Positions 1 to 43,886 of a DNA stretch of 43,886 nt are shown here, one piece after another. The stretch is from Verrucomicrobiia bacterium. Its GTDB lineage: Bacteria; Verrucomicrobiota; Verrucomicrobiia; Limisphaerales; DASXHY01. The stretch's first letter is position 1, and each line of letters starts with the position of its first letter. A program made the translations under genes and the position numbers. Below the pieces are notes generated by a model. The model had not been told where the DNA came from, did no database searches, and worked only from the letters and a program-made list of their open reading frames with translations. The stretch is taken from positions 1-43,886 of the forward strand of contig DASPIL010000069.1 in NCBI GenBank assembly GCA_035629175.1, written 5' to 3'.

Positions 1-438
1 CAGCGCATCGATCTTGAATTCGACATGCAGCCCTGCGTCTGGCGACATCTCTTCGCCCAACATGTGCAAAGCGCGCCCGAATCGACGTTCATTTAACAAG
101 CGGTTTCCGTTCAGGAAGACGTAGAACTCCAAATCATTATAGGGCTCGTCTCCTGTCCTCGTGCGCAACACTCCACCCTGTCCGCGCCCATACCCGCCGC
201 CCAGCACGACAGCGTCCAGTTTGGCTGCCGGCACGATCTTCTGGACACCCTCGAGGACTTCATCGCAAAGCGCCGAAAGGCGCGCCTCGAGAGCGTTGCT
301 GCCATCGATTGTAAAACGCTGCTGGGTATTCTCGGAGCGAAAGTGTTGCAGTTCCGACCTCAGAATGCCGCGGCCCGGGGGTTCAGATGACACGCGGAGA
401 GTCACGCCTGGACGAGGCCGTTGCGATAATGTTTCCAT
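1..438 (-). CDS. Partial nucleotidyltransferase-fold-like hypothetical protein (C-terminus beyond window)
   Basis: This open frame reads from an ATG at 438 down to base 1 without a stop, giving 146 residues of a longer protein. The visible part contains a glycine-rich stretch (VVLGGGYGRGQGG, about residues 81-93) followed about 12 residues later by NDLEFYVF. A G-rich loop followed by an acidic D-x-E pair is the arrangement of nucleotidyltransferase-fold proteins, but the remaining catalytic residues lie outside the window, so the function is an inference. It follows the GT2 gene on the same strand. The ATG start overlaps that gene by 37 bases; an alternative GTG at 405-403 would make a 4-base GTGA overlap, which suggests translational coupling. 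It probably forms one transcription unit with the next two genes upstream. Confidence 0.55.
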   Translation of the reverse strand, partial: METLSQRPRPGVTLRVSSEPPGRGILRSELQHFRSENTQQRFTIDGSNALEARLSALCDEVLEGVQKIVPAAKLDAVVLGGGYGRGQGGVLRTRTGDEPYNDLEFYVFLNGNRLLNERRFGRALHMLGEEMSPDAGLHVEFKIDAL

Positions 439-1280
439 CCCTCCCGAAAACCGCGCAGCTTCGCCCTGCGTTGTTGCCAGCGGATGGCAAGAGCATGCGG
501 CCATTCGCTCAACTGGCGCGTTCTCAGGCAGTAACCGAAATCGCGGCGTGCATCATTCAGCCAGCCCAGCAGAACCGTCGCGGGCCAGTTGATCTCGTCC
601 TCCTTGCCCGTCCAAACCGCCGCGAGCGCGCGTGCCTCGCCATAGCTGCGTTTAAAAGCCTGCTGAGGCGAATAGTTGTGCGAATGCATGACCACGGATT
701 CCGGTACATACAGGACGCGATATCCCTGCGCGCAGCACCAGCGCGTGTATTCGTCATCCTCCGAATATTGCATCGCTTCCAGAAACCCTCGCTGAGACCA
801 CACATCCTTCCGTATTCCACTGTTGGCCATGCTGAAGAAATGTTCCCACTGGGCGGATTCCCGCGAAGGGCCGAAGCACCGTTCGTAGTCATGGGCAAAA
901 ACCGCACGGCATCCAGGACGTGGAATCTGTTTGCCAAAAACCGCAGCGATCCTTGGATCCTGCAACCCGTCTACGAGCGGCCGCAACCAGTTCGAATTTT
1001 GCGGCGTTGCATCGGCGTTGAGGAATATCGCGAAGTCCGATGACGTGAGCTTCATTCCCAGATTCATGACACGGCTGGGATTGTATTCCTCAGGCTTGAT
1101 CTGGATGAAGTATCGGGGCCGCGCTCGCTGAATGAGTTCCACTGACCCATCGCTCGAGCCGGAATCGATCACGATCAGTTCCCACTTTCGATATTCCTGT
1201 TCCTGAAGCGCGGGCAAGGTTTCACGCAAAGCCCACGCTTCATTAAAGGATCGAACAATTATTGAAACCATCGGGTCCAT
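402..1280 (-). CDS. Glycosyltransferase family 2
   Basis: This 292-residue protein transfers a sugar from a nucleotide-sugar donor. It shows the GT-A fold signatures: VSIIVRSFNE at the start, the donor-binding stretch IDSGSSDGS near residues 38-46, a DxD-type NADA near residue 88, and an acidic EDDEYTRW near residue 175 that would hold the catalytic base. The YNPSRVMNLGM segment resembles rhamnosyltransferase-like GT2 enzymes. There is no membrane segment, so it should act at the cytosolic face. It lies 28 bases downstream of an alkaline-phosphatase-superfamily gene and overlaps the partial gene after it, so the three are probably co-transcribed. The acceptor and donor cannot be deduced, but surface polysaccharide or glycolipid assembly is the usual role. 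Confidence 0.88.
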   Translation of the reverse strand: MDPMVSIIVRSFNEAWALRETLPALQEQEYRKWELIVIDSGSSDGSVELIQRARPRYFIQIKPEEYNPSRVMNLGMKLTSSDFAIFLNADATPQNSNWLRPLVDGLQDPRIAAVFGKQIPRPGCRAVFAHDYERCFGPSRESAQWEHFFSMANSGIRKDVWSQRGFLEAMQYSEDDEYTRWCCAQGYRVLYVPESVVMHSHNYSPQQAFKRSYGEARALAAVWTGKEDEINWPATVLLGWLNDARRDFGYCLRTRQLSEWPHALAIRWQQRRAKLRGFREGWKHYRNGLVQA

Positions 1281-1308
1281 GGACTTGAAACACGTTCAAT
1301 CGTTGCCG

Positions 1309-2523
1309 TCACTGCAGCTGCACTTCCATTTCCTCGGAAGAAGCTTCATTTTCGGGTTCTCCCGCGTTGCGCGCGTGCGCGAGTTCCGCATCGCGGGTCA
1401 TTAGCCTGAAAACGTCAGGGATGGCATTGATGTCATCCGGCAGGCCGGCTTGATTCGTGCAAAGTGCTGCGTAACTCTGCGATTCAGCGGGGTGGTACCC
1501 ATGCATCGCCCGAATCGGCCTTTCACCCATGTGGCTCGGCACAATCAAAACGCCCTGTCGCACCAGAAAAATGAGTTCGCCGAAGTAGCGATCCGCAAAG
1601 TGAGTTCGCAATTCCTTCAATTCGCTGTCAGGGAGGATTCGTCCCTGCGGCACAGCGCCAAGCGCTGCAGAAACTTGCTCGCGAGCTTGATCGTTGAAGA
1701 ACCAGAAACGGGCCATCGTGGAATCGTAAACGACGGCATAGTCCTTCCCGAAAGCCAGGGGCAGAGCTTCGATGACCTTCTTCAGGTCAAGCAACTCGTC
1801 GCAATTGGCCATTCCATGGTCGCTGAATACATAAAGGCGAATCTCGTCGTAATGATCCTCCGCCGCTTCGAGAATGGAACTGATCCACTCTTCGTATTCG
1901 CGGAGCTTGGTCTGCACGGCGGGCGATTGGTTTCCAACCATGTGCAGCAGGCCGTCGAGCCCGGCCCAATACAGAAACGCGAAGTCTATCCGTTCCGTTT
2001 TAAGATCGGCGATCAGCGCGTCGCGATTCTCTGTTTCGGAACGTTCCGGGGCGCTCACGTGGTAGGGAATATTCCGCTCCTCGAGGAAATCGAAGATGTT
2101 CGAGCCGCAATTCATCCCGCCGGGCTGCAACGGGTTTTTCTTTTCCGAGAAGTCGTAAAGCGAGATGTGCTTGAACGGAATGTTGTAAAGATCGAAGTAG
2201 CCGCGGAATTCCAGCCGCGCCTTGACCCATTTGGAGAGCCAGCGGCGAAAAATCCGGCGGCTCGTCAGGGCGGCGGGGAGCTTCTCCAGCACCTTCAACG
2301 GCTGAAACGGTGAGCGTTCCGGATCGTAAACGAAGTAACACCAGTTGCGATGATCATCGGGCCAGCGCCCCGAAAGGATGGAAGGGACACACGCTGAACT
2401 GTAGCCAAAAACCGAGGTCAGTCGTTTCCGAATCGGAGCGCAGTTCCGCACGAACGGATCGTTGCGGATGATTTCCCATCCGCACGCGTCCACAAAAATA
2501 AACAAGGGCAAAACTGCTTTCAT
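1309..2523 (-). CDS. Alkaline-phosphatase-superfamily phosphodiesterase (nucleotide pyrophosphatase-like)
   Basis: The 404-residue product has the spaced metal ligands of the type I phosphodiesterase/nucleotide pyrophosphatase branch of the alkaline phosphatase superfamily: an N-terminal VDACGWE aspartate, a SACVPSILSGR segment where the nucleophilic Thr/Ser is expected, LDGLLHMVG (D-x-x-x-H), VFSDHGM (Asp-His) and a late MHGYHP histidine. It would hydrolyse a phosphodiester or phosphate monoester; the substrate is unknown. The N-terminus MKAVLPLFIFVDAC is the first beta strand rather than a clear signal peptide, so a cytosolic location is likely. It heads the minus-strand cluster with a GT2 glycosyltransferase, which suggests a nucleotide-sugar or lipid-linked glycan substrate. 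It is transcribed divergently from a TetR regulator 165 bases away, which could control it. Confidence 0.85.
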   Translation of the reverse strand: MKAVLPLFIFVDACGWEIIRNDPFVRNCAPIRKRLTSVFGYSSACVPSILSGRWPDDHRNWCYFVYDPERSPFQPLKVLEKLPAALTSRRIFRRWLSKWVKARLEFRGYFDLYNIPFKHISLYDFSEKKNPLQPGGMNCGSNIFDFLEERNIPYHVSAPERSETENRDALIADLKTERIDFAFLYWAGLDGLLHMVGNQSPAVQTKLREYEEWISSILEAAEDHYDEIRLYVFSDHGMANCDELLDLKKVIEALPLAFGKDYAVVYDSTMARFWFFNDQAREQVSAALGAVPQGRILPDSELKELRTHFADRYFGELIFLVRQGVLIVPSHMGERPIRAMHGYHPAESQSYAALCTNQAGLPDDINAIPDVFRLMTRDAELAHARNAGEPENEASSEEMEVQLQ

Positions 2524-2688
2524 AGGCTGCTACCGTCCCGCGATGCAACCACGCTACGCCTCGGCGCGGAATTGGGTGTTTCCCCCCTTCGCGGAGCTTT
2601 GCAATTTGACTATTTGGTCAAGGGTTCTATGGTTCATTCGGTTGCCTGCGACACGATTTCGCCGGACCTTATTTCGTGTTGAAAATTT

Positions 2689-3303
2689 ATGGGACGCTGT
2701 AGTGACGCTAAAATGCGGTTGATGGAGGCAGTTCTGGAGTTGATCTGGACTGGCTCATACGGCAGCACCACGATTGACCAAATCTGCGAGAAGGCAGCCG
2801 TCAAAAAAGGCAGCTTCTACTATTTTTTTGACTCCAAGGCTGACCTGGCCATTGCTGCGCTGGATGACGCCTGGAGCCGCCGCCGTCCCGAGCTGGACAG
2901 TCTGTTTTCCCCCACCGTGCCACCTCTGGAACGCTTGCGCCGTTACTGCGAGTACGGCATTGAGCTCCAGGCAAGTTTAAAGAAGAAGTGCGGTTCCGTT
3001 CTGGGTTGTCCCCTGCACACGCTGGGATCGGAAATCTGCACACAAGAGATCGACCTTCGTGATCGCGTCCAGTCGATTCTTGAACAAAAACGCAAGTACC
3101 TCGAATCCGCAATTCGCGACGCCCATGCTGCAGGGTTGATCAATGCTCCTGATGCCGTGGGAAAAGCGAGAATGCTCGATGCCTACTACCAGGGCTTGCT
3201 TGCCGAAGCTCGCATCAAAAACAGCCTGGAAGTGCTCAAGGACGCCGTTCAGGGCACATACGATCTGCTCGGTGCGACGTCGCCTCGAACTCAAGCGGCT
3301 TGA
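2689..3303 (+). CDS. TetR/AcrR family transcriptional regulator
   Basis: The 204-residue protein has a typical TetR N-terminal helix-turn-helix domain in its first 55 residues: AVLELIWTGSYGSTTIDQIC, then the recognition-helix region VKKGSFYYFFDSKADL. The helical remainder is the ligand-binding and dimerisation domain and contains a CGSVLGCPLHTLGSE segment seen in one TetR C-terminal subfamily. The inducer is unknown. It is divergent from the phosphodiesterase/GT2 cluster, the classical arrangement for a TetR repressor acting on the shared 165-base intergenic region, although no clear palindromic operator was found there. A sigma factor gene follows 81 bases downstream on the same strand. An internal ATG at residue 9 is possible, but the upstream ATG leaves the usual short N-terminal tail. 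Confidence 0.93.
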   Translation: MGRCSDAKMRLMEAVLELIWTGSYGSTTIDQICEKAAVKKGSFYYFFDSKADLAIAALDDAWSRRRPELDSLFSPTVPPLERLRRYCEYGIELQASLKKKCGSVLGCPLHTLGSEICTQEIDLRDRVQSILEQKRKYLESAIRDAHAAGLINAPDAVGKARMLDAYYQGLLAEARIKNSLEVLKDAVQGTYDLLGATSPRTQAA

Positions 3304-3384
3304 CCGATCAAAGTTTTTTTATACTGATACTTGACTAAACGGCCAACTATCGGAGTGTGACAGGCTGACAACAGCGATAGAACC

Positions 3385-4377
3385 ATGAAGACAAGCGAAC
3401 GAAAACAGCGCCGCGCGCGCGAACAAAATCCCCGACATCGCCGAGGTCCCGCACGGGCGGCGGCCGATACCCCTCGCTTTGATACCACAGATAAATCAGC
3501 GACAGATGCTGTTGCAGCTGAGAAGAAGAGCGGTCAGGGGGCAGAGGTCCTGCAATTTCCAGCCGAGCGAACTGATACTCTCCACCTGTATCTGCGAGAA
3601 ATTGGCCAGGTCAAACTGCTGACCCCGCAGGAAGAGATCACCCTGGCTGAACGGATCCACGAAGGCGACGAGACCGCCCGCGAAGCCATGATCAAAGCCA
3701 ACCTTCGCCTGGTGGTGAAGATCGCGCGCGATTACGAAAACCTGGGATTGCCGCTGCTTGACCTCATCAACGAGGGAAACATCGGCCTGATCAAGGGCGT
3801 CGAGCGCTTCGACCCGACCAAGGGAGCCAAACTTTCGACATATGCGTCGTGGTGGATCAAGCAGGCGATCAAAAGGGCGCTTGCCAACCAGTCCAAGACG
3901 ATCCGTTTGCCTGTGCACGTTGTCGACAAAGTGGCGCACATCCGGCGCGCTGAGACCCGCCTGCGCGACGCGCTCGGCCGTGAACCCAGCGACGAGGAAG
4001 TGGCGGACGAGTTGGGGATCAATCCACGCCGCATTCAGCAGTATCGCGACGCGTCGAGGTCACCTGTTTCGCTGGATTCTCCAGTGGGTGAGGACGAATC
4101 GAGTTCGGTTTCCGAGATGGTTGCGGACACGAACGCCGCCGCTCCGTACGACCGGCTCGACAAGGAAGCCGAACTGTCGTCCGTGCAAGACGCGCTGGCT
4201 ACGCTCGACGAACGGGAACGGCGCATTCTCACGCTGCGCTTTGGTCTGAACGAAGGCGGAAATGAGAAAACGCTTGAGGAAGTCGGCGAGCACTTTGGAC
4301 TGACCCGCGAGCGCATTCGCCAGATTCAGGAAATCGCGCTGCGCAAACTGCGTTTGCGAATGGCATCCGCGGCGTGA
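3385..4377 (+). CDS. RNA polymerase sigma-70 factor, RpoD/SigA family without region 1.1
   Basis: This 330-residue sigma factor directs RNA polymerase to promoters. After a basic, low-complexity head of about 60 residues, region 1.2 appears (TLHLYLREIGQVKLLTPQEE). Region 2 follows with LVVKIARDYENLGLPLLDLI, and the -10 recognition segment is YASWWIKQAIKRALANQ. Region 3 spans roughly residues 185-250. Region 4 ends in the -35 helix-turn-helix GLTRERIRQIQEIALRKLR. The length and the absence of both region 1.1 and the large non-conserved insert fit a group 2 or compact SigA-type factor rather than a long RpoD. Its stop lies only 23 bases from the stop of the convergent helicase gene, and no clear terminator hairpin is visible between them. 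Whether it is the primary sigma factor cannot be decided here. Confidence 0.95.
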   Translation: MKTSERKQRRAREQNPRHRRGPARAAADTPRFDTTDKSATDAVAAEKKSGQGAEVLQFPAERTDTLHLYLREIGQVKLLTPQEEITLAERIHEGDETAREAMIKANLRLVVKIARDYENLGLPLLDLINEGNIGLIKGVERFDPTKGAKLSTYASWWIKQAIKRALANQSKTIRLPVHVVDKVAHIRRAETRLRDALGREPSDEEVADELGINPRRIQQYRDASRSPVSLDSPVGEDESSSVSEMVADTNAAAPYDRLDKEAELSSVQDALATLDERERRILTLRFGLNEGGNEKTLEEVGEHFGLTRERIRQIQEIALRKLRLRMASAA

Positions 4378-4400
4378 TTCGGCCAATGATCTGAATCGCG

Positions 4401-6689
4401 CTAAACGATTTCCATCGGGCACTGGGGCATGGCGTCAATGAACGCCTGCCCATATTGCTTCATCAGGATTCGATTATCCAAAACCACAACAATTCCTGAA
4501 TCCGACTTCGTTCGGATCAATCGTCCCACCCCCTGTCGAAATTTGAGGATCGCCTCGGGCAGGGAGAATTCACCAAACGAATTTCCGCCTCGCGCCTCGA
4601 TCGCCTCAATCCTTGCTTCAATCAACGGATGATCGGGAACAGCAAAGGGCAGGCGCGTTATAATGACATTGCTCAACGCCTCCCCTGGCACATCAACTCC
4701 CTGCCAGAAACTGTCTGTGCCGAACAGGACCGAATCCACATCCTCCTTGAATCTCTCGAGCATCACGGAACGGGGAGTTCCTGTGCCCTGGATGAAACAG
4801 GGAATTCCGAGTTCACGGAAAAACGGCTCCATGCGGTTTCCTATGTCCTGCATCAACTTATAGCTCGTGAACAGGACGAATGCCTTTCCGTGCGTCCTGC
4901 GGATAAACGTCTCAATCCAGTGCTGCAGGGCCGAAGCGTAGGTCGAATCGCGCGGGTCGGGCATGCGCTTGACCACAAACAGCTTCATCTGCCTCGCGTA
5001 ATCGAACGGCGTTCCAACCTGCAATTGGATCGCTGATTCCGCACCCACCCGATGCGTAAAATAGTGGAGTGGTGAACTGCTGTTGGTGGCATCGGACTGC
5101 TTAGATGCGAGACGCCGCCGGCCTTGAGCTGGCATCGATTCCGCGGCTTCGGTTCCCTCACTGCTGGCCTGGCCCGCGCGCGTCGCCAGCGTTGCGCTGG
5201 TCATGATGATGGAGGTGTTGCTGCGGAAGAGCCTTTGCCGCAGGTATTCGGCGACGTCGACGGGCGCGGCATTCAGCGCAAGATTCCGCTGCGTTTTCCC
5301 CGAACGTTCAACCCAATACACGTGGCCGCGTGCGCTTTGCTCGAGGAACATGGCGACCTCTTCGCGCAACTCGGCCAGGCGAAGGTTGCATTCGCGGAGT
5401 TCTTCGCCGCTTTCCTTGTCATCGCTCAGCCGGATCAGTTCACTCACAGCCTCGCGCAAACTTTGCAACGGCAGCGTTACGCTATCCTCCACCAGTTCTG
5501 GCCGGCGCACCCGCAACTCGCTCCAATTCCGCAGCGCCGTGGCTCCCGGCCTGCGGTTGGCGGCCTGGTGAATCGTTTCGCACGCGTCCTCCACATTCCC
5601 AAAGAACCGCTCTGTCTCATCCAGCAGTGTTTCGACGAGCAGCGCCGCCTTCCCTTTGACCGTCGCAAGCAGGCCCTTTTTCGTCGTCGGATTCCACAAT
5701 CGGTGCAGCGCATACCGCACCTGGCCGTTCGCGACGCTCAATCCAATGTGTTTCGAAGCCACGCTCTCCATCGTGTGCGCCTCATCGAAGATGACAAAGT
5801 CGTTCGGAAACAGAATGCCTTTGCTGTCGGCATCCTCGTCGCTCAGGCCGAGAAGGGTGAAGAAAAGCGTATGGTTCAAGACCAGCACATCAGAACTGAG
5901 ATACTGCCTGCGGGCGCGCTGATAAAAGCAGACAGGATGATCTCGTGCAAAGTCGGATTGATAGCCGCATTTCTTGGACGAACAGAGCCCCTTTTCGGAA
6001 CAAACCTGTGCCCAAACCTTTGGGTCGGGCTCGATCTCGAAATCAGACACGCTCCCGTTTTCGGTTGTTGCTGCCCAGCGTGCGATGCGGTTCAACTCGG
6101 CTGCCTCCGAGGAGGTAAAAAGATTTCCTGTCTGTTGCAGCGCTTTTTGAAGTCTGCGGGTGCAGAGGTAATTTCCGCGCCCTTTGAGCATGCAATAGCT
6201 GAATTGCAGGGGTTCGTCCATGGCGCCGAGCACAGACGTCAACATGGGCAGGTCCTTCTCGATCAATTGTTCCTGCAGATTGATCGTATGCGTGGACACG
6301 ACGGCCTTCTTCTTGTTTTTGACCGCGAACAGGATGGCTGGAATCAGGTAGGCCAGGCTTTTGCCCACGCCCGTTCCTGCCTCAACCGCCAGGTGCTCAC
6401 CCTCCTGGAGCGCCCGCGCCACTGCGAGTGCCATCGCCTGTTGCTGTGGCCGGTATTCAAAATTCCGGGCGCGCGACAGCACGCCTGTCGCCGAGAAAAT
6501 CTTCTCGACCGTCGCGAGGTAATCGAAACCGGAGGGTTGAACTTCGACTGGCGATATCACCGCGCCCAATATGCCGTTCCGGCCGCCATGAGCGAAATAA
6601 AAACTCGCCCCAAACGTTCGGCAAACCCGTGCAAACAAGGGGTATTCCGCTTCAGCCGGGCAGCGTTCCGGCCGACACCTTTGTGCCAT
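4401..6689 (-). CDS. dinG: ATP-dependent DNA helicase, DinG/XPD-like iron-sulfur type
   Basis: The 762-residue protein is a superfamily 2, 5'-3' DNA helicase of the DinG/YoaA group. Visible motifs are Walker A EAGTGVGKS (103-111), VVSTHTINLQEQL (motif Ia), DEAH (302-305), and the C-terminal FWQGVDVPGE and RQGVGRLIRTKSDSG (motif VI). Between Walker A and DEAH lie cysteines 176, 230, 236, 241 and 254, which supply the four ligands of a 4Fe-4S cluster with one to spare. A serine/glutamine-rich insert of about 50 residues around 530-580 is unusual. The ATG at 6689 lies only 22 bases from the divergent receptor start, so a later start such as GTG at 6560 (before SPVEVQPSGFDYL) is plausible. The probable role is repair or resolution of D-loops, R-loops or G-quadruplexes. 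Confidence 0.93.
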   Translation of the reverse strand: MAQRCRPERCPAEAEYPLFARVCRTFGASFYFAHGGRNGILGAVISPVEVQPSGFDYLATVEKIFSATGVLSRARNFEYRPQQQAMALAVARALQEGEHLAVEAGTGVGKSLAYLIPAILFAVKNKKKAVVSTHTINLQEQLIEKDLPMLTSVLGAMDEPLQFSYCMLKGRGNYLCTRRLQKALQQTGNLFTSSEAAELNRIARWAATTENGSVSDFEIEPDPKVWAQVCSEKGLCSSKKCGYQSDFARDHPVCFYQRARRQYLSSDVLVLNHTLFFTLLGLSDEDADSKGILFPNDFVIFDEAHTMESVASKHIGLSVANGQVRYALHRLWNPTTKKGLLATVKGKAALLVETLLDETERFFGNVEDACETIHQAANRRPGATALRNWSELRVRRPELVEDSVTLPLQSLREAVSELIRLSDDKESGEELRECNLRLAELREEVAMFLEQSARGHVYWVERSGKTQRNLALNAAPVDVAEYLRQRLFRSNTSIIMTSATLATRAGQASSEGTEAAESMPAQGRRRLASKQSDATNSSSPLHYFTHRVGAESAIQLQVGTPFDYARQMKLFVVKRMPDPRDSTYASALQHWIETFIRRTHGKAFVLFTSYKLMQDIGNRMEPFFRELGIPCFIQGTGTPRSVMLERFKEDVDSVLFGTDSFWQGVDVPGEALSNVIITRLPFAVPDHPLIEARIEAIEARGGNSFGEFSLPEAILKFRQGVGRLIRTKSDSGIVVVLDNRILMKQYGQAFIDAMPQCPMEIV

Positions 6690-6711
6690 TCACATCGAGT
6701 ACACGACGACA

Positions 6712-8751
6712 ATGGAGCGAAAGAGAACAAGATCGGCGCTGAAGCATTGCCCGTTTCCGGGGCACGCGCTGGCTGCTGTACTGGCGGTGGGCCTTTCAGG
6801 TTTCACCACTTGGGGCGGACCTGGTCTCAGCGAATTGAAGGAGCTGAGCCTCGAAAGCCTGGCTTCGTTGCGCGTTGACACTGTTGTCGGGGCTGCGAAA
6901 CACGAGCAAAAATTACGAGATGCACCGGCAAATGTGACCGTTCTTACCCGCGAGGAGGTTCAGTTGCATGGCTGGCGAACCCTCGGCGAGGCGCTTCGAT
7001 CGGTTCCTGGCCTGGTTGTGACTCATGATCGCAGCTACAGCTTCCTTGGAGTCCGCGGATTCAACCGCCCCGGCGACTACAGCGGCCGCACCCTCATCAC
7101 CGTGAATGGGCATCGGTTGAACGATGCCATGTTCGATAGCACCTCGGTGGATCGCGACTTCATTCTGGATATCGACCTGATCGAGCGCATCGAAGTGATC
7201 CGCGGGCCGGGATCGACGCTTTACGGCAACAATGCGTTTTTTGGAATCGTCAATGTGGTCACCCGCCGCGGCGCGACGATGGGCGGGGCCGAAGTTTCCG
7301 GATCGTATGGCACGTTCGACACCTACACAGGCCGCCTGAGTTATGGAACCCGGCTGACGAACGGGGTGGAGTTCCTGTTCTCGGGTTCCGTGTACGGGAG
7401 CGATGGAAATCCTCGCCTGTCATTTCCCGAGTTCTCACACCTGGACAATGGAATCGCCAGGAACATGGACGACGGCTGGTCGCGTAGCGCGCTTGGGCAG
7501 GTGAGCTGGAAGGCGCTGACGCTCGAGGTCGGTTATGTGGATCGCTTCAAACGCGTTCCCACGCTCGCTTACACGCTTCCTGAATCCCCGATCATTTTCA
7601 ACGACCGCCGTTTCCGCATTTACGACGATCGCGCGTTCGCCAGCCTGAAGCTCGAACACACCTTTGAGGACGACTGGAAGCTCATGGCTCGCGTATACTA
7701 TGACTACTATCGGTACGACGGCTATTACCCATCCGATTACGAGCCGGATGTGGAGGGAAATCCTTCGACGGTGAACTTCGACCTCGATCGTTCCCAGTCG
7801 TTTGGTGGAGAGATTCAGGTCAGCCGCGAGATTTACGACAAGCACCTTCTCACGCTGGGAGCAGAAGCGCGTTACGATTTTGATTTGACGCTGATCAATC
7901 GCGATCTTGCCCCCGCTGCGACTTATCTCAACACGCAGCAGGACGGATATTTCGCGGGGCTTTTCCTGCAAGACGAATTCCGCATCCTGCCCGAACTCAC
8001 GCTGACTGCGGGCCTTCGGTATGATTATTACGCGGTCGGCGGCGAGACCTTGAATCCCCGCGCGGCGTTGATTTATCGCCCGTGGGATCCGGGAACCTGG
8101 AAACTGTTGTACGGAGAGGCCTACCGTGCGCCGAACGCCAGCGAGAATTACTACGACTGGCCGACCCCGCCGAGCAGCCTGGGCCTTGAACCTGAAACTG
8201 TACGCTCCTACGAAATCATCTACGAACACGAATTGGGACGCACCTGGAGAGCTTCCGCGGCTGTATTCCGAAACGAGCTGAAGAACCTGATCACCGACAG
8301 CGAGGATGGTTTCGCGAACATGGAAACCGCGACTGCCCAAGGCGTCGAACTCGGCCTCACGGCTTTTTACGAGAGCGGCATCCAGGGTCGCGCCAGCTAC
8401 ACGTTTGCGGACGCATACGACGATTCCGATTCCAGCCGCCTGGCCAACTCCCCCGAACATTTGGGCAAGCTCAACATCGCCGTTCCCATCTGGCGCAAGA
8501 AAGTTTTTGCTTCCGCGGAACTTCAAATCATGAGCAGGAGAAAGACTCTGGGTGGTCCGCCTGTGAACGGGCTCTGCCTGCTCAATACGACCCTCTTCAG
8601 CCGGGAGCTCCTGCCAGGACTGGATGCGTCCGTGAGTGTCTATAACCTGCTCGACACGCGTTACAGCGATCCTGCGTCGATGGAATTCGTCCAGCGCTCA
8701 TTGCGCCAGGATGGCCGGCAACTGCGGTGCAAACTGACCTGGAGATTCTAG
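6712..8751 (+). CDS. TonB-dependent outer-membrane receptor
   Basis: The 679-residue product begins with a basic stretch and a hydrophobic export signal (HALAAVLAVGLSGF). A plug domain follows at about residues 60-165: DAPANVTVLTREEV, GLVVTHD, VRGFNRPGDY and IERIEVIRGPGSTLYG. The remainder is a 22-strand beta barrel with alternating aromatic residues, ending in the C-terminal Phe typical of outer-membrane porins. No FecA-like N-terminal signalling domain is obvious. It heads a four-gene operon: the next gene (YfiR-like) begins 1 base after its stop, followed by a histidine kinase and a hybrid regulator. Receptors with this kind of linker, clustered with YfiR and kinase genes, are probably sensors as well as importers; the ligand is unknown. 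Confidence 0.93.
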   Translation: MERKRTRSALKHCPFPGHALAAVLAVGLSGFTTWGGPGLSELKELSLESLASLRVDTVVGAAKHEQKLRDAPANVTVLTREEVQLHGWRTLGEALRSVPGLVVTHDRSYSFLGVRGFNRPGDYSGRTLITVNGHRLNDAMFDSTSVDRDFILDIDLIERIEVIRGPGSTLYGNNAFFGIVNVVTRRGATMGGAEVSGSYGTFDTYTGRLSYGTRLTNGVEFLFSGSVYGSDGNPRLSFPEFSHLDNGIARNMDDGWSRSALGQVSWKALTLEVGYVDRFKRVPTLAYTLPESPIIFNDRRFRIYDDRAFASLKLEHTFEDDWKLMARVYYDYYRYDGYYPSDYEPDVEGNPSTVNFDLDRSQSFGGEIQVSREIYDKHLLTLGAEARYDFDLTLINRDLAPAATYLNTQQDGYFAGLFLQDEFRILPELTLTAGLRYDYYAVGGETLNPRAALIYRPWDPGTWKLLYGEAYRAPNASENYYDWPTPPSSLGLEPETVRSYEIIYEHELGRTWRASAAVFRNELKNLITDSEDGFANMETATAQGVELGLTAFYESGIQGRASYTFADAYDDSDSSRLANSPEHLGKLNIAVPIWRKKVFASAELQIMSRRKTLGGPPVNGLCLLNTTLFSRELLPGLDASVSVYNLLDTRYSDPASMEFVQRSLRQDGRQLRCKLTWRF

Positions 8752-8752
8752 C

Positions 8753-9337
8753 GTGCACCTTACCCGCAATCCTGGTCGAGCGCTGCGCGCAGGACTTTTG
8801 CTCCTGCTGAGCGCCGGCCTGCTGCTGCCTTCGCTGCGCGGGGCTGAGCCGCGTTCTGCGGGCGAGTATCAGATCAAGGCCGTGTTCCTGTTCAATTTTA
8901 CCAAGTTCATTGAATGGCCGGAGAAATCCTTTGCCAGCACGAACGCGCCGTTTGTCATTTCAATAGCGGGTGAGGATCCGCTTGGTGGAATCCTGGACGA
9001 AGTGGTGCGAAGTGAGATCGTTCGCGGCAGGGAACTCGTCGTGAAACGCGTCCGTGCCGGGGAACCCGCGCCTGATTGTCAAATTCTCTTCATCAGCCGC
9101 GCCGAGCGGGATCGGCTCGACGAGTGGGTGGCATCGATGAGCGGAAAGCCCACGCTGCTCGTCGCGGACTCGCCCAAGGCATTGGAACGAGGGGTCATGG
9201 TAAATCTCGTGGTTCGCGACAGCGTCCGGATGGAAGTCAATCCGGCTGCGGCGCAGACGGCGGGTCTGCAAATCAGTTCCAAGCTGCTGAACATTGCAAC
9301 GGTTGTCACTCCGGCCCGCGGCAGTTCCCCTCGTTGA
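8753..9337 (+). CDS. YfiR-like (DUF4154) periplasmic protein
   Basis: The 194-residue protein starts at a GTG one base after the receptor stop. It carries a signal peptide (residues 1-30, leucine-rich LLLLLSAGLLLPSLRGAEP) followed by the YfiR/DUF4154 domain. That domain is recognised by YQIKAVFLFNFTKFIEWP, a central CQILFISRAE strand, and the terminal GLQISSKLLNIATVV. In Pseudomonas, YfiR is a periplasmic repressor that binds the periplasmic part of the diguanylate cyclase YfiN. Here the next gene encodes a membrane kinase with a similar periplasmic region, so the inferred role is a periplasmic switch controlling that kinase in response to the receptor. Translational coupling to both neighbours is likely (1-base gaps on each side). 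Confidence 0.9.
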   Translation: MHLTRNPGRALRAGLLLLLSAGLLLPSLRGAEPRSAGEYQIKAVFLFNFTKFIEWPEKSFASTNAPFVISIAGEDPLGGILDEVVRSEIVRGRELVVKRVRAGEPAPDCQILFISRAERDRLDEWVASMSGKPTLLVADSPKALERGVMVNLVVRDSVRMEVNPAAAQTAGLQISSKLLNIATVVTPARGSSPR

Positions 9338-9338
9338 A

Positions 9339-11288
9339 ATGCGCTCCTTCAAAGACCTGCCCATCCAACGCAAGCTTCTGCTGATGACGCTTGCGATTTG
9401 CGGCGCGGTTCTGCTTTCGGCGGCCGGTGCGTTGTTCGTGTTTCAAATGGTCACGTTCAGGTCTGCATTCCAGCGCGATACTGCAACGCTCGCTTCCATT
9501 GTCGCCAACAACAGCACCGCGGCGCTGGCTTTCAATGATCAGCATGCCGCCGAGGAGGTGCTTGGATCACTGATCGCCAAGCCCACTGTGCTCAGCGCCG
9601 CTCTAACAAGTCGGACAATGGCCCTGGATGCGCGGTTTCGCTCGCGCGATGACCTTGCTGCCTACCCGCCGCCGGGGGTTTACCGCTTCGTTGGCGGCGA
9701 TCTTCTTTTCACGCAGCCTGTGGTCCTTGACGGCAAGGAAGTGGGGAAGCTTTACCTGCGGTCTGATTACCGCGGCGGGCTCTTGAAGTTGCTGCGTTTT
9801 TACGGATTGATCTCGATCGCAGTCGTCACCGTTTCCGTGCTCCTGGCTGGTCTTTTATCCAGCCGCTTCTGCCGCTTCATCACGGACCCGATCCAGAGCC
9901 TCGCTGCAACTGCGAGCACCGTGGGTGAAAGGCATGACTATTCCATGCGCTCGTCGGTGGCCAATCACGCCGACGAACTGGGAGCCCTTGCAGGAGCGTT
10001 CAATCGCATGGTGAGCCGAATTCAGGCGCAGGACGCTGCCCTGACACTTTCGCAGCAGAAGCTGGAAAGCCTAGTCAACTCGCTCGACGGAATTGTGTGG
10101 GAATGGGATCCCGCCCGTGCCGCCTTCGCGTATGTGAGCCGCCAGAGCGAACGCATCCTTGGCTATTCGCCAGAAGAATGGATTTCAGACTCGAATTTCT
10201 GGGAGCGTCATGTTCATCCCGAAGATCGCGTGGAAGCGGTGCAGCGATGCAAACAGGTGGTCGAGCTGCAGCAACCCTACAGTTACGATTACCGGATGAT
10301 CTCTTCCGACGATCGCGTGGTCTGGATCCGGGAAAGCGGGGTCTTTGTCATCGAGCAGGACAAGCCCCTCAGTGTTCGCGGCATCCTCCTGGACGTAACC
10401 AGCCAAAAGGCTGCGGCTGCGGAGTTGAACCAGCTGCACCAGCAGCTGCTGGAAGCTTCCCGGCAGGCCGGCATGGCTGAGGTCGCGACTGGCGTGCTGC
10501 ATAATGTTGGCAATGTCCTCAACAGTGTAAACGTCTCGGCGGGCCTCTTGCGGGATCGTCTCAGCCAATCGGAGCTGCGGACACTCAACCGCCTGGCTGC
10601 GCTGATGTCCGAGCAGAACGGCAATCTGGGTTCGTTCCTGACCGAACATCCGAAAGGACGGCTGATCCCCCAGGCCATTGTCCAGGTCTCGGGCCAGCTG
10701 TCGCGGGAACGGGATTTCTATGTCAACGAGCTCTCGCAGCTGGCGCGAAATGTCGAGCACATCAACGACATTGTGGCCATGCAACAAAGCTACGCGAGAA
10801 TTTCAGGCGTGCTCGAGAGAATCGCCCTTGCGGACGCCGTCGAAGACGCGTTGCGAATTGAGCAGGCGGCGATGGAACGGGCTGGAGTGGAGGTCGTGCG
10901 CAACTTTGCTCCAGTACCGATTGTTACTGTCGATAGACATAAGACGTTGCAGATCCTGATCAATTTGATTCGCAACGCACGCATCGCGATGACTGAAAAC
11001 CATACCGGCAGCCGCCGACTGACTGTCTCCATCGAGCCGATGGATCCGGGCGGCGCTCGCATTGTCGTGCAGGACACCGGCGTGGGCATACCTGCGCCAA
11101 ACCTCACGCGGATCTTTTCGCATGGCTTTACCACCCGCAAGGACGGTCATGGGTTTGGGTTGCACATAGGCGCCCTCAATGCGCGGCAGATGGGCGGATC
11201 GCTGACTGCCGCCAGTGAAGGGGAAGGCCGCGGCGCGGTATTTACACTCACGCTCCCCCTGGAACCGAAAACTGAAAATGTTTTATGA
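9339..11288 (+). CDS. Membrane sensor histidine kinase (CHASE8-like periplasmic region, HAMP, PAS, HisKA, HATPase)
   Basis: I chose the ATG at 9339, one base after the YfiR stop; a 15-codon upstream extension would lie inside yfiR. The 649-residue protein has a first membrane helix at about 12-38. The periplasmic segment 40-148 contains TLASIVANNSTAALAFND, a pattern typical of CHASE8 domains such as that of YfiN/TpbB. A second helix (152-175), HAMP (176-230) and PAS (245-360) follow. The H-box is EVATGVLHNVGNVLNSV with phospho-acceptor His388. The ATP-binding domain has N-box INLIRNA (541-547), DTGVGIP (579-585) and GHGFGL (603-608). The HNVGN-type H-box is usually paired with the type of response regulator encoded next, to which this gene is joined by an ATGA overlap. 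Confidence 0.94.
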   Translation: MRSFKDLPIQRKLLLMTLAICGAVLLSAAGALFVFQMVTFRSAFQRDTATLASIVANNSTAALAFNDQHAAEEVLGSLIAKPTVLSAALTSRTMALDARFRSRDDLAAYPPPGVYRFVGGDLLFTQPVVLDGKEVGKLYLRSDYRGGLLKLLRFYGLISIAVVTVSVLLAGLLSSRFCRFITDPIQSLAATASTVGERHDYSMRSSVANHADELGALAGAFNRMVSRIQAQDAALTLSQQKLESLVNSLDGIVWEWDPARAAFAYVSRQSERILGYSPEEWISDSNFWERHVHPEDRVEAVQRCKQVVELQQPYSYDYRMISSDDRVVWIRESGVFVIEQDKPLSVRGILLDVTSQKAAAAELNQLHQQLLEASRQAGMAEVATGVLHNVGNVLNSVNVSAGLLRDRLSQSELRTLNRLAALMSEQNGNLGSFLTEHPKGRLIPQAIVQVSGQLSRERDFYVNELSQLARNVEHINDIVAMQQSYARISGVLERIALADAVEDALRIEQAAMERAGVEVVRNFAPVPIVTVDRHKTLQILINLIRNARIAMTENHTGSRRLTVSIEPMDPGGARIVVQDTGVGIPAPNLTRIFSHGFTTRKDGHGFGLHIGALNARQMGGSLTAASEGEGRGAVFTLTLPLEPKTENVL

Positions 11289-13435
11289 TGGAAGCCGCAA
11301 GACACACAGGACGGATTCTCATCATCGACGATAACCCGGCCATTCACGCCGACATTCGCAAGATCCTTCGCGGCCAGGATGCCGACAGCGCTGAACTGGA
11401 GATGACCAAAGCCCTGCTGTTCGACGAGGAGCCGGTCGATTCTGTTCGGACGAGCTTCCGCATCGATTCCGCCTACCAGGGACAGGAAGGCCTGGAGATG
11501 GTGAAACGCGCCATTGAAGAAGAGGAACCTTACGCCGTTGCTTTCGTCGACGTCCGAATGCCTCCTGGCTGGGACGGGGTCGAAACCATCGGACATCTTT
11601 GGAACAGCTACCCCGAGCTGCAGGTGGTGATCTGCACCGCGTATTCAGACTATTCGTGGGAGGAAATGATCCGGAAACTGGGCCTTTCTCCGAGCCTGGT
11701 CGTTCTCAAGAAGCCTTTTGACAATGTCGAGGTTCTGCAACTTGCCCATGCGCTCACGGACAAATGGCACCTCAACCGCCAATTGCGCTCGCAGCTGGAC
11801 AACATGGACAACCTGGTGCGCCAGCGCACGTCCGAGCTCGAGACCGCGAACGAGCAGTTGAAGAAGGAAATCGCAGCGCGCATCGAAGCGGAAGGGGTGA
11901 TGCGACTTTCTGAGGAGCGGTTTTCCAAGGCATTCCACGCGACGCCAATTCCATTGGCGATCCAATCGCTCGACACGGACCGGCTCATCGACGCCAACGA
12001 GTCCTTCCTGCAAATGCTTGCCGGATCCCGCGAGGACATTGTTGATCGTTCCCCTGACCAGCTGGGCATGTGGTTGGAGCGGGATTTCGGAAAGGAGCTG
12101 ATTCAGACCCTTCGCCAGCAGCCCGCCATTCGGAATCGCAGTTGCGTGATCCGCAACCTGGACCGCCAACAGCGCCATGCGCTGCTCTCGGTTGAACCTT
12201 TTGAATCCGGTTCAGGGCCCCATCTGTTGATGATCATTCAGGACATCACCGACCACCTGAAACTCGAAAGCGAGCTGCGACAGTCGCAGAAAATGGAAGC
12301 GGTGGGCCAGCTCGCTGCGGGAGTGGCGCACGACTTCAACAACATTCTGACGGCGATCCATGGCCACACCTCCCTGCTGCAGGCGCAATTGTCCACGAAC
12401 GCCACCCAGGCGCGATCATTGACAGTGATCTCCCTCGCGGCTGAACGGGCAACCCGCCTGGTCCGCCAGCTCCTGACGTTCAGCCGCAAGCAGGTGTTGA
12501 AGCCGCAGGTGCTGCAGTTGGATCAGGTCACTTCGAACATGGCCGAAATGCTGCATCACGTCCTCGGCGATCACATTTCGTTGAATGTCACCACCGAGCA
12601 AAACGTACCGCCCACGAAAGCGGATGTCAGCATGATGGAACAGATCATTCTGAACCTTGCCATCAATGCTCGCGACGCGATGCCTAGAGGCGGCACGCTC
12701 TCCATTCACGTTCATCGGACCACGCTCACCAGCGAAACGGTTCAGCGGCATGCCGACATCGTTCCCGGCCAGTACGTCTGTCTCGTGGTCAAGGATACGG
12801 GTTGCGGGATTCCCCCTGAAAACGTATCGCGTGTGTTCGATCCTTTCTTCACCACTAAGGAAATCGGCAAGGGCACAGGCCTTGGCCTCGCCACCGTTTA
12901 CGGGATCGTCAAGCAACACCGCGGCTGCATCGACATTCAAACCGCGGTTGGCGAGGGAACGTCCTTTCACATCTATTTTCCCGCGTCGACCGAAGGATGG
13001 AGTCCTGCGACTCCTGTTGAGCATCCACCCACGACTGCGACGGGAAATGAATGCATCCTCCTGGTCGAAGATGAGGATATTGTCCGATCCATGGCAACAT
13101 CGCTGTTGCGCGGGAGCGGATACACGGTCCTTGAGGCCTCATCGGGCAAGGAAGCGTTGCAGCTGTTTGATTCGCATCGTGACCAGGTGGCCCTGTTGTT
13201 CACCGACATCATGATGCCCGGCAACCTGCTGGGGGACGAACTCGCGACGCGCATCCGTGCCATGAAGCCTGGATTGCCCATCCTGTTCACGTCGGGTTAC
13301 ACGCCTGATCTCGCGAATGTTCAGCTGCGCAAGGACGCATGCTTCCTTTCGAAACCTTTCACTCCGACGCAGCTCCTGATGCAGGTGCGTACCTGTCTTG
13401 ACCGGATGCGCGTGGAACCTGTAGCTCCGGCGTAG
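11285..13435 (+). CDS. Hybrid response regulator/histidine kinase (REC-PAS-HisKA-HATPase-REC)
   Basis: The 716-residue cytosolic protein begins at an ATG overlapping the stop of the preceding kinase gene. An N-terminal receiver (10-150) has IDDN, Asp89 in [21 protein letters not shown] and KKPF. It carries an extra acidic insert of about 30 residues between its first helix and second strand, characteristic of regulators paired with HNVGN kinases. A coiled coil (165-210) and a PAS domain (about 212-325) follow, then HisKA with His349 in [10 protein letters not shown], HATPase motifs [17 protein letters not shown] (504-510) and [13 protein letters not shown], and a C-terminal receiver with Asp641 in LFTDIMMPG and SKPF. 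No DNA-binding output domain is present, so the phosphate must pass to a separate regulator or the output is protein-protein. It closes the operon; the convergent next gene ends 2 bases away. Confidence 0.95.
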
Positions 13436-13437
13436 GC

Positions 13438-14127
13438 CTACTGTCCCGGGGTCGACTGCCGTTCCACGACGGCGATCTCCGCCCGATTCTTCGCCACGCT
13501 GGACGGCGGCAAACAACCCCTCCAGTTCACGCCGGGATAGATGATGGATCCCCGGCCGATGATGCTTCCGGGATTCAGGACGCAATTACAACCCACATCG
13601 GCTCGATCTCCCACGAGCGCTCCAAATTTCCGCAGCCCGCTATCGATCCGTTCGCTGCCTGCCTGCACCTGGACGTTTCCTGGCAGTGACCGGAGATTCG
13701 AAAGGATGACGCCTGCGCCAAGGTGCGCCTTGTATCCGAGGATTGAATCCCCCACGTAATTAAAATGCGGCACCTGGCCCCCGTTCAGAAGCAACGCATT
13801 CTTCAACTCGCTCGAATTTCCAATGACGCAGTCATCGCCTACGATCACGTTCTCGCGCAGATAGGCGTTGTGCCGGATCTGGCAGCTTTTCCCGATGATA
13901 GCCGGGCCCTTGATCATGGCTCCCGGTTCGATCACCGTGCCTTCCCCGATCATGACATCCTTCCCTATGAACGCCTCCCCTTCCACGCGCCCCAGAATCA
14001 CCGGCTTCATATGCGCCGCGATATAGTCCTTGATCCTCTGTAATGCCTGCCAGGAAAAATCCACATCCTCGAAAATCGCGGCATGCTGCGTTTGAGAGAG
14101 GTCGAACAAGTCAGTCGGCTTGAACAT
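13438..14127 (-). CDS. Left-handed beta-helix (hexapeptide repeat) acyltransferase/nucleotidyltransferase-like protein
   Basis: The 229-residue protein is built of hexapeptide repeats forming a left-handed parallel beta helix, for example AFIGKDVMIGEGTVIEPGAMIKG, then IIGKSC, VIVGDDCVIGNSS and LGAGVILSN. This resembles the C-terminal domain of GlmU and related sugar nucleotidyl- or acyltransferases, but no N-terminal nucleotidyltransferase domain is present. The N-terminal 45 residues (SWQALQRIKDYIAAHM) form a helical cap. It probably transfers an acyl group from acetyl-CoA or acyl-ACP to an amino sugar; the substrate is unknown. It is monocistronic, convergent with the signalling operon (2-base gap) and divergent from the molybdoenzyme gene. 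Confidence 0.82.
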   Translation of the reverse strand: MFKPTDLFDLSQTQHAAIFEDVDFSWQALQRIKDYIAAHMKPVILGRVEGEAFIGKDVMIGEGTVIEPGAMIKGPAIIGKSCQIRHNAYLRENVIVGDDCVIGNSSELKNALLLNGGQVPHFNYVGDSILGYKAHLGAGVILSNLRSLPGNVQVQAGSERIDSGLRKFGALVGDRADVGCNCVLNPGSIIGRGSIIYPGVNWRGCLPPSSVAKNRAEIAVVERQSTPGQ

Positions 14128-14265
14128 GCGCGCAGTCTAAGCGGCGGATCAGCGGGAGAAACCAAAAACTTATCGCGAGTTCGGCACGGGTCGACGTTAG
14201 AAAAACCGCTGCGCGCTTTACAGCCGCCTCGGCTGAAGGGATTGTTTGGCAAACGCTGCAGGAAC

Positions 14266-14934
14266 ATGAAGGAAAAATACATCGCCGCGAAAGAGCGCTG
14301 GGCCAGGAAGATGGCTGGCAAACCGGCTTCCACATCGCCCCGCTCCGGGGAGCGCCTGCCTCCTGGCCAGAGGCAGGTCACGAACTTCCCGGTGCTTGAT
14401 TTGGGAATCCGTCCCGATGTTTCTTTGACGGAATGGCGTCTCAAAATCGGAGGAAAGGTCGAAAACCCGGTTAATTTGACCTGGTCTGAGTTCATGGATC
14501 TGCCTCAGTTCAAGGATGTCAGCGACTTTCATTGTGTCACGACCTGGAGCCAGTTCGACATGGAGTTTGAAGGCGTCGCTTTTTTCACCCTCGCTGACCT
14601 TGTCAAACCGCTTTCTTCTGCCACTCACGTGTTTTTCAAGAGTTACGACGGCTATTCGACCAACAATCCCATCGACGTCTGCATGGATGATGACGTGCTG
14701 GTGGCTCATTCGTGGAACGGAAAGCCGCTGACTCCCGACCATGGCGGTCCCGCGCGTGTGATCATCCCAAAACGCTACGCCTGGAAGGGCGCCAAGTTCG
14801 TCCGTGAGATCACTTTCATGGATCAGGACATCCTTGGTTTCTGGGAAGTCCGCGGGTATTCGAACACCGCAGATCCTTGGAACGAAGATCGTTTTGCCAG
14901 GAACGATGATGTTCCACCTGGCTTCTTCACGTGA
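14266..14934 (+). CDS. Sulfite-oxidase-like molybdopterin-dependent oxidoreductase
   Basis: The 222-residue protein carries the molybdopterin-binding fold of the sulfite oxidase/YedY superfamily. The expected Mo-coordinating cysteine is Cys90 in SDFHCVTTWSQFD, and the substrate- and cofactor-binding loops DVLVAHSWNGKPL, GGPARVIIPKRYAWKGAKF and GFWEVRGYSN are clear. There is no Tat signal peptide and no C-terminal dimerisation domain, matching the short soluble sulfite-oxidase-like oxidoreductases of about 200 residues. I chose the ATG at 14266 (preceded by caggaac) because a longer in-frame extension from 14083 reads antisense to the start of the neighbouring gene and looks non-coding. The substrate is unknown. 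A cysteine desulfurase gene begins 3 bases after its stop, which may link it to sulfur supply for the molybdenum cofactor. Confidence 0.88.
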   Translation: MKEKYIAAKERWARKMAGKPASTSPRSGERLPPGQRQVTNFPVLDLGIRPDVSLTEWRLKIGGKVENPVNLTWSEFMDLPQFKDVSDFHCVTTWSQFDMEFEGVAFFTLADLVKPLSSATHVFFKSYDGYSTNNPIDVCMDDDVLVAHSWNGKPLTPDHGGPARVIIPKRYAWKGAKFVREITFMDQDILGFWEVRGYSNTADPWNEDRFARNDDVPPGFFT

Positions 14935-14937
14935 CCT

Positions 14938-16083
14938 GTGCGGACCATTTACTTCGACTACAACGCCACCACGCCGCTCGATGCCAGCGTCCGGGACGCG
15001 ATGATGCCGTTCTTCGGTACCATTTGGGGCAATCCCTCGAGCATTCATCACGTGGGCCGCACAGCACGCGCTCATCTCGACGAGGCTCGCGATCGCAGCG
15101 CTGCAATTCTTGGATGCAAGCCCAGCGAACTGATCTTTACCAGCGGCGGAACTGAAAGTGCAAATCTTGCCGTCTTCGGAGCGGCCAGGATGCTTCAGAA
15201 GAAGGGGCGCCACATCATCACATCGTCAATCGAGCATCACGCCGTCCTGCACTCATGTCGTTACCTCGCTGATCGAGAAGGCTTTGATGTCACGCTGCTG
15301 CCAGTCGATTCCACGGGCCGCGTTTCTCCTGCCGCTTTGCAGTCGGCTATTCGTCCCGACACTGTGCTTGTCTCGATAATGGCGGCCAACAATGAGGTGG
15401 GAACCATTCAGCCCGTTGCTGAACTCGGCGCTTTATGCCGCCACTTGGGCATCATCTTCCACACCGACGCCGTCCAATGGTTTGGAAAGCAGCCTTTCAC
15501 AAACATTCATCAGTTCGAGGCTGATCTTGTTTCGATCTGCGCCCACAAGTTTCATGGTCCGAAGGGAGTGGGTGCCTTGTTCATCCGATCTCCTCTTCAG
15601 CCCGATCCCATCCTGTTTGGCGGCGGGCATGAAAACGAACGCCGCGCCGGAACCGAAAATGTCGCAGCTGTCGCCGGTTTCGTTGAAGCTCTGGAACGCT
15701 TCGTCCCTCGCCCCGTTTTTGATGCTTCTTTCCTATCGCCACTTTCCGAACGACTCATTCAGTCTGCTGAATCCATTCCGGGAGTTCACTTTGCAGGCTC
15801 TCGTGAACACCGCCTTCCCAACACGGTTTCGTTTGTCGTTGAGAACACAGACAGCATCGCCTTGATGGCAGGCCTGGATATCGAAGGTATATGTGCTTCA
15901 AGCGGCTCCGCCTGTTCCGCTGGTTCCCTCGAACCTTCGCATGTGGTTCAAGCTCTCGGTTTTTCTCCATCTCTCTCCAACGCTCTCGTCCGATTCTCGC
16001 TCGGACGCGATTCCTCTCTTCTCGAAGTTGAGCACGTCGAACAGGTCCTCCCCCACATCATCAGGCGCTCACAACGTCGTTAA
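14938..16083 (+). CDS. Cysteine desulfurase, NifS/IscS family
   Basis: The 381-residue PLP enzyme removes sulfur from L-cysteine as an enzyme-bound persulfide for Fe-S cluster, thiouridine or molybdenum-cofactor synthesis. Family hallmarks are DYNATTPLD at the start, TSGGTESAN (68-76), His101 in SIEHHAVLHS, HTDAVQ with Asp177, the PLP-lysine 204 in ICAHKFHGPKG, RAGTEN (236-241), and the catalytic loop ASSGSACSAG with Cys326. The start is a GTG 3 bases after the molybdoenzyme stop, so the two are probably co-transcribed and coupled. No IscU or IscR gene is adjacent, so the acceptor is unclear. The full-length family size and intact catalytic residues suggest an active enzyme. Confidence 0.93.
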   Translation: MRTIYFDYNATTPLDASVRDAMMPFFGTIWGNPSSIHHVGRTARAHLDEARDRSAAILGCKPSELIFTSGGTESANLAVFGAARMLQKKGRHIITSSIEHHAVLHSCRYLADREGFDVTLLPVDSTGRVSPAALQSAIRPDTVLVSIMAANNEVGTIQPVAELGALCRHLGIIFHTDAVQWFGKQPFTNIHQFEADLVSICAHKFHGPKGVGALFIRSPLQPDPILFGGGHENERRAGTENVAAVAGFVEALERFVPRPVFDASFLSPLSERLIQSAESIPGVHFAGSREHRLPNTVSFVVENTDSIALMAGLDIEGICASSGSACSAGSLEPSHVVQALGFSPSLSNALVRFSLGRDSSLLEVEHVEQVLPHIIRRSQRR

Positions 16084-16206
16084 AAGAGGTCCAAGAACCT
16101 GTGAACAGATTGTGGATGATGTCAACAAACCGGGTTTCTACCTATTGTGCTTTGTTGCTCAGAAAGTTCTTCGCAGGGCCGACATTGATCGTTACCCCGT
16201 CATTCC

Positions 16207-16235
16207 TTGACACCCCCAATTGTTTGCCTTATTCA
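16207..16235 (+). promoter_or_regulatory. Candidate sigma-70 promoter for dnaN
   Basis: A perfect -35 hexamer TTGACA (16207-16212) is followed by a 17-base spacer and a weak -10 TATTCA (16230-16235, 3 of 6 matches to TATAAT). It lies 56 bases upstream of the dnaN ATG in a 207-base intergenic region, and the -10 overlaps a DnaA box. The poor -10 makes this tentative. Confidence 0.4.
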
Positions 16236-16237
16236 CA
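16229..16237 (+). promoter_or_regulatory. DnaA box upstream of dnaN
   Basis: TTATTCACA matches the DnaA-box consensus TTATNCACA exactly. A second near match on the opposite strand, TGTGGATGA (16111-16119), differs from TGTGGATAA at one base. Both lie in the 207-base region before dnaN. They suggest DnaA control of dnaN or a small DnaA-binding cluster; there are too few boxes to call an origin. Confidence 0.55.
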
Positions 16238-16290
16238 CCCGATATTAAGAAGAGATTTGTACAGCTAAAGAATCATCTATTAAGCGACTC

Positions 16291-17400
16291 ATGAACCTGA
16301 CCATTGCTAAGGATCAAATCATCAACGGTCTGCAGGCTGTTCAGAATGTCGTCAGCTCGCGTTCTACGTTGCCTATCCTTTCCAATGTGTTGCTCAGGGC
16401 GGAAGGGGATCGTCTTGAACTCACCGCCACGGATCTCGACGTGACCGTGGTGTGCAGTGTGGAAGCGAAGGTAACGAAAGCGGGCGCAACCACGGTCCCG
16501 GTGAAGAAATTGTTCGGCATTGTAAGGGAATTAACGAATACGGACATCGAGCTGGAGGTGGATGACAAGAACACCACGAGCATTCGCTCGGGAGCGTCCT
16601 TCTATAAAATCAACGGATTGAGCGCGGATGAGTTTCCGCCATTGCCGAAGTTTAAGGATGACAAGAAGGTGACCCTGAATCAGGAAACCGCGAGGGGCAT
16701 GATGAAGAAAACAGCCTTCGCAATGTCGACTGACGAATCGCGCTACGTGTTGAATGGAATTTTCCTGAGCCTTAAGGATCACAAGGTCACAATGGTGGCA
16801 ACCGATGGCAGAAGGCTGGCCATGGTGGACGAAGAAGTGGATGTATCGGAGCAGAGCCAGGGTGAATTCATCATCCCATCCAAAGCGGTGAGCGAGCTGA
16901 ACCGCCTGTTGCAGGAAAAGGGAGAAGTAGAAATTCGATATGCGGAAAATCAGGCGTCGTTTTCGCTCAGAAATGAACAGGGATTCAACGTTCTGATCAT
17001 CACAAAGCTCATCGAAGGCAACTATCCGAATTACCGCCAGGTGATCCCGAATGAAGTGAAGGAAAGGGTAGCGCTGGGGAGGGAGGAATTTTTGCACGCG
17101 TTGAAGCGGGCAGAAATCATGACGAGCGAGAAGTCCAACTCCGTGAAGTTGAGTTTCGGAAAAAACAACCTCGCGATTACCGCCAATTCACCTGAAGTGG
17201 GCGAAGCGCGCGAAAGCCTTGCGATCAACTACAAGGGCAAGGAAATGGCGATCGCTTTTAATCCCAAGTACCTGATCGATCCCCTTAACGCGCTTTCCAA
17301 TGATGAGATCTACATCGAACTCATTGATGAACTGAGTCCGGGCGTCGTAAAAATTAATGGCCCGTTCCTGTATGTCGTGATGCCGATGAGACTGACCTGA
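16291..17400 (+). CDS. dnaN: DNA polymerase III subunit beta (sliding clamp)
   Basis: The 369-residue protein is the beta clamp that tethers replicative polymerase to DNA. Three tandem clamp domains are visible: residues 1-120 (MNLTIAKDQIINGLQAVQNV, then LPILSNVLL), 125-245 (FAMSTDESRYVLNGIFL, VATDGRRLA) and 250-369. The C-terminus ends in GPFLYVVMPMRLT, the expected clamp terminus with the hydrophobic partner-binding pocket nearby. Length and ending are canonical. It is not next to dnaA in this window; the upstream neighbour is a cysteine desulfurase and the downstream argS is convergent, so dnaN appears monocistronic. The upstream region carries a perfect DnaA box overlapping a candidate promoter, hinting at replication-linked control. 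Confidence 0.97.
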   Translation: MNLTIAKDQIINGLQAVQNVVSSRSTLPILSNVLLRAEGDRLELTATDLDVTVVCSVEAKVTKAGATTVPVKKLFGIVRELTNTDIELEVDDKNTTSIRSGASFYKINGLSADEFPPLPKFKDDKKVTLNQETARGMMKKTAFAMSTDESRYVLNGIFLSLKDHKVTMVATDGRRLAMVDEEVDVSEQSQGEFIIPSKAVSELNRLLQEKGEVEIRYAENQASFSLRNEQGFNVLIITKLIEGNYPNYRQVIPNEVKERVALGREEFLHALKRAEIMTSEKSNSVKLSFGKNNLAITANSPEVGEARESLAINYKGKEMAIAFNPKYLIDPLNALSNDEIYIELIDELSPGVVKINGPFLYVVMPMRLT

Positions 17401-17416
17401 TCGCGCTGCAGGGCCC

Positions 17417-19186
17417 CTACATCTGTTCCAAAGTCTCAATCCCTAGGGTATCCAGCCCCTGCTTCAGAACGCGCGCCGTAAGGTCACACAAGAGCAGCCT
17501 GCTGGTCCGTGTAGGCCCTTCACTTTTGAGAACGGGACAGTTTTCGAAAAACCCGGTGAATTGGCCGGCAAGGGCGTACAGGTAGTTGCAAAGGAAATTG
17601 GGGCGCAGTTCGTCGACAACTGCTTCAAGGGTGATTCCGAAATTCAAGAGGTGCTTGGCCAGGACAAGTTCTTCAGGTGCCTCCAACGTGAGATTCGAAA
17701 CATCAAACTCATGGTTCGCCGGCAAATCCGCCTTGCGGAAAATGCTGCGGATCCTGGCGTAGGCGTATTGAAGATAAGGGACAGTGTTGCCGTTTAAAGC
17801 CAGCATCTTGTCCCAGCTGAAGACGTAATCACTCTGCCGGTTTGGCAGCAGGTCGGCGTATTTGACAGCGCCAATGCCCACCACCCGCGCTATCTCCCTT
17901 CTGTGAGCTTCAGGCAGGGCAGGACTTTTTTCTGAAACCAGGGCCAATGCTCGCTCCTCAGCCTCATCCAGCAACTCACCAAGCTTGACGGTTCCGCCAG
18001 AGCGCGTCTTAAAAGGCTTTCCGTCCTCGCCCATGATTTTACCGAAGCCGACATGGACGAGTTTCACTTTCCGCGCAACCTCGGGCTGCCAGCGGCTGAA
18101 CGTGAGGAACAGCTTTCGAAAATGCGGGGCTTGGCGGTCATCCACCACGTAGATGATTTCATCGGGCGACCACGTCTTCATTCTATAGTCAATGGTCGCG
18201 AGGTCGGTGGTCATGTAATTGAATCCGCCATCGCTTTTCCGGACCAAGGCAGGATCCGCAATCCATTCGCCATCGCGATTGACCAGAAAAGGATCCTCTT
18301 TCGCAGGCAATGAGCCATCACTGAACACAGCAACCGCGCCCTCGCTCTCCCTTGCGATGCCCCGCTCCATCAAGTCAGCCACGACGTTGCCGAGCCAGGG
18401 ATTGTAAAAGCTCTCACCCAGCGCGTGGTCGAAGTTCACACCCAGCCGTCCATAGATCGCGTCAAACTGAACCTGGGACAGGCGGATCATTTCCTTCCAG
18501 ATCGCAACATTTTCGGCGTCGCCCCCCTGCAATTTCACCAACTCCTGCTTAGCTTCCGCGAGGCGTTCAGGGCTGGCGTCGCATTCGGCGTTGACGACCT
18601 GATAAAGCCGCTCCAGTTCGGCGATAGGATCCGCTTCGAGGGCGGCGCGATTCAAAAGCTGTTTCCATCCGAGCAGCAACTTGCCGAACTGGGTTCCCCA
18701 GTCGCCGATATGGTTGTCGCTGATCGTTCTGTGCCCGAGCAAGCGGAAAACCCGCTGAAGCGCATCCCCGATGCCAGTGGAGCGGATATGGCCCACATGC
18801 ATCGGTTTGGCCACGTTGGGCGAGCTGAAATCGATGACGATGGTGCGTGGCGCCGAAGGCTTGGTGAAGAAGAAGTGTTCGCCACGCGCAGCCGATCGCA
18901 ATGTTTCAATAACGGCATCGTTCTTCAATCGGAAGTTTAGAAACCCGGCACCCGCAATCTCAACCGTCTCGCACCAAGCTGAGACTTCGAGACGGCTGAC
19001 GACGTCGGCCGCCAGCTGGCGCGGATTCATTTTGCGGGCCTTCGCAAGGGACATCAGCGCGTTCGACTGGTAATCGCCAAACTTGGGATCGCATGGGCGC
19101 ACGAGGACGGAGGAGATGTCGGCATCCGGCAGGACAGATTGCACGGCTGCTTGCAGCGCAGACTCAATTTGCTTGTGAGGTAACAC
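17417..19186 (-). CDS. argS: Arginine--tRNA ligase
   Basis: The 589-residue class I synthetase charges tRNA-Arg with arginine. The N-terminal Arg-tRNA-synthetase domain shows KFGDYQSNALMSLAK (35-49). The HIGH signature is HVGH at 130-133 within SSPNVAKPMHVGHIRSTGIG, and the KMSKS equivalent is the divergent GKPFKTRSGG typical of many ArgRS enzymes. The C-terminal anticodon-binding DALR domain ends in LLLCDLTARVLKQGLDTLGI. The start is a GTG at 19186; no closer ATG fits the family start. It follows the EIIA gene on the minus strand after a 103-base gap and is convergent with dnaN (16 bases between stops). Confidence 0.97.
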   Translation of the reverse strand: MLPHKQIESALQAAVQSVLPDADISSVLVRPCDPKFGDYQSNALMSLAKARKMNPRQLAADVVSRLEVSAWCETVEIAGAGFLNFRLKNDAVIETLRSAARGEHFFFTKPSAPRTIVIDFSSPNVAKPMHVGHIRSTGIGDALQRVFRLLGHRTISDNHIGDWGTQFGKLLLGWKQLLNRAALEADPIAELERLYQVVNAECDASPERLAEAKQELVKLQGGDAENVAIWKEMIRLSQVQFDAIYGRLGVNFDHALGESFYNPWLGNVVADLMERGIARESEGAVAVFSDGSLPAKEDPFLVNRDGEWIADPALVRKSDGGFNYMTTDLATIDYRMKTWSPDEIIYVVDDRQAPHFRKLFLTFSRWQPEVARKVKLVHVGFGKIMGEDGKPFKTRSGGTVKLGELLDEAEERALALVSEKSPALPEAHRREIARVVGIGAVKYADLLPNRQSDYVFSWDKMLALNGNTVPYLQYAYARIRSIFRKADLPANHEFDVSNLTLEAPEELVLAKHLLNFGITLEAVVDELRPNFLCNYLYALAGQFTGFFENCPVLKSEGPTRTSRLLLCDLTARVLKQGLDTLGIETLEQM

Positions 19187-19289
19187 GGGAAACGAGATTC
19201 AAGGGTCAGGTTTGAAGTTTCAAGCCTGGAACAGGAAGGGAAAGGGACGAAACAGCGCTCCGCTGGTTCAAGAACGCAGGGGAAAAATC

Positions 19290-19754
19290 CTAACGCTTAC
19301 CGTGGTCGCGGATGATCTTGAGCATCGATTCAGCGTCGGGAGCCTGTTCAAGGGCCTGGCGGAATTCAGCCTTGTGCAGGAGCTTGGCGATGTTCGCGAG
19401 AGTGTGCAGATGCTTTTGGAACTGACCTTGAGGAACGAGGAACAGCATCACCAGGTTCACTGGCTGATTGTCGAGGGCATCGAAGCTCACGCCTGTCTTT
19501 GAACGGCCAAGGGCGCCAACGACTTCATAGATCAGATCCGTGGAAGCGTGCGGAATTCCAATGCCAAAGCCGATGCCAGTGCTCATCGAGGACTCGCGCT
19601 TTTTGACGACGGCAGCGATCGCGTCGTGGTGCTCGGGTTTGATCCGCCCCGTGGCGACCAGGGTGTTGATCAGCTCGTCGATGGCCTGCCACCGATCCGT
19701 CGCTTTGAGATCGGTGAGGATCTGATCACTCGTCAAAATGTCGCCTAAATCCAT
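19290..19754 (-). CDS. PTS EIIA-type (fructose/PtsN-like) domain protein
   Basis: I chose the ATG at 19754 (MDLGDILTSDQI); an open extension to 19898 would overlap the preceding gene and looks non-coding. The 154-residue protein is a single PTS EIIA type-2 domain. Phosphoryl-accepting His69 sits in the motif GIGFGIGIPHAST, preceded by RESSMSTG. No EIIB or EIIC partner is encoded nearby, which fits a regulatory PtsN-like role rather than sugar uptake; PtsN-type proteins influence potassium transport and nitrogen or stress signalling in other bacteria. It is downstream of an M50-like membrane protein gene (97-base gap) and upstream of argS on the same strand. Confidence 0.88.
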   Translation of the reverse strand: MDLGDILTSDQILTDLKATDRWQAIDELINTLVATGRIKPEHHDAIAAVVKKRESSMSTGIGFGIGIPHASTDLIYEVVGALGRSKTGVSFDALDNQPVNLVMLFLVPQGQFQKHLHTLANIAKLLHKAEFRQALEQAPDAESMLKIIRDHGKR

Positions 19755-19851
19755 AGGGTCGTAATTTTCCGCTTTCGCATTTCGCCTGAAGCGAGCGGGC
19801 TTATCAAGACAGAATTCAACCGCACAAGTGCGGAATACATGCGTAATAGTC

Positions 19852-20517
19852 CTACATCCAGCTGCCGAGTCGCCGCACGACGTCCTCCGTTCCCGCAAGC
19901 CACCAGAGCAGCGCCGTCGTCACGTGAATACGATTCGCGAGCAGTGGCACTCCCACGAGTAGCACGATCACGTTGCCGAGAAAGATGACCACTGCGGAAA
20001 AGAGATAACCCTGGCTGGTGATGTCGGACTGTCGGGTTTGAAGAACGTGGCCCGTGAGGCTGACGTGAAACGCGTAGGCGCCGCCAAGGGCCAGGTGGAA
20101 ACACATGAGGTAGGGTTGCCAGTTCCAGATGAAGTCGCCCACAACGAAGACCAGCACCGTCAAGGCCGCGTATAAGGGGAAAAAGTAAGGTGCGAGCGCA
20201 ATCAGGAAATTGGTTTTCGTGATGATGACGTGCCCGCCCGTCGAACTGGTTTTGAACTTCTTCACCCGCCCGCCAAACAACCATGTCCAGAGTGCGTGCG
20301 TGAGTTCATGCCCAAAGACGTAGACCCACATAGGCCGCGGCAGCAAAACGTAAATAATGATCCAGCAGGCAACGCCAGCCAGAAACGGCACCCACGTTTC
20401 ATCGGCGGCGCCGCTTTGCCGAATGACACGCAACGCGGCAGTAGCGGCGCCCGCGCAGACCGGGAGCAGGCAGATGGCGACGACGAGCTTGAACCATTTC
20501 GGCATCTGCAGACCCAT
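19852..20517 (-). CDS. M50-like integral membrane metallopeptidase homologue
   Basis: This is a multi-pass membrane protein with at least five hydrophobic segments and a zinc-peptidase motif GHELTHALW in its first third, directly after the helix WIIIYVLLPRPMWVYVF. HExxH within or beside a membrane helix is the hallmark of the site-2 protease (M50) group. A second conserved histidine pair appears in the helix YLMCFHLALGGAYAFHVSLTG. The classical NxxPxPxxDG motif is absent, so it is a divergent M50-type protein and protease activity is an inference. The start is uncertain: GTG at 20586, ATG at 20517 and ATG at 20505 are all in frame; I chose 20517 (221 residues). It probably shares a transcript with the EIIA gene. 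Confidence 0.72.
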   Translation of the reverse strand: MGLQMPKWFKLVVAICLLPVCAGAATAALRVIRQSGAADETWVPFLAGVACWIIIYVLLPRPMWVYVFGHELTHALWTWLFGGRVKKFKTSSTGGHVIITKTNFLIALAPYFFPLYAALTVLVFVVGDFIWNWQPYLMCFHLALGGAYAFHVSLTGHVLQTRQSDITSQGYLFSAVVIFLGNVIVLLVGVPLLANRIHVTTALLWWLAGTEDVVRRLGSWM

Positions 20518-20645
20518 AAACAAAACGGGCACGGCAGTGTCGATTCCAATTTCATTTCTCAGCGGCCGGGGCGAGGGCCGAATCACCCGGAATAGTCGTC
20601 TTCAAGTCTGGTGCGGAGAGGCCCAGGAGCTACAATGCTTCCGCT

Positions 20646-23600
20646 TTGAGAATTCGATACTTCTTTTTGGTGACAATGCTGTTTCTCGCAGGCGCCTGCG
20701 CGTCGCGCGCGGCCCTTTCCTGGCATTGGACGAGCACGCCGTCTGACCCGGCAATTTCCAACTCAATCGCCATTGGCATGAATGGCGCCATCAACGCATA
20801 TAACACCTACGCGAACTATTCCGGCAGCGTCCCGGTCAACTACAATTCCGGAGTTCCCACGGCGCAGGCAAGTTATCAGGGGTGGGTGACGTTCGGTGGC
20901 TCGCGCAGTTTCCGGGTGGCGCTGCATGAAATGGGGCATTGGATGGGAGCAGGCACCTACAACACGTGGAACAACCTGCGTGATGGCAAATGGATCGGCA
21001 CGTACGGCAATGCAGCAATTCAGGCGTTTGACGGGCCGGGCGACCGCATAGGGGCCGATGCCAGTCACTTCTGGCCGTACGGCTGGAACTTCGACAACGA
21101 AGCCATCAATCCCGAACGGCATGTGGCGCTCATCGGCGCGATGCGGCGGGACATGGGACTCTCGGATTCAACGATCGGCATGGTCCCGGGAACCTATCGG
21201 TTGCGAAACCGCGCCACGGTCAAGATGCTCGACAACGGCGGAAACAACGCGGAGGGCGCCCCTCTGGTTCAGATGGACAACAGCGCCGCCACCAGCCAGC
21301 GATGGACGATCACCTTGCTGGCCGGAGGCTATTTCACTCTCCAGAACGTCGCGAGCGGCCGCAATCTGGACACGCTTGGAGTGTCGACCAACGGCGCACC
21401 CATCGTGTTGTCAGCGCCGGGCACCAACTTCAGCCAGCAATGGCAGGTCGTGGCGAGTGATTCCGGCTTTTACCGCATCGCGAATCGAGCCACGGGAAAG
21501 TATCTCGATGCCGCCAACCAACAAGCAAGCGGGGCCGCAATTCAAAGCTGGGGCAGCGACCTCTCAGGCGATCAGGAATGGAAATTCGTCAGCACGTCCG
21601 TCGTGAACCTGCCAGCCCCGGGCGCTATCTCGCAGGGTCAGCCTGCCACGGCAAGTTCCACTGAATCTGGAAACGATCAATGGGAAGGAAACGACGGCGC
21701 GCCTGCAACCCGCTGGGCGGCCTCCAGCGGATCGTTTCCGCAGTGGTGGCGTGTCGATCTTGGATCGGTGCAACCCATCACGAAAGTGGTGATCGATTGG
21801 TATAACGCTTCGCCGCGGGCGTACCGTTACAGAATCGAAGTGAGCAGCGACGACGTGAACTACACCGTAGTCGCCGACAAGACAGGCAACAACGTACAGG
21901 GAACCACCACGGACCTTGTGTCGGCCACTGGGCGTTATGTTCGTGTCACAATTACCGGCGCCACGGCGGGTTGGGCTGGACTCTGGGAGGTGCGTGTGTT
22001 CAATGACACAGCTCCCCTGGAACTCGCGTCGCAATATCGACCCGCCACCGCGAGCAGCTCGTTGACAGGGAATCTCCCCGTGAACAGCAATGACGGCGAC
22101 CCGGCGTTTACTCGCTGGACGGCCTCGAGCACTGCGTATCCACAATGGTGGCGGGTAGACCTCGGAACAGTGCAATTGATCAGCAAGGCGGTGGTTCAGT
22201 GGCTGGGCGCCGGCTCGCGCGCTTACAAATATCGCATTGAAACCAGCACAGATGACGCGACATGGACCGTGCTGCTTGATAAAACCGGCAATACGGCCAC
22301 AGGAACCACGACCGACCAATTTTCAGCGTACGCGAGGTACGTCCGTGTCACGGCAACCGGAGTCGCGCCGGCCGGAAGCGCCGCGGCGTTCTACGAGTGC
22401 CAAATCTACAGCCGCTCGTTATCGCCCTGGACCAGTGCGGACATAGGCGATCTGCAGGCGCCGGGATCGTCCAGCATCTCGAATGGCGTTTTTTCGGTGG
22501 CGGGCTCCGGCTCGGACATAGGCGGCACCTCGGATGAATTCCATTTTGTTTACCAACCAGTCGCGGGCGACTTTATCATCAGCGCGCGCGTCACGGCAAG
22601 TGACAATACGAATCCATGGGCGAAGGCAGGGTTGATGATTCGGGAAAGCACAAACGCAAACTCAAGATACGTGCTCCAGTTTATCACGCCAGAAAATGGA
22701 ATCGCCCTGGATGCGCGCCCCGGCACGGGCGACGAAACCGAGCATCTCGCATCGGAAGCACTGGTATCGATTCCATACTGGCTTCGCCTCGCTCGCTCTG
22801 GAAACACGGTGACCGCGTACCGCTCTGCCAATGGAGTCAATTGGTTGATGCTCGGCAGCACAGCAGTCGCGTCGAGTGGCAACAGCCTTGTTGGCCTTGC
22901 CGTGAGCAGTCGCAACGATGGGGTGGTGAACACCTCCATGTTCGATAAGGTCGCCATCACGCTGCCGCTGGTTCCAGGGAATGTCGCAGGATTGATCGCG
23001 ACGGGCGGCAACCGCTCAATCGGTCTCCAATGGACCAGCGCCATGAACGCGGCGTCGTATACCGTGAAGCGGTCTCCCATGAGCGGCGGGCCATACGCCA
23101 CCGTGAGCTCGGGCGTCACGGGAAATGTTTACGTGGATTCAAGCCTGACCAATGGCGTCACGTATTACTACAGGGTGAGCGCCAGCAATGCGGATGGTGA
23201 ATCGGTCGATTCGCCCGAGGCAAGCGCGACAGCCAATGTGGCGCCAGCGCAGTTGCACGCATGGCTTAAGTTCGATGAAGCCGCAGGCATGATTGCCGCG
23301 GATTCGGCTGGCAACGGATGGAATGGAACCCTTGTGAACTCCCCCGTGAGAGCGGCCGGTTACGCCGGCAACGCCGTGAACCTTGCGAGCGCCAACAGCC
23401 AGCATGTGACGTTGCCGGCGGGCATCCTCACGAATCTTTTCGACTTCAGCATCAGCGCCTGGGTGCGATTGAATTCACTGAGTTCATGGACGCGCCTTTT
23501 TGATTTCGGCACCGGAACCTCCGTGAACATGTTCCTTACTCCGCAGAACGGCGCCAACAATGCCGTTCGATTCGCCATTACAACCAGCGGTGGTGGTGGT

Positions 23601-24362
23601 GAACAGGTCATCAACGGCGCGGGCCCGCTGCCGGTCGGCGTGTGGAAGCATGTGGCTGTTACAGTGAGCGGCTCGGAGGGAATTCTCTACATCGATGGAA
23701 TTCCTGTCGGAACCAACAGCTCCCTGAGCCTGAAGCCGGCGCACCTCGGTTCAACCACGTTGAACTACCTCGGCCGTTCGCAATACAGCGATCCCTATCT
23801 GAATGGATTGATTGATGATTTTCGCATCTATCGCGGGACGCTGACACCCGGCGAAGTGGCGACTTTCCTTACGCCCCTCGCAGCCCCTGCCGCTCTGACA
23901 GCAGCCGGCGGCTACGGCTGGATCGAGTTGCAGTGGGAAGCCGTGGCTTCGGCGACGGGATACAATGTGTTTCGATCTGAAAGTGAAGGCGGACCGTACG
24001 AATGGATCGGATCCACGACTTTCAACGCGTTCACCAACGGCGGGCTCGGGCAGGGGTTGCCGTACTTTTATGTGGTGAACAGCACGAACGCAGCGGGCGA
24101 AAGCCCCCTGTCTGCGGCTGCAGGAGTGGTTACTGCGATCGCGGCGCCGCCAGCGATAACGGCAAACCGGTCAGCAGGAAACCTTCAGCTCGAATGGCCT
24201 GCCGGAAATTTCGGATGGCGGCTGGAAATGCAAACCAACAGCGCCAACGCGGGGATAGGCACTAATTGGATTAGCGTGGAACTCTCGACGTCGACCAATC
24301 GAATGGTGTTGCCCGTCAGTCCTGAACCCGGGAACGTTTTCTTCCGGCTGGTTTATCCGTAA
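20646..24362 (+). CDS. Secreted multidomain metalloprotease-like protein (RICIN, two discoidin, Fn3, LamG modules)
   Basis: The 1238-residue protein starts at a TTG (an ATG at codon 11 is an alternative) with a signal peptide RYFFLVTMLFLAGACASRAA. The catalytic-like region (25-170) has HEMGHWMGAGTY at 94-105: two histidines and the glutamate are present, but position 11 of the matrixin HExxHxxGxxH motif is Thr. A downstream SHFWPYGWNFDNE (His141) may supply the third ligand. Further modules are a ricin-type beta-trefoil (about 178-317), two F5/8 type C domains (320-455 and 456-590), a DUF1349-like concanavalin fold (595-775), Fn3 (780-870), LamG (873-1055), Fn3 (1060-1145) and a C-terminal beta domain. 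It is presumably extracellular, binding glycans and degrading glycoprotein. Confidence 0.85.
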   Translation: MRIRYFFLVTMLFLAGACASRAALSWHWTSTPSDPAISNSIAIGMNGAINAYNTYANYSGSVPVNYNSGVPTAQASYQGWVTFGGSRSFRVALHEMGHWMGAGTYNTWNNLRDGKWIGTYGNAAIQAFDGPGDRIGADASHFWPYGWNFDNEAINPERHVALIGAMRRDMGLSDSTIGMVPGTYRLRNRATVKMLDNGGNNAEGAPLVQMDNSAATSQRWTITLLAGGYFTLQNVASGRNLDTLGVSTNGAPIVLSAPGTNFSQQWQVVASDSGFYRIANRATGKYLDAANQQASGAAIQSWGSDLSGDQEWKFVSTSVVNLPAPGAISQGQPATASSTESGNDQWEGNDGAPATRWAASSGSFPQWWRVDLGSVQPITKVVIDWYNASPRAYRYRIEVSSDDVNYTVVADKTGNNVQGTTTDLVSATGRYVRVTITGATAGWAGLWEVRVFNDTAPLELASQYRPATASSSLTGNLPVNSNDGDPAFTRWTASSTAYPQWWRVDLGTVQLISKAVVQWLGAGSRAYKYRIETSTDDATWTVLLDKTGNTATGTTTDQFSAYARYVRVTATGVAPAGSAAAFYECQIYSRSLSPWTSADIGDLQAPGSSSISNGVFSVAGSGSDIGGTSDEFHFVYQPVAGDFIISARVTASDNTNPWAKAGLMIRESTNANSRYVLQFITPENGIALDARPGTGDETEHLASEALVSIPYWLRLARSGNTVTAYRSANGVNWLMLGSTAVASSGNSLVGLAVSSRNDGVVNTSMFDKVAITLPLVPGNVAGLIATGGNRSIGLQWTSAMNAASYTVKRSPMSGGPYATVSSGVTGNVYVDSSLTNGVTYYYRVSASNADGESVDSPEASATANVAPAQLHAWLKFDEAAGMIAADSAGNGWNGTLVNSPVRAAGYAGNAVNLASANSQHVTLPAGILTNLFDFSISAWVRLNSLSSWTRLFDFGTGTSVNMFLTPQNGANNAVRFAITTSGGGGEQVINGAGPLPVGVWKHVAVTVSGSEGILYIDGIPVGTNSSLSLKPAHLGSTTLNYLGRSQYSDPYLNGLIDDFRIYRGTLTPGEVATFLTPLAAPAALTAAGGYGWIELQWEAVASATGYNVFRSESEGGPYEWIGSTTFNAFTNGGLGQGLPYFYVVNSTNAAGESPLSAAAGVVTAIAAPPAITANRSAGNLQLEWPAGNFGWRLEMQTNSANAGIGTNWISVELSTSTNRMVLPVSPEPGNVFFRLVYP

Positions 24363-24391
24363 GACAGCCGGATGGAGTTTCGCAGCTCTTG

Positions 24392-24405
24392 GCAAATGCA
24401 TTTGC
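24392..24405. promoter_or_regulatory. 14-bp perfect palindrome
   Basis: GCAAATGCATTTGC is a perfect palindrome in the 80-base gap between the secreted metalloprotease gene and the zinc-ribbon gene. It could be an operator for the downstream rnc-containing cluster; no hairpin with a T-run follows, so it is not a terminator. Function is unproven. Confidence 0.3.
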
Positions 24406-24442
24406 AGACCAGGTCGGGTCGGCGCTATGGTGAACGCGCATT

Positions 24443-25063
24443 GTGATAACGGATTGGAATATTCAGTCGCGCGGGCACGGCTGCGAAGCTTGCGGCAAAA
24501 CGTTCGCAGACCAGGAATCCTATCACACCGTCCTTGTGGACGAAAAAGCCGGTCTTCGCCGATCCGATTTCTGCGCGGGTTGCTGGCAGGAGAAAATGGC
24601 TGGTGCCCGCAGTGACCGCTTTGTCTCATGCTGGCAGGGAGTCTACCAGGCGCCTCCTCCTCCCACGGAAACCATCAAGAAAGAAACAGCTGAGACTCTG
24701 CTGCGAAAACTGATCGAATTGAACGATCCGGAGTACATGCCCGCGGGGTACATCCTTGCCGTGATGCTGGAACGCAAACGATTGTTGAAGGTGAAGGAAC
24801 AGATTCGGCGCAACGGCCAACGCATCTTCATTTATGAACACCCCGCCTCGGGTGATGTGTTCACCATAACCGATCCCGATTTGCACCTGGACCAGCTTGA
24901 AAAGGTGCAGCGCGATGTAGCCCACCTTCTCGAACACGGGTTCGCCGCGCAAGCCGCCGCACAAAATCCCGATACACCGGCGCCGTCAGCTGACCCGCAG
25001 AATCCTGCTGCAACGGAAGAACATGGCGAATCCGGTCGGCCGGAATCATTGCAACGTGGCTGA
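24443..25063 (+). CDS. Conserved-style hypothetical protein with N-terminal zinc-ribbon cysteines
   Basis: I do not recognise this 206-residue protein as a named family. It starts at GTG 24443. The first 50 residues carry two Cys-x2-Cys pairs (CEACGKTF and FCAGCWQEK), which should bind one zinc. A helical middle (ETAETLLRKLIELNDPEY) is followed by a segment that may contact nucleic acid (LERKRLLKVKEQIRRNGQRI) and a beta-rich stretch (FIYEHPASGDVFTITDPDL). The tail is low-complexity, rich in Ala, Pro and Asp. Its 3' end overlaps the RNase III gene by 41 bases (8 bases if the alternative GTG start of rnc is used), so the two are translationally linked and a role in RNA metabolism is an inference from context. 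Confidence 0.75.
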   Translation: MITDWNIQSRGHGCEACGKTFADQESYHTVLVDEKAGLRRSDFCAGCWQEKMAGARSDRFVSCWQGVYQAPPPPTETIKKETAETLLRKLIELNDPEYMPAGYILAVMLERKRLLKVKEQIRRNGQRIFIYEHPASGDVFTITDPDLHLDQLEKVQRDVAHLLEHGFAAQAAAQNPDTPAPSADPQNPAATEEHGESGRPESLQRG

Positions 25064-25781
25064 TTACGACCAACTCGAGGCTAAACTCGGATATCGGTTT
25101 CGCGATCCCCAACTGCTGAAGCTGGCCCTCACGCACCCTTCGATCGCGCATGAAATCGGGCACAAGATCGAAACCAACCAACGCCTTGAGTTTCTCGGTG
25201 ACGCCGTGCTGCAGTTGGTTTTGACGAGTGAACTTTTCACACGCTTTCCTGAATACGAGGAGGGGCCGCTGACGAAAACCCGCGCGAGAATGGTGAACCG
25301 GCGCGCGCTTGCCGATCACGGACGCGAGATAGGCCTGGGAAGCCACCTGCTGGTGAGCCGCGGCGAGGAGTTGCATGGCGGGCGCGATCGTCAATCGGCG
25401 CTGGCGGACGCCTATGAAGCAGTGCTAGGCGCGGTGTTCCTCGATGGCGGATTCGAAGCCGCACGAGAGGTTGTTCTTGAGCAGTTCAAAAAATGGCTCG
25501 GGTCGGGGGCCGCGACAACCGTGGTTGATAATCCTAAAGGGGAGCTGCAGGAATTCTTGCAGGCGAACTCGAGCGAGTCACCGCAATACCACGTGGTTTC
25601 CGCCACCGGACCTGATCACGATCGAGTATTCGAATGCACGGTTCATCACGGAGGCATGGAACTGGCACGAGGCAGCGGACGGAGCAAAAAGGCGGCGGAA
25701 AGCGAGGCCGCAAGGCACGCGCTCGAAAAGTGCCGCGAAGGATTGCCGCACGCTCCGTGCGGGGATGAAAACCCGCAGTGA
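25023..25781 (+). CDS. rnc: Ribonuclease III
   Basis: The 252-residue enzyme cleaves double-stranded RNA in rRNA processing and mRNA turnover. The catalytic domain shows the signature NQRLEFLGDAVLQLVL (52-67) with the acidic residues Glu56 and Asp60, and the second metal-binding pair in LADAYEAVLGAVFLDGG (Asp129, Glu132). The C-terminal dsRNA-binding domain covers about 165-240 (NPKGELQEFLQ, then GRSKKAAESEAARHAL). The ATG at 25023 lies inside the end of the zinc-ribbon gene; a GTG at 25056 just before DYDQLEAKLGYRF is an equally plausible start. Downstream genes on the same strand encode a GST-like protein and a PIN-PhoH ATPase. Confidence 0.96.
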   Translation: MANPVGRNHCNVADYDQLEAKLGYRFRDPQLLKLALTHPSIAHEIGHKIETNQRLEFLGDAVLQLVLTSELFTRFPEYEEGPLTKTRARMVNRRALADHGREIGLGSHLLVSRGEELHGGRDRQSALADAYEAVLGAVFLDGGFEAAREVVLEQFKKWLGSGAATTVVDNPKGELQEFLQANSSESPQYHVVSATGPDHDRVFECTVHHGGMELARGSGRSKKAAESEAARHALEKCREGLPHAPCGDENPQ

Positions 25782-25859
25782 ATTTCTTTTTTGGGTTTCC
25801 GCTTGTCAGGCCAAAATCACGGTCCTAAGTTGAGGCCACACAGCGCCTGAAATTTTGGA

Positions 25860-26528
25860 ATGATTGAATTGGTTCAGTTTCCGTGGAGTCCCTTCTGCAT
25901 CGTTCAGCGGCGAATCCTGGAATTCTCGCGCGTCCCTTTCAAGATCCTCAACATTGCCTACGGCGATCGCTCTCTCATCTGGAAACTCACCCGCGAGCAA
26001 TATTACGGCGTTCCGATTGTTCGCGACGGACGTCACGTCGCTTTTGAATCGGGGGAGGATTCCCAGGACATCGCCAAATATTTGGATCGCAAGCTGAAGC
26101 TGGATCTGTTTCCCGCGGAACTCGAGGGTGTTCAATCGATTCTGTGGCGCTACATCGAAGGTGAAATCGAAGGCTGCACGTTCCGGCTCGATGACGTCTA
26201 CTGGCGCGAGTTGGTGCCCAAGGCCGACCAGGCGGCGTTTGTCCGCCACAAGGAACGAAAGTTTGGGCGCGGCTGCCTGGATCAATGGCGCGAGCAGCAG
26301 GATGCCTGGCTGAAGCGCCTCGAGGTAGGACTCCTTCCGTTCGAACAGATGCTGGAGCACAATCGTTTTCTCCTCGGCGATAAACCCAGGTTTGTTGACT
26401 TCGACCTTTTCGGGATGCTGGGGAATTTCCTCTATTCGGGGCACTATCGCCTTCCCAAGGCACATCCGAAGATTAAACGCTGGTACCGCCTGATGTCCGA
26501 CATTCAATTTGACCCGCCGCGCTCGTGA
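25860..26528 (+). CDS. Glutathione S-transferase-like protein
   Basis: The 222-residue protein has a thioredoxin-like N-terminal domain (MIELVQFPWSPFCIVQRRIL) with an SPFC motif where GSTs place their active-site Ser/Cys. The conserved cis-proline segment is YYGVPIVRDGRHVAFESGED, which contains the glutathione gamma-glutamyl-binding E-S-x-x-D. The rest is an all-helical C-terminal domain with LLGDKPRFVDFDLFGML matching the GST N-capping box region. It therefore probably binds glutathione or a related thiol, but substrate and activity cannot be inferred. Its stop overlaps the GTG start of the PhoH gene by 4 bases, implying coupled translation. It begins 78 bases after rnc. Confidence 0.82.
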   Translation: MIELVQFPWSPFCIVQRRILEFSRVPFKILNIAYGDRSLIWKLTREQYYGVPIVRDGRHVAFESGEDSQDIAKYLDRKLKLDLFPAELEGVQSILWRYIEGEIEGCTFRLDDVYWRELVPKADQAAFVRHKERKFGRGCLDQWREQQDAWLKRLEVGLLPFEQMLEHNRFLLGDKPRFVDFDLFGMLGNFLYSGHYRLPKAHPKIKRWYRLMSDIQFDPPRS

Positions 26529-27844
26529 AAAATTACATACTCGACACAAACGTCCTTCTCCACGACCCCCACTCCCTGCTGAATTTCGAGGAAAACAACG
26601 TCCTTCTGCCCATCGAAGTCATCGAAGAGATTGACCGCTTCAAAAGGGAATCAAGCGAGCTGGGCCAGAACGCGCGGACCGTTTCGCGAATGCTCGATTC
26701 GTATCGTGGCGATGGCAGCCTCAGTGCGGGAGTGAAGCTGCCGAATGGCGGCAAGCTGAAGATCGTTGTCGAGAAAGATGGCCAGGCGAACGGCAATGGC
26801 AACGTACAACTCTTTCACGGCGATTCCGTGGATAACCGCATTCTCGCGATGGCTTCCGCTGTGCAAAAGGCGCAGCCGAAGAACCCAGCCGTTCTGGTCA
26901 GCAAAGACATCAACCTGCGCATCAAGGCGGATGCGATCGGGCTGCAGGCGGAGGATTACGAGACAGATCGAGTCTTCATCAAGGATCTCTACACAGGGAT
27001 GCTGGAAATGCCCGCTACAGCGGAGCAGCTCGCCGCCTTCCGCGCGAAAGGGGAACTTGAGCTTCCCGCCGGCAGGAAATATTTTCCGAATGAATATTGC
27101 ACGCTGACGGATGAAACCAATCCGAAGCGGACAGCGCTGACGAAGGTCGATGCCTCGGGCACGCGGCTCATTCCGATTGTCGACTGTCGCGAAGGTGTCT
27201 GGGGAATAAAGCCGCGCAACCGCGAGCAGCATTTCGCGTTTGATGCGCTGCTCGACGACCGCATCAAGCTGGTCACGCTCATGGGCAAGGCGGGAACCGG
27301 CAAGACTCTGCTCGCCATGGCTGCCGGGTTGAAGCGCGTGGTGCATGATCGCGAGTTCCGCCGCTTGATCGTCGCGCGCCCGACAATCTCCATGGGCAAG
27401 GAACTCGGATTCCTTCCAGGCTCGCTCGAGGAAAAACTGGCGCCCTGGATGCAACCGATCCACGACGCGCTTGAGATGTTAAGCGACTTGAACATGGGCC
27501 AGGAGCATCGGCGCAGCGGAGACCTGATGCGTTCGGGCAGCATCGTGGTTGAGGCGCTCAGCTACATTCGCGGACGCAGCATCGCCAATCAGTTCATGGT
27601 CATCGATGAGGCGCAAAACCTCACGCCTCTCGAGGCGAAGACGATCATCACGCGCGTGGGACACGGGACCAAAATCATCTTCACGGGTGACCCTTACCAG
27701 ATCGACAACCCGTATGTGGACTCATCCTCGAACGGGTTCAATTACATCGTGAGCCGTTTCCGTTCTGAAGCTGTCGCCGCGCATATCGAACTCCAGAAGG
27801 GCGAACGTTCGGAGCTGGCCGAACTGGCAGCGAATATCCTGTAG
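26525..27844 (+). CDS. PIN-domain PhoH family ATPase (PhoH2-like)
   Basis: The 439-residue protein fuses an N-terminal PIN ribonuclease domain to a C-terminal PhoH ATPase/helicase domain. The PIN part begins YILDTNVLLHDP with Asp7, then EVIEEIDRFK and SVDNRILAMA and SKDINLRIKA supply further acidic residues. The PhoH domain has Walker A GKAGTGKT (254-261), ARPTISMGKELGFLPG, Walker B FMVIDEAQN, and FTGDPYQIDNPY. PhoH2 proteins couple ATP-dependent RNA unwinding to PIN cleavage. The start is a GTG overlapping the GST stop. Its place in a row with RNase III and a zinc-ribbon protein suggests an RNA-processing cluster. Confidence 0.93.
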   Translation: MKNYILDTNVLLHDPHSLLNFEENNVLLPIEVIEEIDRFKRESSELGQNARTVSRMLDSYRGDGSLSAGVKLPNGGKLKIVVEKDGQANGNGNVQLFHGDSVDNRILAMASAVQKAQPKNPAVLVSKDINLRIKADAIGLQAEDYETDRVFIKDLYTGMLEMPATAEQLAAFRAKGELELPAGRKYFPNEYCTLTDETNPKRTALTKVDASGTRLIPIVDCREGVWGIKPRNREQHFAFDALLDDRIKLVTLMGKAGTGKTLLAMAAGLKRVVHDREFRRLIVARPTISMGKELGFLPGSLEEKLAPWMQPIHDALEMLSDLNMGQEHRRSGDLMRSGSIVVEALSYIRGRSIANQFMVIDEAQNLTPLEAKTIITRVGHGTKIIFTGDPYQIDNPYVDSSSNGFNYIVSRFRSEAVAAHIELQKGERSELAELAANIL

Positions 27845-27852
27845 AAAGCTAA

Positions 27853-27882
27853 GCTGTTGCTCCCATTACCCTGAGCAACAGC
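27853..27882. terminator. Hairpin between convergent genes
   Basis: A perfect 10-bp stem (GCTGTTGCTC with GAGCAACAGC, loop of 10 bases) begins 8 bases after the phoH stop, in the 184-base gap before the convergent kinase gene. No T-run follows on either strand, so it may be a rho-independent-like terminator or an mRNA end stabiliser rather than a canonical terminator. Confidence 0.5.
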
Positions 27883-28028
27883 AGCCCCGATCGAGCAGCG
27901 ATATCCCGGCTGAGCCCGTTAAACGAGCCCGATCCCAAGCATGCTCCACCGCGAGCCACGGCTTATACGCATCAAATTGGCAAATCTTTCAAAGAAGTTT
28001 GCAGAACAGGGGATTTGCTGGATTCCGA

Positions 28029-30041
28029 TCAACGCCCTTCCTGCTGGTTCTTTTGCAGCGAAACCAATTTCGCTTCCGCCGCAGCCAGGGCGCGGCACAT
28101 CTCCGTGACGCATGAATACCGTTGCCGCAGGTCCGGGTGGCACGCTTTGACGATGATGCCATTGAGCAGTGAGAACTCCTCCACGCTGCGGCTTTCCACC
28201 ATCGATGAAGAAATCTCGGGGAACTGCGACGCGGGATTTCCAGTGCTCAAAACGTAAAGGACCATGCCCAGTGAATAGATATCTGCCTGGACGGTTCCTG
28301 GAAGTTCCGGGAGTGGCGGCATGTAACCTGGAGTGCCCACGATACTTCGTTGTTCATCTGCACGACGGATTTCCGCAATGAGCCCGACATCGGCCACCTT
28401 TGGCTTGGCGTCCACGAAGATGATATTCTGGGGCTTGATGTCGCGGTGCGTCAAACCCTGGCTATGAAGGAAATCCAGAGGTTCGCAGAGCATCAGGCCG
28501 AGGCGAATGCAATCGATAGCCGGCAAGCGGCTGCGATGCAGCCCTGCGCGGAGATTCACCAGGTCGCGCGGCTTGTAGCGGTTGGGGTCGCCGCGCCAGT
28601 CGGGCGTGACGCTGTCGCCCAGTTCCATCACGTAGTAGAAATACCCTTGAAGCTTTTCACTGACGTGGGTGACCCGCAGGAGGCCGGGGTGCTGGTCCGA
28701 AATCCGGCGGTACAAATTCACGCCCTTGAATTCCCGTTCATACGGTTCTGTTCGCTGATCGAAGCGGGCCAGGTAAACCACCTTGAGCGCTTCCCAAGGA
28801 CCCGAGCCTTTCCGAGCCAGCCACACTTTTCCATAGGCGCCCTCTCCAAAAGGCTTCGGCCAGAGCTCATATCCAGGCACATGCGGCTTCGGCTCCACTG
28901 GCTCAACGGCGGCTGCCGCAGTCGTCAACGAACGTTCCGCAAACAGGTGGACGCGATTGGCAAGAGCCCAGGCCATGGCCGTCGGAACCTGGGCCAGCAC
29001 GACAATCATCCACGGAAACCAATAGTTCGAGGCGTGGCTCGCTATGATCGCGCTCGCGCCGAGGACCACCCCTGCCCCCACCCCCGTCACGAGGATCCAT
29101 TTCCATCGGCGTTGCCATAACGTCGCCCCGAGACCGAGGCCAAAGAGCGCGATCAACCATGCCTCAATCCATCCCGGAAGACGCTGCAATCCTTCCTGAC
29201 GCTTCAGGTTCAGGAATTCCGTGATCAGGATTTCGACGCCCCCCGTGGTTTCGCCCGTCCAACGGCTGAATGGCGTCAGGAATTCGTCGCGTTCATCGCC
29301 ACTTAACGAGGTCCGCGGATGCGATCCGATAAATACGATTTTGTCCCTGTAAAAACCCTGGGGTTGCGACAACGCGAAGCGATAGCTCAATTCATCCCAG
29401 GTATTCTGGCCGTAGTAGCGCAGCCACAGTTCGACAGGCTTCAGCAAAGGAGGCGCTCCTGAAGCCGTGGCAGCGACAATCGGGAGGCTTGGATAAGGTC
29501 CTGGGGCGGGAAACGGCCAATGCCGCCGAACGATTCCGTCGACGTCCGGATCCAGCCAGGCAACGCCCCAGTTCGTGCGCGACGCGGAAAGGAACGGCTC
29601 GGCCGGGACGACGGGGCGGGCTCCAGCGATCTCAGGGTGCGTGACGCGGGCTTGCTCCGCCATCAGAACCATCGCCCTCTGCCGGCGCATGGCCGCAGCC
29701 AAAGCAGCGTCGGTTTCCGGATTCCGGGGCGCTCGAAAGAAGGCATCGAAGACCACCAGCGCGCATCCATCATCTGCAAGACGATTCAGCAGGCTGGCGT
29801 GAAGTCCGCGATCCCAAGGTTCGCCGCGCACCTGCTGATAGAAATCATACGCCTCGTTGTCGAGCTGGATGAGAACGATCTCAGTCTTCGGTGCACGTGA
29901 CCCAAAGCGGAAAAGGTAATCGTAGCTCCCATGGATGAATCCCTGCCCAGCGGGTGTCGCCCACAAGAGCAAACCGACAAAGACAACCAGCCCGCCACCA
30001 ATCGCGGATCTAACGGTCGGGCTGGTGGATCTCAAGTTCAC
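28029..30041 (-). CDS. CHASE2 sensor Ser/Thr protein kinase
   Basis: The 670-residue protein has an N-terminal membrane helix (15-32), an extracytoplasmic CHASE2 sensor (about 35-285, with IVLIQLDNEAYD, LVVFDAFF, and GFYRDKIVFIGSHP), a block of three membrane helices (291-362), and a cytosolic Hanks-type kinase (388-660). Kinase motifs are the glycine loop GEGAYGKVW (399-407), Lys420 in ALKVV, catalytic HRDIKPQN (532-540) and the Mg loop, which reads DVG (551-553) in place of DFG. The activation segment runs GTPGYMPPLPE rather than ending in APE. Sensor ligand and targets are unknown. It is convergent with phoH and lies downstream of deoC on the same strand, 76 bases away. Confidence 0.9.
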   Translation of the reverse strand: MNLRSTSPTVRSAIGGGLVVFVGLLLWATPAGQGFIHGSYDYLFRFGSRAPKTEIVLIQLDNEAYDFYQQVRGEPWDRGLHASLLNRLADDGCALVVFDAFFRAPRNPETDAALAAAMRRQRAMVLMAEQARVTHPEIAGARPVVPAEPFLSASRTNWGVAWLDPDVDGIVRRHWPFPAPGPYPSLPIVAATASGAPPLLKPVELWLRYYGQNTWDELSYRFALSQPQGFYRDKIVFIGSHPRTSLSGDERDEFLTPFSRWTGETTGGVEILITEFLNLKRQEGLQRLPGWIEAWLIALFGLGLGATLWQRRWKWILVTGVGAGVVLGASAIIASHASNYWFPWMIVVLAQVPTAMAWALANRVHLFAERSLTTAAAAVEPVEPKPHVPGYELWPKPFGEGAYGKVWLARKGSGPWEALKVVYLARFDQRTEPYEREFKGVNLYRRISDQHPGLLRVTHVSEKLQGYFYYVMELGDSVTPDWRGDPNRYKPRDLVNLRAGLHRSRLPAIDCIRLGLMLCEPLDFLHSQGLTHRDIKPQNIIFVDAKPKVADVGLIAEIRRADEQRSIVGTPGYMPPLPELPGTVQADIYSLGMVLYVLSTGNPASQFPEISSSMVESRSVEEFSLLNGIIVKACHPDLRQRYSCVTEMCRALAAAEAKLVSLQKNQQEGR

Positions 30042-30117
30042 GAGAGATCAATAACCCCTGCGGGCGCAAACGCAGGAACCCGAATTGAACGATCGCAGTT
30101 CAGCATGAGGGGCGCTG

Positions 30118-30849
30118 TCACGCCGGCTTCGATGTCCGTAAAAGATCTTGAACGATGGCAACGGAAGACGAGGTTCCCAATCGGTCGGCACCTGCGTTGA
30201 TCATCTTCGAGGCGGTTTCCAGGTCACGTATGCCGCCTGAAGCTTTCACCCCGAACTTCGGACCCACCGTGGCGCGCAACAGCCGCACGTCCTCGACCGT
30301 TGCCCCGCCCGGGCCGAAGCCAGTCGAGGTCTTCACGAAATGAGCACCGCTCTCGAGAACCAGCTGGCACGCGCGGATCTTCTGTTCCCCGTCCAGCAGG
30401 CCTGTTTCCAGGATGATCTTGACCGGCCGTTCATCCGCAGATTCAACCACGTCGCGCAGCTCCCGCAGGATCACGGCATCGCGTGCATCTTTGAGATGGC
30501 CGATGTTCATCACCATGTCGATTTCGTGGGCACCGTCATCGATCGCCGCTTCTGCCTCAAAACGCTTCACATCGCCCGCCATGGCGCCGAGTGGGAACCC
30601 GACCACGGCCACCACCTGGATGTTCGTATCTTCCAGCAAGGAACGGGCATGTTCGACGTGAGATCCATTGACGCAGACGCAGCGGAATCCGAAATGCCGG
30701 GCTTCAGCGCAAAGGCGCTCGATATCCGCGGATGTGGCATCCGCCTTAAGCAGAGTGTGTTCGATATGAGCCGCCAGTTGGGCTGCGGAGAGAGCGTCTG
30801 TTCCCATGGCCAAAAACTGATTGATCCGTTCACCGAGGTCAACGTCCAT
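30118..30849 (-). CDS. deoC: Deoxyribose-phosphate aldolase
   Basis: The enzyme (243 residues from the ATG at 30849) splits 2-deoxyribose 5-phosphate into glyceraldehyde 3-phosphate and acetaldehyde in deoxynucleoside catabolism. Motifs are IEHTLLKADAT, CVNGSHVEHAR, VVGFPLGAM, EIDMVMNIG, the Schiff-base lysine region KIILETGLL, and FVKTSTGFGPGGAT followed by GVKASGGIRD. A 41-codon in-frame extension to 30972 runs through a dispersed inverted repeat and lacks family similarity, so I reject it; ATG 30810 (MGTDALSAAQL) is another possible start. No other deo genes are adjacent. Confidence 0.94.
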   Translation of the reverse strand: MDVDLGERINQFLAMGTDALSAAQLAAHIEHTLLKADATSADIERLCAEARHFGFRCVCVNGSHVEHARSLLEDTNIQVVAVVGFPLGAMAGDVKRFEAEAAIDDGAHEIDMVMNIGHLKDARDAVILRELRDVVESADERPVKIILETGLLDGEQKIRACQLVLESGAHFVKTSTGFGPGGATVEDVRLLRATVGPKFGVKASGGIRDLETASKMINAGADRLGTSSSVAIVQDLLRTSKPA

Positions 30850-30892
30850 CAAAAACCCAGCAGCCGCTTCCAATGTGGCCAGCGTTTGGCCG

Positions 30893-31038
30893 CCGGAGTG
30901 CCGACTTGCAGTTGGCTTCCACCTACTGACGAGCCGACCACGTTCCGGTTGAACCGTTATGCCCGATTCCACGAGGGCTGTTTCAATTGAGCCCGCAATT
31001 CAAAAATGGTGCGGTAAGACTGCAAGTCGGCGCTCCGG
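30893..31038. repeat. REP/BIME-like inverted-repeat element
   Basis: A left arm CCGGAGTGCCGACTTGCAG (starting 30893) and a right arm CTGCAAGTCGGCGCTCCGG (ending 31038) are inverted copies with one mismatch, separated by about 105 bases. Each arm holds the core GCCGACTTGxAGTxGGC, which can itself fold into a small hairpin. The same core bounds the 152-bp blocks at 42647 and 43599, though the interior sequence here is different. It fills most of the 266-base gap between the divergent deoC and site-2 protease genes. Confidence 0.75.
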
Positions 31039-31115
31039 TGTTGTTGTAAGGCTCTGAACGGGTAGCCGGGTCCACCCTCGACTCCAAGCGTCACGGCGCG
31101 TAAGCTGCGCCGGCG

Positions 31116-31775
31116 ATGGACATGAATCTTTTGGTTGAAGGGCTGATCCAATATATCGGCCTCGTGATTTTGCTCACCTTCCACGAGTTCGGGCACGCGT
31201 GGATGGCGCTGAAATGCGGAGATGATACCGCCAAGCTTCAGGGGCGGGTGTCGCTTAACCCGCTGGTTCACATCGATCCGATCGGGACAGTGGCCATTCC
31301 ACTGTTTGCCCTATTCCTGTCGATGCAAGGGTCGGGATTAGGGAGTTTCCTTATTGGTTGGGCGCGTCCCGTTCCTGTGAATCCGTACAATCTCCGCAAT
31401 CAGAAGCTGGATGACATCCTGGTGACGCTGGCCGGGCCGTGGATGAACGTCTTGCTGGCCATCGCGCTGATCGGCTTGGGCCGGCTTTTCCTTTTCGCAG
31501 GCATTCCTGTCGCCGTTGAAGTTTGCCTGGGCTGGGCGTTCATCAGCCTGCTGCTCTGTTTTTTCAATCTGCTGCCTATTCCGCCCCTGGACGGTTCGCA
31601 GGTGGTTCGCTGCCTCTTAAACATCAGCTACGAGGCATACTACCAAATGGCACGCTACGGTTTCATTGTCTTGATCATCGTTCTGCAGATCCCGGCGGTT
31701 CGCCAGGTCATAGCCTTCCTGAGTGATCGATCGTTTGTTGCAATAGCCCGAGTATTTGGGTTCGTCGGGGGCTGA
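31116..31775 (+). CDS. Site-2 protease (M50B) family protein
   Basis: The 219-residue membrane protein shows the complete zinc site of a short M50B intramembrane protease: FHEFGHAW at residues 22-29 in the first membrane helix, and the third ligand in LLPIPPLDGSQV near residue 155. GRVSLNPLVHIDPIG lies after the first helix and LAGPWMNVLLAI in the middle, both conserved in this branch. There is no PDZ domain. Such small S2P proteins are widespread and their substrates are mostly unknown. It is divergent from deoC, with a REP-like element in the shared upstream gap. Confidence 0.93.
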   Translation: MDMNLLVEGLIQYIGLVILLTFHEFGHAWMALKCGDDTAKLQGRVSLNPLVHIDPIGTVAIPLFALFLSMQGSGLGSFLIGWARPVPVNPYNLRNQKLDDILVTLAGPWMNVLLAIALIGLGRLFLFAGIPVAVEVCLGWAFISLLLCFFNLLPIPPLDGSQVVRCLLNISYEAYYQMARYGFIVLIIVLQIPAVRQVIAFLSDRSFVAIARVFGFVGG

Positions 31776-31947
31776 ACGCAATCCCCACGGTTGAATTCGG
31801 GGTCGGATCAATCACGGACGTCTGGCATTTCAAGGCTACCTGATCCAAGGTATCCAGAGCAATACTACCCACTTTGGTAGCTAGGCAGGGAGAGCCTCGC
31901 TGGTAGGCTGCCACTGTTTTCTGCTTAACAACCCAAACCAACTCCGC

Positions 31948-32628
31948 ATGAAAAAATCGATTCAATGGTGCAAAGCCTCTCTTGGCGCGATGCTGCTTCT
32001 CGCTGCAGCCGCTTCTCCCGCCGCAACCCTCACCGTTGATCCGGGCGCCTCATGGCTCGGCTACATGAACGTCTTCAACCTGCCTTCGGATGGCGGCGCC
32101 TTTCAATTCGGCAGCAGCTGGGGCACGAGTGACCTTCGAGCGAGCTTTTCGGGAGACACGCTGACGCTGGCACCCAACACCATCGGTGACCTCGCGGCCT
32201 ATTGGTATATTGGCGGAGGCGCGCCAGGCGCACCCGGCAACAAGATCATGGAAGCGAACTTTTACCAGGAAACGACAGGTCCCTTGTCGGGGCAGATGGT
32301 GACATTTACGGGCACCGTACTCGCAAATTCCCTGACCACCTCGCACACGGCGGTCGCCTTCATCAAGGATTTCGCGCCTGACTATTCTTCGTCAGTCACC
32401 ACCACGGTGCCCCTCACCCCCGGCATGTTCAGCGTCAGCCTCGCTACGATCAACGATCCCGCGCGGCATGTTCAGTTTGGCTTCCAGATGACGGGCGTGA
32501 ATGTATGGGCAACGGATGTCGGGCCATTTGGTTCCGTGCAGATTGCACCCATCCCTGAACCGACCGTTTTGTCGCTTGTTGCTGTGGGCCTCACCGGCCT
32601 GCTCCTGCGAAAACGTTTTGAAGTCTAG
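31948..32628 (+). CDS. PEP-CTERM sorting-domain secreted protein
   Basis: The 226-residue protein has a signal peptide (KASLGAMLLLAAAASPAA). Its single beta-rich domain begins TLTVDPGASWLGYMNVF and includes GSSWGTSDLRASF and TFTGTVLANSL. The C-terminal tail is the PEP-CTERM signal PIPEPTVLSLVAVGLTGL followed by LLRKRF. Such tails are cut by an exosortase and the protein is exported to the surface or matrix; no exosortase gene is in this window. Its domain is clearly paralogous to the first 190 residues of the next gene, which begins 51 bases later, so the pair arose by duplication. The 172-base upstream gap contains small possible hairpins but no recognised motif. Confidence 0.88.
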   Translation: MKKSIQWCKASLGAMLLLAAAASPAATLTVDPGASWLGYMNVFNLPSDGGAFQFGSSWGTSDLRASFSGDTLTLAPNTIGDLAAYWYIGGGAPGAPGNKIMEANFYQETTGPLSGQMVTFTGTVLANSLTTSHTAVAFIKDFAPDYSSSVTTTVPLTPGMFSVSLATINDPARHVQFGFQMTGVNVWATDVGPFGSVQIAPIPEPTVLSLVAVGLTGLLLRKRFEV

Positions 32629-32679
32629 GATCCGATTCATCGAGTCAGCGAGTTCAACCAACCAATCAAACAGAGGGCA

Positions 32680-34707
32680 ATGATGAAAACATACCGAATG
32701 TTGATCGCACCTATCATCGCAGCGGCTGCGATGCTTCTGGGTGCTGCGGAAAGCCACGCGCAGGTCACGGTGAAGGTGGATTCCACAAAGACCTGGCAGG
32801 GCTTCAATAACGTCGTCGGAACCAACGGGTTTGCATCCTACGCATTCGGAAGCGCGTGGGGACTGGCTGATCTCCGGGCCGAGTTCCTGCCCGCCAACAG
32901 CCCTTCCGGCTGGCCGTTCAGCACGGTTGGGATCATGCGGCCCAACGTGAATACCTACGACATCGCAAATGAGTTTTGGAATCTTCCGGATGGAACGGCC
33001 AATAAGCTGATCGAAGCAAATTGGTACGTGGACGTTGGAACCCAGTTCGCCGGACAGGCCGTCACCTTCGAAGGCACGGTGATTTCCAATAGCATTCCGA
33101 TGACCGATTTGGGCGGGTTGCCCACCGTCACGCCGGATGCCGCATGGCACGTTGTTGCGTTCATCAAGGAATTCACCGCCTCGTACGGGTTTATTGGAAT
33201 CACGACAACGACCAATCTTAGTCCGGGCGCGTTCACTGTCACCCGCAACATCGGCGCTGGCAGCGTGTGTCAGTACGGTTTCTACACGTTCGGACCTAAC
33301 ACCGCCCCGAGCTCGCCCGATGCCTTCACAGGACTGGCGGTGGTTGTCGAAGATTCAGATCCTGCAATCACGACCCAGCCTGTTGGCCAAACTGTGACAA
33401 CAGGAACCGCGGTTCAGCTGAGTGTTGCTGCAGTGGGAGCGACAACGTTGAGCTATCAGTGGAAACGCGACAACGTCGATCTCTCTGACGTAGGAAACAT
33501 CTCGGGAGCGAACACCCCAACGCTCACCATCGCAAACGCCCAGGTGACCGATTCCGGTCCCTACAGCGTCACTGTGACTGACACTGCTGGTTCTGTTGAT
33601 TCGCAAACGGTGCAGGTCAACGTGCTCGACATAGTGATCACATCGAACCCGCAGAGCCAGCGCGTCGAGCAAGGATCGACCGTGCAGTTCAGCGTCGGCG
33701 CAACAAGCTCCTCTCCGCTAAATTACCAATGGAAGTCTGTGATCAATGGGGTCACGAATAATGTCGTTAACGGTGCCAACGCATCAGGCGCGACGACATC
33801 CACCTTGACGCTCACAAACGTGCAGGTTGCACAATCCGGATTCTACCTCGTTAGCCTCTCAACGGGTTCGGGATCGGCCGATACAGGAGCGAATCTGGTC
33901 GTGAAATCGTATGCGGATTTCGCGAACTTCCTCGAGAACCCCGGTTTTGAGAACGATCCCGCAGGCGTGAATGAAAGCCCCTGGGTTCGGTTCGAATCGA
34001 CCGATCCGAGCTTCGGTTCGCTGCAGGACGCAAATGACATCTACTTCGGTGGCGGAAACGTGAACGTGCATCAAGGCACCTACGTGAGCTTCACGACGTT
34101 TAACGCCGAATGGTCAGGCATCTATCAGGATGTGCCGGCTAGCCCGGGCCAGATCTTCGCAGCCGACATGTGGTTCTACAACCCCAGCGGCGATCCCATT
34201 CCTTCCGTTGGCGCTGATAGCGAGAGCTTCATCGAGGTGCAGTTCCGCAACGGCGGCACTGTTCTCCAGCAATACATCACCGAGTTCATCACTCCGGAAA
34301 CTCCCCAGAATGTCTGGTTTAATCTGCAGGCAACGAACGCGGGCGGCTTCGGAACGATGCCCCCCACCTCGAATGCGAAGTATCTTGTCGCACCGCCGGG
34401 AACAACCACGGTGCGCTTTCAAGTGACGATGCATGACTTGGGAAACAGCCTGGGGAACGGTTCGCTCTACTACGACAGCGCCCGTCTCATGCTGAAGGTT
34501 CCGGCCGCGGTGAATCCCGTCGCGGTGGGGAACACCCTGCAACTGAACTGGAAATCCCAGGGCGCGACCACCTATCAGATCCAATACAAGGATAACCTTG
34601 GAGATCCATGGGCTGTGCTGGAAGAAATCGCAGGCACAGGCCAGGTGATTTCCCGTTCCTATCCGACCACTGGATCACAGCGTCTCTATCGGATCGTAAC
34701 GCTGTAA
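32680..34707 (+). CDS. Secreted Ig-like domain protein, paralogue of the upstream PEP-CTERM protein
   Basis: The 675-residue protein has a signal peptide (LIAPIIAAAAMLLGAAESHAQ). The first domain (29-220: WQGFNNVV, SAWGLADLRAEF, IEANWYVDVG, VVAFIKEF, SPGAFTV) aligns motif by motif with the neighbouring 226-residue protein. Two Ig-like domains follow (about 222-316 and 318-408, each with YQWK and a terminal SG-Y segment), then a carbohydrate-binding-like beta sandwich (415-600, NPGFENDP, FRVTMHDLG-type strands), and a final domain ending QRLYRIVTL. Unlike the paralogue it lacks a PEP-CTERM tail, so its anchoring differs. Function is unknown; an extracellular or surface binding role is likely. 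Confidence 0.85.
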   Translation: MMKTYRMLIAPIIAAAAMLLGAAESHAQVTVKVDSTKTWQGFNNVVGTNGFASYAFGSAWGLADLRAEFLPANSPSGWPFSTVGIMRPNVNTYDIANEFWNLPDGTANKLIEANWYVDVGTQFAGQAVTFEGTVISNSIPMTDLGGLPTVTPDAAWHVVAFIKEFTASYGFIGITTTTNLSPGAFTVTRNIGAGSVCQYGFYTFGPNTAPSSPDAFTGLAVVVEDSDPAITTQPVGQTVTTGTAVQLSVAAVGATTLSYQWKRDNVDLSDVGNISGANTPTLTIANAQVTDSGPYSVTVTDTAGSVDSQTVQVNVLDIVITSNPQSQRVEQGSTVQFSVGATSSSPLNYQWKSVINGVTNNVVNGANASGATTSTLTLTNVQVAQSGFYLVSLSTGSGSADTGANLVVKSYADFANFLENPGFENDPAGVNESPWVRFESTDPSFGSLQDANDIYFGGGNVNVHQGTYVSFTTFNAEWSGIYQDVPASPGQIFAADMWFYNPSGDPIPSVGADSESFIEVQFRNGGTVLQQYITEFITPETPQNVWFNLQATNAGGFGTMPPTSNAKYLVAPPGTTTVRFQVTMHDLGNSLGNGSLYYDSARLMLKVPAAVNPVAVGNTLQLNWKSQGATTYQIQYKDNLGDPWAVLEEIAGTGQVISRSYPTTGSQRLYRIVTL

Positions 34708-34719
34708 GAAATAAAACTT

Positions 34720-34746
34720 CCCCGAAGCCGCCACCCGGCTTCGGGG
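34720..34746. terminator. Strong hairpin terminator
   Basis: An 11-bp perfect stem (CCCCGAAGCCG with CGGCTTCGGGG, loop CCACC) starts 12 bases after the stop of the Ig-like protein gene. The plus side continues ATTACTG, with little U-tract; on the minus strand the hairpin is followed by AAGTTTTATTT. It should end the transcript of the secreted-protein pair and separate it from the prepilin genes. Confidence 0.75.
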
Positions 34747-34762
34747 ATTACTGAATTGAGCT

Positions 34763-35611
34763 ATGAGGATTGTGACCCGTTTTGCCCTTTCAATGATCAC
34801 GCTTAAGTCCCGAAGGCAAACCCGCCGGGGTTTTACCTTGATTGAGTTGCTGGTCGTGATCGCCATCATAGCCATTCTTGCCGCGATGCTGCTCCCGGCG
34901 TTAAGCAAGGCGAAGGTCAAGGCACAGGGCATTCAGTGTTTGAACAACCTGCGCCAACTCCAATTGGGTTGGGTCCTTTATTCGAACGATAACAACGAAA
35001 AAATTGTTCAGACCGGCGGGACGGCATGGCTTGTTACCAATCCGACCGACGTCGATGCACAGCCGGGTGGGAAAAAGGCGAACTGGGTCTTGGGCGATGT
35101 AAACTACACGGATCCGGAATTGATCAGGAAGGGATTGCTGTTCCCTTACATCAACAACATTGATGTCTACAAATGCCCCGCCGATCGCAAACTCTCCAAC
35201 ATCGAAGCGGGCAGGCCGACGCGGCGCAGCATGTCCATGAACGCCTGGATGAATCCAATCAGCACAGAAACGCTGCTGAACGAAAACGTGGGGGTGCTCT
35301 TCAGGAAACAAAGCCAGATCCGCCGGCCTTCGGAAGTCTGGGTCACGATCGACGAGAATTCCGCGAGCATCAATGACGGCTGGTTTGTAGTCCGGGTTGG
35401 CACGAGTGCCTGGTACGATTACCCCGCGACTTACCACAATCGCGCGAGCGGCATGTCGTATGCCGACGGCCATTCAGAAATGCGCAAGTGGAGGGATAAG
35501 GAAGTCGTGAGTCTCAAACCGGAATCCAATGCCAGCCGAACGACGCGCGCCGACGGGAGCGTCGACGACCATCAGTGGCTGCAGCAACGGAGCACCGAGC
35601 CGAAGCTGTAG
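34763..35611 (+). CDS. Prepilin-type N-terminal cleavage/methylation protein with H-X9-DG motif
   Basis: The 282-residue protein has a short basic leader, then the type IV prepilin motif [19 protein letters not shown]: a prepilin peptidase would cut after Gly and methylate Phe. The globular part includes [19 protein letters not shown] and the signature [13 protein letters not shown], an H-X9-DG motif characteristic of Planctomycetes/Verrucomicrobia pseudopilins. The start at 34763 gives a leader of about 22 residues; ATG 34793 ([14 protein letters not shown]) would give a more usual 12-residue leader. Its function is unknown. It is followed 12 bases later by a second prepilin of the same type. 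Confidence 0.9.
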
Positions 35612-35623
35612 AGGAACGACCCG

Positions 35624-36403
35624 ATGCGTTGCCGACAGACAGAAGGTAATCGGAATCGTTCCGTTTCTCAGCCGGGTTTCACGCTCATCGAGCTATTGGT
35701 TGTAATCGCGATCATCGCAATCCTTGCCGCGATGTTGTTGCCCGCGCTCAGCAAGGCCAAGGAAAAGGCGAAGGCCACCACCTGCCTCAGCAACAACAAG
35801 CAGATCGCTCTGGGCTTCGCAATGTATGCGTCCGACAACAACGATTTTCTTCCGCCCTTGAACACAGGTGTCTTTCCCGCAGTGACGACGGAATGGTGGT
35901 TCGTGATTCTCGATCAGGGCAAATACCTGACGAGCTCGGCTGTTTCGAACAATGTCTGGCGTTGCTCGGCTGTGAAAGACTCAGACATCGATCCCGGCAC
36001 GGTGGCGTATTTCAGGTCGCCTTGCGAAGGCTACGGACCTCTCGAGGGCAACACTTACACGAGCGGCGTGGTCCGCTACGGCAAGAACATGGATGGATCG
36101 CCGCTCGGCAGCCGCAAGTTCACGCAGATTCGCCGGGCCAGCCAGATCTGGCTGATCGGCGACGTGGGCGTCACCAAGAGCGGTGTGCGTTTCGACCAAT
36201 TACCTGCAGCGGGCTATTGGACCGATGTCGTCACGAAACAGCCCGATCCGGGCCGCGGCTGGACCGTTGCTCCCTACAAGCAGCCTGCTGCGCGCCACAA
36301 CAAACGCGCGGTGTTCTCGTTTTGCGACGGTCACGTTGAGAGTTGGACCTGGACAAATTTGCGCCAGAACCTTGGCGATGTCTTTGCGGTGAATTCCCTT
36401 TAA
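35624..36403 (+). CDS. Second prepilin-type protein with H-X9-DG motif
   Basis: The 259-residue protein has an 18-residue basic leader ending in QPG, then [20 protein letters not shown]. Its first 50 mature residues are nearly identical to those of the preceding prepilin, while the rest has diverged. The globular part contains [20 protein letters not shown], a mid-region with paired cysteines (WRCSAV and SPCEGYG) and the motif [13 protein letters not shown]. The arrangement suggests a duplication in which only the pilin-helix segment stays constrained. It lies 12 bases after the first prepilin and 11 bases before a glycoside hydrolase, so all three may form one transcript. Assembly machinery is not encoded here. 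Confidence 0.9.
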
Positions 36404-36414
36404 CGGTTTGAACT

Positions 36415-38274
36415 ATGAGCAATTTCCTGATGGCACTTGAAAACCCGGCGTCGTTGCGCCGCTTTCGGCAGGCCGCCACCTTTGCGGCAGGATTCATGGT
36501 CTCCATTGCAAGCGTTCTTGCAGGGGACGACAAAGTGGAAGCCCTTCTCGGCCAAATGACGCTTGAGGAGAAAATTGGCCAGATGACTCAGGTCGACTCC
36601 GAGGCGCTCAAGGACAAGTCGCACATCGAAAAATATTTTCTCGGCTCAGTGCTCAGCGGTGGCGGCTCGGATCCCGTTGATAACATGCCCCAAGGGTGGC
36701 TTAAGCTCGCGAACGACTGCCAGTTTTGGGCGCAAAAAACGCGGCTCAAAATTCCGCTGTTGTACGGCGTCGATGCGGTGCACGGGCATAACAACGTCAT
36801 CGGAGCCGTGATTTTCCCACACAACATTGGCCTCGGAGCGACAAGGAATCCTGGGCTCGTCGAGCAGGCCGCGCGCGTGACAGCAAGGGAAGTGGCGGGC
36901 ACCGGCATCAATTGGACCTTCGCTCCGTGCGTTGCCGTTGCCCAGGATCCCCGCTGGGGGCGCACCTATGAGAGCTTCTCGGACTCCTCCGAGCTCGCTG
37001 GGGAATTGGGGCTTGCAGCGCTTCGCGGCTTCCAGGGCAACAGCTTTTCTCAACCCGGCTCCGTCCTGGCATGCGTGAAGCACTTCGTTGGAGATGGCGG
37101 CACAAGCGAGGGCCGCGATCAGGGCGACATGGTTGTCGATGAAGCCACGCTGCGGCGCGTTCACCTGGCACCGTATCTTCCTTCGATCAAAGCGGGCGCA
37201 GCTTCAATCATGGCATCGTTCAGCAGTTGGAACGGAAAGAAGATGCACGAGCACAAGCACCTTCTTACCGACGTGCTTAAGGGGGAACTTGGATTCAAAG
37301 GTTTTGTCGTGTCTGACTGGGCAGCCATCGATCAGCTTCCTTACGATTACAAGGGCAGCATTGAAGCTTCGATCAACGCGGGCCTGGATATGGTAATGGT
37401 TCCCAACGGACCCGGGCAGGCGAACAACTATGTGGAGTTCATCACAAAGCTAACGGAGCTCGTGAATGAGAAGCGCGTGGCAATGACGCGAATCGATGAT
37501 GCAGTACGCCGGATCCTCAAGGCTAAAATGGATGCTGGGGTCTTCGCCAACCGGCCAGTGGATCCCGCCCTGACGGCAGCCATTGGATCCGCGGAACATC
37601 GCAGTGTAGCGCGCCAGGCTGTTCGGGAATCGTTGGTAGTGTTGAAAAACGATTCCAAAATTTTGCCGCTTGCCAGGAACAACAACCGAATCGCCGTCGT
37701 GGGAAAAGCCGCGGATGATCTCGGGGTTCAATGCGGCGGATGGACGATCAGCTGGCAGGGGGATAGCGGAAATATTACGCGCGGCGGCACAACCCTGCTC
37801 CAGGCCATTCGTAAAAGCATCGGCGCTGACAGCCGGGTCTCGTACTCTGCCGACGCAAACGATCTTGGGAATCCAAACGTGGTGATTGTTGTCATAGGCG
37901 AAAAACCGTACGCGGAAATGAAGGGCGACCGGCAGGAGCTGCAGCTGGCAGCGGAAGACCTGGCGCTGGTGCGCAGGGCGAAGGCCAGTGGCGCGCGCGT
38001 GCTCACAGTGCTGTTCTCCGGACGGCCCCTCGTCCTGGGCGAAGCCCTGCAAGCGAGTGACGCGTTTGTGGCAGCATGGCTTCCTGGAACAGAAGGTTTG
38101 GGCATCTCCGACGTCCTGTTCGGGGATTTCAAACCAACCGGAAAACTCCCTCGGCCATGGCCGAAAGGACCTGAGGTTACATCCACGGCTTTGAAGTCGG
38201 CGACTCATGCGCTGTTCCCCTTCGGTTTTGGTCTGACTTTTGACAAGGAGGTGAAAACTGCCGCCGCGCAGTGA
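36415..38274 (+). CDS. Glycoside hydrolase family 3, beta-glucosidase-like
   Basis: The 619-residue protein has an export signal (AATFAAGFMVSIASVLAG, about 20-37) and both GH3 domains. The N-terminal barrel shows KIPLLYGVDAVHG (112-124), FAPCVAVAQDPRWGRTYESF, KHFVGDGG (222-229) and the catalytic nucleophile Asp301 in FVVSDW. The second domain contains IGEKPYAEMKGDRQEL, where GH3 glucosidases place the acid/base glutamate, and ends FPFGFGLTF. No FnIII tail is present. It should release terminal beta-linked glucose (or a similar sugar) from oligosaccharides in the periplasm or outside. It follows the two prepilins closely; a weak hairpin lies 30 bases after its stop. Confidence 0.94.
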   Translation: MSNFLMALENPASLRRFRQAATFAAGFMVSIASVLAGDDKVEALLGQMTLEEKIGQMTQVDSEALKDKSHIEKYFLGSVLSGGGSDPVDNMPQGWLKLANDCQFWAQKTRLKIPLLYGVDAVHGHNNVIGAVIFPHNIGLGATRNPGLVEQAARVTAREVAGTGINWTFAPCVAVAQDPRWGRTYESFSDSSELAGELGLAALRGFQGNSFSQPGSVLACVKHFVGDGGTSEGRDQGDMVVDEATLRRVHLAPYLPSIKAGAASIMASFSSWNGKKMHEHKHLLTDVLKGELGFKGFVVSDWAAIDQLPYDYKGSIEASINAGLDMVMVPNGPGQANNYVEFITKLTELVNEKRVAMTRIDDAVRRILKAKMDAGVFANRPVDPALTAAIGSAEHRSVARQAVRESLVVLKNDSKILPLARNNNRIAVVGKAADDLGVQCGGWTISWQGDSGNITRGGTTLLQAIRKSIGADSRVSYSADANDLGNPNVVIVVIGEKPYAEMKGDRQELQLAAEDLALVRRAKASGARVLTVLFSGRPLVLGEALQASDAFVAAWLPGTEGLGISDVLFGDFKPTGKLPRPWPKGPEVTSTALKSATHALFPFGFGLTFDKEVKTAAAQ

Positions 38275-38304
38275 TTGGCACAGAGGAAACCCGCGCTGCG
38301 ACTC

Positions 38305-38321
38305 GTGGGGCTTCTCCCCAC
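38305..38321 (+). terminator. Weak hairpin after GH3 gene
   Basis: A 6-bp GC stem (GTGGGG with CCCCAC, loop CTTCT) lies in the 89-base gap after the glycoside hydrolase gene and is followed by TTGTGATCTT. Stem length and T-run are both modest. Confidence 0.35.
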
Positions 38322-38363
38322 TTGTGATCTTCGGCAGCTCGCCATGAACATGCGCGTTGGTCG

Positions 38364-39560
38364 ATGCGAATCCTTTTTGTTCATGATCGCTTTGGAGCGA
38401 TGGCGGGAGCTGAAGTCAACCTGCTGGTCACAGCCAGGGAACTGAAGAACCGCGGCCATTCCCTGGCAATACTGCATGGTCCATCGACGGGCCGGGCTGA
38501 AGCGGAATGGATCCGCGTGTTCGAGAAATGCTATTCCCTCAGTTCGGGCAACTCTTCCGTGGCTGAAGTCATCCGCGATTTCGAACCCGACGCCGTTTAC
38601 GTACACAAAATGGCCGACCTCTCGGTTCTTCGTGATCTCGCAGACAGTGCTGTTCCCGTGGCACGAATGGTTCATGACCACGACCTTTATTGCCTTCGCA
38701 GTTACAAGTACTCGCCATTCAGCCGCCGCATCTGCACTCGCGCAGCGGGATGGCATTGCGTGTTTCCGTGTGGCGCCGTTCTCGCGCGCGACCGCAGCGG
38801 TGGCCTGCCGTTCAAATGGATGAGCTTTACGGCAAAACGGAAGGAACTTCGAATCAATCGCAAGTTTAATCGCATGATCGTCGCGACCGACTACATGAAA
38901 CAGGAACTACTGCGAAACGGATTCGCGCCTGAGCGCGTGGAAATCCATGCTCCCGTTCCGCCTGCGGCCGATGACGCGCCGCCTTCGAATTTCTCCGATC
39001 GTAATTTGCTCATTTTTGCAGGACAGGTCATCCGGGGAAAAGGTGTGGATGTCCTTCTGGAAGCGCTCGTCCAGGTCAGCTCCAAATTCGAATGCGTAAT
39101 CCTGGGTGAGGGGCATCATCGCGCACACTGCGAGCAATTGAGCCAGCGACTGGGGCTCGGAAGCTGCGTGCGATTCCTTGGGTATGTTCCACCCGCCGCC
39201 ATGGCAGAGTTCTATGGCGAAGCAACCCTGGCTGTGGTCAGCTCGGTCTGGCCGGAGCCGTTCGGTGCGGTTGGGCTTGAGGCGATGCGCTTCGGGGTTC
39301 CCGTTGTAGCGTTTGACGCAGGGGGCATTCGCGAATGGCTGAGCGATGGCGAGAATGGATTTCTCGTTCCATGGATGGATCGGAGGACATTTGCGCAACG
39401 CGTCGATCAACTGCTCGCCGACAAGGCGCTCGCGCGACGCCTGGGACAAAATGGCCGGCGAATCGTGCGCGAGCGTTTTGCGTTTGAGGATTATATTGAT
39501 GGCCTGGAGCAAATGTTTGCGCGCATGGTCCAACGCGAGCAGACTGCGGTCGCTTCATGA
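38364..39560 (+). CDS. Glycosyltransferase family 4 (GT-B fold)
   Basis: The 398-residue protein is a GT-B glycosyltransferase. The N-terminal half begins MRILFVHDRFGAMAGAEVNL with the glycine-rich acceptor loop, and contains YVHKMADLSVL and VHDHDLYCL. The C-terminal half has FAGQVIRGKGVDVLLEAL and the retaining-enzyme donor-binding motif EPFGAVGLEAMRFGVPVVAFDAGGI, including the E-x7-E pair. A cysteine-rich patch (CTRAAGWHCVFPCGA) near 120-140 is noteworthy and also occurs in some other GT4 proteins. The acceptor is unknown. It overlaps the next gene by 4 bases (ATGA), so both are co-translated. Confidence 0.92.
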   Translation: MRILFVHDRFGAMAGAEVNLLVTARELKNRGHSLAILHGPSTGRAEAEWIRVFEKCYSLSSGNSSVAEVIRDFEPDAVYVHKMADLSVLRDLADSAVPVARMVHDHDLYCLRSYKYSPFSRRICTRAAGWHCVFPCGAVLARDRSGGLPFKWMSFTAKRKELRINRKFNRMIVATDYMKQELLRNGFAPERVEIHAPVPPAADDAPPSNFSDRNLLIFAGQVIRGKGVDVLLEALVQVSSKFECVILGEGHHRAHCEQLSQRLGLGSCVRFLGYVPPAAMAEFYGEATLAVVSSVWPEPFGAVGLEAMRFGVPVVAFDAGGIREWLSDGENGFLVPWMDRRTFAQRVDQLLADKALARRLGQNGRRIVRERFAFEDYIDGLEQMFARMVQREQTAVAS

Positions 39561-40174
39561 AAATCGCTCCCCTCCTTGTCGCCATCACTGGAGGCAGCGG
39601 CTCGGGCAAGACATGGCTCGCCGAACGCCTCGAAACCGCGCTTGCCCCGCACGCCCAAAGAATCTCGCTCGACGATTTTTATCACGACCGCTCCCACCTT
39701 ACGGAAGCGAGGCGGGGAAAGATCAACTTCGATCACCCGCGCGCCATTGACTGGGCCGCGTTGGAGGCGGTTCTCACGAACCTCATGGCGAATTGCCCAG
39801 CCGCGCTGCCTTGTTACGACTTCAAGACCCATTGCCGCGAACAGCGCACCCGGACCGTGGAAGCTGCGCGTGTTGTGCTCGTCGACGGGCTGTGGCTGTT
39901 GAGGCCAGTCGCGTTGCGACGGATGTTCGACCTGAAGGTCTTCATCGAGTGTCCAATACAAACGCGCCTGCGGCGGCGAATTGAACGAGACATTGTCTCA
40001 CGCGGACGAACACGCAGTTCCGTTGAAGAACAATTCCGAACGAGCGTGGAGCCGATGCATCAGAAATTCGTTGCGCCGCAGCGACGATGGGCTGACGTCG
40101 TTCTGCCTCATGATTTCTCCGGGCGCGACGTCACGGAGCTGGCGGATCGTCTGCAGCGGATTCTCAAGCTGTGA
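39557..40174 (+). CDS. Uridine kinase-like P-loop kinase
   Basis: The 205-residue protein has a P-loop GGSGSGKTW (12-20), then ISLDDFYHDRSHL with the substrate-binding DDFY seen in uridine/phosphoribulokinase family members, INFDHPRAIDW, VVLVDGLWLL (Walker B-like), and the LID region RRRIERDIVSRGRT with arginines expected to contact ATP. These features place it in the uridine kinase (Udk)/phosphoribulokinase-like group; the actual substrate could be uridine/cytidine or another small molecule. The start overlaps the glycosyltransferase stop by 4 bases. The downstream neighbour dus is convergent. Confidence 0.88.
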   Translation: MKIAPLLVAITGGSGSGKTWLAERLETALAPHAQRISLDDFYHDRSHLTEARRGKINFDHPRAIDWAALEAVLTNLMANCPAALPCYDFKTHCREQRTRTVEAARVVLVDGLWLLRPVALRRMFDLKVFIECPIQTRLRRRIERDIVSRGRTRSSVEEQFRTSVEPMHQKFVAPQRRWADVVLPHDFSGRDVTELADRLQRILKL

Positions 40175-40176
40175 CT

Positions 40177-40223
40177 CCGCCCGATGACGTTAGGCCATTT
40201 CATGACAACCGCGGGCGGGGTTT
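40177..40223 (+). terminator. Possible long-loop terminator after the kinase gene
   Basis: CCGCCCG (40177-40183) can pair with CGGGCGG (40212-40218), followed by GGTTTTG, in the 141-base gap between the convergent kinase and dus genes. The 28-base loop makes it uncertain. Confidence 0.3.
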
Positions 40224-40315
40224 TGCGCTGCTGATGTTCATACCGCTGCTGAGGCAAATCTGGCGCGCGGGAGGCGGTGATCCGGATCGCCGGCGCCGCG
40301 TGGGGACAAATCCCG

Positions 40316-41473
40316 CTACCAGACTTCCACCGGGCCGCGAGGCACAGGAATTTGCTGGCGCTGCGTAGCGGCAGGCGCGTCCTCGATGTACGACGCCGCC
40401 ATCGGCCCGGGGCGGAACTTCGGCTTCAGTTCTCCCGTTTCATCAAGGAATTGCTGACGCCACGAACGGTAATGTTCCAGGATTTCGTGGAAGTGCTGCC
40501 GGGATGAAAGCAGCACGACCTTCTTGTTGAACTCGCTGGCGGGGCCGAATCGCTTTGCATACCAGGGCGCCACCTTGCGAAACATCCGGCAGCCCAAATC
40601 CTCGCCAAAGATTTCGATCATCAGATCCAGGTGACGGATGATCACGCGAATCCGCTCGTCAAACGATGGCTCAGGCAGAAGTTCACGGTGCGCGAGGTAA
40701 TGTTTCGTCCGCCGGAAAATCCACGGATCATAAAACGCCCCGCGTCCAATGCTCACGCCCGCGCATCCCGTGACATCAATCATGCGTTGCGCGGCTTCAG
40801 GTGTGGTGACGTCGCCGTTTCCAATGACAGGAATCCTCTTGAGCGCCTGCACGACGGCCCGGATTCCAGCAAGATTCACAGAGCCTCCAAATCCCTGCTC
40901 GCGTGTTCGTCCATGGACGAACACGGCGGCGACGCCGACATCCTCCAAGGCACGGGCGAGGTCGGGGGCAGTAATGTTGGCGTCATCCCAACCGAGCCGC
41001 ATTTTTGCGGTGATCGGAATCTTCACGGCATTGACCATGCCCCGCACGAGCGCGGCGGTTTTGTCGAGCTCTGTCATCATTGCGGAACCACCGCCCACCT
41101 TGACGACTTTTTTCACGGGGCAACCCATGTTGATGTCGATCGAAGCCACCCCGCGTTCAGCAATCATTGCCGCAGCGTCACGCATCTCTTCAGGCACCGA
41201 GCCGAAGAGCTGCACAGCCATCGGAGAATCGGCGGGGCGCGTTTCGATCAACTTGAACGCCTTGTCGCGGCCTTCAAGCAGCGAGCGGGCATTCACGAGG
41301 TCGGTCGTGACGAGGCCCACTCCCCCGATCTCGCGCACGACGAGGCGGAACGGGAGATTGGTGTATCCCGCCAGCGGCGAGAGAAAGAGGTTCGATTCCA
41401 ATGTCAGCGAGCCAAAACGCACGGAGTAGGTGTAGCACAAATGGACGAGGCCGGCCAATCGACGAATTAACAT
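40316..41473 (-). CDS. tRNA-dihydrouridine synthase (DusB-like)
   Basis: The 385-residue flavoenzyme reduces uridine to dihydrouridine in tRNA. Family motifs are FLSPLAGYTNLPFR near the start, VQLFGS, DINMGCPVKKV with the catalytic cysteine 118 and GGGSAMM after it, KMRLGW, VHGRTREQGF with the conserved histidine, VIGNGDV and GVSIGRGAFYDPW. The C-terminal helical domain (270-385) recognises tRNA. The first 17 residues (MLIRRLAGLVHLCYTYS) are not family-like, so a GTG at 41422 (VRFGSLTLES) is a likely alternative start. It is divergent from dprA with 58 bases between the starts. Confidence 0.94.
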   Translation of the reverse strand: MLIRRLAGLVHLCYTYSVRFGSLTLESNLFLSPLAGYTNLPFRLVVREIGGVGLVTTDLVNARSLLEGRDKAFKLIETRPADSPMAVQLFGSVPEEMRDAAAMIAERGVASIDINMGCPVKKVVKVGGGSAMMTELDKTAALVRGMVNAVKIPITAKMRLGWDDANITAPDLARALEDVGVAAVFVHGRTREQGFGGSVNLAGIRAVVQALKRIPVIGNGDVTTPEAAQRMIDVTGCAGVSIGRGAFYDPWIFRRTKHYLAHRELLPEPSFDERIRVIIRHLDLMIEIFGEDLGCRMFRKVAPWYAKRFGPASEFNKKVVLLSSRQHFHEILEHYRSWRQQFLDETGELKPKFRPGPMAASYIEDAPAATQRQQIPVPRGPVEVW

Positions 41474-41531
41474 TCAAAAGCGACGCACGTTCTCGCTTGC
41501 CGACGACGGGCCGGCAGGATAATTCAAGCCC

Positions 41532-42638
41532 ATGGAAACCAGGGATGCATGGGTGGGGTTGAACATGATCGATCACGTCGGGCCGGTTCGGGTTCGACAA
41601 CTTCTGCAGGTCTTCGAAAACCCGGTAAACATTCTTCAGGCAACCAAGGCGCAGTTGCTGCATGTCCACGGAATCGGGGAAGACACCGCGGATGCCATTT
41701 CGAATTGGAAGATCACGATTGATTTGGAGGCTGAGCTCCAACGCATAAATGATTATGGATGCCACGTGGTGACACAGGAGGACGCGGAATACCCTGAATT
41801 GCTGCGTCAAATTTATGATCCGCCACTGGTCCTCTACGTGAAGGGGAATCTCCTCGCGAAGGACAAAAACGGCGTCGCACTGGTCGGTTCGCGGATGACG
41901 ACGCATTACGGGCTCGAAGTCGCACGGAAGCTGGCATACCAGCTCGCCTACATCGGAGTCACGGCCGTGAGCGGCGGAGCGCGTGGCATCGACACCGCGG
42001 CTCATCAAGGTGCCATGGCGGCGAAAGGCCGGACGGTCGCGGTGCTCGGCACAGGCATCAATATTGTGTTCCCTCCCGAGAACGGGGAACTGTTCGAACG
42101 CATCGCGGCCAGCGGCGCGGTCATCACGCAATACCCGTTCAACCGCAAGGCTGACAAACAATCCTTCGCCATCCGAAACCGCATTGTCGCCGGCATGACG
42201 ATGGGCACCGTTGTGGTGGAAGCGAACCTCTCGAGTGGTGCGCTGATCACTTCGAACTTCGCAACAGAGTACGGCCGGCAGGTCTTCGCCGTTCCCGGCC
42301 GCATCGACTCACCGCGGAGCAAAGGCTGCCATGAACTGATCAAGAAGGGCGCGAAGTTGTGCGAAGGGGCGGAGGACATCTTGAGCGAATTTGAATACCT
42401 GTTTCCAACAAGCAACAAGCCACCCGCCCCAAACGAAACCGGCCTCCTGCCCGCGCTGGAGCTTTCCGACCACGAACAGAAAGTCTTCGGCACGCTGGAC
42501 CGCGAGCAAATCACCATCGACGAAGTCATCCGCAAGAGCGGCCTGCCGAGTTCGACCGTGTCCGTGGCTCTGCTGAGTTTGGAAATGAAGCGCCTGGTAA
42601 AGCAACTGCCAGGGAAGTTGTTCGTAAAGAATCAGTAA
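41532..42638 (+). CDS. dprA: DNA-processing protein DprA
   Basis: The 368-residue protein loads RecA onto single-stranded DNA during natural transformation. An N-terminal helix-hairpin-helix region (VGPVRVRQLLQVF, LLHVHGIGEDTADAI) is followed by the Rossmann-like DprA domain (105-290): VALVGSRMTTHYG, VSGGARGIDTAAHQGAM, VAVLGTGINIVFPPENG, FAIRNRIVAGM and FAVPGRIDSPRSKGCHELI. The C-terminal winged-helix DML1-like domain ends VKQLPGKLFVKNQ. Its last 42 bases (42597-42638) have a diverged second copy at 43548-43589, the flank of a tandem duplication. It is divergent from dus; the RAYT follows on the same strand. Confidence 0.95.
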   Translation: METRDAWVGLNMIDHVGPVRVRQLLQVFENPVNILQATKAQLLHVHGIGEDTADAISNWKITIDLEAELQRINDYGCHVVTQEDAEYPELLRQIYDPPLVLYVKGNLLAKDKNGVALVGSRMTTHYGLEVARKLAYQLAYIGVTAVSGGARGIDTAAHQGAMAAKGRTVAVLGTGINIVFPPENGELFERIAASGAVITQYPFNRKADKQSFAIRNRIVAGMTMGTVVVEANLSSGALITSNFATEYGRQVFAVPGRIDSPRSKGCHELIKKGAKLCEGAEDILSEFEYLFPTSNKPPAPNETGLLPALELSDHEQKVFGTLDREQITIDEVIRKSGLPSSTVSVALLSLEMKRLVKQLPGKLFVKNQ

Positions 42639-42646
42639 GTGCGAAC

Positions 42647-42798
42647 GGAGCGCCGACTTGGAGTCGGCTTACGATGAGCGAAACCAAACGCGCGGCAATT
42701 GCGAGGCATGTCAGAATCCAAAGAAGAGAACGACGCCTGCTCGAACTTTGCCAGGTCGACTGAAAGGGAACGCGCTAAGCCGACTGGAAGTCGGCGCT
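42647..42798. repeat. REP-type block, copy A of a 152-bp direct repeat
   Basis: This 152-bp block matches 43599-43750 with 6 mismatches and no gaps (about 96% identity). It is bounded by inverted REP arms: GGAGCGCCGACTTGGAGTCGGC is split here as GGAGCGCCGACT then TGGAGTCGGC on the left, and GCCGACTGGAAGTCGGCGCT on the right, each with a GCCGACT/AGTCGGC hairpin. The right two-thirds also encodes the first 30 codons of the RAYT. The block starts 9 bases after dprA's stop. Confidence 0.9.
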
Positions 42799-43492
42799 CC
42801 GGTGGCGATAGCCGGCCACCTTACAATCGTGGTTTGCAACAGTTGGTGGAAGGCAAACAAAAGTGGGCCCAACGGCTGGACGCTCAGGCAAAGGCGGACA
42901 GTTTCATCGGCTGGCATCAACGCGGATACCTGCCTCACCGCGACAGCCCTGGATTGATTCAGTTTGTGACCTTCCGATTGTGCGACAGCTTTCCTGCTGC
43001 ACGTCGTGGCGAATGGGAGGCGCTTTTGCGAATCGAGAACAACCGCGAGCGGCGCAAGCAGCTGGAGCAGTATCTCGACCCCGGGGGCATGGGCCCTGCT
43101 GGCTAGGCCACGAGCGCATTGCCAGGATTGCGGAATGCGCGCTGCAACACTTTCATGGTGAACGCTACGACCTGCTGGCATGGTTCATAATGCCAAATCA
43201 CAGCCATGTTCTGATGCAGACGCGCGATGTTCCCATGTCGAGAGTGCTCCAAAGTTGGAAGCGCTTCATTGCAAGGGAGGCGAATACAATCTTGCACCGC
43301 GAAGGCCGCTTTTGGGAGCGAGAGTATTGGGACACCTACATGCGCAATGAATTCCAAGCGGTTAAGGCACGAAACTATATCGAGCAGAATCCTGTCCAAG
43401 CCGGCTTGATGAAAGAAGCAAAGGCATGGACATGGAGCAGCGCGCGTTTTCGCGGGATTGATGGGCAGTTGACGTTTGAACCAGCAGGGTAA
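42708..43492 (+). pseudogene. REP-associated tyrosine transposase (RAYT/TnpA-REP), frameshifted
   Basis: Two overlapping frames together make one RAYT of the IS200/Y1 family. The first (ATG 42708 to TAG 43104-43106) supplies WHQRGYLPHRDSPGLIQFVT and FRLCDS; the second, open to 43492, continues RGHGPCWLGHERIARIAECA, then LLAWFIMPNHSHVLMQ (HUH-type histidine pair, here H-S-H), and NYIEQNPVQAGL with the catalytic tyrosine. The join is lost near a C4G5 run (43079-43087), where one missing base explains the shift. RAYTs mobilise REP sequences, and REP arms overlap the 5' end of this gene. Decay, sequencing error in the homopolymer, or programmed frameshifting are possible; decay is the simplest. 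Confidence 0.85.
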
Positions 43493-43534
43493 GCCAGCCG
43501 CAAGCCTGCGCTTTAGATGGAGCCGTTGGAGGGC

Positions 43535-43589
43535 TTACAGATGCAGGGTGAAGCAGCTGCCTGGAAAGATGTTTCTGAGAAATCAGTAA
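43535..43589 (+). pseudogene. Relic of a second dprA 3' end
   Basis: Bases 43548-43589 read VKQLPGKMFLRNQ then a stop, against VKQLPGKLFVKNQ then a stop at the end of the intact dprA (10 of 13 residues identical; 30 of 39 bases identical). Just before it, LQMQ (43535-43546) matches the LEMK of dprA, but five bases are missing between them, so the frame is broken. It sits 43 bases after the RAYT and 9 bases before REP block B, the same order as dprA and block A. Confidence 0.75.
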
Positions 43590-43598
43590 CGGCGAGCC

Positions 43599-43750
43599 GG
43601 AGCGCCGACTTGGAGTCGGCTTACGATGAGCGAAACCAAACGCGCCGCAATTGAGAGGCATGTCAGAATCCAGAGAAGAGAACGACGCCTGCTCGAACTT
43701 TGCCAGGTCGATTGAAAGGGAACGCGTTATGCCGACTGGAAGTCGGCGCT
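43599..43750. repeat. REP-type block, copy B of the 152-bp direct repeat
   Basis: Copy B lies exactly 952 bases after copy A (42647-42798) and is about 96% identical, with the same inverted REP arms. It also reads open from ATG 43660 as the start of a RAYT. Its right hairpin (GCCGACTGGAAGTCGGC) is followed at once by a group II intron end at 43752, whereas copy A continues CCGGTGGCG into the RAYT gene. Confidence 0.9.
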
Positions 43751-43751
43751 A
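43660..43751 (+). pseudogene. 5' fragment of a second RAYT gene, interrupted by the intron
   Basis: The frame reads MSESREENDACSNFARSIER then ERVMPTGSRR, against the start of the complete RAYT MSESKEENDACSNFARSTER then ERAKPTGSRR. It stops at TAG formed across the junction (43750-43752), exactly where the intron begins. The rest of this gene, if it exists, would lie beyond the intron, outside the window. Confidence 0.6.
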
Positions 43752-43886
43752 GTGCGCTTGGGATACAACGCACATCGCAGGGTGAGAGTCCCTGTCTGGC
43801 GGCGCTTCCCGCCAGAGACTGAAGGTAACTGCGGTTCAGAAATGAACCGTGGAGAGCAACTGGAAGTAAACGGATAGTCCGTAGAG
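43752..43886 (+). mobile_element. Group II intron, 5' end (domain I), truncated by the window
   Basis: The sequence begins GTGCG, the classical 5' end of group II introns. AGGGTGAGAGTCCCT (43779-43793) resembles the conserved domain I stretch of bacterial introns such as that of Oceanobacillus iheyensis (recalled, not searched). Three hairpins follow: CTGGCGG/CCGCCAG (43796-43815), CGGTTCA/TGAACCG closed by a GAAA tetraloop (43832-43849), and ACGGA/TCCGT near 43872. GGAAGTAAACGG is also present. The intron starts 4 bases after a REP hairpin. This placement, downstream of a stem-loop, is that expected of group IIC introns. Maturase and 3' end lie outside the window. Confidence 0.82.

Follow-up and report, generated by a model that had tools for sequence, protein, structure and literature searches.

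A second dprA 3' end beyond a RAYT-like gene in a Limisphaerales genome

How does the end of a housekeeping gene come to stand a second time about 1 kb downstream, on the far side of a transposase-like gene? The window, the whole 43,886-nucleotide stretch of Verrucomicrobiia DNA analysed here (GCA_035629175.1, contig DASPIL010000069.1), raises this question at the 3' end of dprA, close to the end of its contig. The locus can be explained as an old duplication, as the work of the transposase-like gene, or as recombination between two diverged versions of one gene end, and these readings are weighed below against related loci in the host's order, Limisphaerales.

Anatomy of the repeated unit

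A first-pass annotation had claimed that bases 42597-42798, the dprA tail with the REP block (REPIN) behind it, recur at 43548-43750 in the same order and spacing. The repeat search bore this out: both parts return 951-952 bases on with the RAYT gene between, making the 952-bp unit a direct repeat by order and spacing. The tail pair (42596-42644 and 43547-43595) covers 49 nt at 76% identity with a spacing of 951, and the REPIN pair (42646-42798 and 43598-43750) covers 153 nt at 96% identity with a spacing of 952, the alignment containing 6 mismatches and a longest common exact run of 48 nt. These figures agree with the earlier ones (96% for the REPs, about 77% for the tails), and the argument drawn from them against one simple recent duplication stands. 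The features are as follows.

41532..42638, + strand: dprA, intact, ending with tail A (PF02481, E 3.5e-75; PF17782 winged helix, E 7.9e-14)
42597..42638, + strand: tail A, the last 13 codons and stop of dprA (VKQLPGKLFVKNQ, then stop)
42646..42798: REPIN A, two inverted REP hairpins (arms 42641-42671 and 42776-42806, about 104 nt apart; repeat search)
42816..43106, + strand: RAYT N-terminal part, first frame (ORF 42699-43106; matches in 85 RAYT loci)
43085..43492, + strand: RAYT C-terminal part, second frame (ORF 42863-43492; PF01797, E 6.2e-6)
43493..43546: 54-nt spacer from the RAYT stop to tail B, with no significant dprA-end match
43548..43589, + strand: tail B, displaced dprA 3' end (VKQLPGKMFLRNQ, then stop)
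43598..43750: REPIN B, 96% identical to REPIN A (repeat search and alignment)
43752..43886, + strand: 5' end of a multi-copy group II intron (boundary placed from the sequence; the contig ends inside)

The two Pfam domains confirm the earlier naming of the gene as dprA, and both tails are in frame to their stops. Tail B scores 46 against tail A, a value reached by 0 of 1000 shuffles of tail B (best shuffle 26), so the likeness is not due to chance. The tails differ at 10 of 39 nucleotides, 7 of them at third codon positions, with 3 residue changes, a synonymous bias (pS 0.83, pN 0.10) measured over 13 codons only. In simulations, so few residue changes appeared in 0.7% of runs when all ten changes were neutral in a dead copy, and in 41% when five were neutral in tail B and the other half synonymous in dprA; the neutral alternatives thus range from 0.7% to 41%. 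The REPIN begins 10 and 11 nt after the stop in the two copies, and the nucleotides in these short gaps are partly alike. Left of 43547, no significant dprA match extends into the 54-nt spacer (the extension score was reached by 267 of 1000 shuffles). By eye, the dprA tails share at most 9 nt in an exact run and lack an identical att-like core. No integrase lies between dprA and tail B: the RAYT is the sole frame given a family, and the unit is too short to hold an integrase besides it. A single extra dprA tail is present in the window before the contig ends. Tail B is a displaced dprA 3' fragment downstream of an intact dprA, with foreign DNA between, the arrangement expected of a displacement scar.

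The gene between the tails had been called a RAYT, and its family holds: it matches Y1_Tnp (Transposase IS200-like, PF01797) at E 6.2e-6, with 26.8 bits against a cut-off of 23, and its second frame carries, by eye and in the expected region, a putative HSH motif (PNHSH) and a candidate catalytic-type Tyr in NYIEQNP. As assembled it is not one open frame, since the frame changes in a G-rich stretch around 43085-43106; this may be a sequencing error. The RAYT start is set provisionally at 42816, the median for matches in relatives; in copy A an open frame inside the REPIN runs on into the RAYT. Of the 85 loci matching the N-terminal frame, 58 have a match that begins downstream of the REPIN and 27 have one that overlaps it, as likeness of REPIN DNA alone could produce; on this count, the idea that RAYT likeness starts only past the REPIN was not kept. 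Inverted REP hairpins lie on both sides of the RAYT, giving four inverted repeats. RAYT or TnpA-REP systems have a GTAG or CGTC tag at the REP foot, according to the excerpted text of PMC3733652. Within 42631-42815, GTAG is absent from both strands, and CGTC is absent from the + strand and present on the - strand, its first match lying between the hairpins.

The group II intron sits 4 nt past REPIN B's outer hairpin, and copy B runs into it at about 43752. Copy B had been thought to continue for 30 codons into another RAYT; these are open codons inside REPIN B, and they end at the joint of REPIN and intron. The rest of a second RAYT, proposed to lie past the contig, did not appear within 9.3-10 kb beyond any of the nine other intron 3' ends in the genome (best E 0.21), one of which may follow this contig. 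The gene content of 21 relatives' dprA loci gave no link between the window's contig (C69) and the nine contigs that start with an intron 3' end. Among the matches listed (40 own-genome matches scored of 77 candidates), the intron has nine left ends and nine further right ends in the genome. All nine left ends show it just 3' of a hairpin, with stems of 7-9 paired bases 3-4 nt away; the test allowed one mismatch, and 2.2% of 500 random sites reach 7 paired bases. An Rfam search of the window end gave no match, and the intron copy on contig C66 contains the catalytic RNA core (RF00029, E 4.2e-9). From its position at hairpins the intron may be group IIC-like, the core match being to group II (RF00029).

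Gene tails beside RAYTs and elsewhere

The dprA unit was compared with RAYT loci of the host's order. The fetched set of 100 loci was not random, consisting of 99 high-scoring loci among the matches listed and one RAYT from the window's own genome (L315), with several loci at contig ends left out; adding the window gave 101, of which 100 have both flanks. A direct repeat across the RAYT is present in 93 of the 100, so RAYTs in this order are ordinarily flanked by a REPIN on either side. Copied gene tails are rarer. The search for other genes with duplicated 3' tails flanking RAYTs, suggested by the first-pass annotation, succeeded at 9 of the 100 loci after curation by eye: dprA, thrS (three loci, all of one RAYT clade), glyA, purD, an M3 peptidase, hsdS and a WCX-domain gene.

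These nine were kept from 36 candidate loci. Two were treated apart: L218, a gene-start case, and L226 (G144), rejected as a tail copy because it is the template/variable repeat pair of a diversity-generating retroelement. The remaining 25 were discarded, being judged by eye to be translated REPIN arrays, spurious frames or weak matches (L216, L220, L221, L222, L231, L236, L240, L243, L245, L259, L261, L264, L270, L277, L279, L291, L293, L299, L301, L302, L304, L306, L308, L309 and L315), and a few of them may be real tail copies.

Without curation, at a score of at least 45, tail copies were found for 10 of 123 RAYT-facing genes against 3 of 382 ORFs from dprA neighbourhoods (Fisher p 8e-5), and adding own-genome ORFs to the controls gave 5 of 449 (p 1.7e-4). 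With the thrS clade counted once, 9 of 122 remain (p 2.5e-4 against 3/382; 5.4e-4 against 5/449), and the 7 hits kept by eye still exceed the uncurated 3/382 (7/123, p 0.003). The control hits were all retained: L163, L144 and L167 in the 3/382, where L144 resembles a paralogue and L163 a spurious frame, and both own-genome hits (L084) in the 5/449. As the controls are general ORFs and not genes that border accessory DNA of other kinds, the excess may belong to accessory DNA in general and not to RAYTs in particular.

For dprA itself, matches were found in 56 of 58 genomes searched, the window's own included, some not full-length; the nearest full-length dprA has 81% amino-acid identity. None of the genomes searched is a close relative with or without the dprA-RAYT unit, and none of 107 other dprA loci has a second tail downstream at the score used (some genomes counted twice; downstream sequence of 61 nt to several kb, the first 4 kb scanned). 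One of these loci, L189, has a weak RAYT-like match (E 0.003). The relatives therefore favour neither tail A nor tail B as the ancestral dprA end.

The fullest comparison comes from thrS, in a sample of 20 loci (19 relatives and the window's own genome) mostly chosen for extra thrS tails or a RAYT. In one genome thrS has three extra 3' fragments with unrelated genes between them, a case without a RAYT; stacked tail fragments occur at thrS in G222 and at glyA. Similar scars surround unrelated genes at thrS, a PIN-domain ORF at glyA and hsdM in the window's own genome. In all 11 thrS pairs compared, dN is below dS. Fragment and intact gene of the same genome differ with dS/dN of 0.19/0.01 and 0.34/0.05 in G222, 0.14/0.04 in G072, 0.62/0.12 in G110 and 0.25/0.05 in G204. 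In G072 they share a 251-nt exact run and are diverged on both sides (the upstream side only about 57 nt), an identical core with diverged flanks being what a single crossover predicts; the fragment in G135 does likewise, with a 39-nt exact run. RAYTs beside thrS fall into two clades, each spanning three families. Genomes sharing a RAYT clade resemble each other no more in the thrS 3' end than over the remainder of thrS, and thus give no sign of a recent joint transfer. When seven displaced thrS tails were compared with 17 intact ones, four had their closest match in the intact tail of the same genome (one by a narrow margin), as local duplication would give.

Origin of the dprA repeat

We consider it somewhat better than even, at a probability of about 0.55, that recombination at the 3' end of dprA left the 952-bp unit as a scar when RAYT-bearing DNA with a diverged dprA end joined the resident dprA-REPIN. 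Two dprA 3' ends would have diverged earlier as working genes, with a REPIN at the same spot behind each. Incoming DNA, carrying a dprA end, a REPIN and the RAYT, would then have recombined with the resident dprA-REPIN in a single homologous exchange, either from a circle that integrated through the tail or the REPIN, or from linear DNA joined homologously at one end and illegitimately at the other. Such an event would leave dprA whole and displace the other tail and its REPIN beyond the RAYT, a passenger in this course of events; the group II intron would have entered the outer REPIN hairpin later. On this view the roughly 4% by which the REPINs differ would date the exchange, and most of the 24% between the tails, largely synonymous, would have built up beforehand between the alleles. 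The anatomy, the synonymous bias and the return of such scars in other genomes are direct observations; which way the DNA moved, whether it was circular or linear, and the dating by REPIN likeness are inferred. Displacement arrays at T6SS clusters (excerpts of PMC5361080) and repeat-driven unequal exchange in transformation (excerpts of PMC3784515) are precedents for the displacement and the exchange. The best-matching block in the window, the REPIN, is 96% alike and not identical, which counts against this explanation.

An old local tandem duplication of the dprA tail and REPIN, its interval already holding the RAYT or receiving it later, would also give a direct repeat in order and spacing, and direct repeats are common across RAYTs (93/100). 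It would have tail B decay while dprA changed synonymously and gene conversion kept the REPINs alike, and the scenario of five neutral changes (41%) and the four of seven thrS tails nearest their own intact tail fit it. Yet all-neutral decay of tail B is improbable at 0.7%, the longer thrS fragments have dN well below dS against the intact gene, unexpected for dead copies, and conversion would have to be confined to the REPIN; we regard this history as unlikely. Assembly could also have played a part, since the second half of the unit lies within 350 nt of the contig end and holds a 153-nt repeat in a genome of 108 contigs. A chimera joining two strains or species in that repeat is nonetheless very improbable: the join of RAYT and tail B lies in sequence where no long repeat was found, the longest exact run between the copies is 48 nt, and scars of like kind occur in independent assemblies.

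A more active role for the RAYT, inserting target-specifically at gene 3' ends in a unit with a substitute tail, like gene-rebuilding islands, would account for the recurrence beside RAYTs at thrS, glyA, purD and dprA and for the two clades at thrS, each across three families. It is improbable given the tails without an identical att-like core and the scars that have no RAYT; the IS200/IS605 family is also said to make no larger target duplications (excerpts of PMC2817692), a statement about that family and not about RAYTs. The earlier idea of an element with a replacement tail is thus half right: an event at the gene end between diverged gene versions agrees with the 9/100 loci and the thrS dN below dS, but nothing shows the RAYT as driver of tail displacement, and a new insertion mode for REP/RAYT units finds no support when scars also surround unrelated genes. 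As REPINs are elements copied by RAYTs (excerpts of PMC8049555), one might further suppose that a mobile REPIN inserted twice, independently, at the same spot behind two already duplicated dprA tails, consistent with the 10- and 11-nt distances. This is hardly credible, because the partly alike nucleotides between stop and REPIN favour common descent of the flank. The recombination scar remains the preferred reading.

Known systems and the meaning of displaced gene ends

Islands borne by integrases enter gene 3' ends and rebuild them, leaving an intact gene with a new tail and the old tail displaced. The dprA locus has the same outcome; it differs in having no integrase and no identical att core. 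REPIN/RAYT systems, as portrayed in excerpts of PMC2817692 and PMC8049555, place a Y1 HUH transposase-like gene between REP hairpins, a REPIN being two inverted REPs, and the window has a candidate gene of this kind in the same setting. The same excerpts stress the two inverted REPs and vertical inheritance, whereas here complete REPINs flank the RAYT on both sides as direct repeats, together with a gene tail. RAYTs are described there as single-copy and vertically inherited, passive transfer by homologous recombination being thought possible but rare (PMC8049555).

The T6SS arrays of V. cholerae are proposed to arise by sequential displacement, perhaps through homology-facilitated illegitimate recombination, in a source that also cites strings of orphaned Rhs 3' regions (excerpts of PMC5361080). 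There too, new DNA displaces part of a resident gene, older pieces remain, the array grows as this recurs and no integrase is in evidence; here, by contrast, housekeeping genes (dprA, thrS, glyA, purD) serve as anchors, the pieces left behind show no obvious use, and a RAYT or unrelated genes make up the cargo. Merodiploids formed by transformation (excerpts of PMC3784515) similarly depend on a repeat shared by donor and chromosome for unequal exchange and duplication, but those duplications span about 100-900 kb between repeats, against about 1 kb and diverged alleles here. In the literature covered (titles and the starts of abstracts, subscription papers mostly outside), no description of gene-tail copies beside RAYTs or at thrS ends was found. 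Read in this way, the dprA repeat is a new form of the displacement scars already known.

The similar scars in relatives suggest that recombination has put such units and other genes next to the ends of ordinary genes. Tentatively, certain housekeeping 3' ends in the host's order (thrS above all; glyA, purD and dprA) might be landing pads that need no integrase. Cassettes such as RAYT-REPIN units, a PIN-toxin pair and surface-protein genes might build up there through homologous recombination; each would arrive with its own version of the gene end and shift the previous one further out, leaving a readable, time-ordered record of capture, and even RAYTs, thought to be vertical, could travel in this way. 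Displaced gene tails, if formed in this way, would be a direct, searchable footprint of RAYT transfer. From stacked thrS ends one could read in what order genes were captured at a chromosomal hot spot lacking any integrase, and the arrival of genes next to core genes would become testable by sequence alone.

The dprA end and its REPINs

The window covers the whole of contig C69, which belongs to a 5.41-Mb genome (G000) in 108 contigs and terminates within a repeat. Near its end, the window carries the following features in order:

41532-42638: dprA, intact, ending in tail A (its last 13 codons and stop)
42646-42798: REPIN A, after dprA
Between REPIN A and the spacer: RAYT, with a frame change near 43085-43106
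54 nt: spacer, separating RAYT from tail B
43548-43589: tail B, a displaced second dprA 3' end, beyond the spacer
43598-43750: REPIN B, beyond tail B
43752-43886: first 135 nt of a group II intron, inside which the contig stops

The first-pass annotation described tail and REPIN as repeated in a 952-bp tandem unit, and the order and spacing of the two copies, A and B, are exact. Six mismatches separate the two REPINs over 153 positions (96% identity), and the dprA tails share 76% identity over 49 nt, a likeness above chance (0 of 1000 shuffles reach its score). Homology of copy B to dprA begins at 43547, and a candidate extension to the left was rejected, being matched by 267 of 1000 shuffles. 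The frame change in RAYT sits in a G-rich run. It could reflect a natural frameshift that disrupts the gene or an error of sequencing, two cases that look alike here.

A REPIN flanking both sides of a RAYT is not special in this order. In a sample of 101 loci, comprising 99 top-listed matches, one other from G000 and the window, a direct repeat spans the RAYT in 93 of the 100 with both flanks (E <=0.01), by eye mostly the REPIN. The REPIN A/B pair is close; among scored candidates, other long genome matches to this REPIN reach 69-72%.

Copy B had also been said to continue for 30 codons into another RAYT, a claim that did not hold: these codons are the interior of REPIN B, and a stop codon falls where the intron begins. 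In copy A, the same frame continues into RAYT. Of 85 loci in relatives, 58 show RAYT-frame likeness only past the REPIN, and in the other 27 it already starts within the REPIN, so open codons inside a REPIN do not establish a second RAYT. A scan of 9.3-10 kb past each of the nine other intron 3' ends in this genome detected no RAYT (best E 0.21).

Nine intron 5' ends in G000, in the window and on contigs C85, C46, C33, C66, C107, C67, C74 and C70, are 99-100% identical. A REP-like hairpin (7-9 paired bases) lies 3-4 nt before all nine, compared with 2.2% of 500 random sites, and REPINs seem to be the landing sites of this intron. In Pseudomonas putida, a table in PMC1525189 places two of nine group II introns at REPs.

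Copied gene tails with and without a RAYT

A copied gene tail across a RAYT is uncommon and recurrent. Genes were taken as ORFs of at least 150 aa, and a tail copy as recurrence of the last 25 codons within 2 kb at a fixed score of 45, uncurated. Tail copies were detected in 10 of 123 RAYT-facing genes versus 3 of 382 ORFs of dprA neighbourhoods (Fisher p 8e-5), these controls being ORFs at large rather than genes facing other accessory DNA; the reversed-sequence null gave 0 in both groups at this score. Adding own-genome ORFs brought the control to 5/449 (p 1.7e-4), and collapsing related thrS loci to one left 9/122 (p 2.5e-4 against 3/382, 5.4e-4 against 5/449). Counting only hits accepted by eye gave 7/123 against the uncurated 3/382 (p 0.003). 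An extra set of 179 ORFs from loci L086-L105, which shares genomes with the first control and was left out of the control sums, contained one match >=45 (L088).

The nine loci accepted by eye involve dprA (the window), thrS (L239, L251 and L263, with a Pfam name on L251 only), a fused rpiB-glyA with two copies (L295), purD (L305), an M3 peptidase (L253), hsdS (L229) and a WCX-domain gene (L286), the last five named by Pfam. They are not the same set as the ten uncurated hits: the nine include L253 and L263, whose scores fall short of 45, and leave out L231, L277 and L308, which were dropped despite scoring above it. By eye, among the matches listed, a RAYT adjoins thrS in at least six genomes; the thrS tail also lies on the RAYT's far side in five of six (L239, L251, L263, L320 and L321) and is absent there in L319. 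The RAYTs of these six loci form two well-supported clades (100/98 and 100/100), with three families each.

At L229 (G216:C340, 650-1957), the hsdS 3' end occurs in three copies around the RAYT, and a REP hairpin lies within the hsdS coding end. A mirror case (L218/L114, G051:C58) has a gene start, 38 identical nt, on the outer sides of the RAYT unit, the copied start to its left and the intact gene's own start to its right. One candidate, L226 (G144:C485:3000-7400), was rejected as a diversity-generating retroelement (18 of 19 differences at template A); its variable repeat ends a formylglycine-enzyme-like gene, and a RAYT is located between this target gene and the RT-like ORF, both named by eye.

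Tail-copy scars are not confined to RAYT neighbourhoods. At L295 (G211:C35:2000-6400, 772-1541), a PIN-domain toxin-like ORF and its small upstream partner lie between two extra glyA tails, and on G000 contig C42 (L084, 1285-3439) 73 nt of the hsdM tail are copied at 77%, ~330 nt downstream, with no RAYT crossed. Genome G222 (L316, G222:C9:118000-136000, 2309-15309) carries an intact thrS followed within 13 kb by three thrS 3' fragments of 142, 186 and ~128 codons. The last fragment is frame-shifted, and the pieces are separated by unrelated accessory genes (surface-protein-like, LysR/hydrolase and DUF7309). No integrase was found among seven ORFs scanned at this apparent accretion site.

Origin of the displaced tails

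Seven of the ten differences between the window's tails fall at third codon positions, and three residues are changed. So few residue changes arise in 0.7% of simulations if all tail changes were neutral in a dead copy, and in 41% if only five were, so the 13-codon tail B is indecisive on coding divergence. The longer thrS fragments are clearer in appearing to have diverged as coding sequence: against intact thrS, dS/dN is 0.19/0.01 (186 codons) and 0.34/0.05 (142 codons) in G222, and 0.14/0.04 (133 codons) in genome G072, and dN is below dS in every one of 11 thrS comparisons, which include fragment-versus-fragment pairs.

Other comparisons weigh against the gene-end recombination favoured below. 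A subset of 7 displaced thrS tails was set against 17 intact tails, and 4 of the 7 proved closest to the intact tail of the genome they come from. Genomes with a common thrS-side RAYT clade were not unusually similar in their thrS 3' ends, and their RAYT stretches have diverged roughly as much as thrS, so any joint movement would be old. Among 57 other genomes compared, none is nearer to this one than the same order; the dprA relatives that carry a name come largely from verrucomicrobial MAGs (Pedosphaera, Limisphaerales, subdivision 3).

Both RAYT-REPIN units and displacement scars of such a type have been described before, each on its own; a literature search, mostly without subscription papers, found no report joining the two, nor of stacked thrS ends in this group. 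Parallels to the dprA and thrS scars appear in two papers, one putting displacement arrays down, with "perhaps", to homology-facilitated illegitimate recombination (PMC5361080), the other concerning transformation, in which shared repeats lead to unequal exchange (PMC3784515).

In G072, a stretch of 251 nt is identical between the fragment and the intact thrS (counted by eye), with diverged sequence upstream (~57 nt) and downstream, the pattern that two alleles would leave after one homologous exchange; at L239, the exact run is 39 nt. In the window, the REPIN would take the place of this core, with 96% identity instead of 100%. Neither an integrase nor an identical core inside the dprA tails was found at the window's dprA unit. 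Taken with the coding-type divergence, clearest in the thrS fragments, and the exact-core signature, this leads us to favour, from sequence comparison, homologous recombination anchored at gene ends, in which the RAYT would travel as a passenger.
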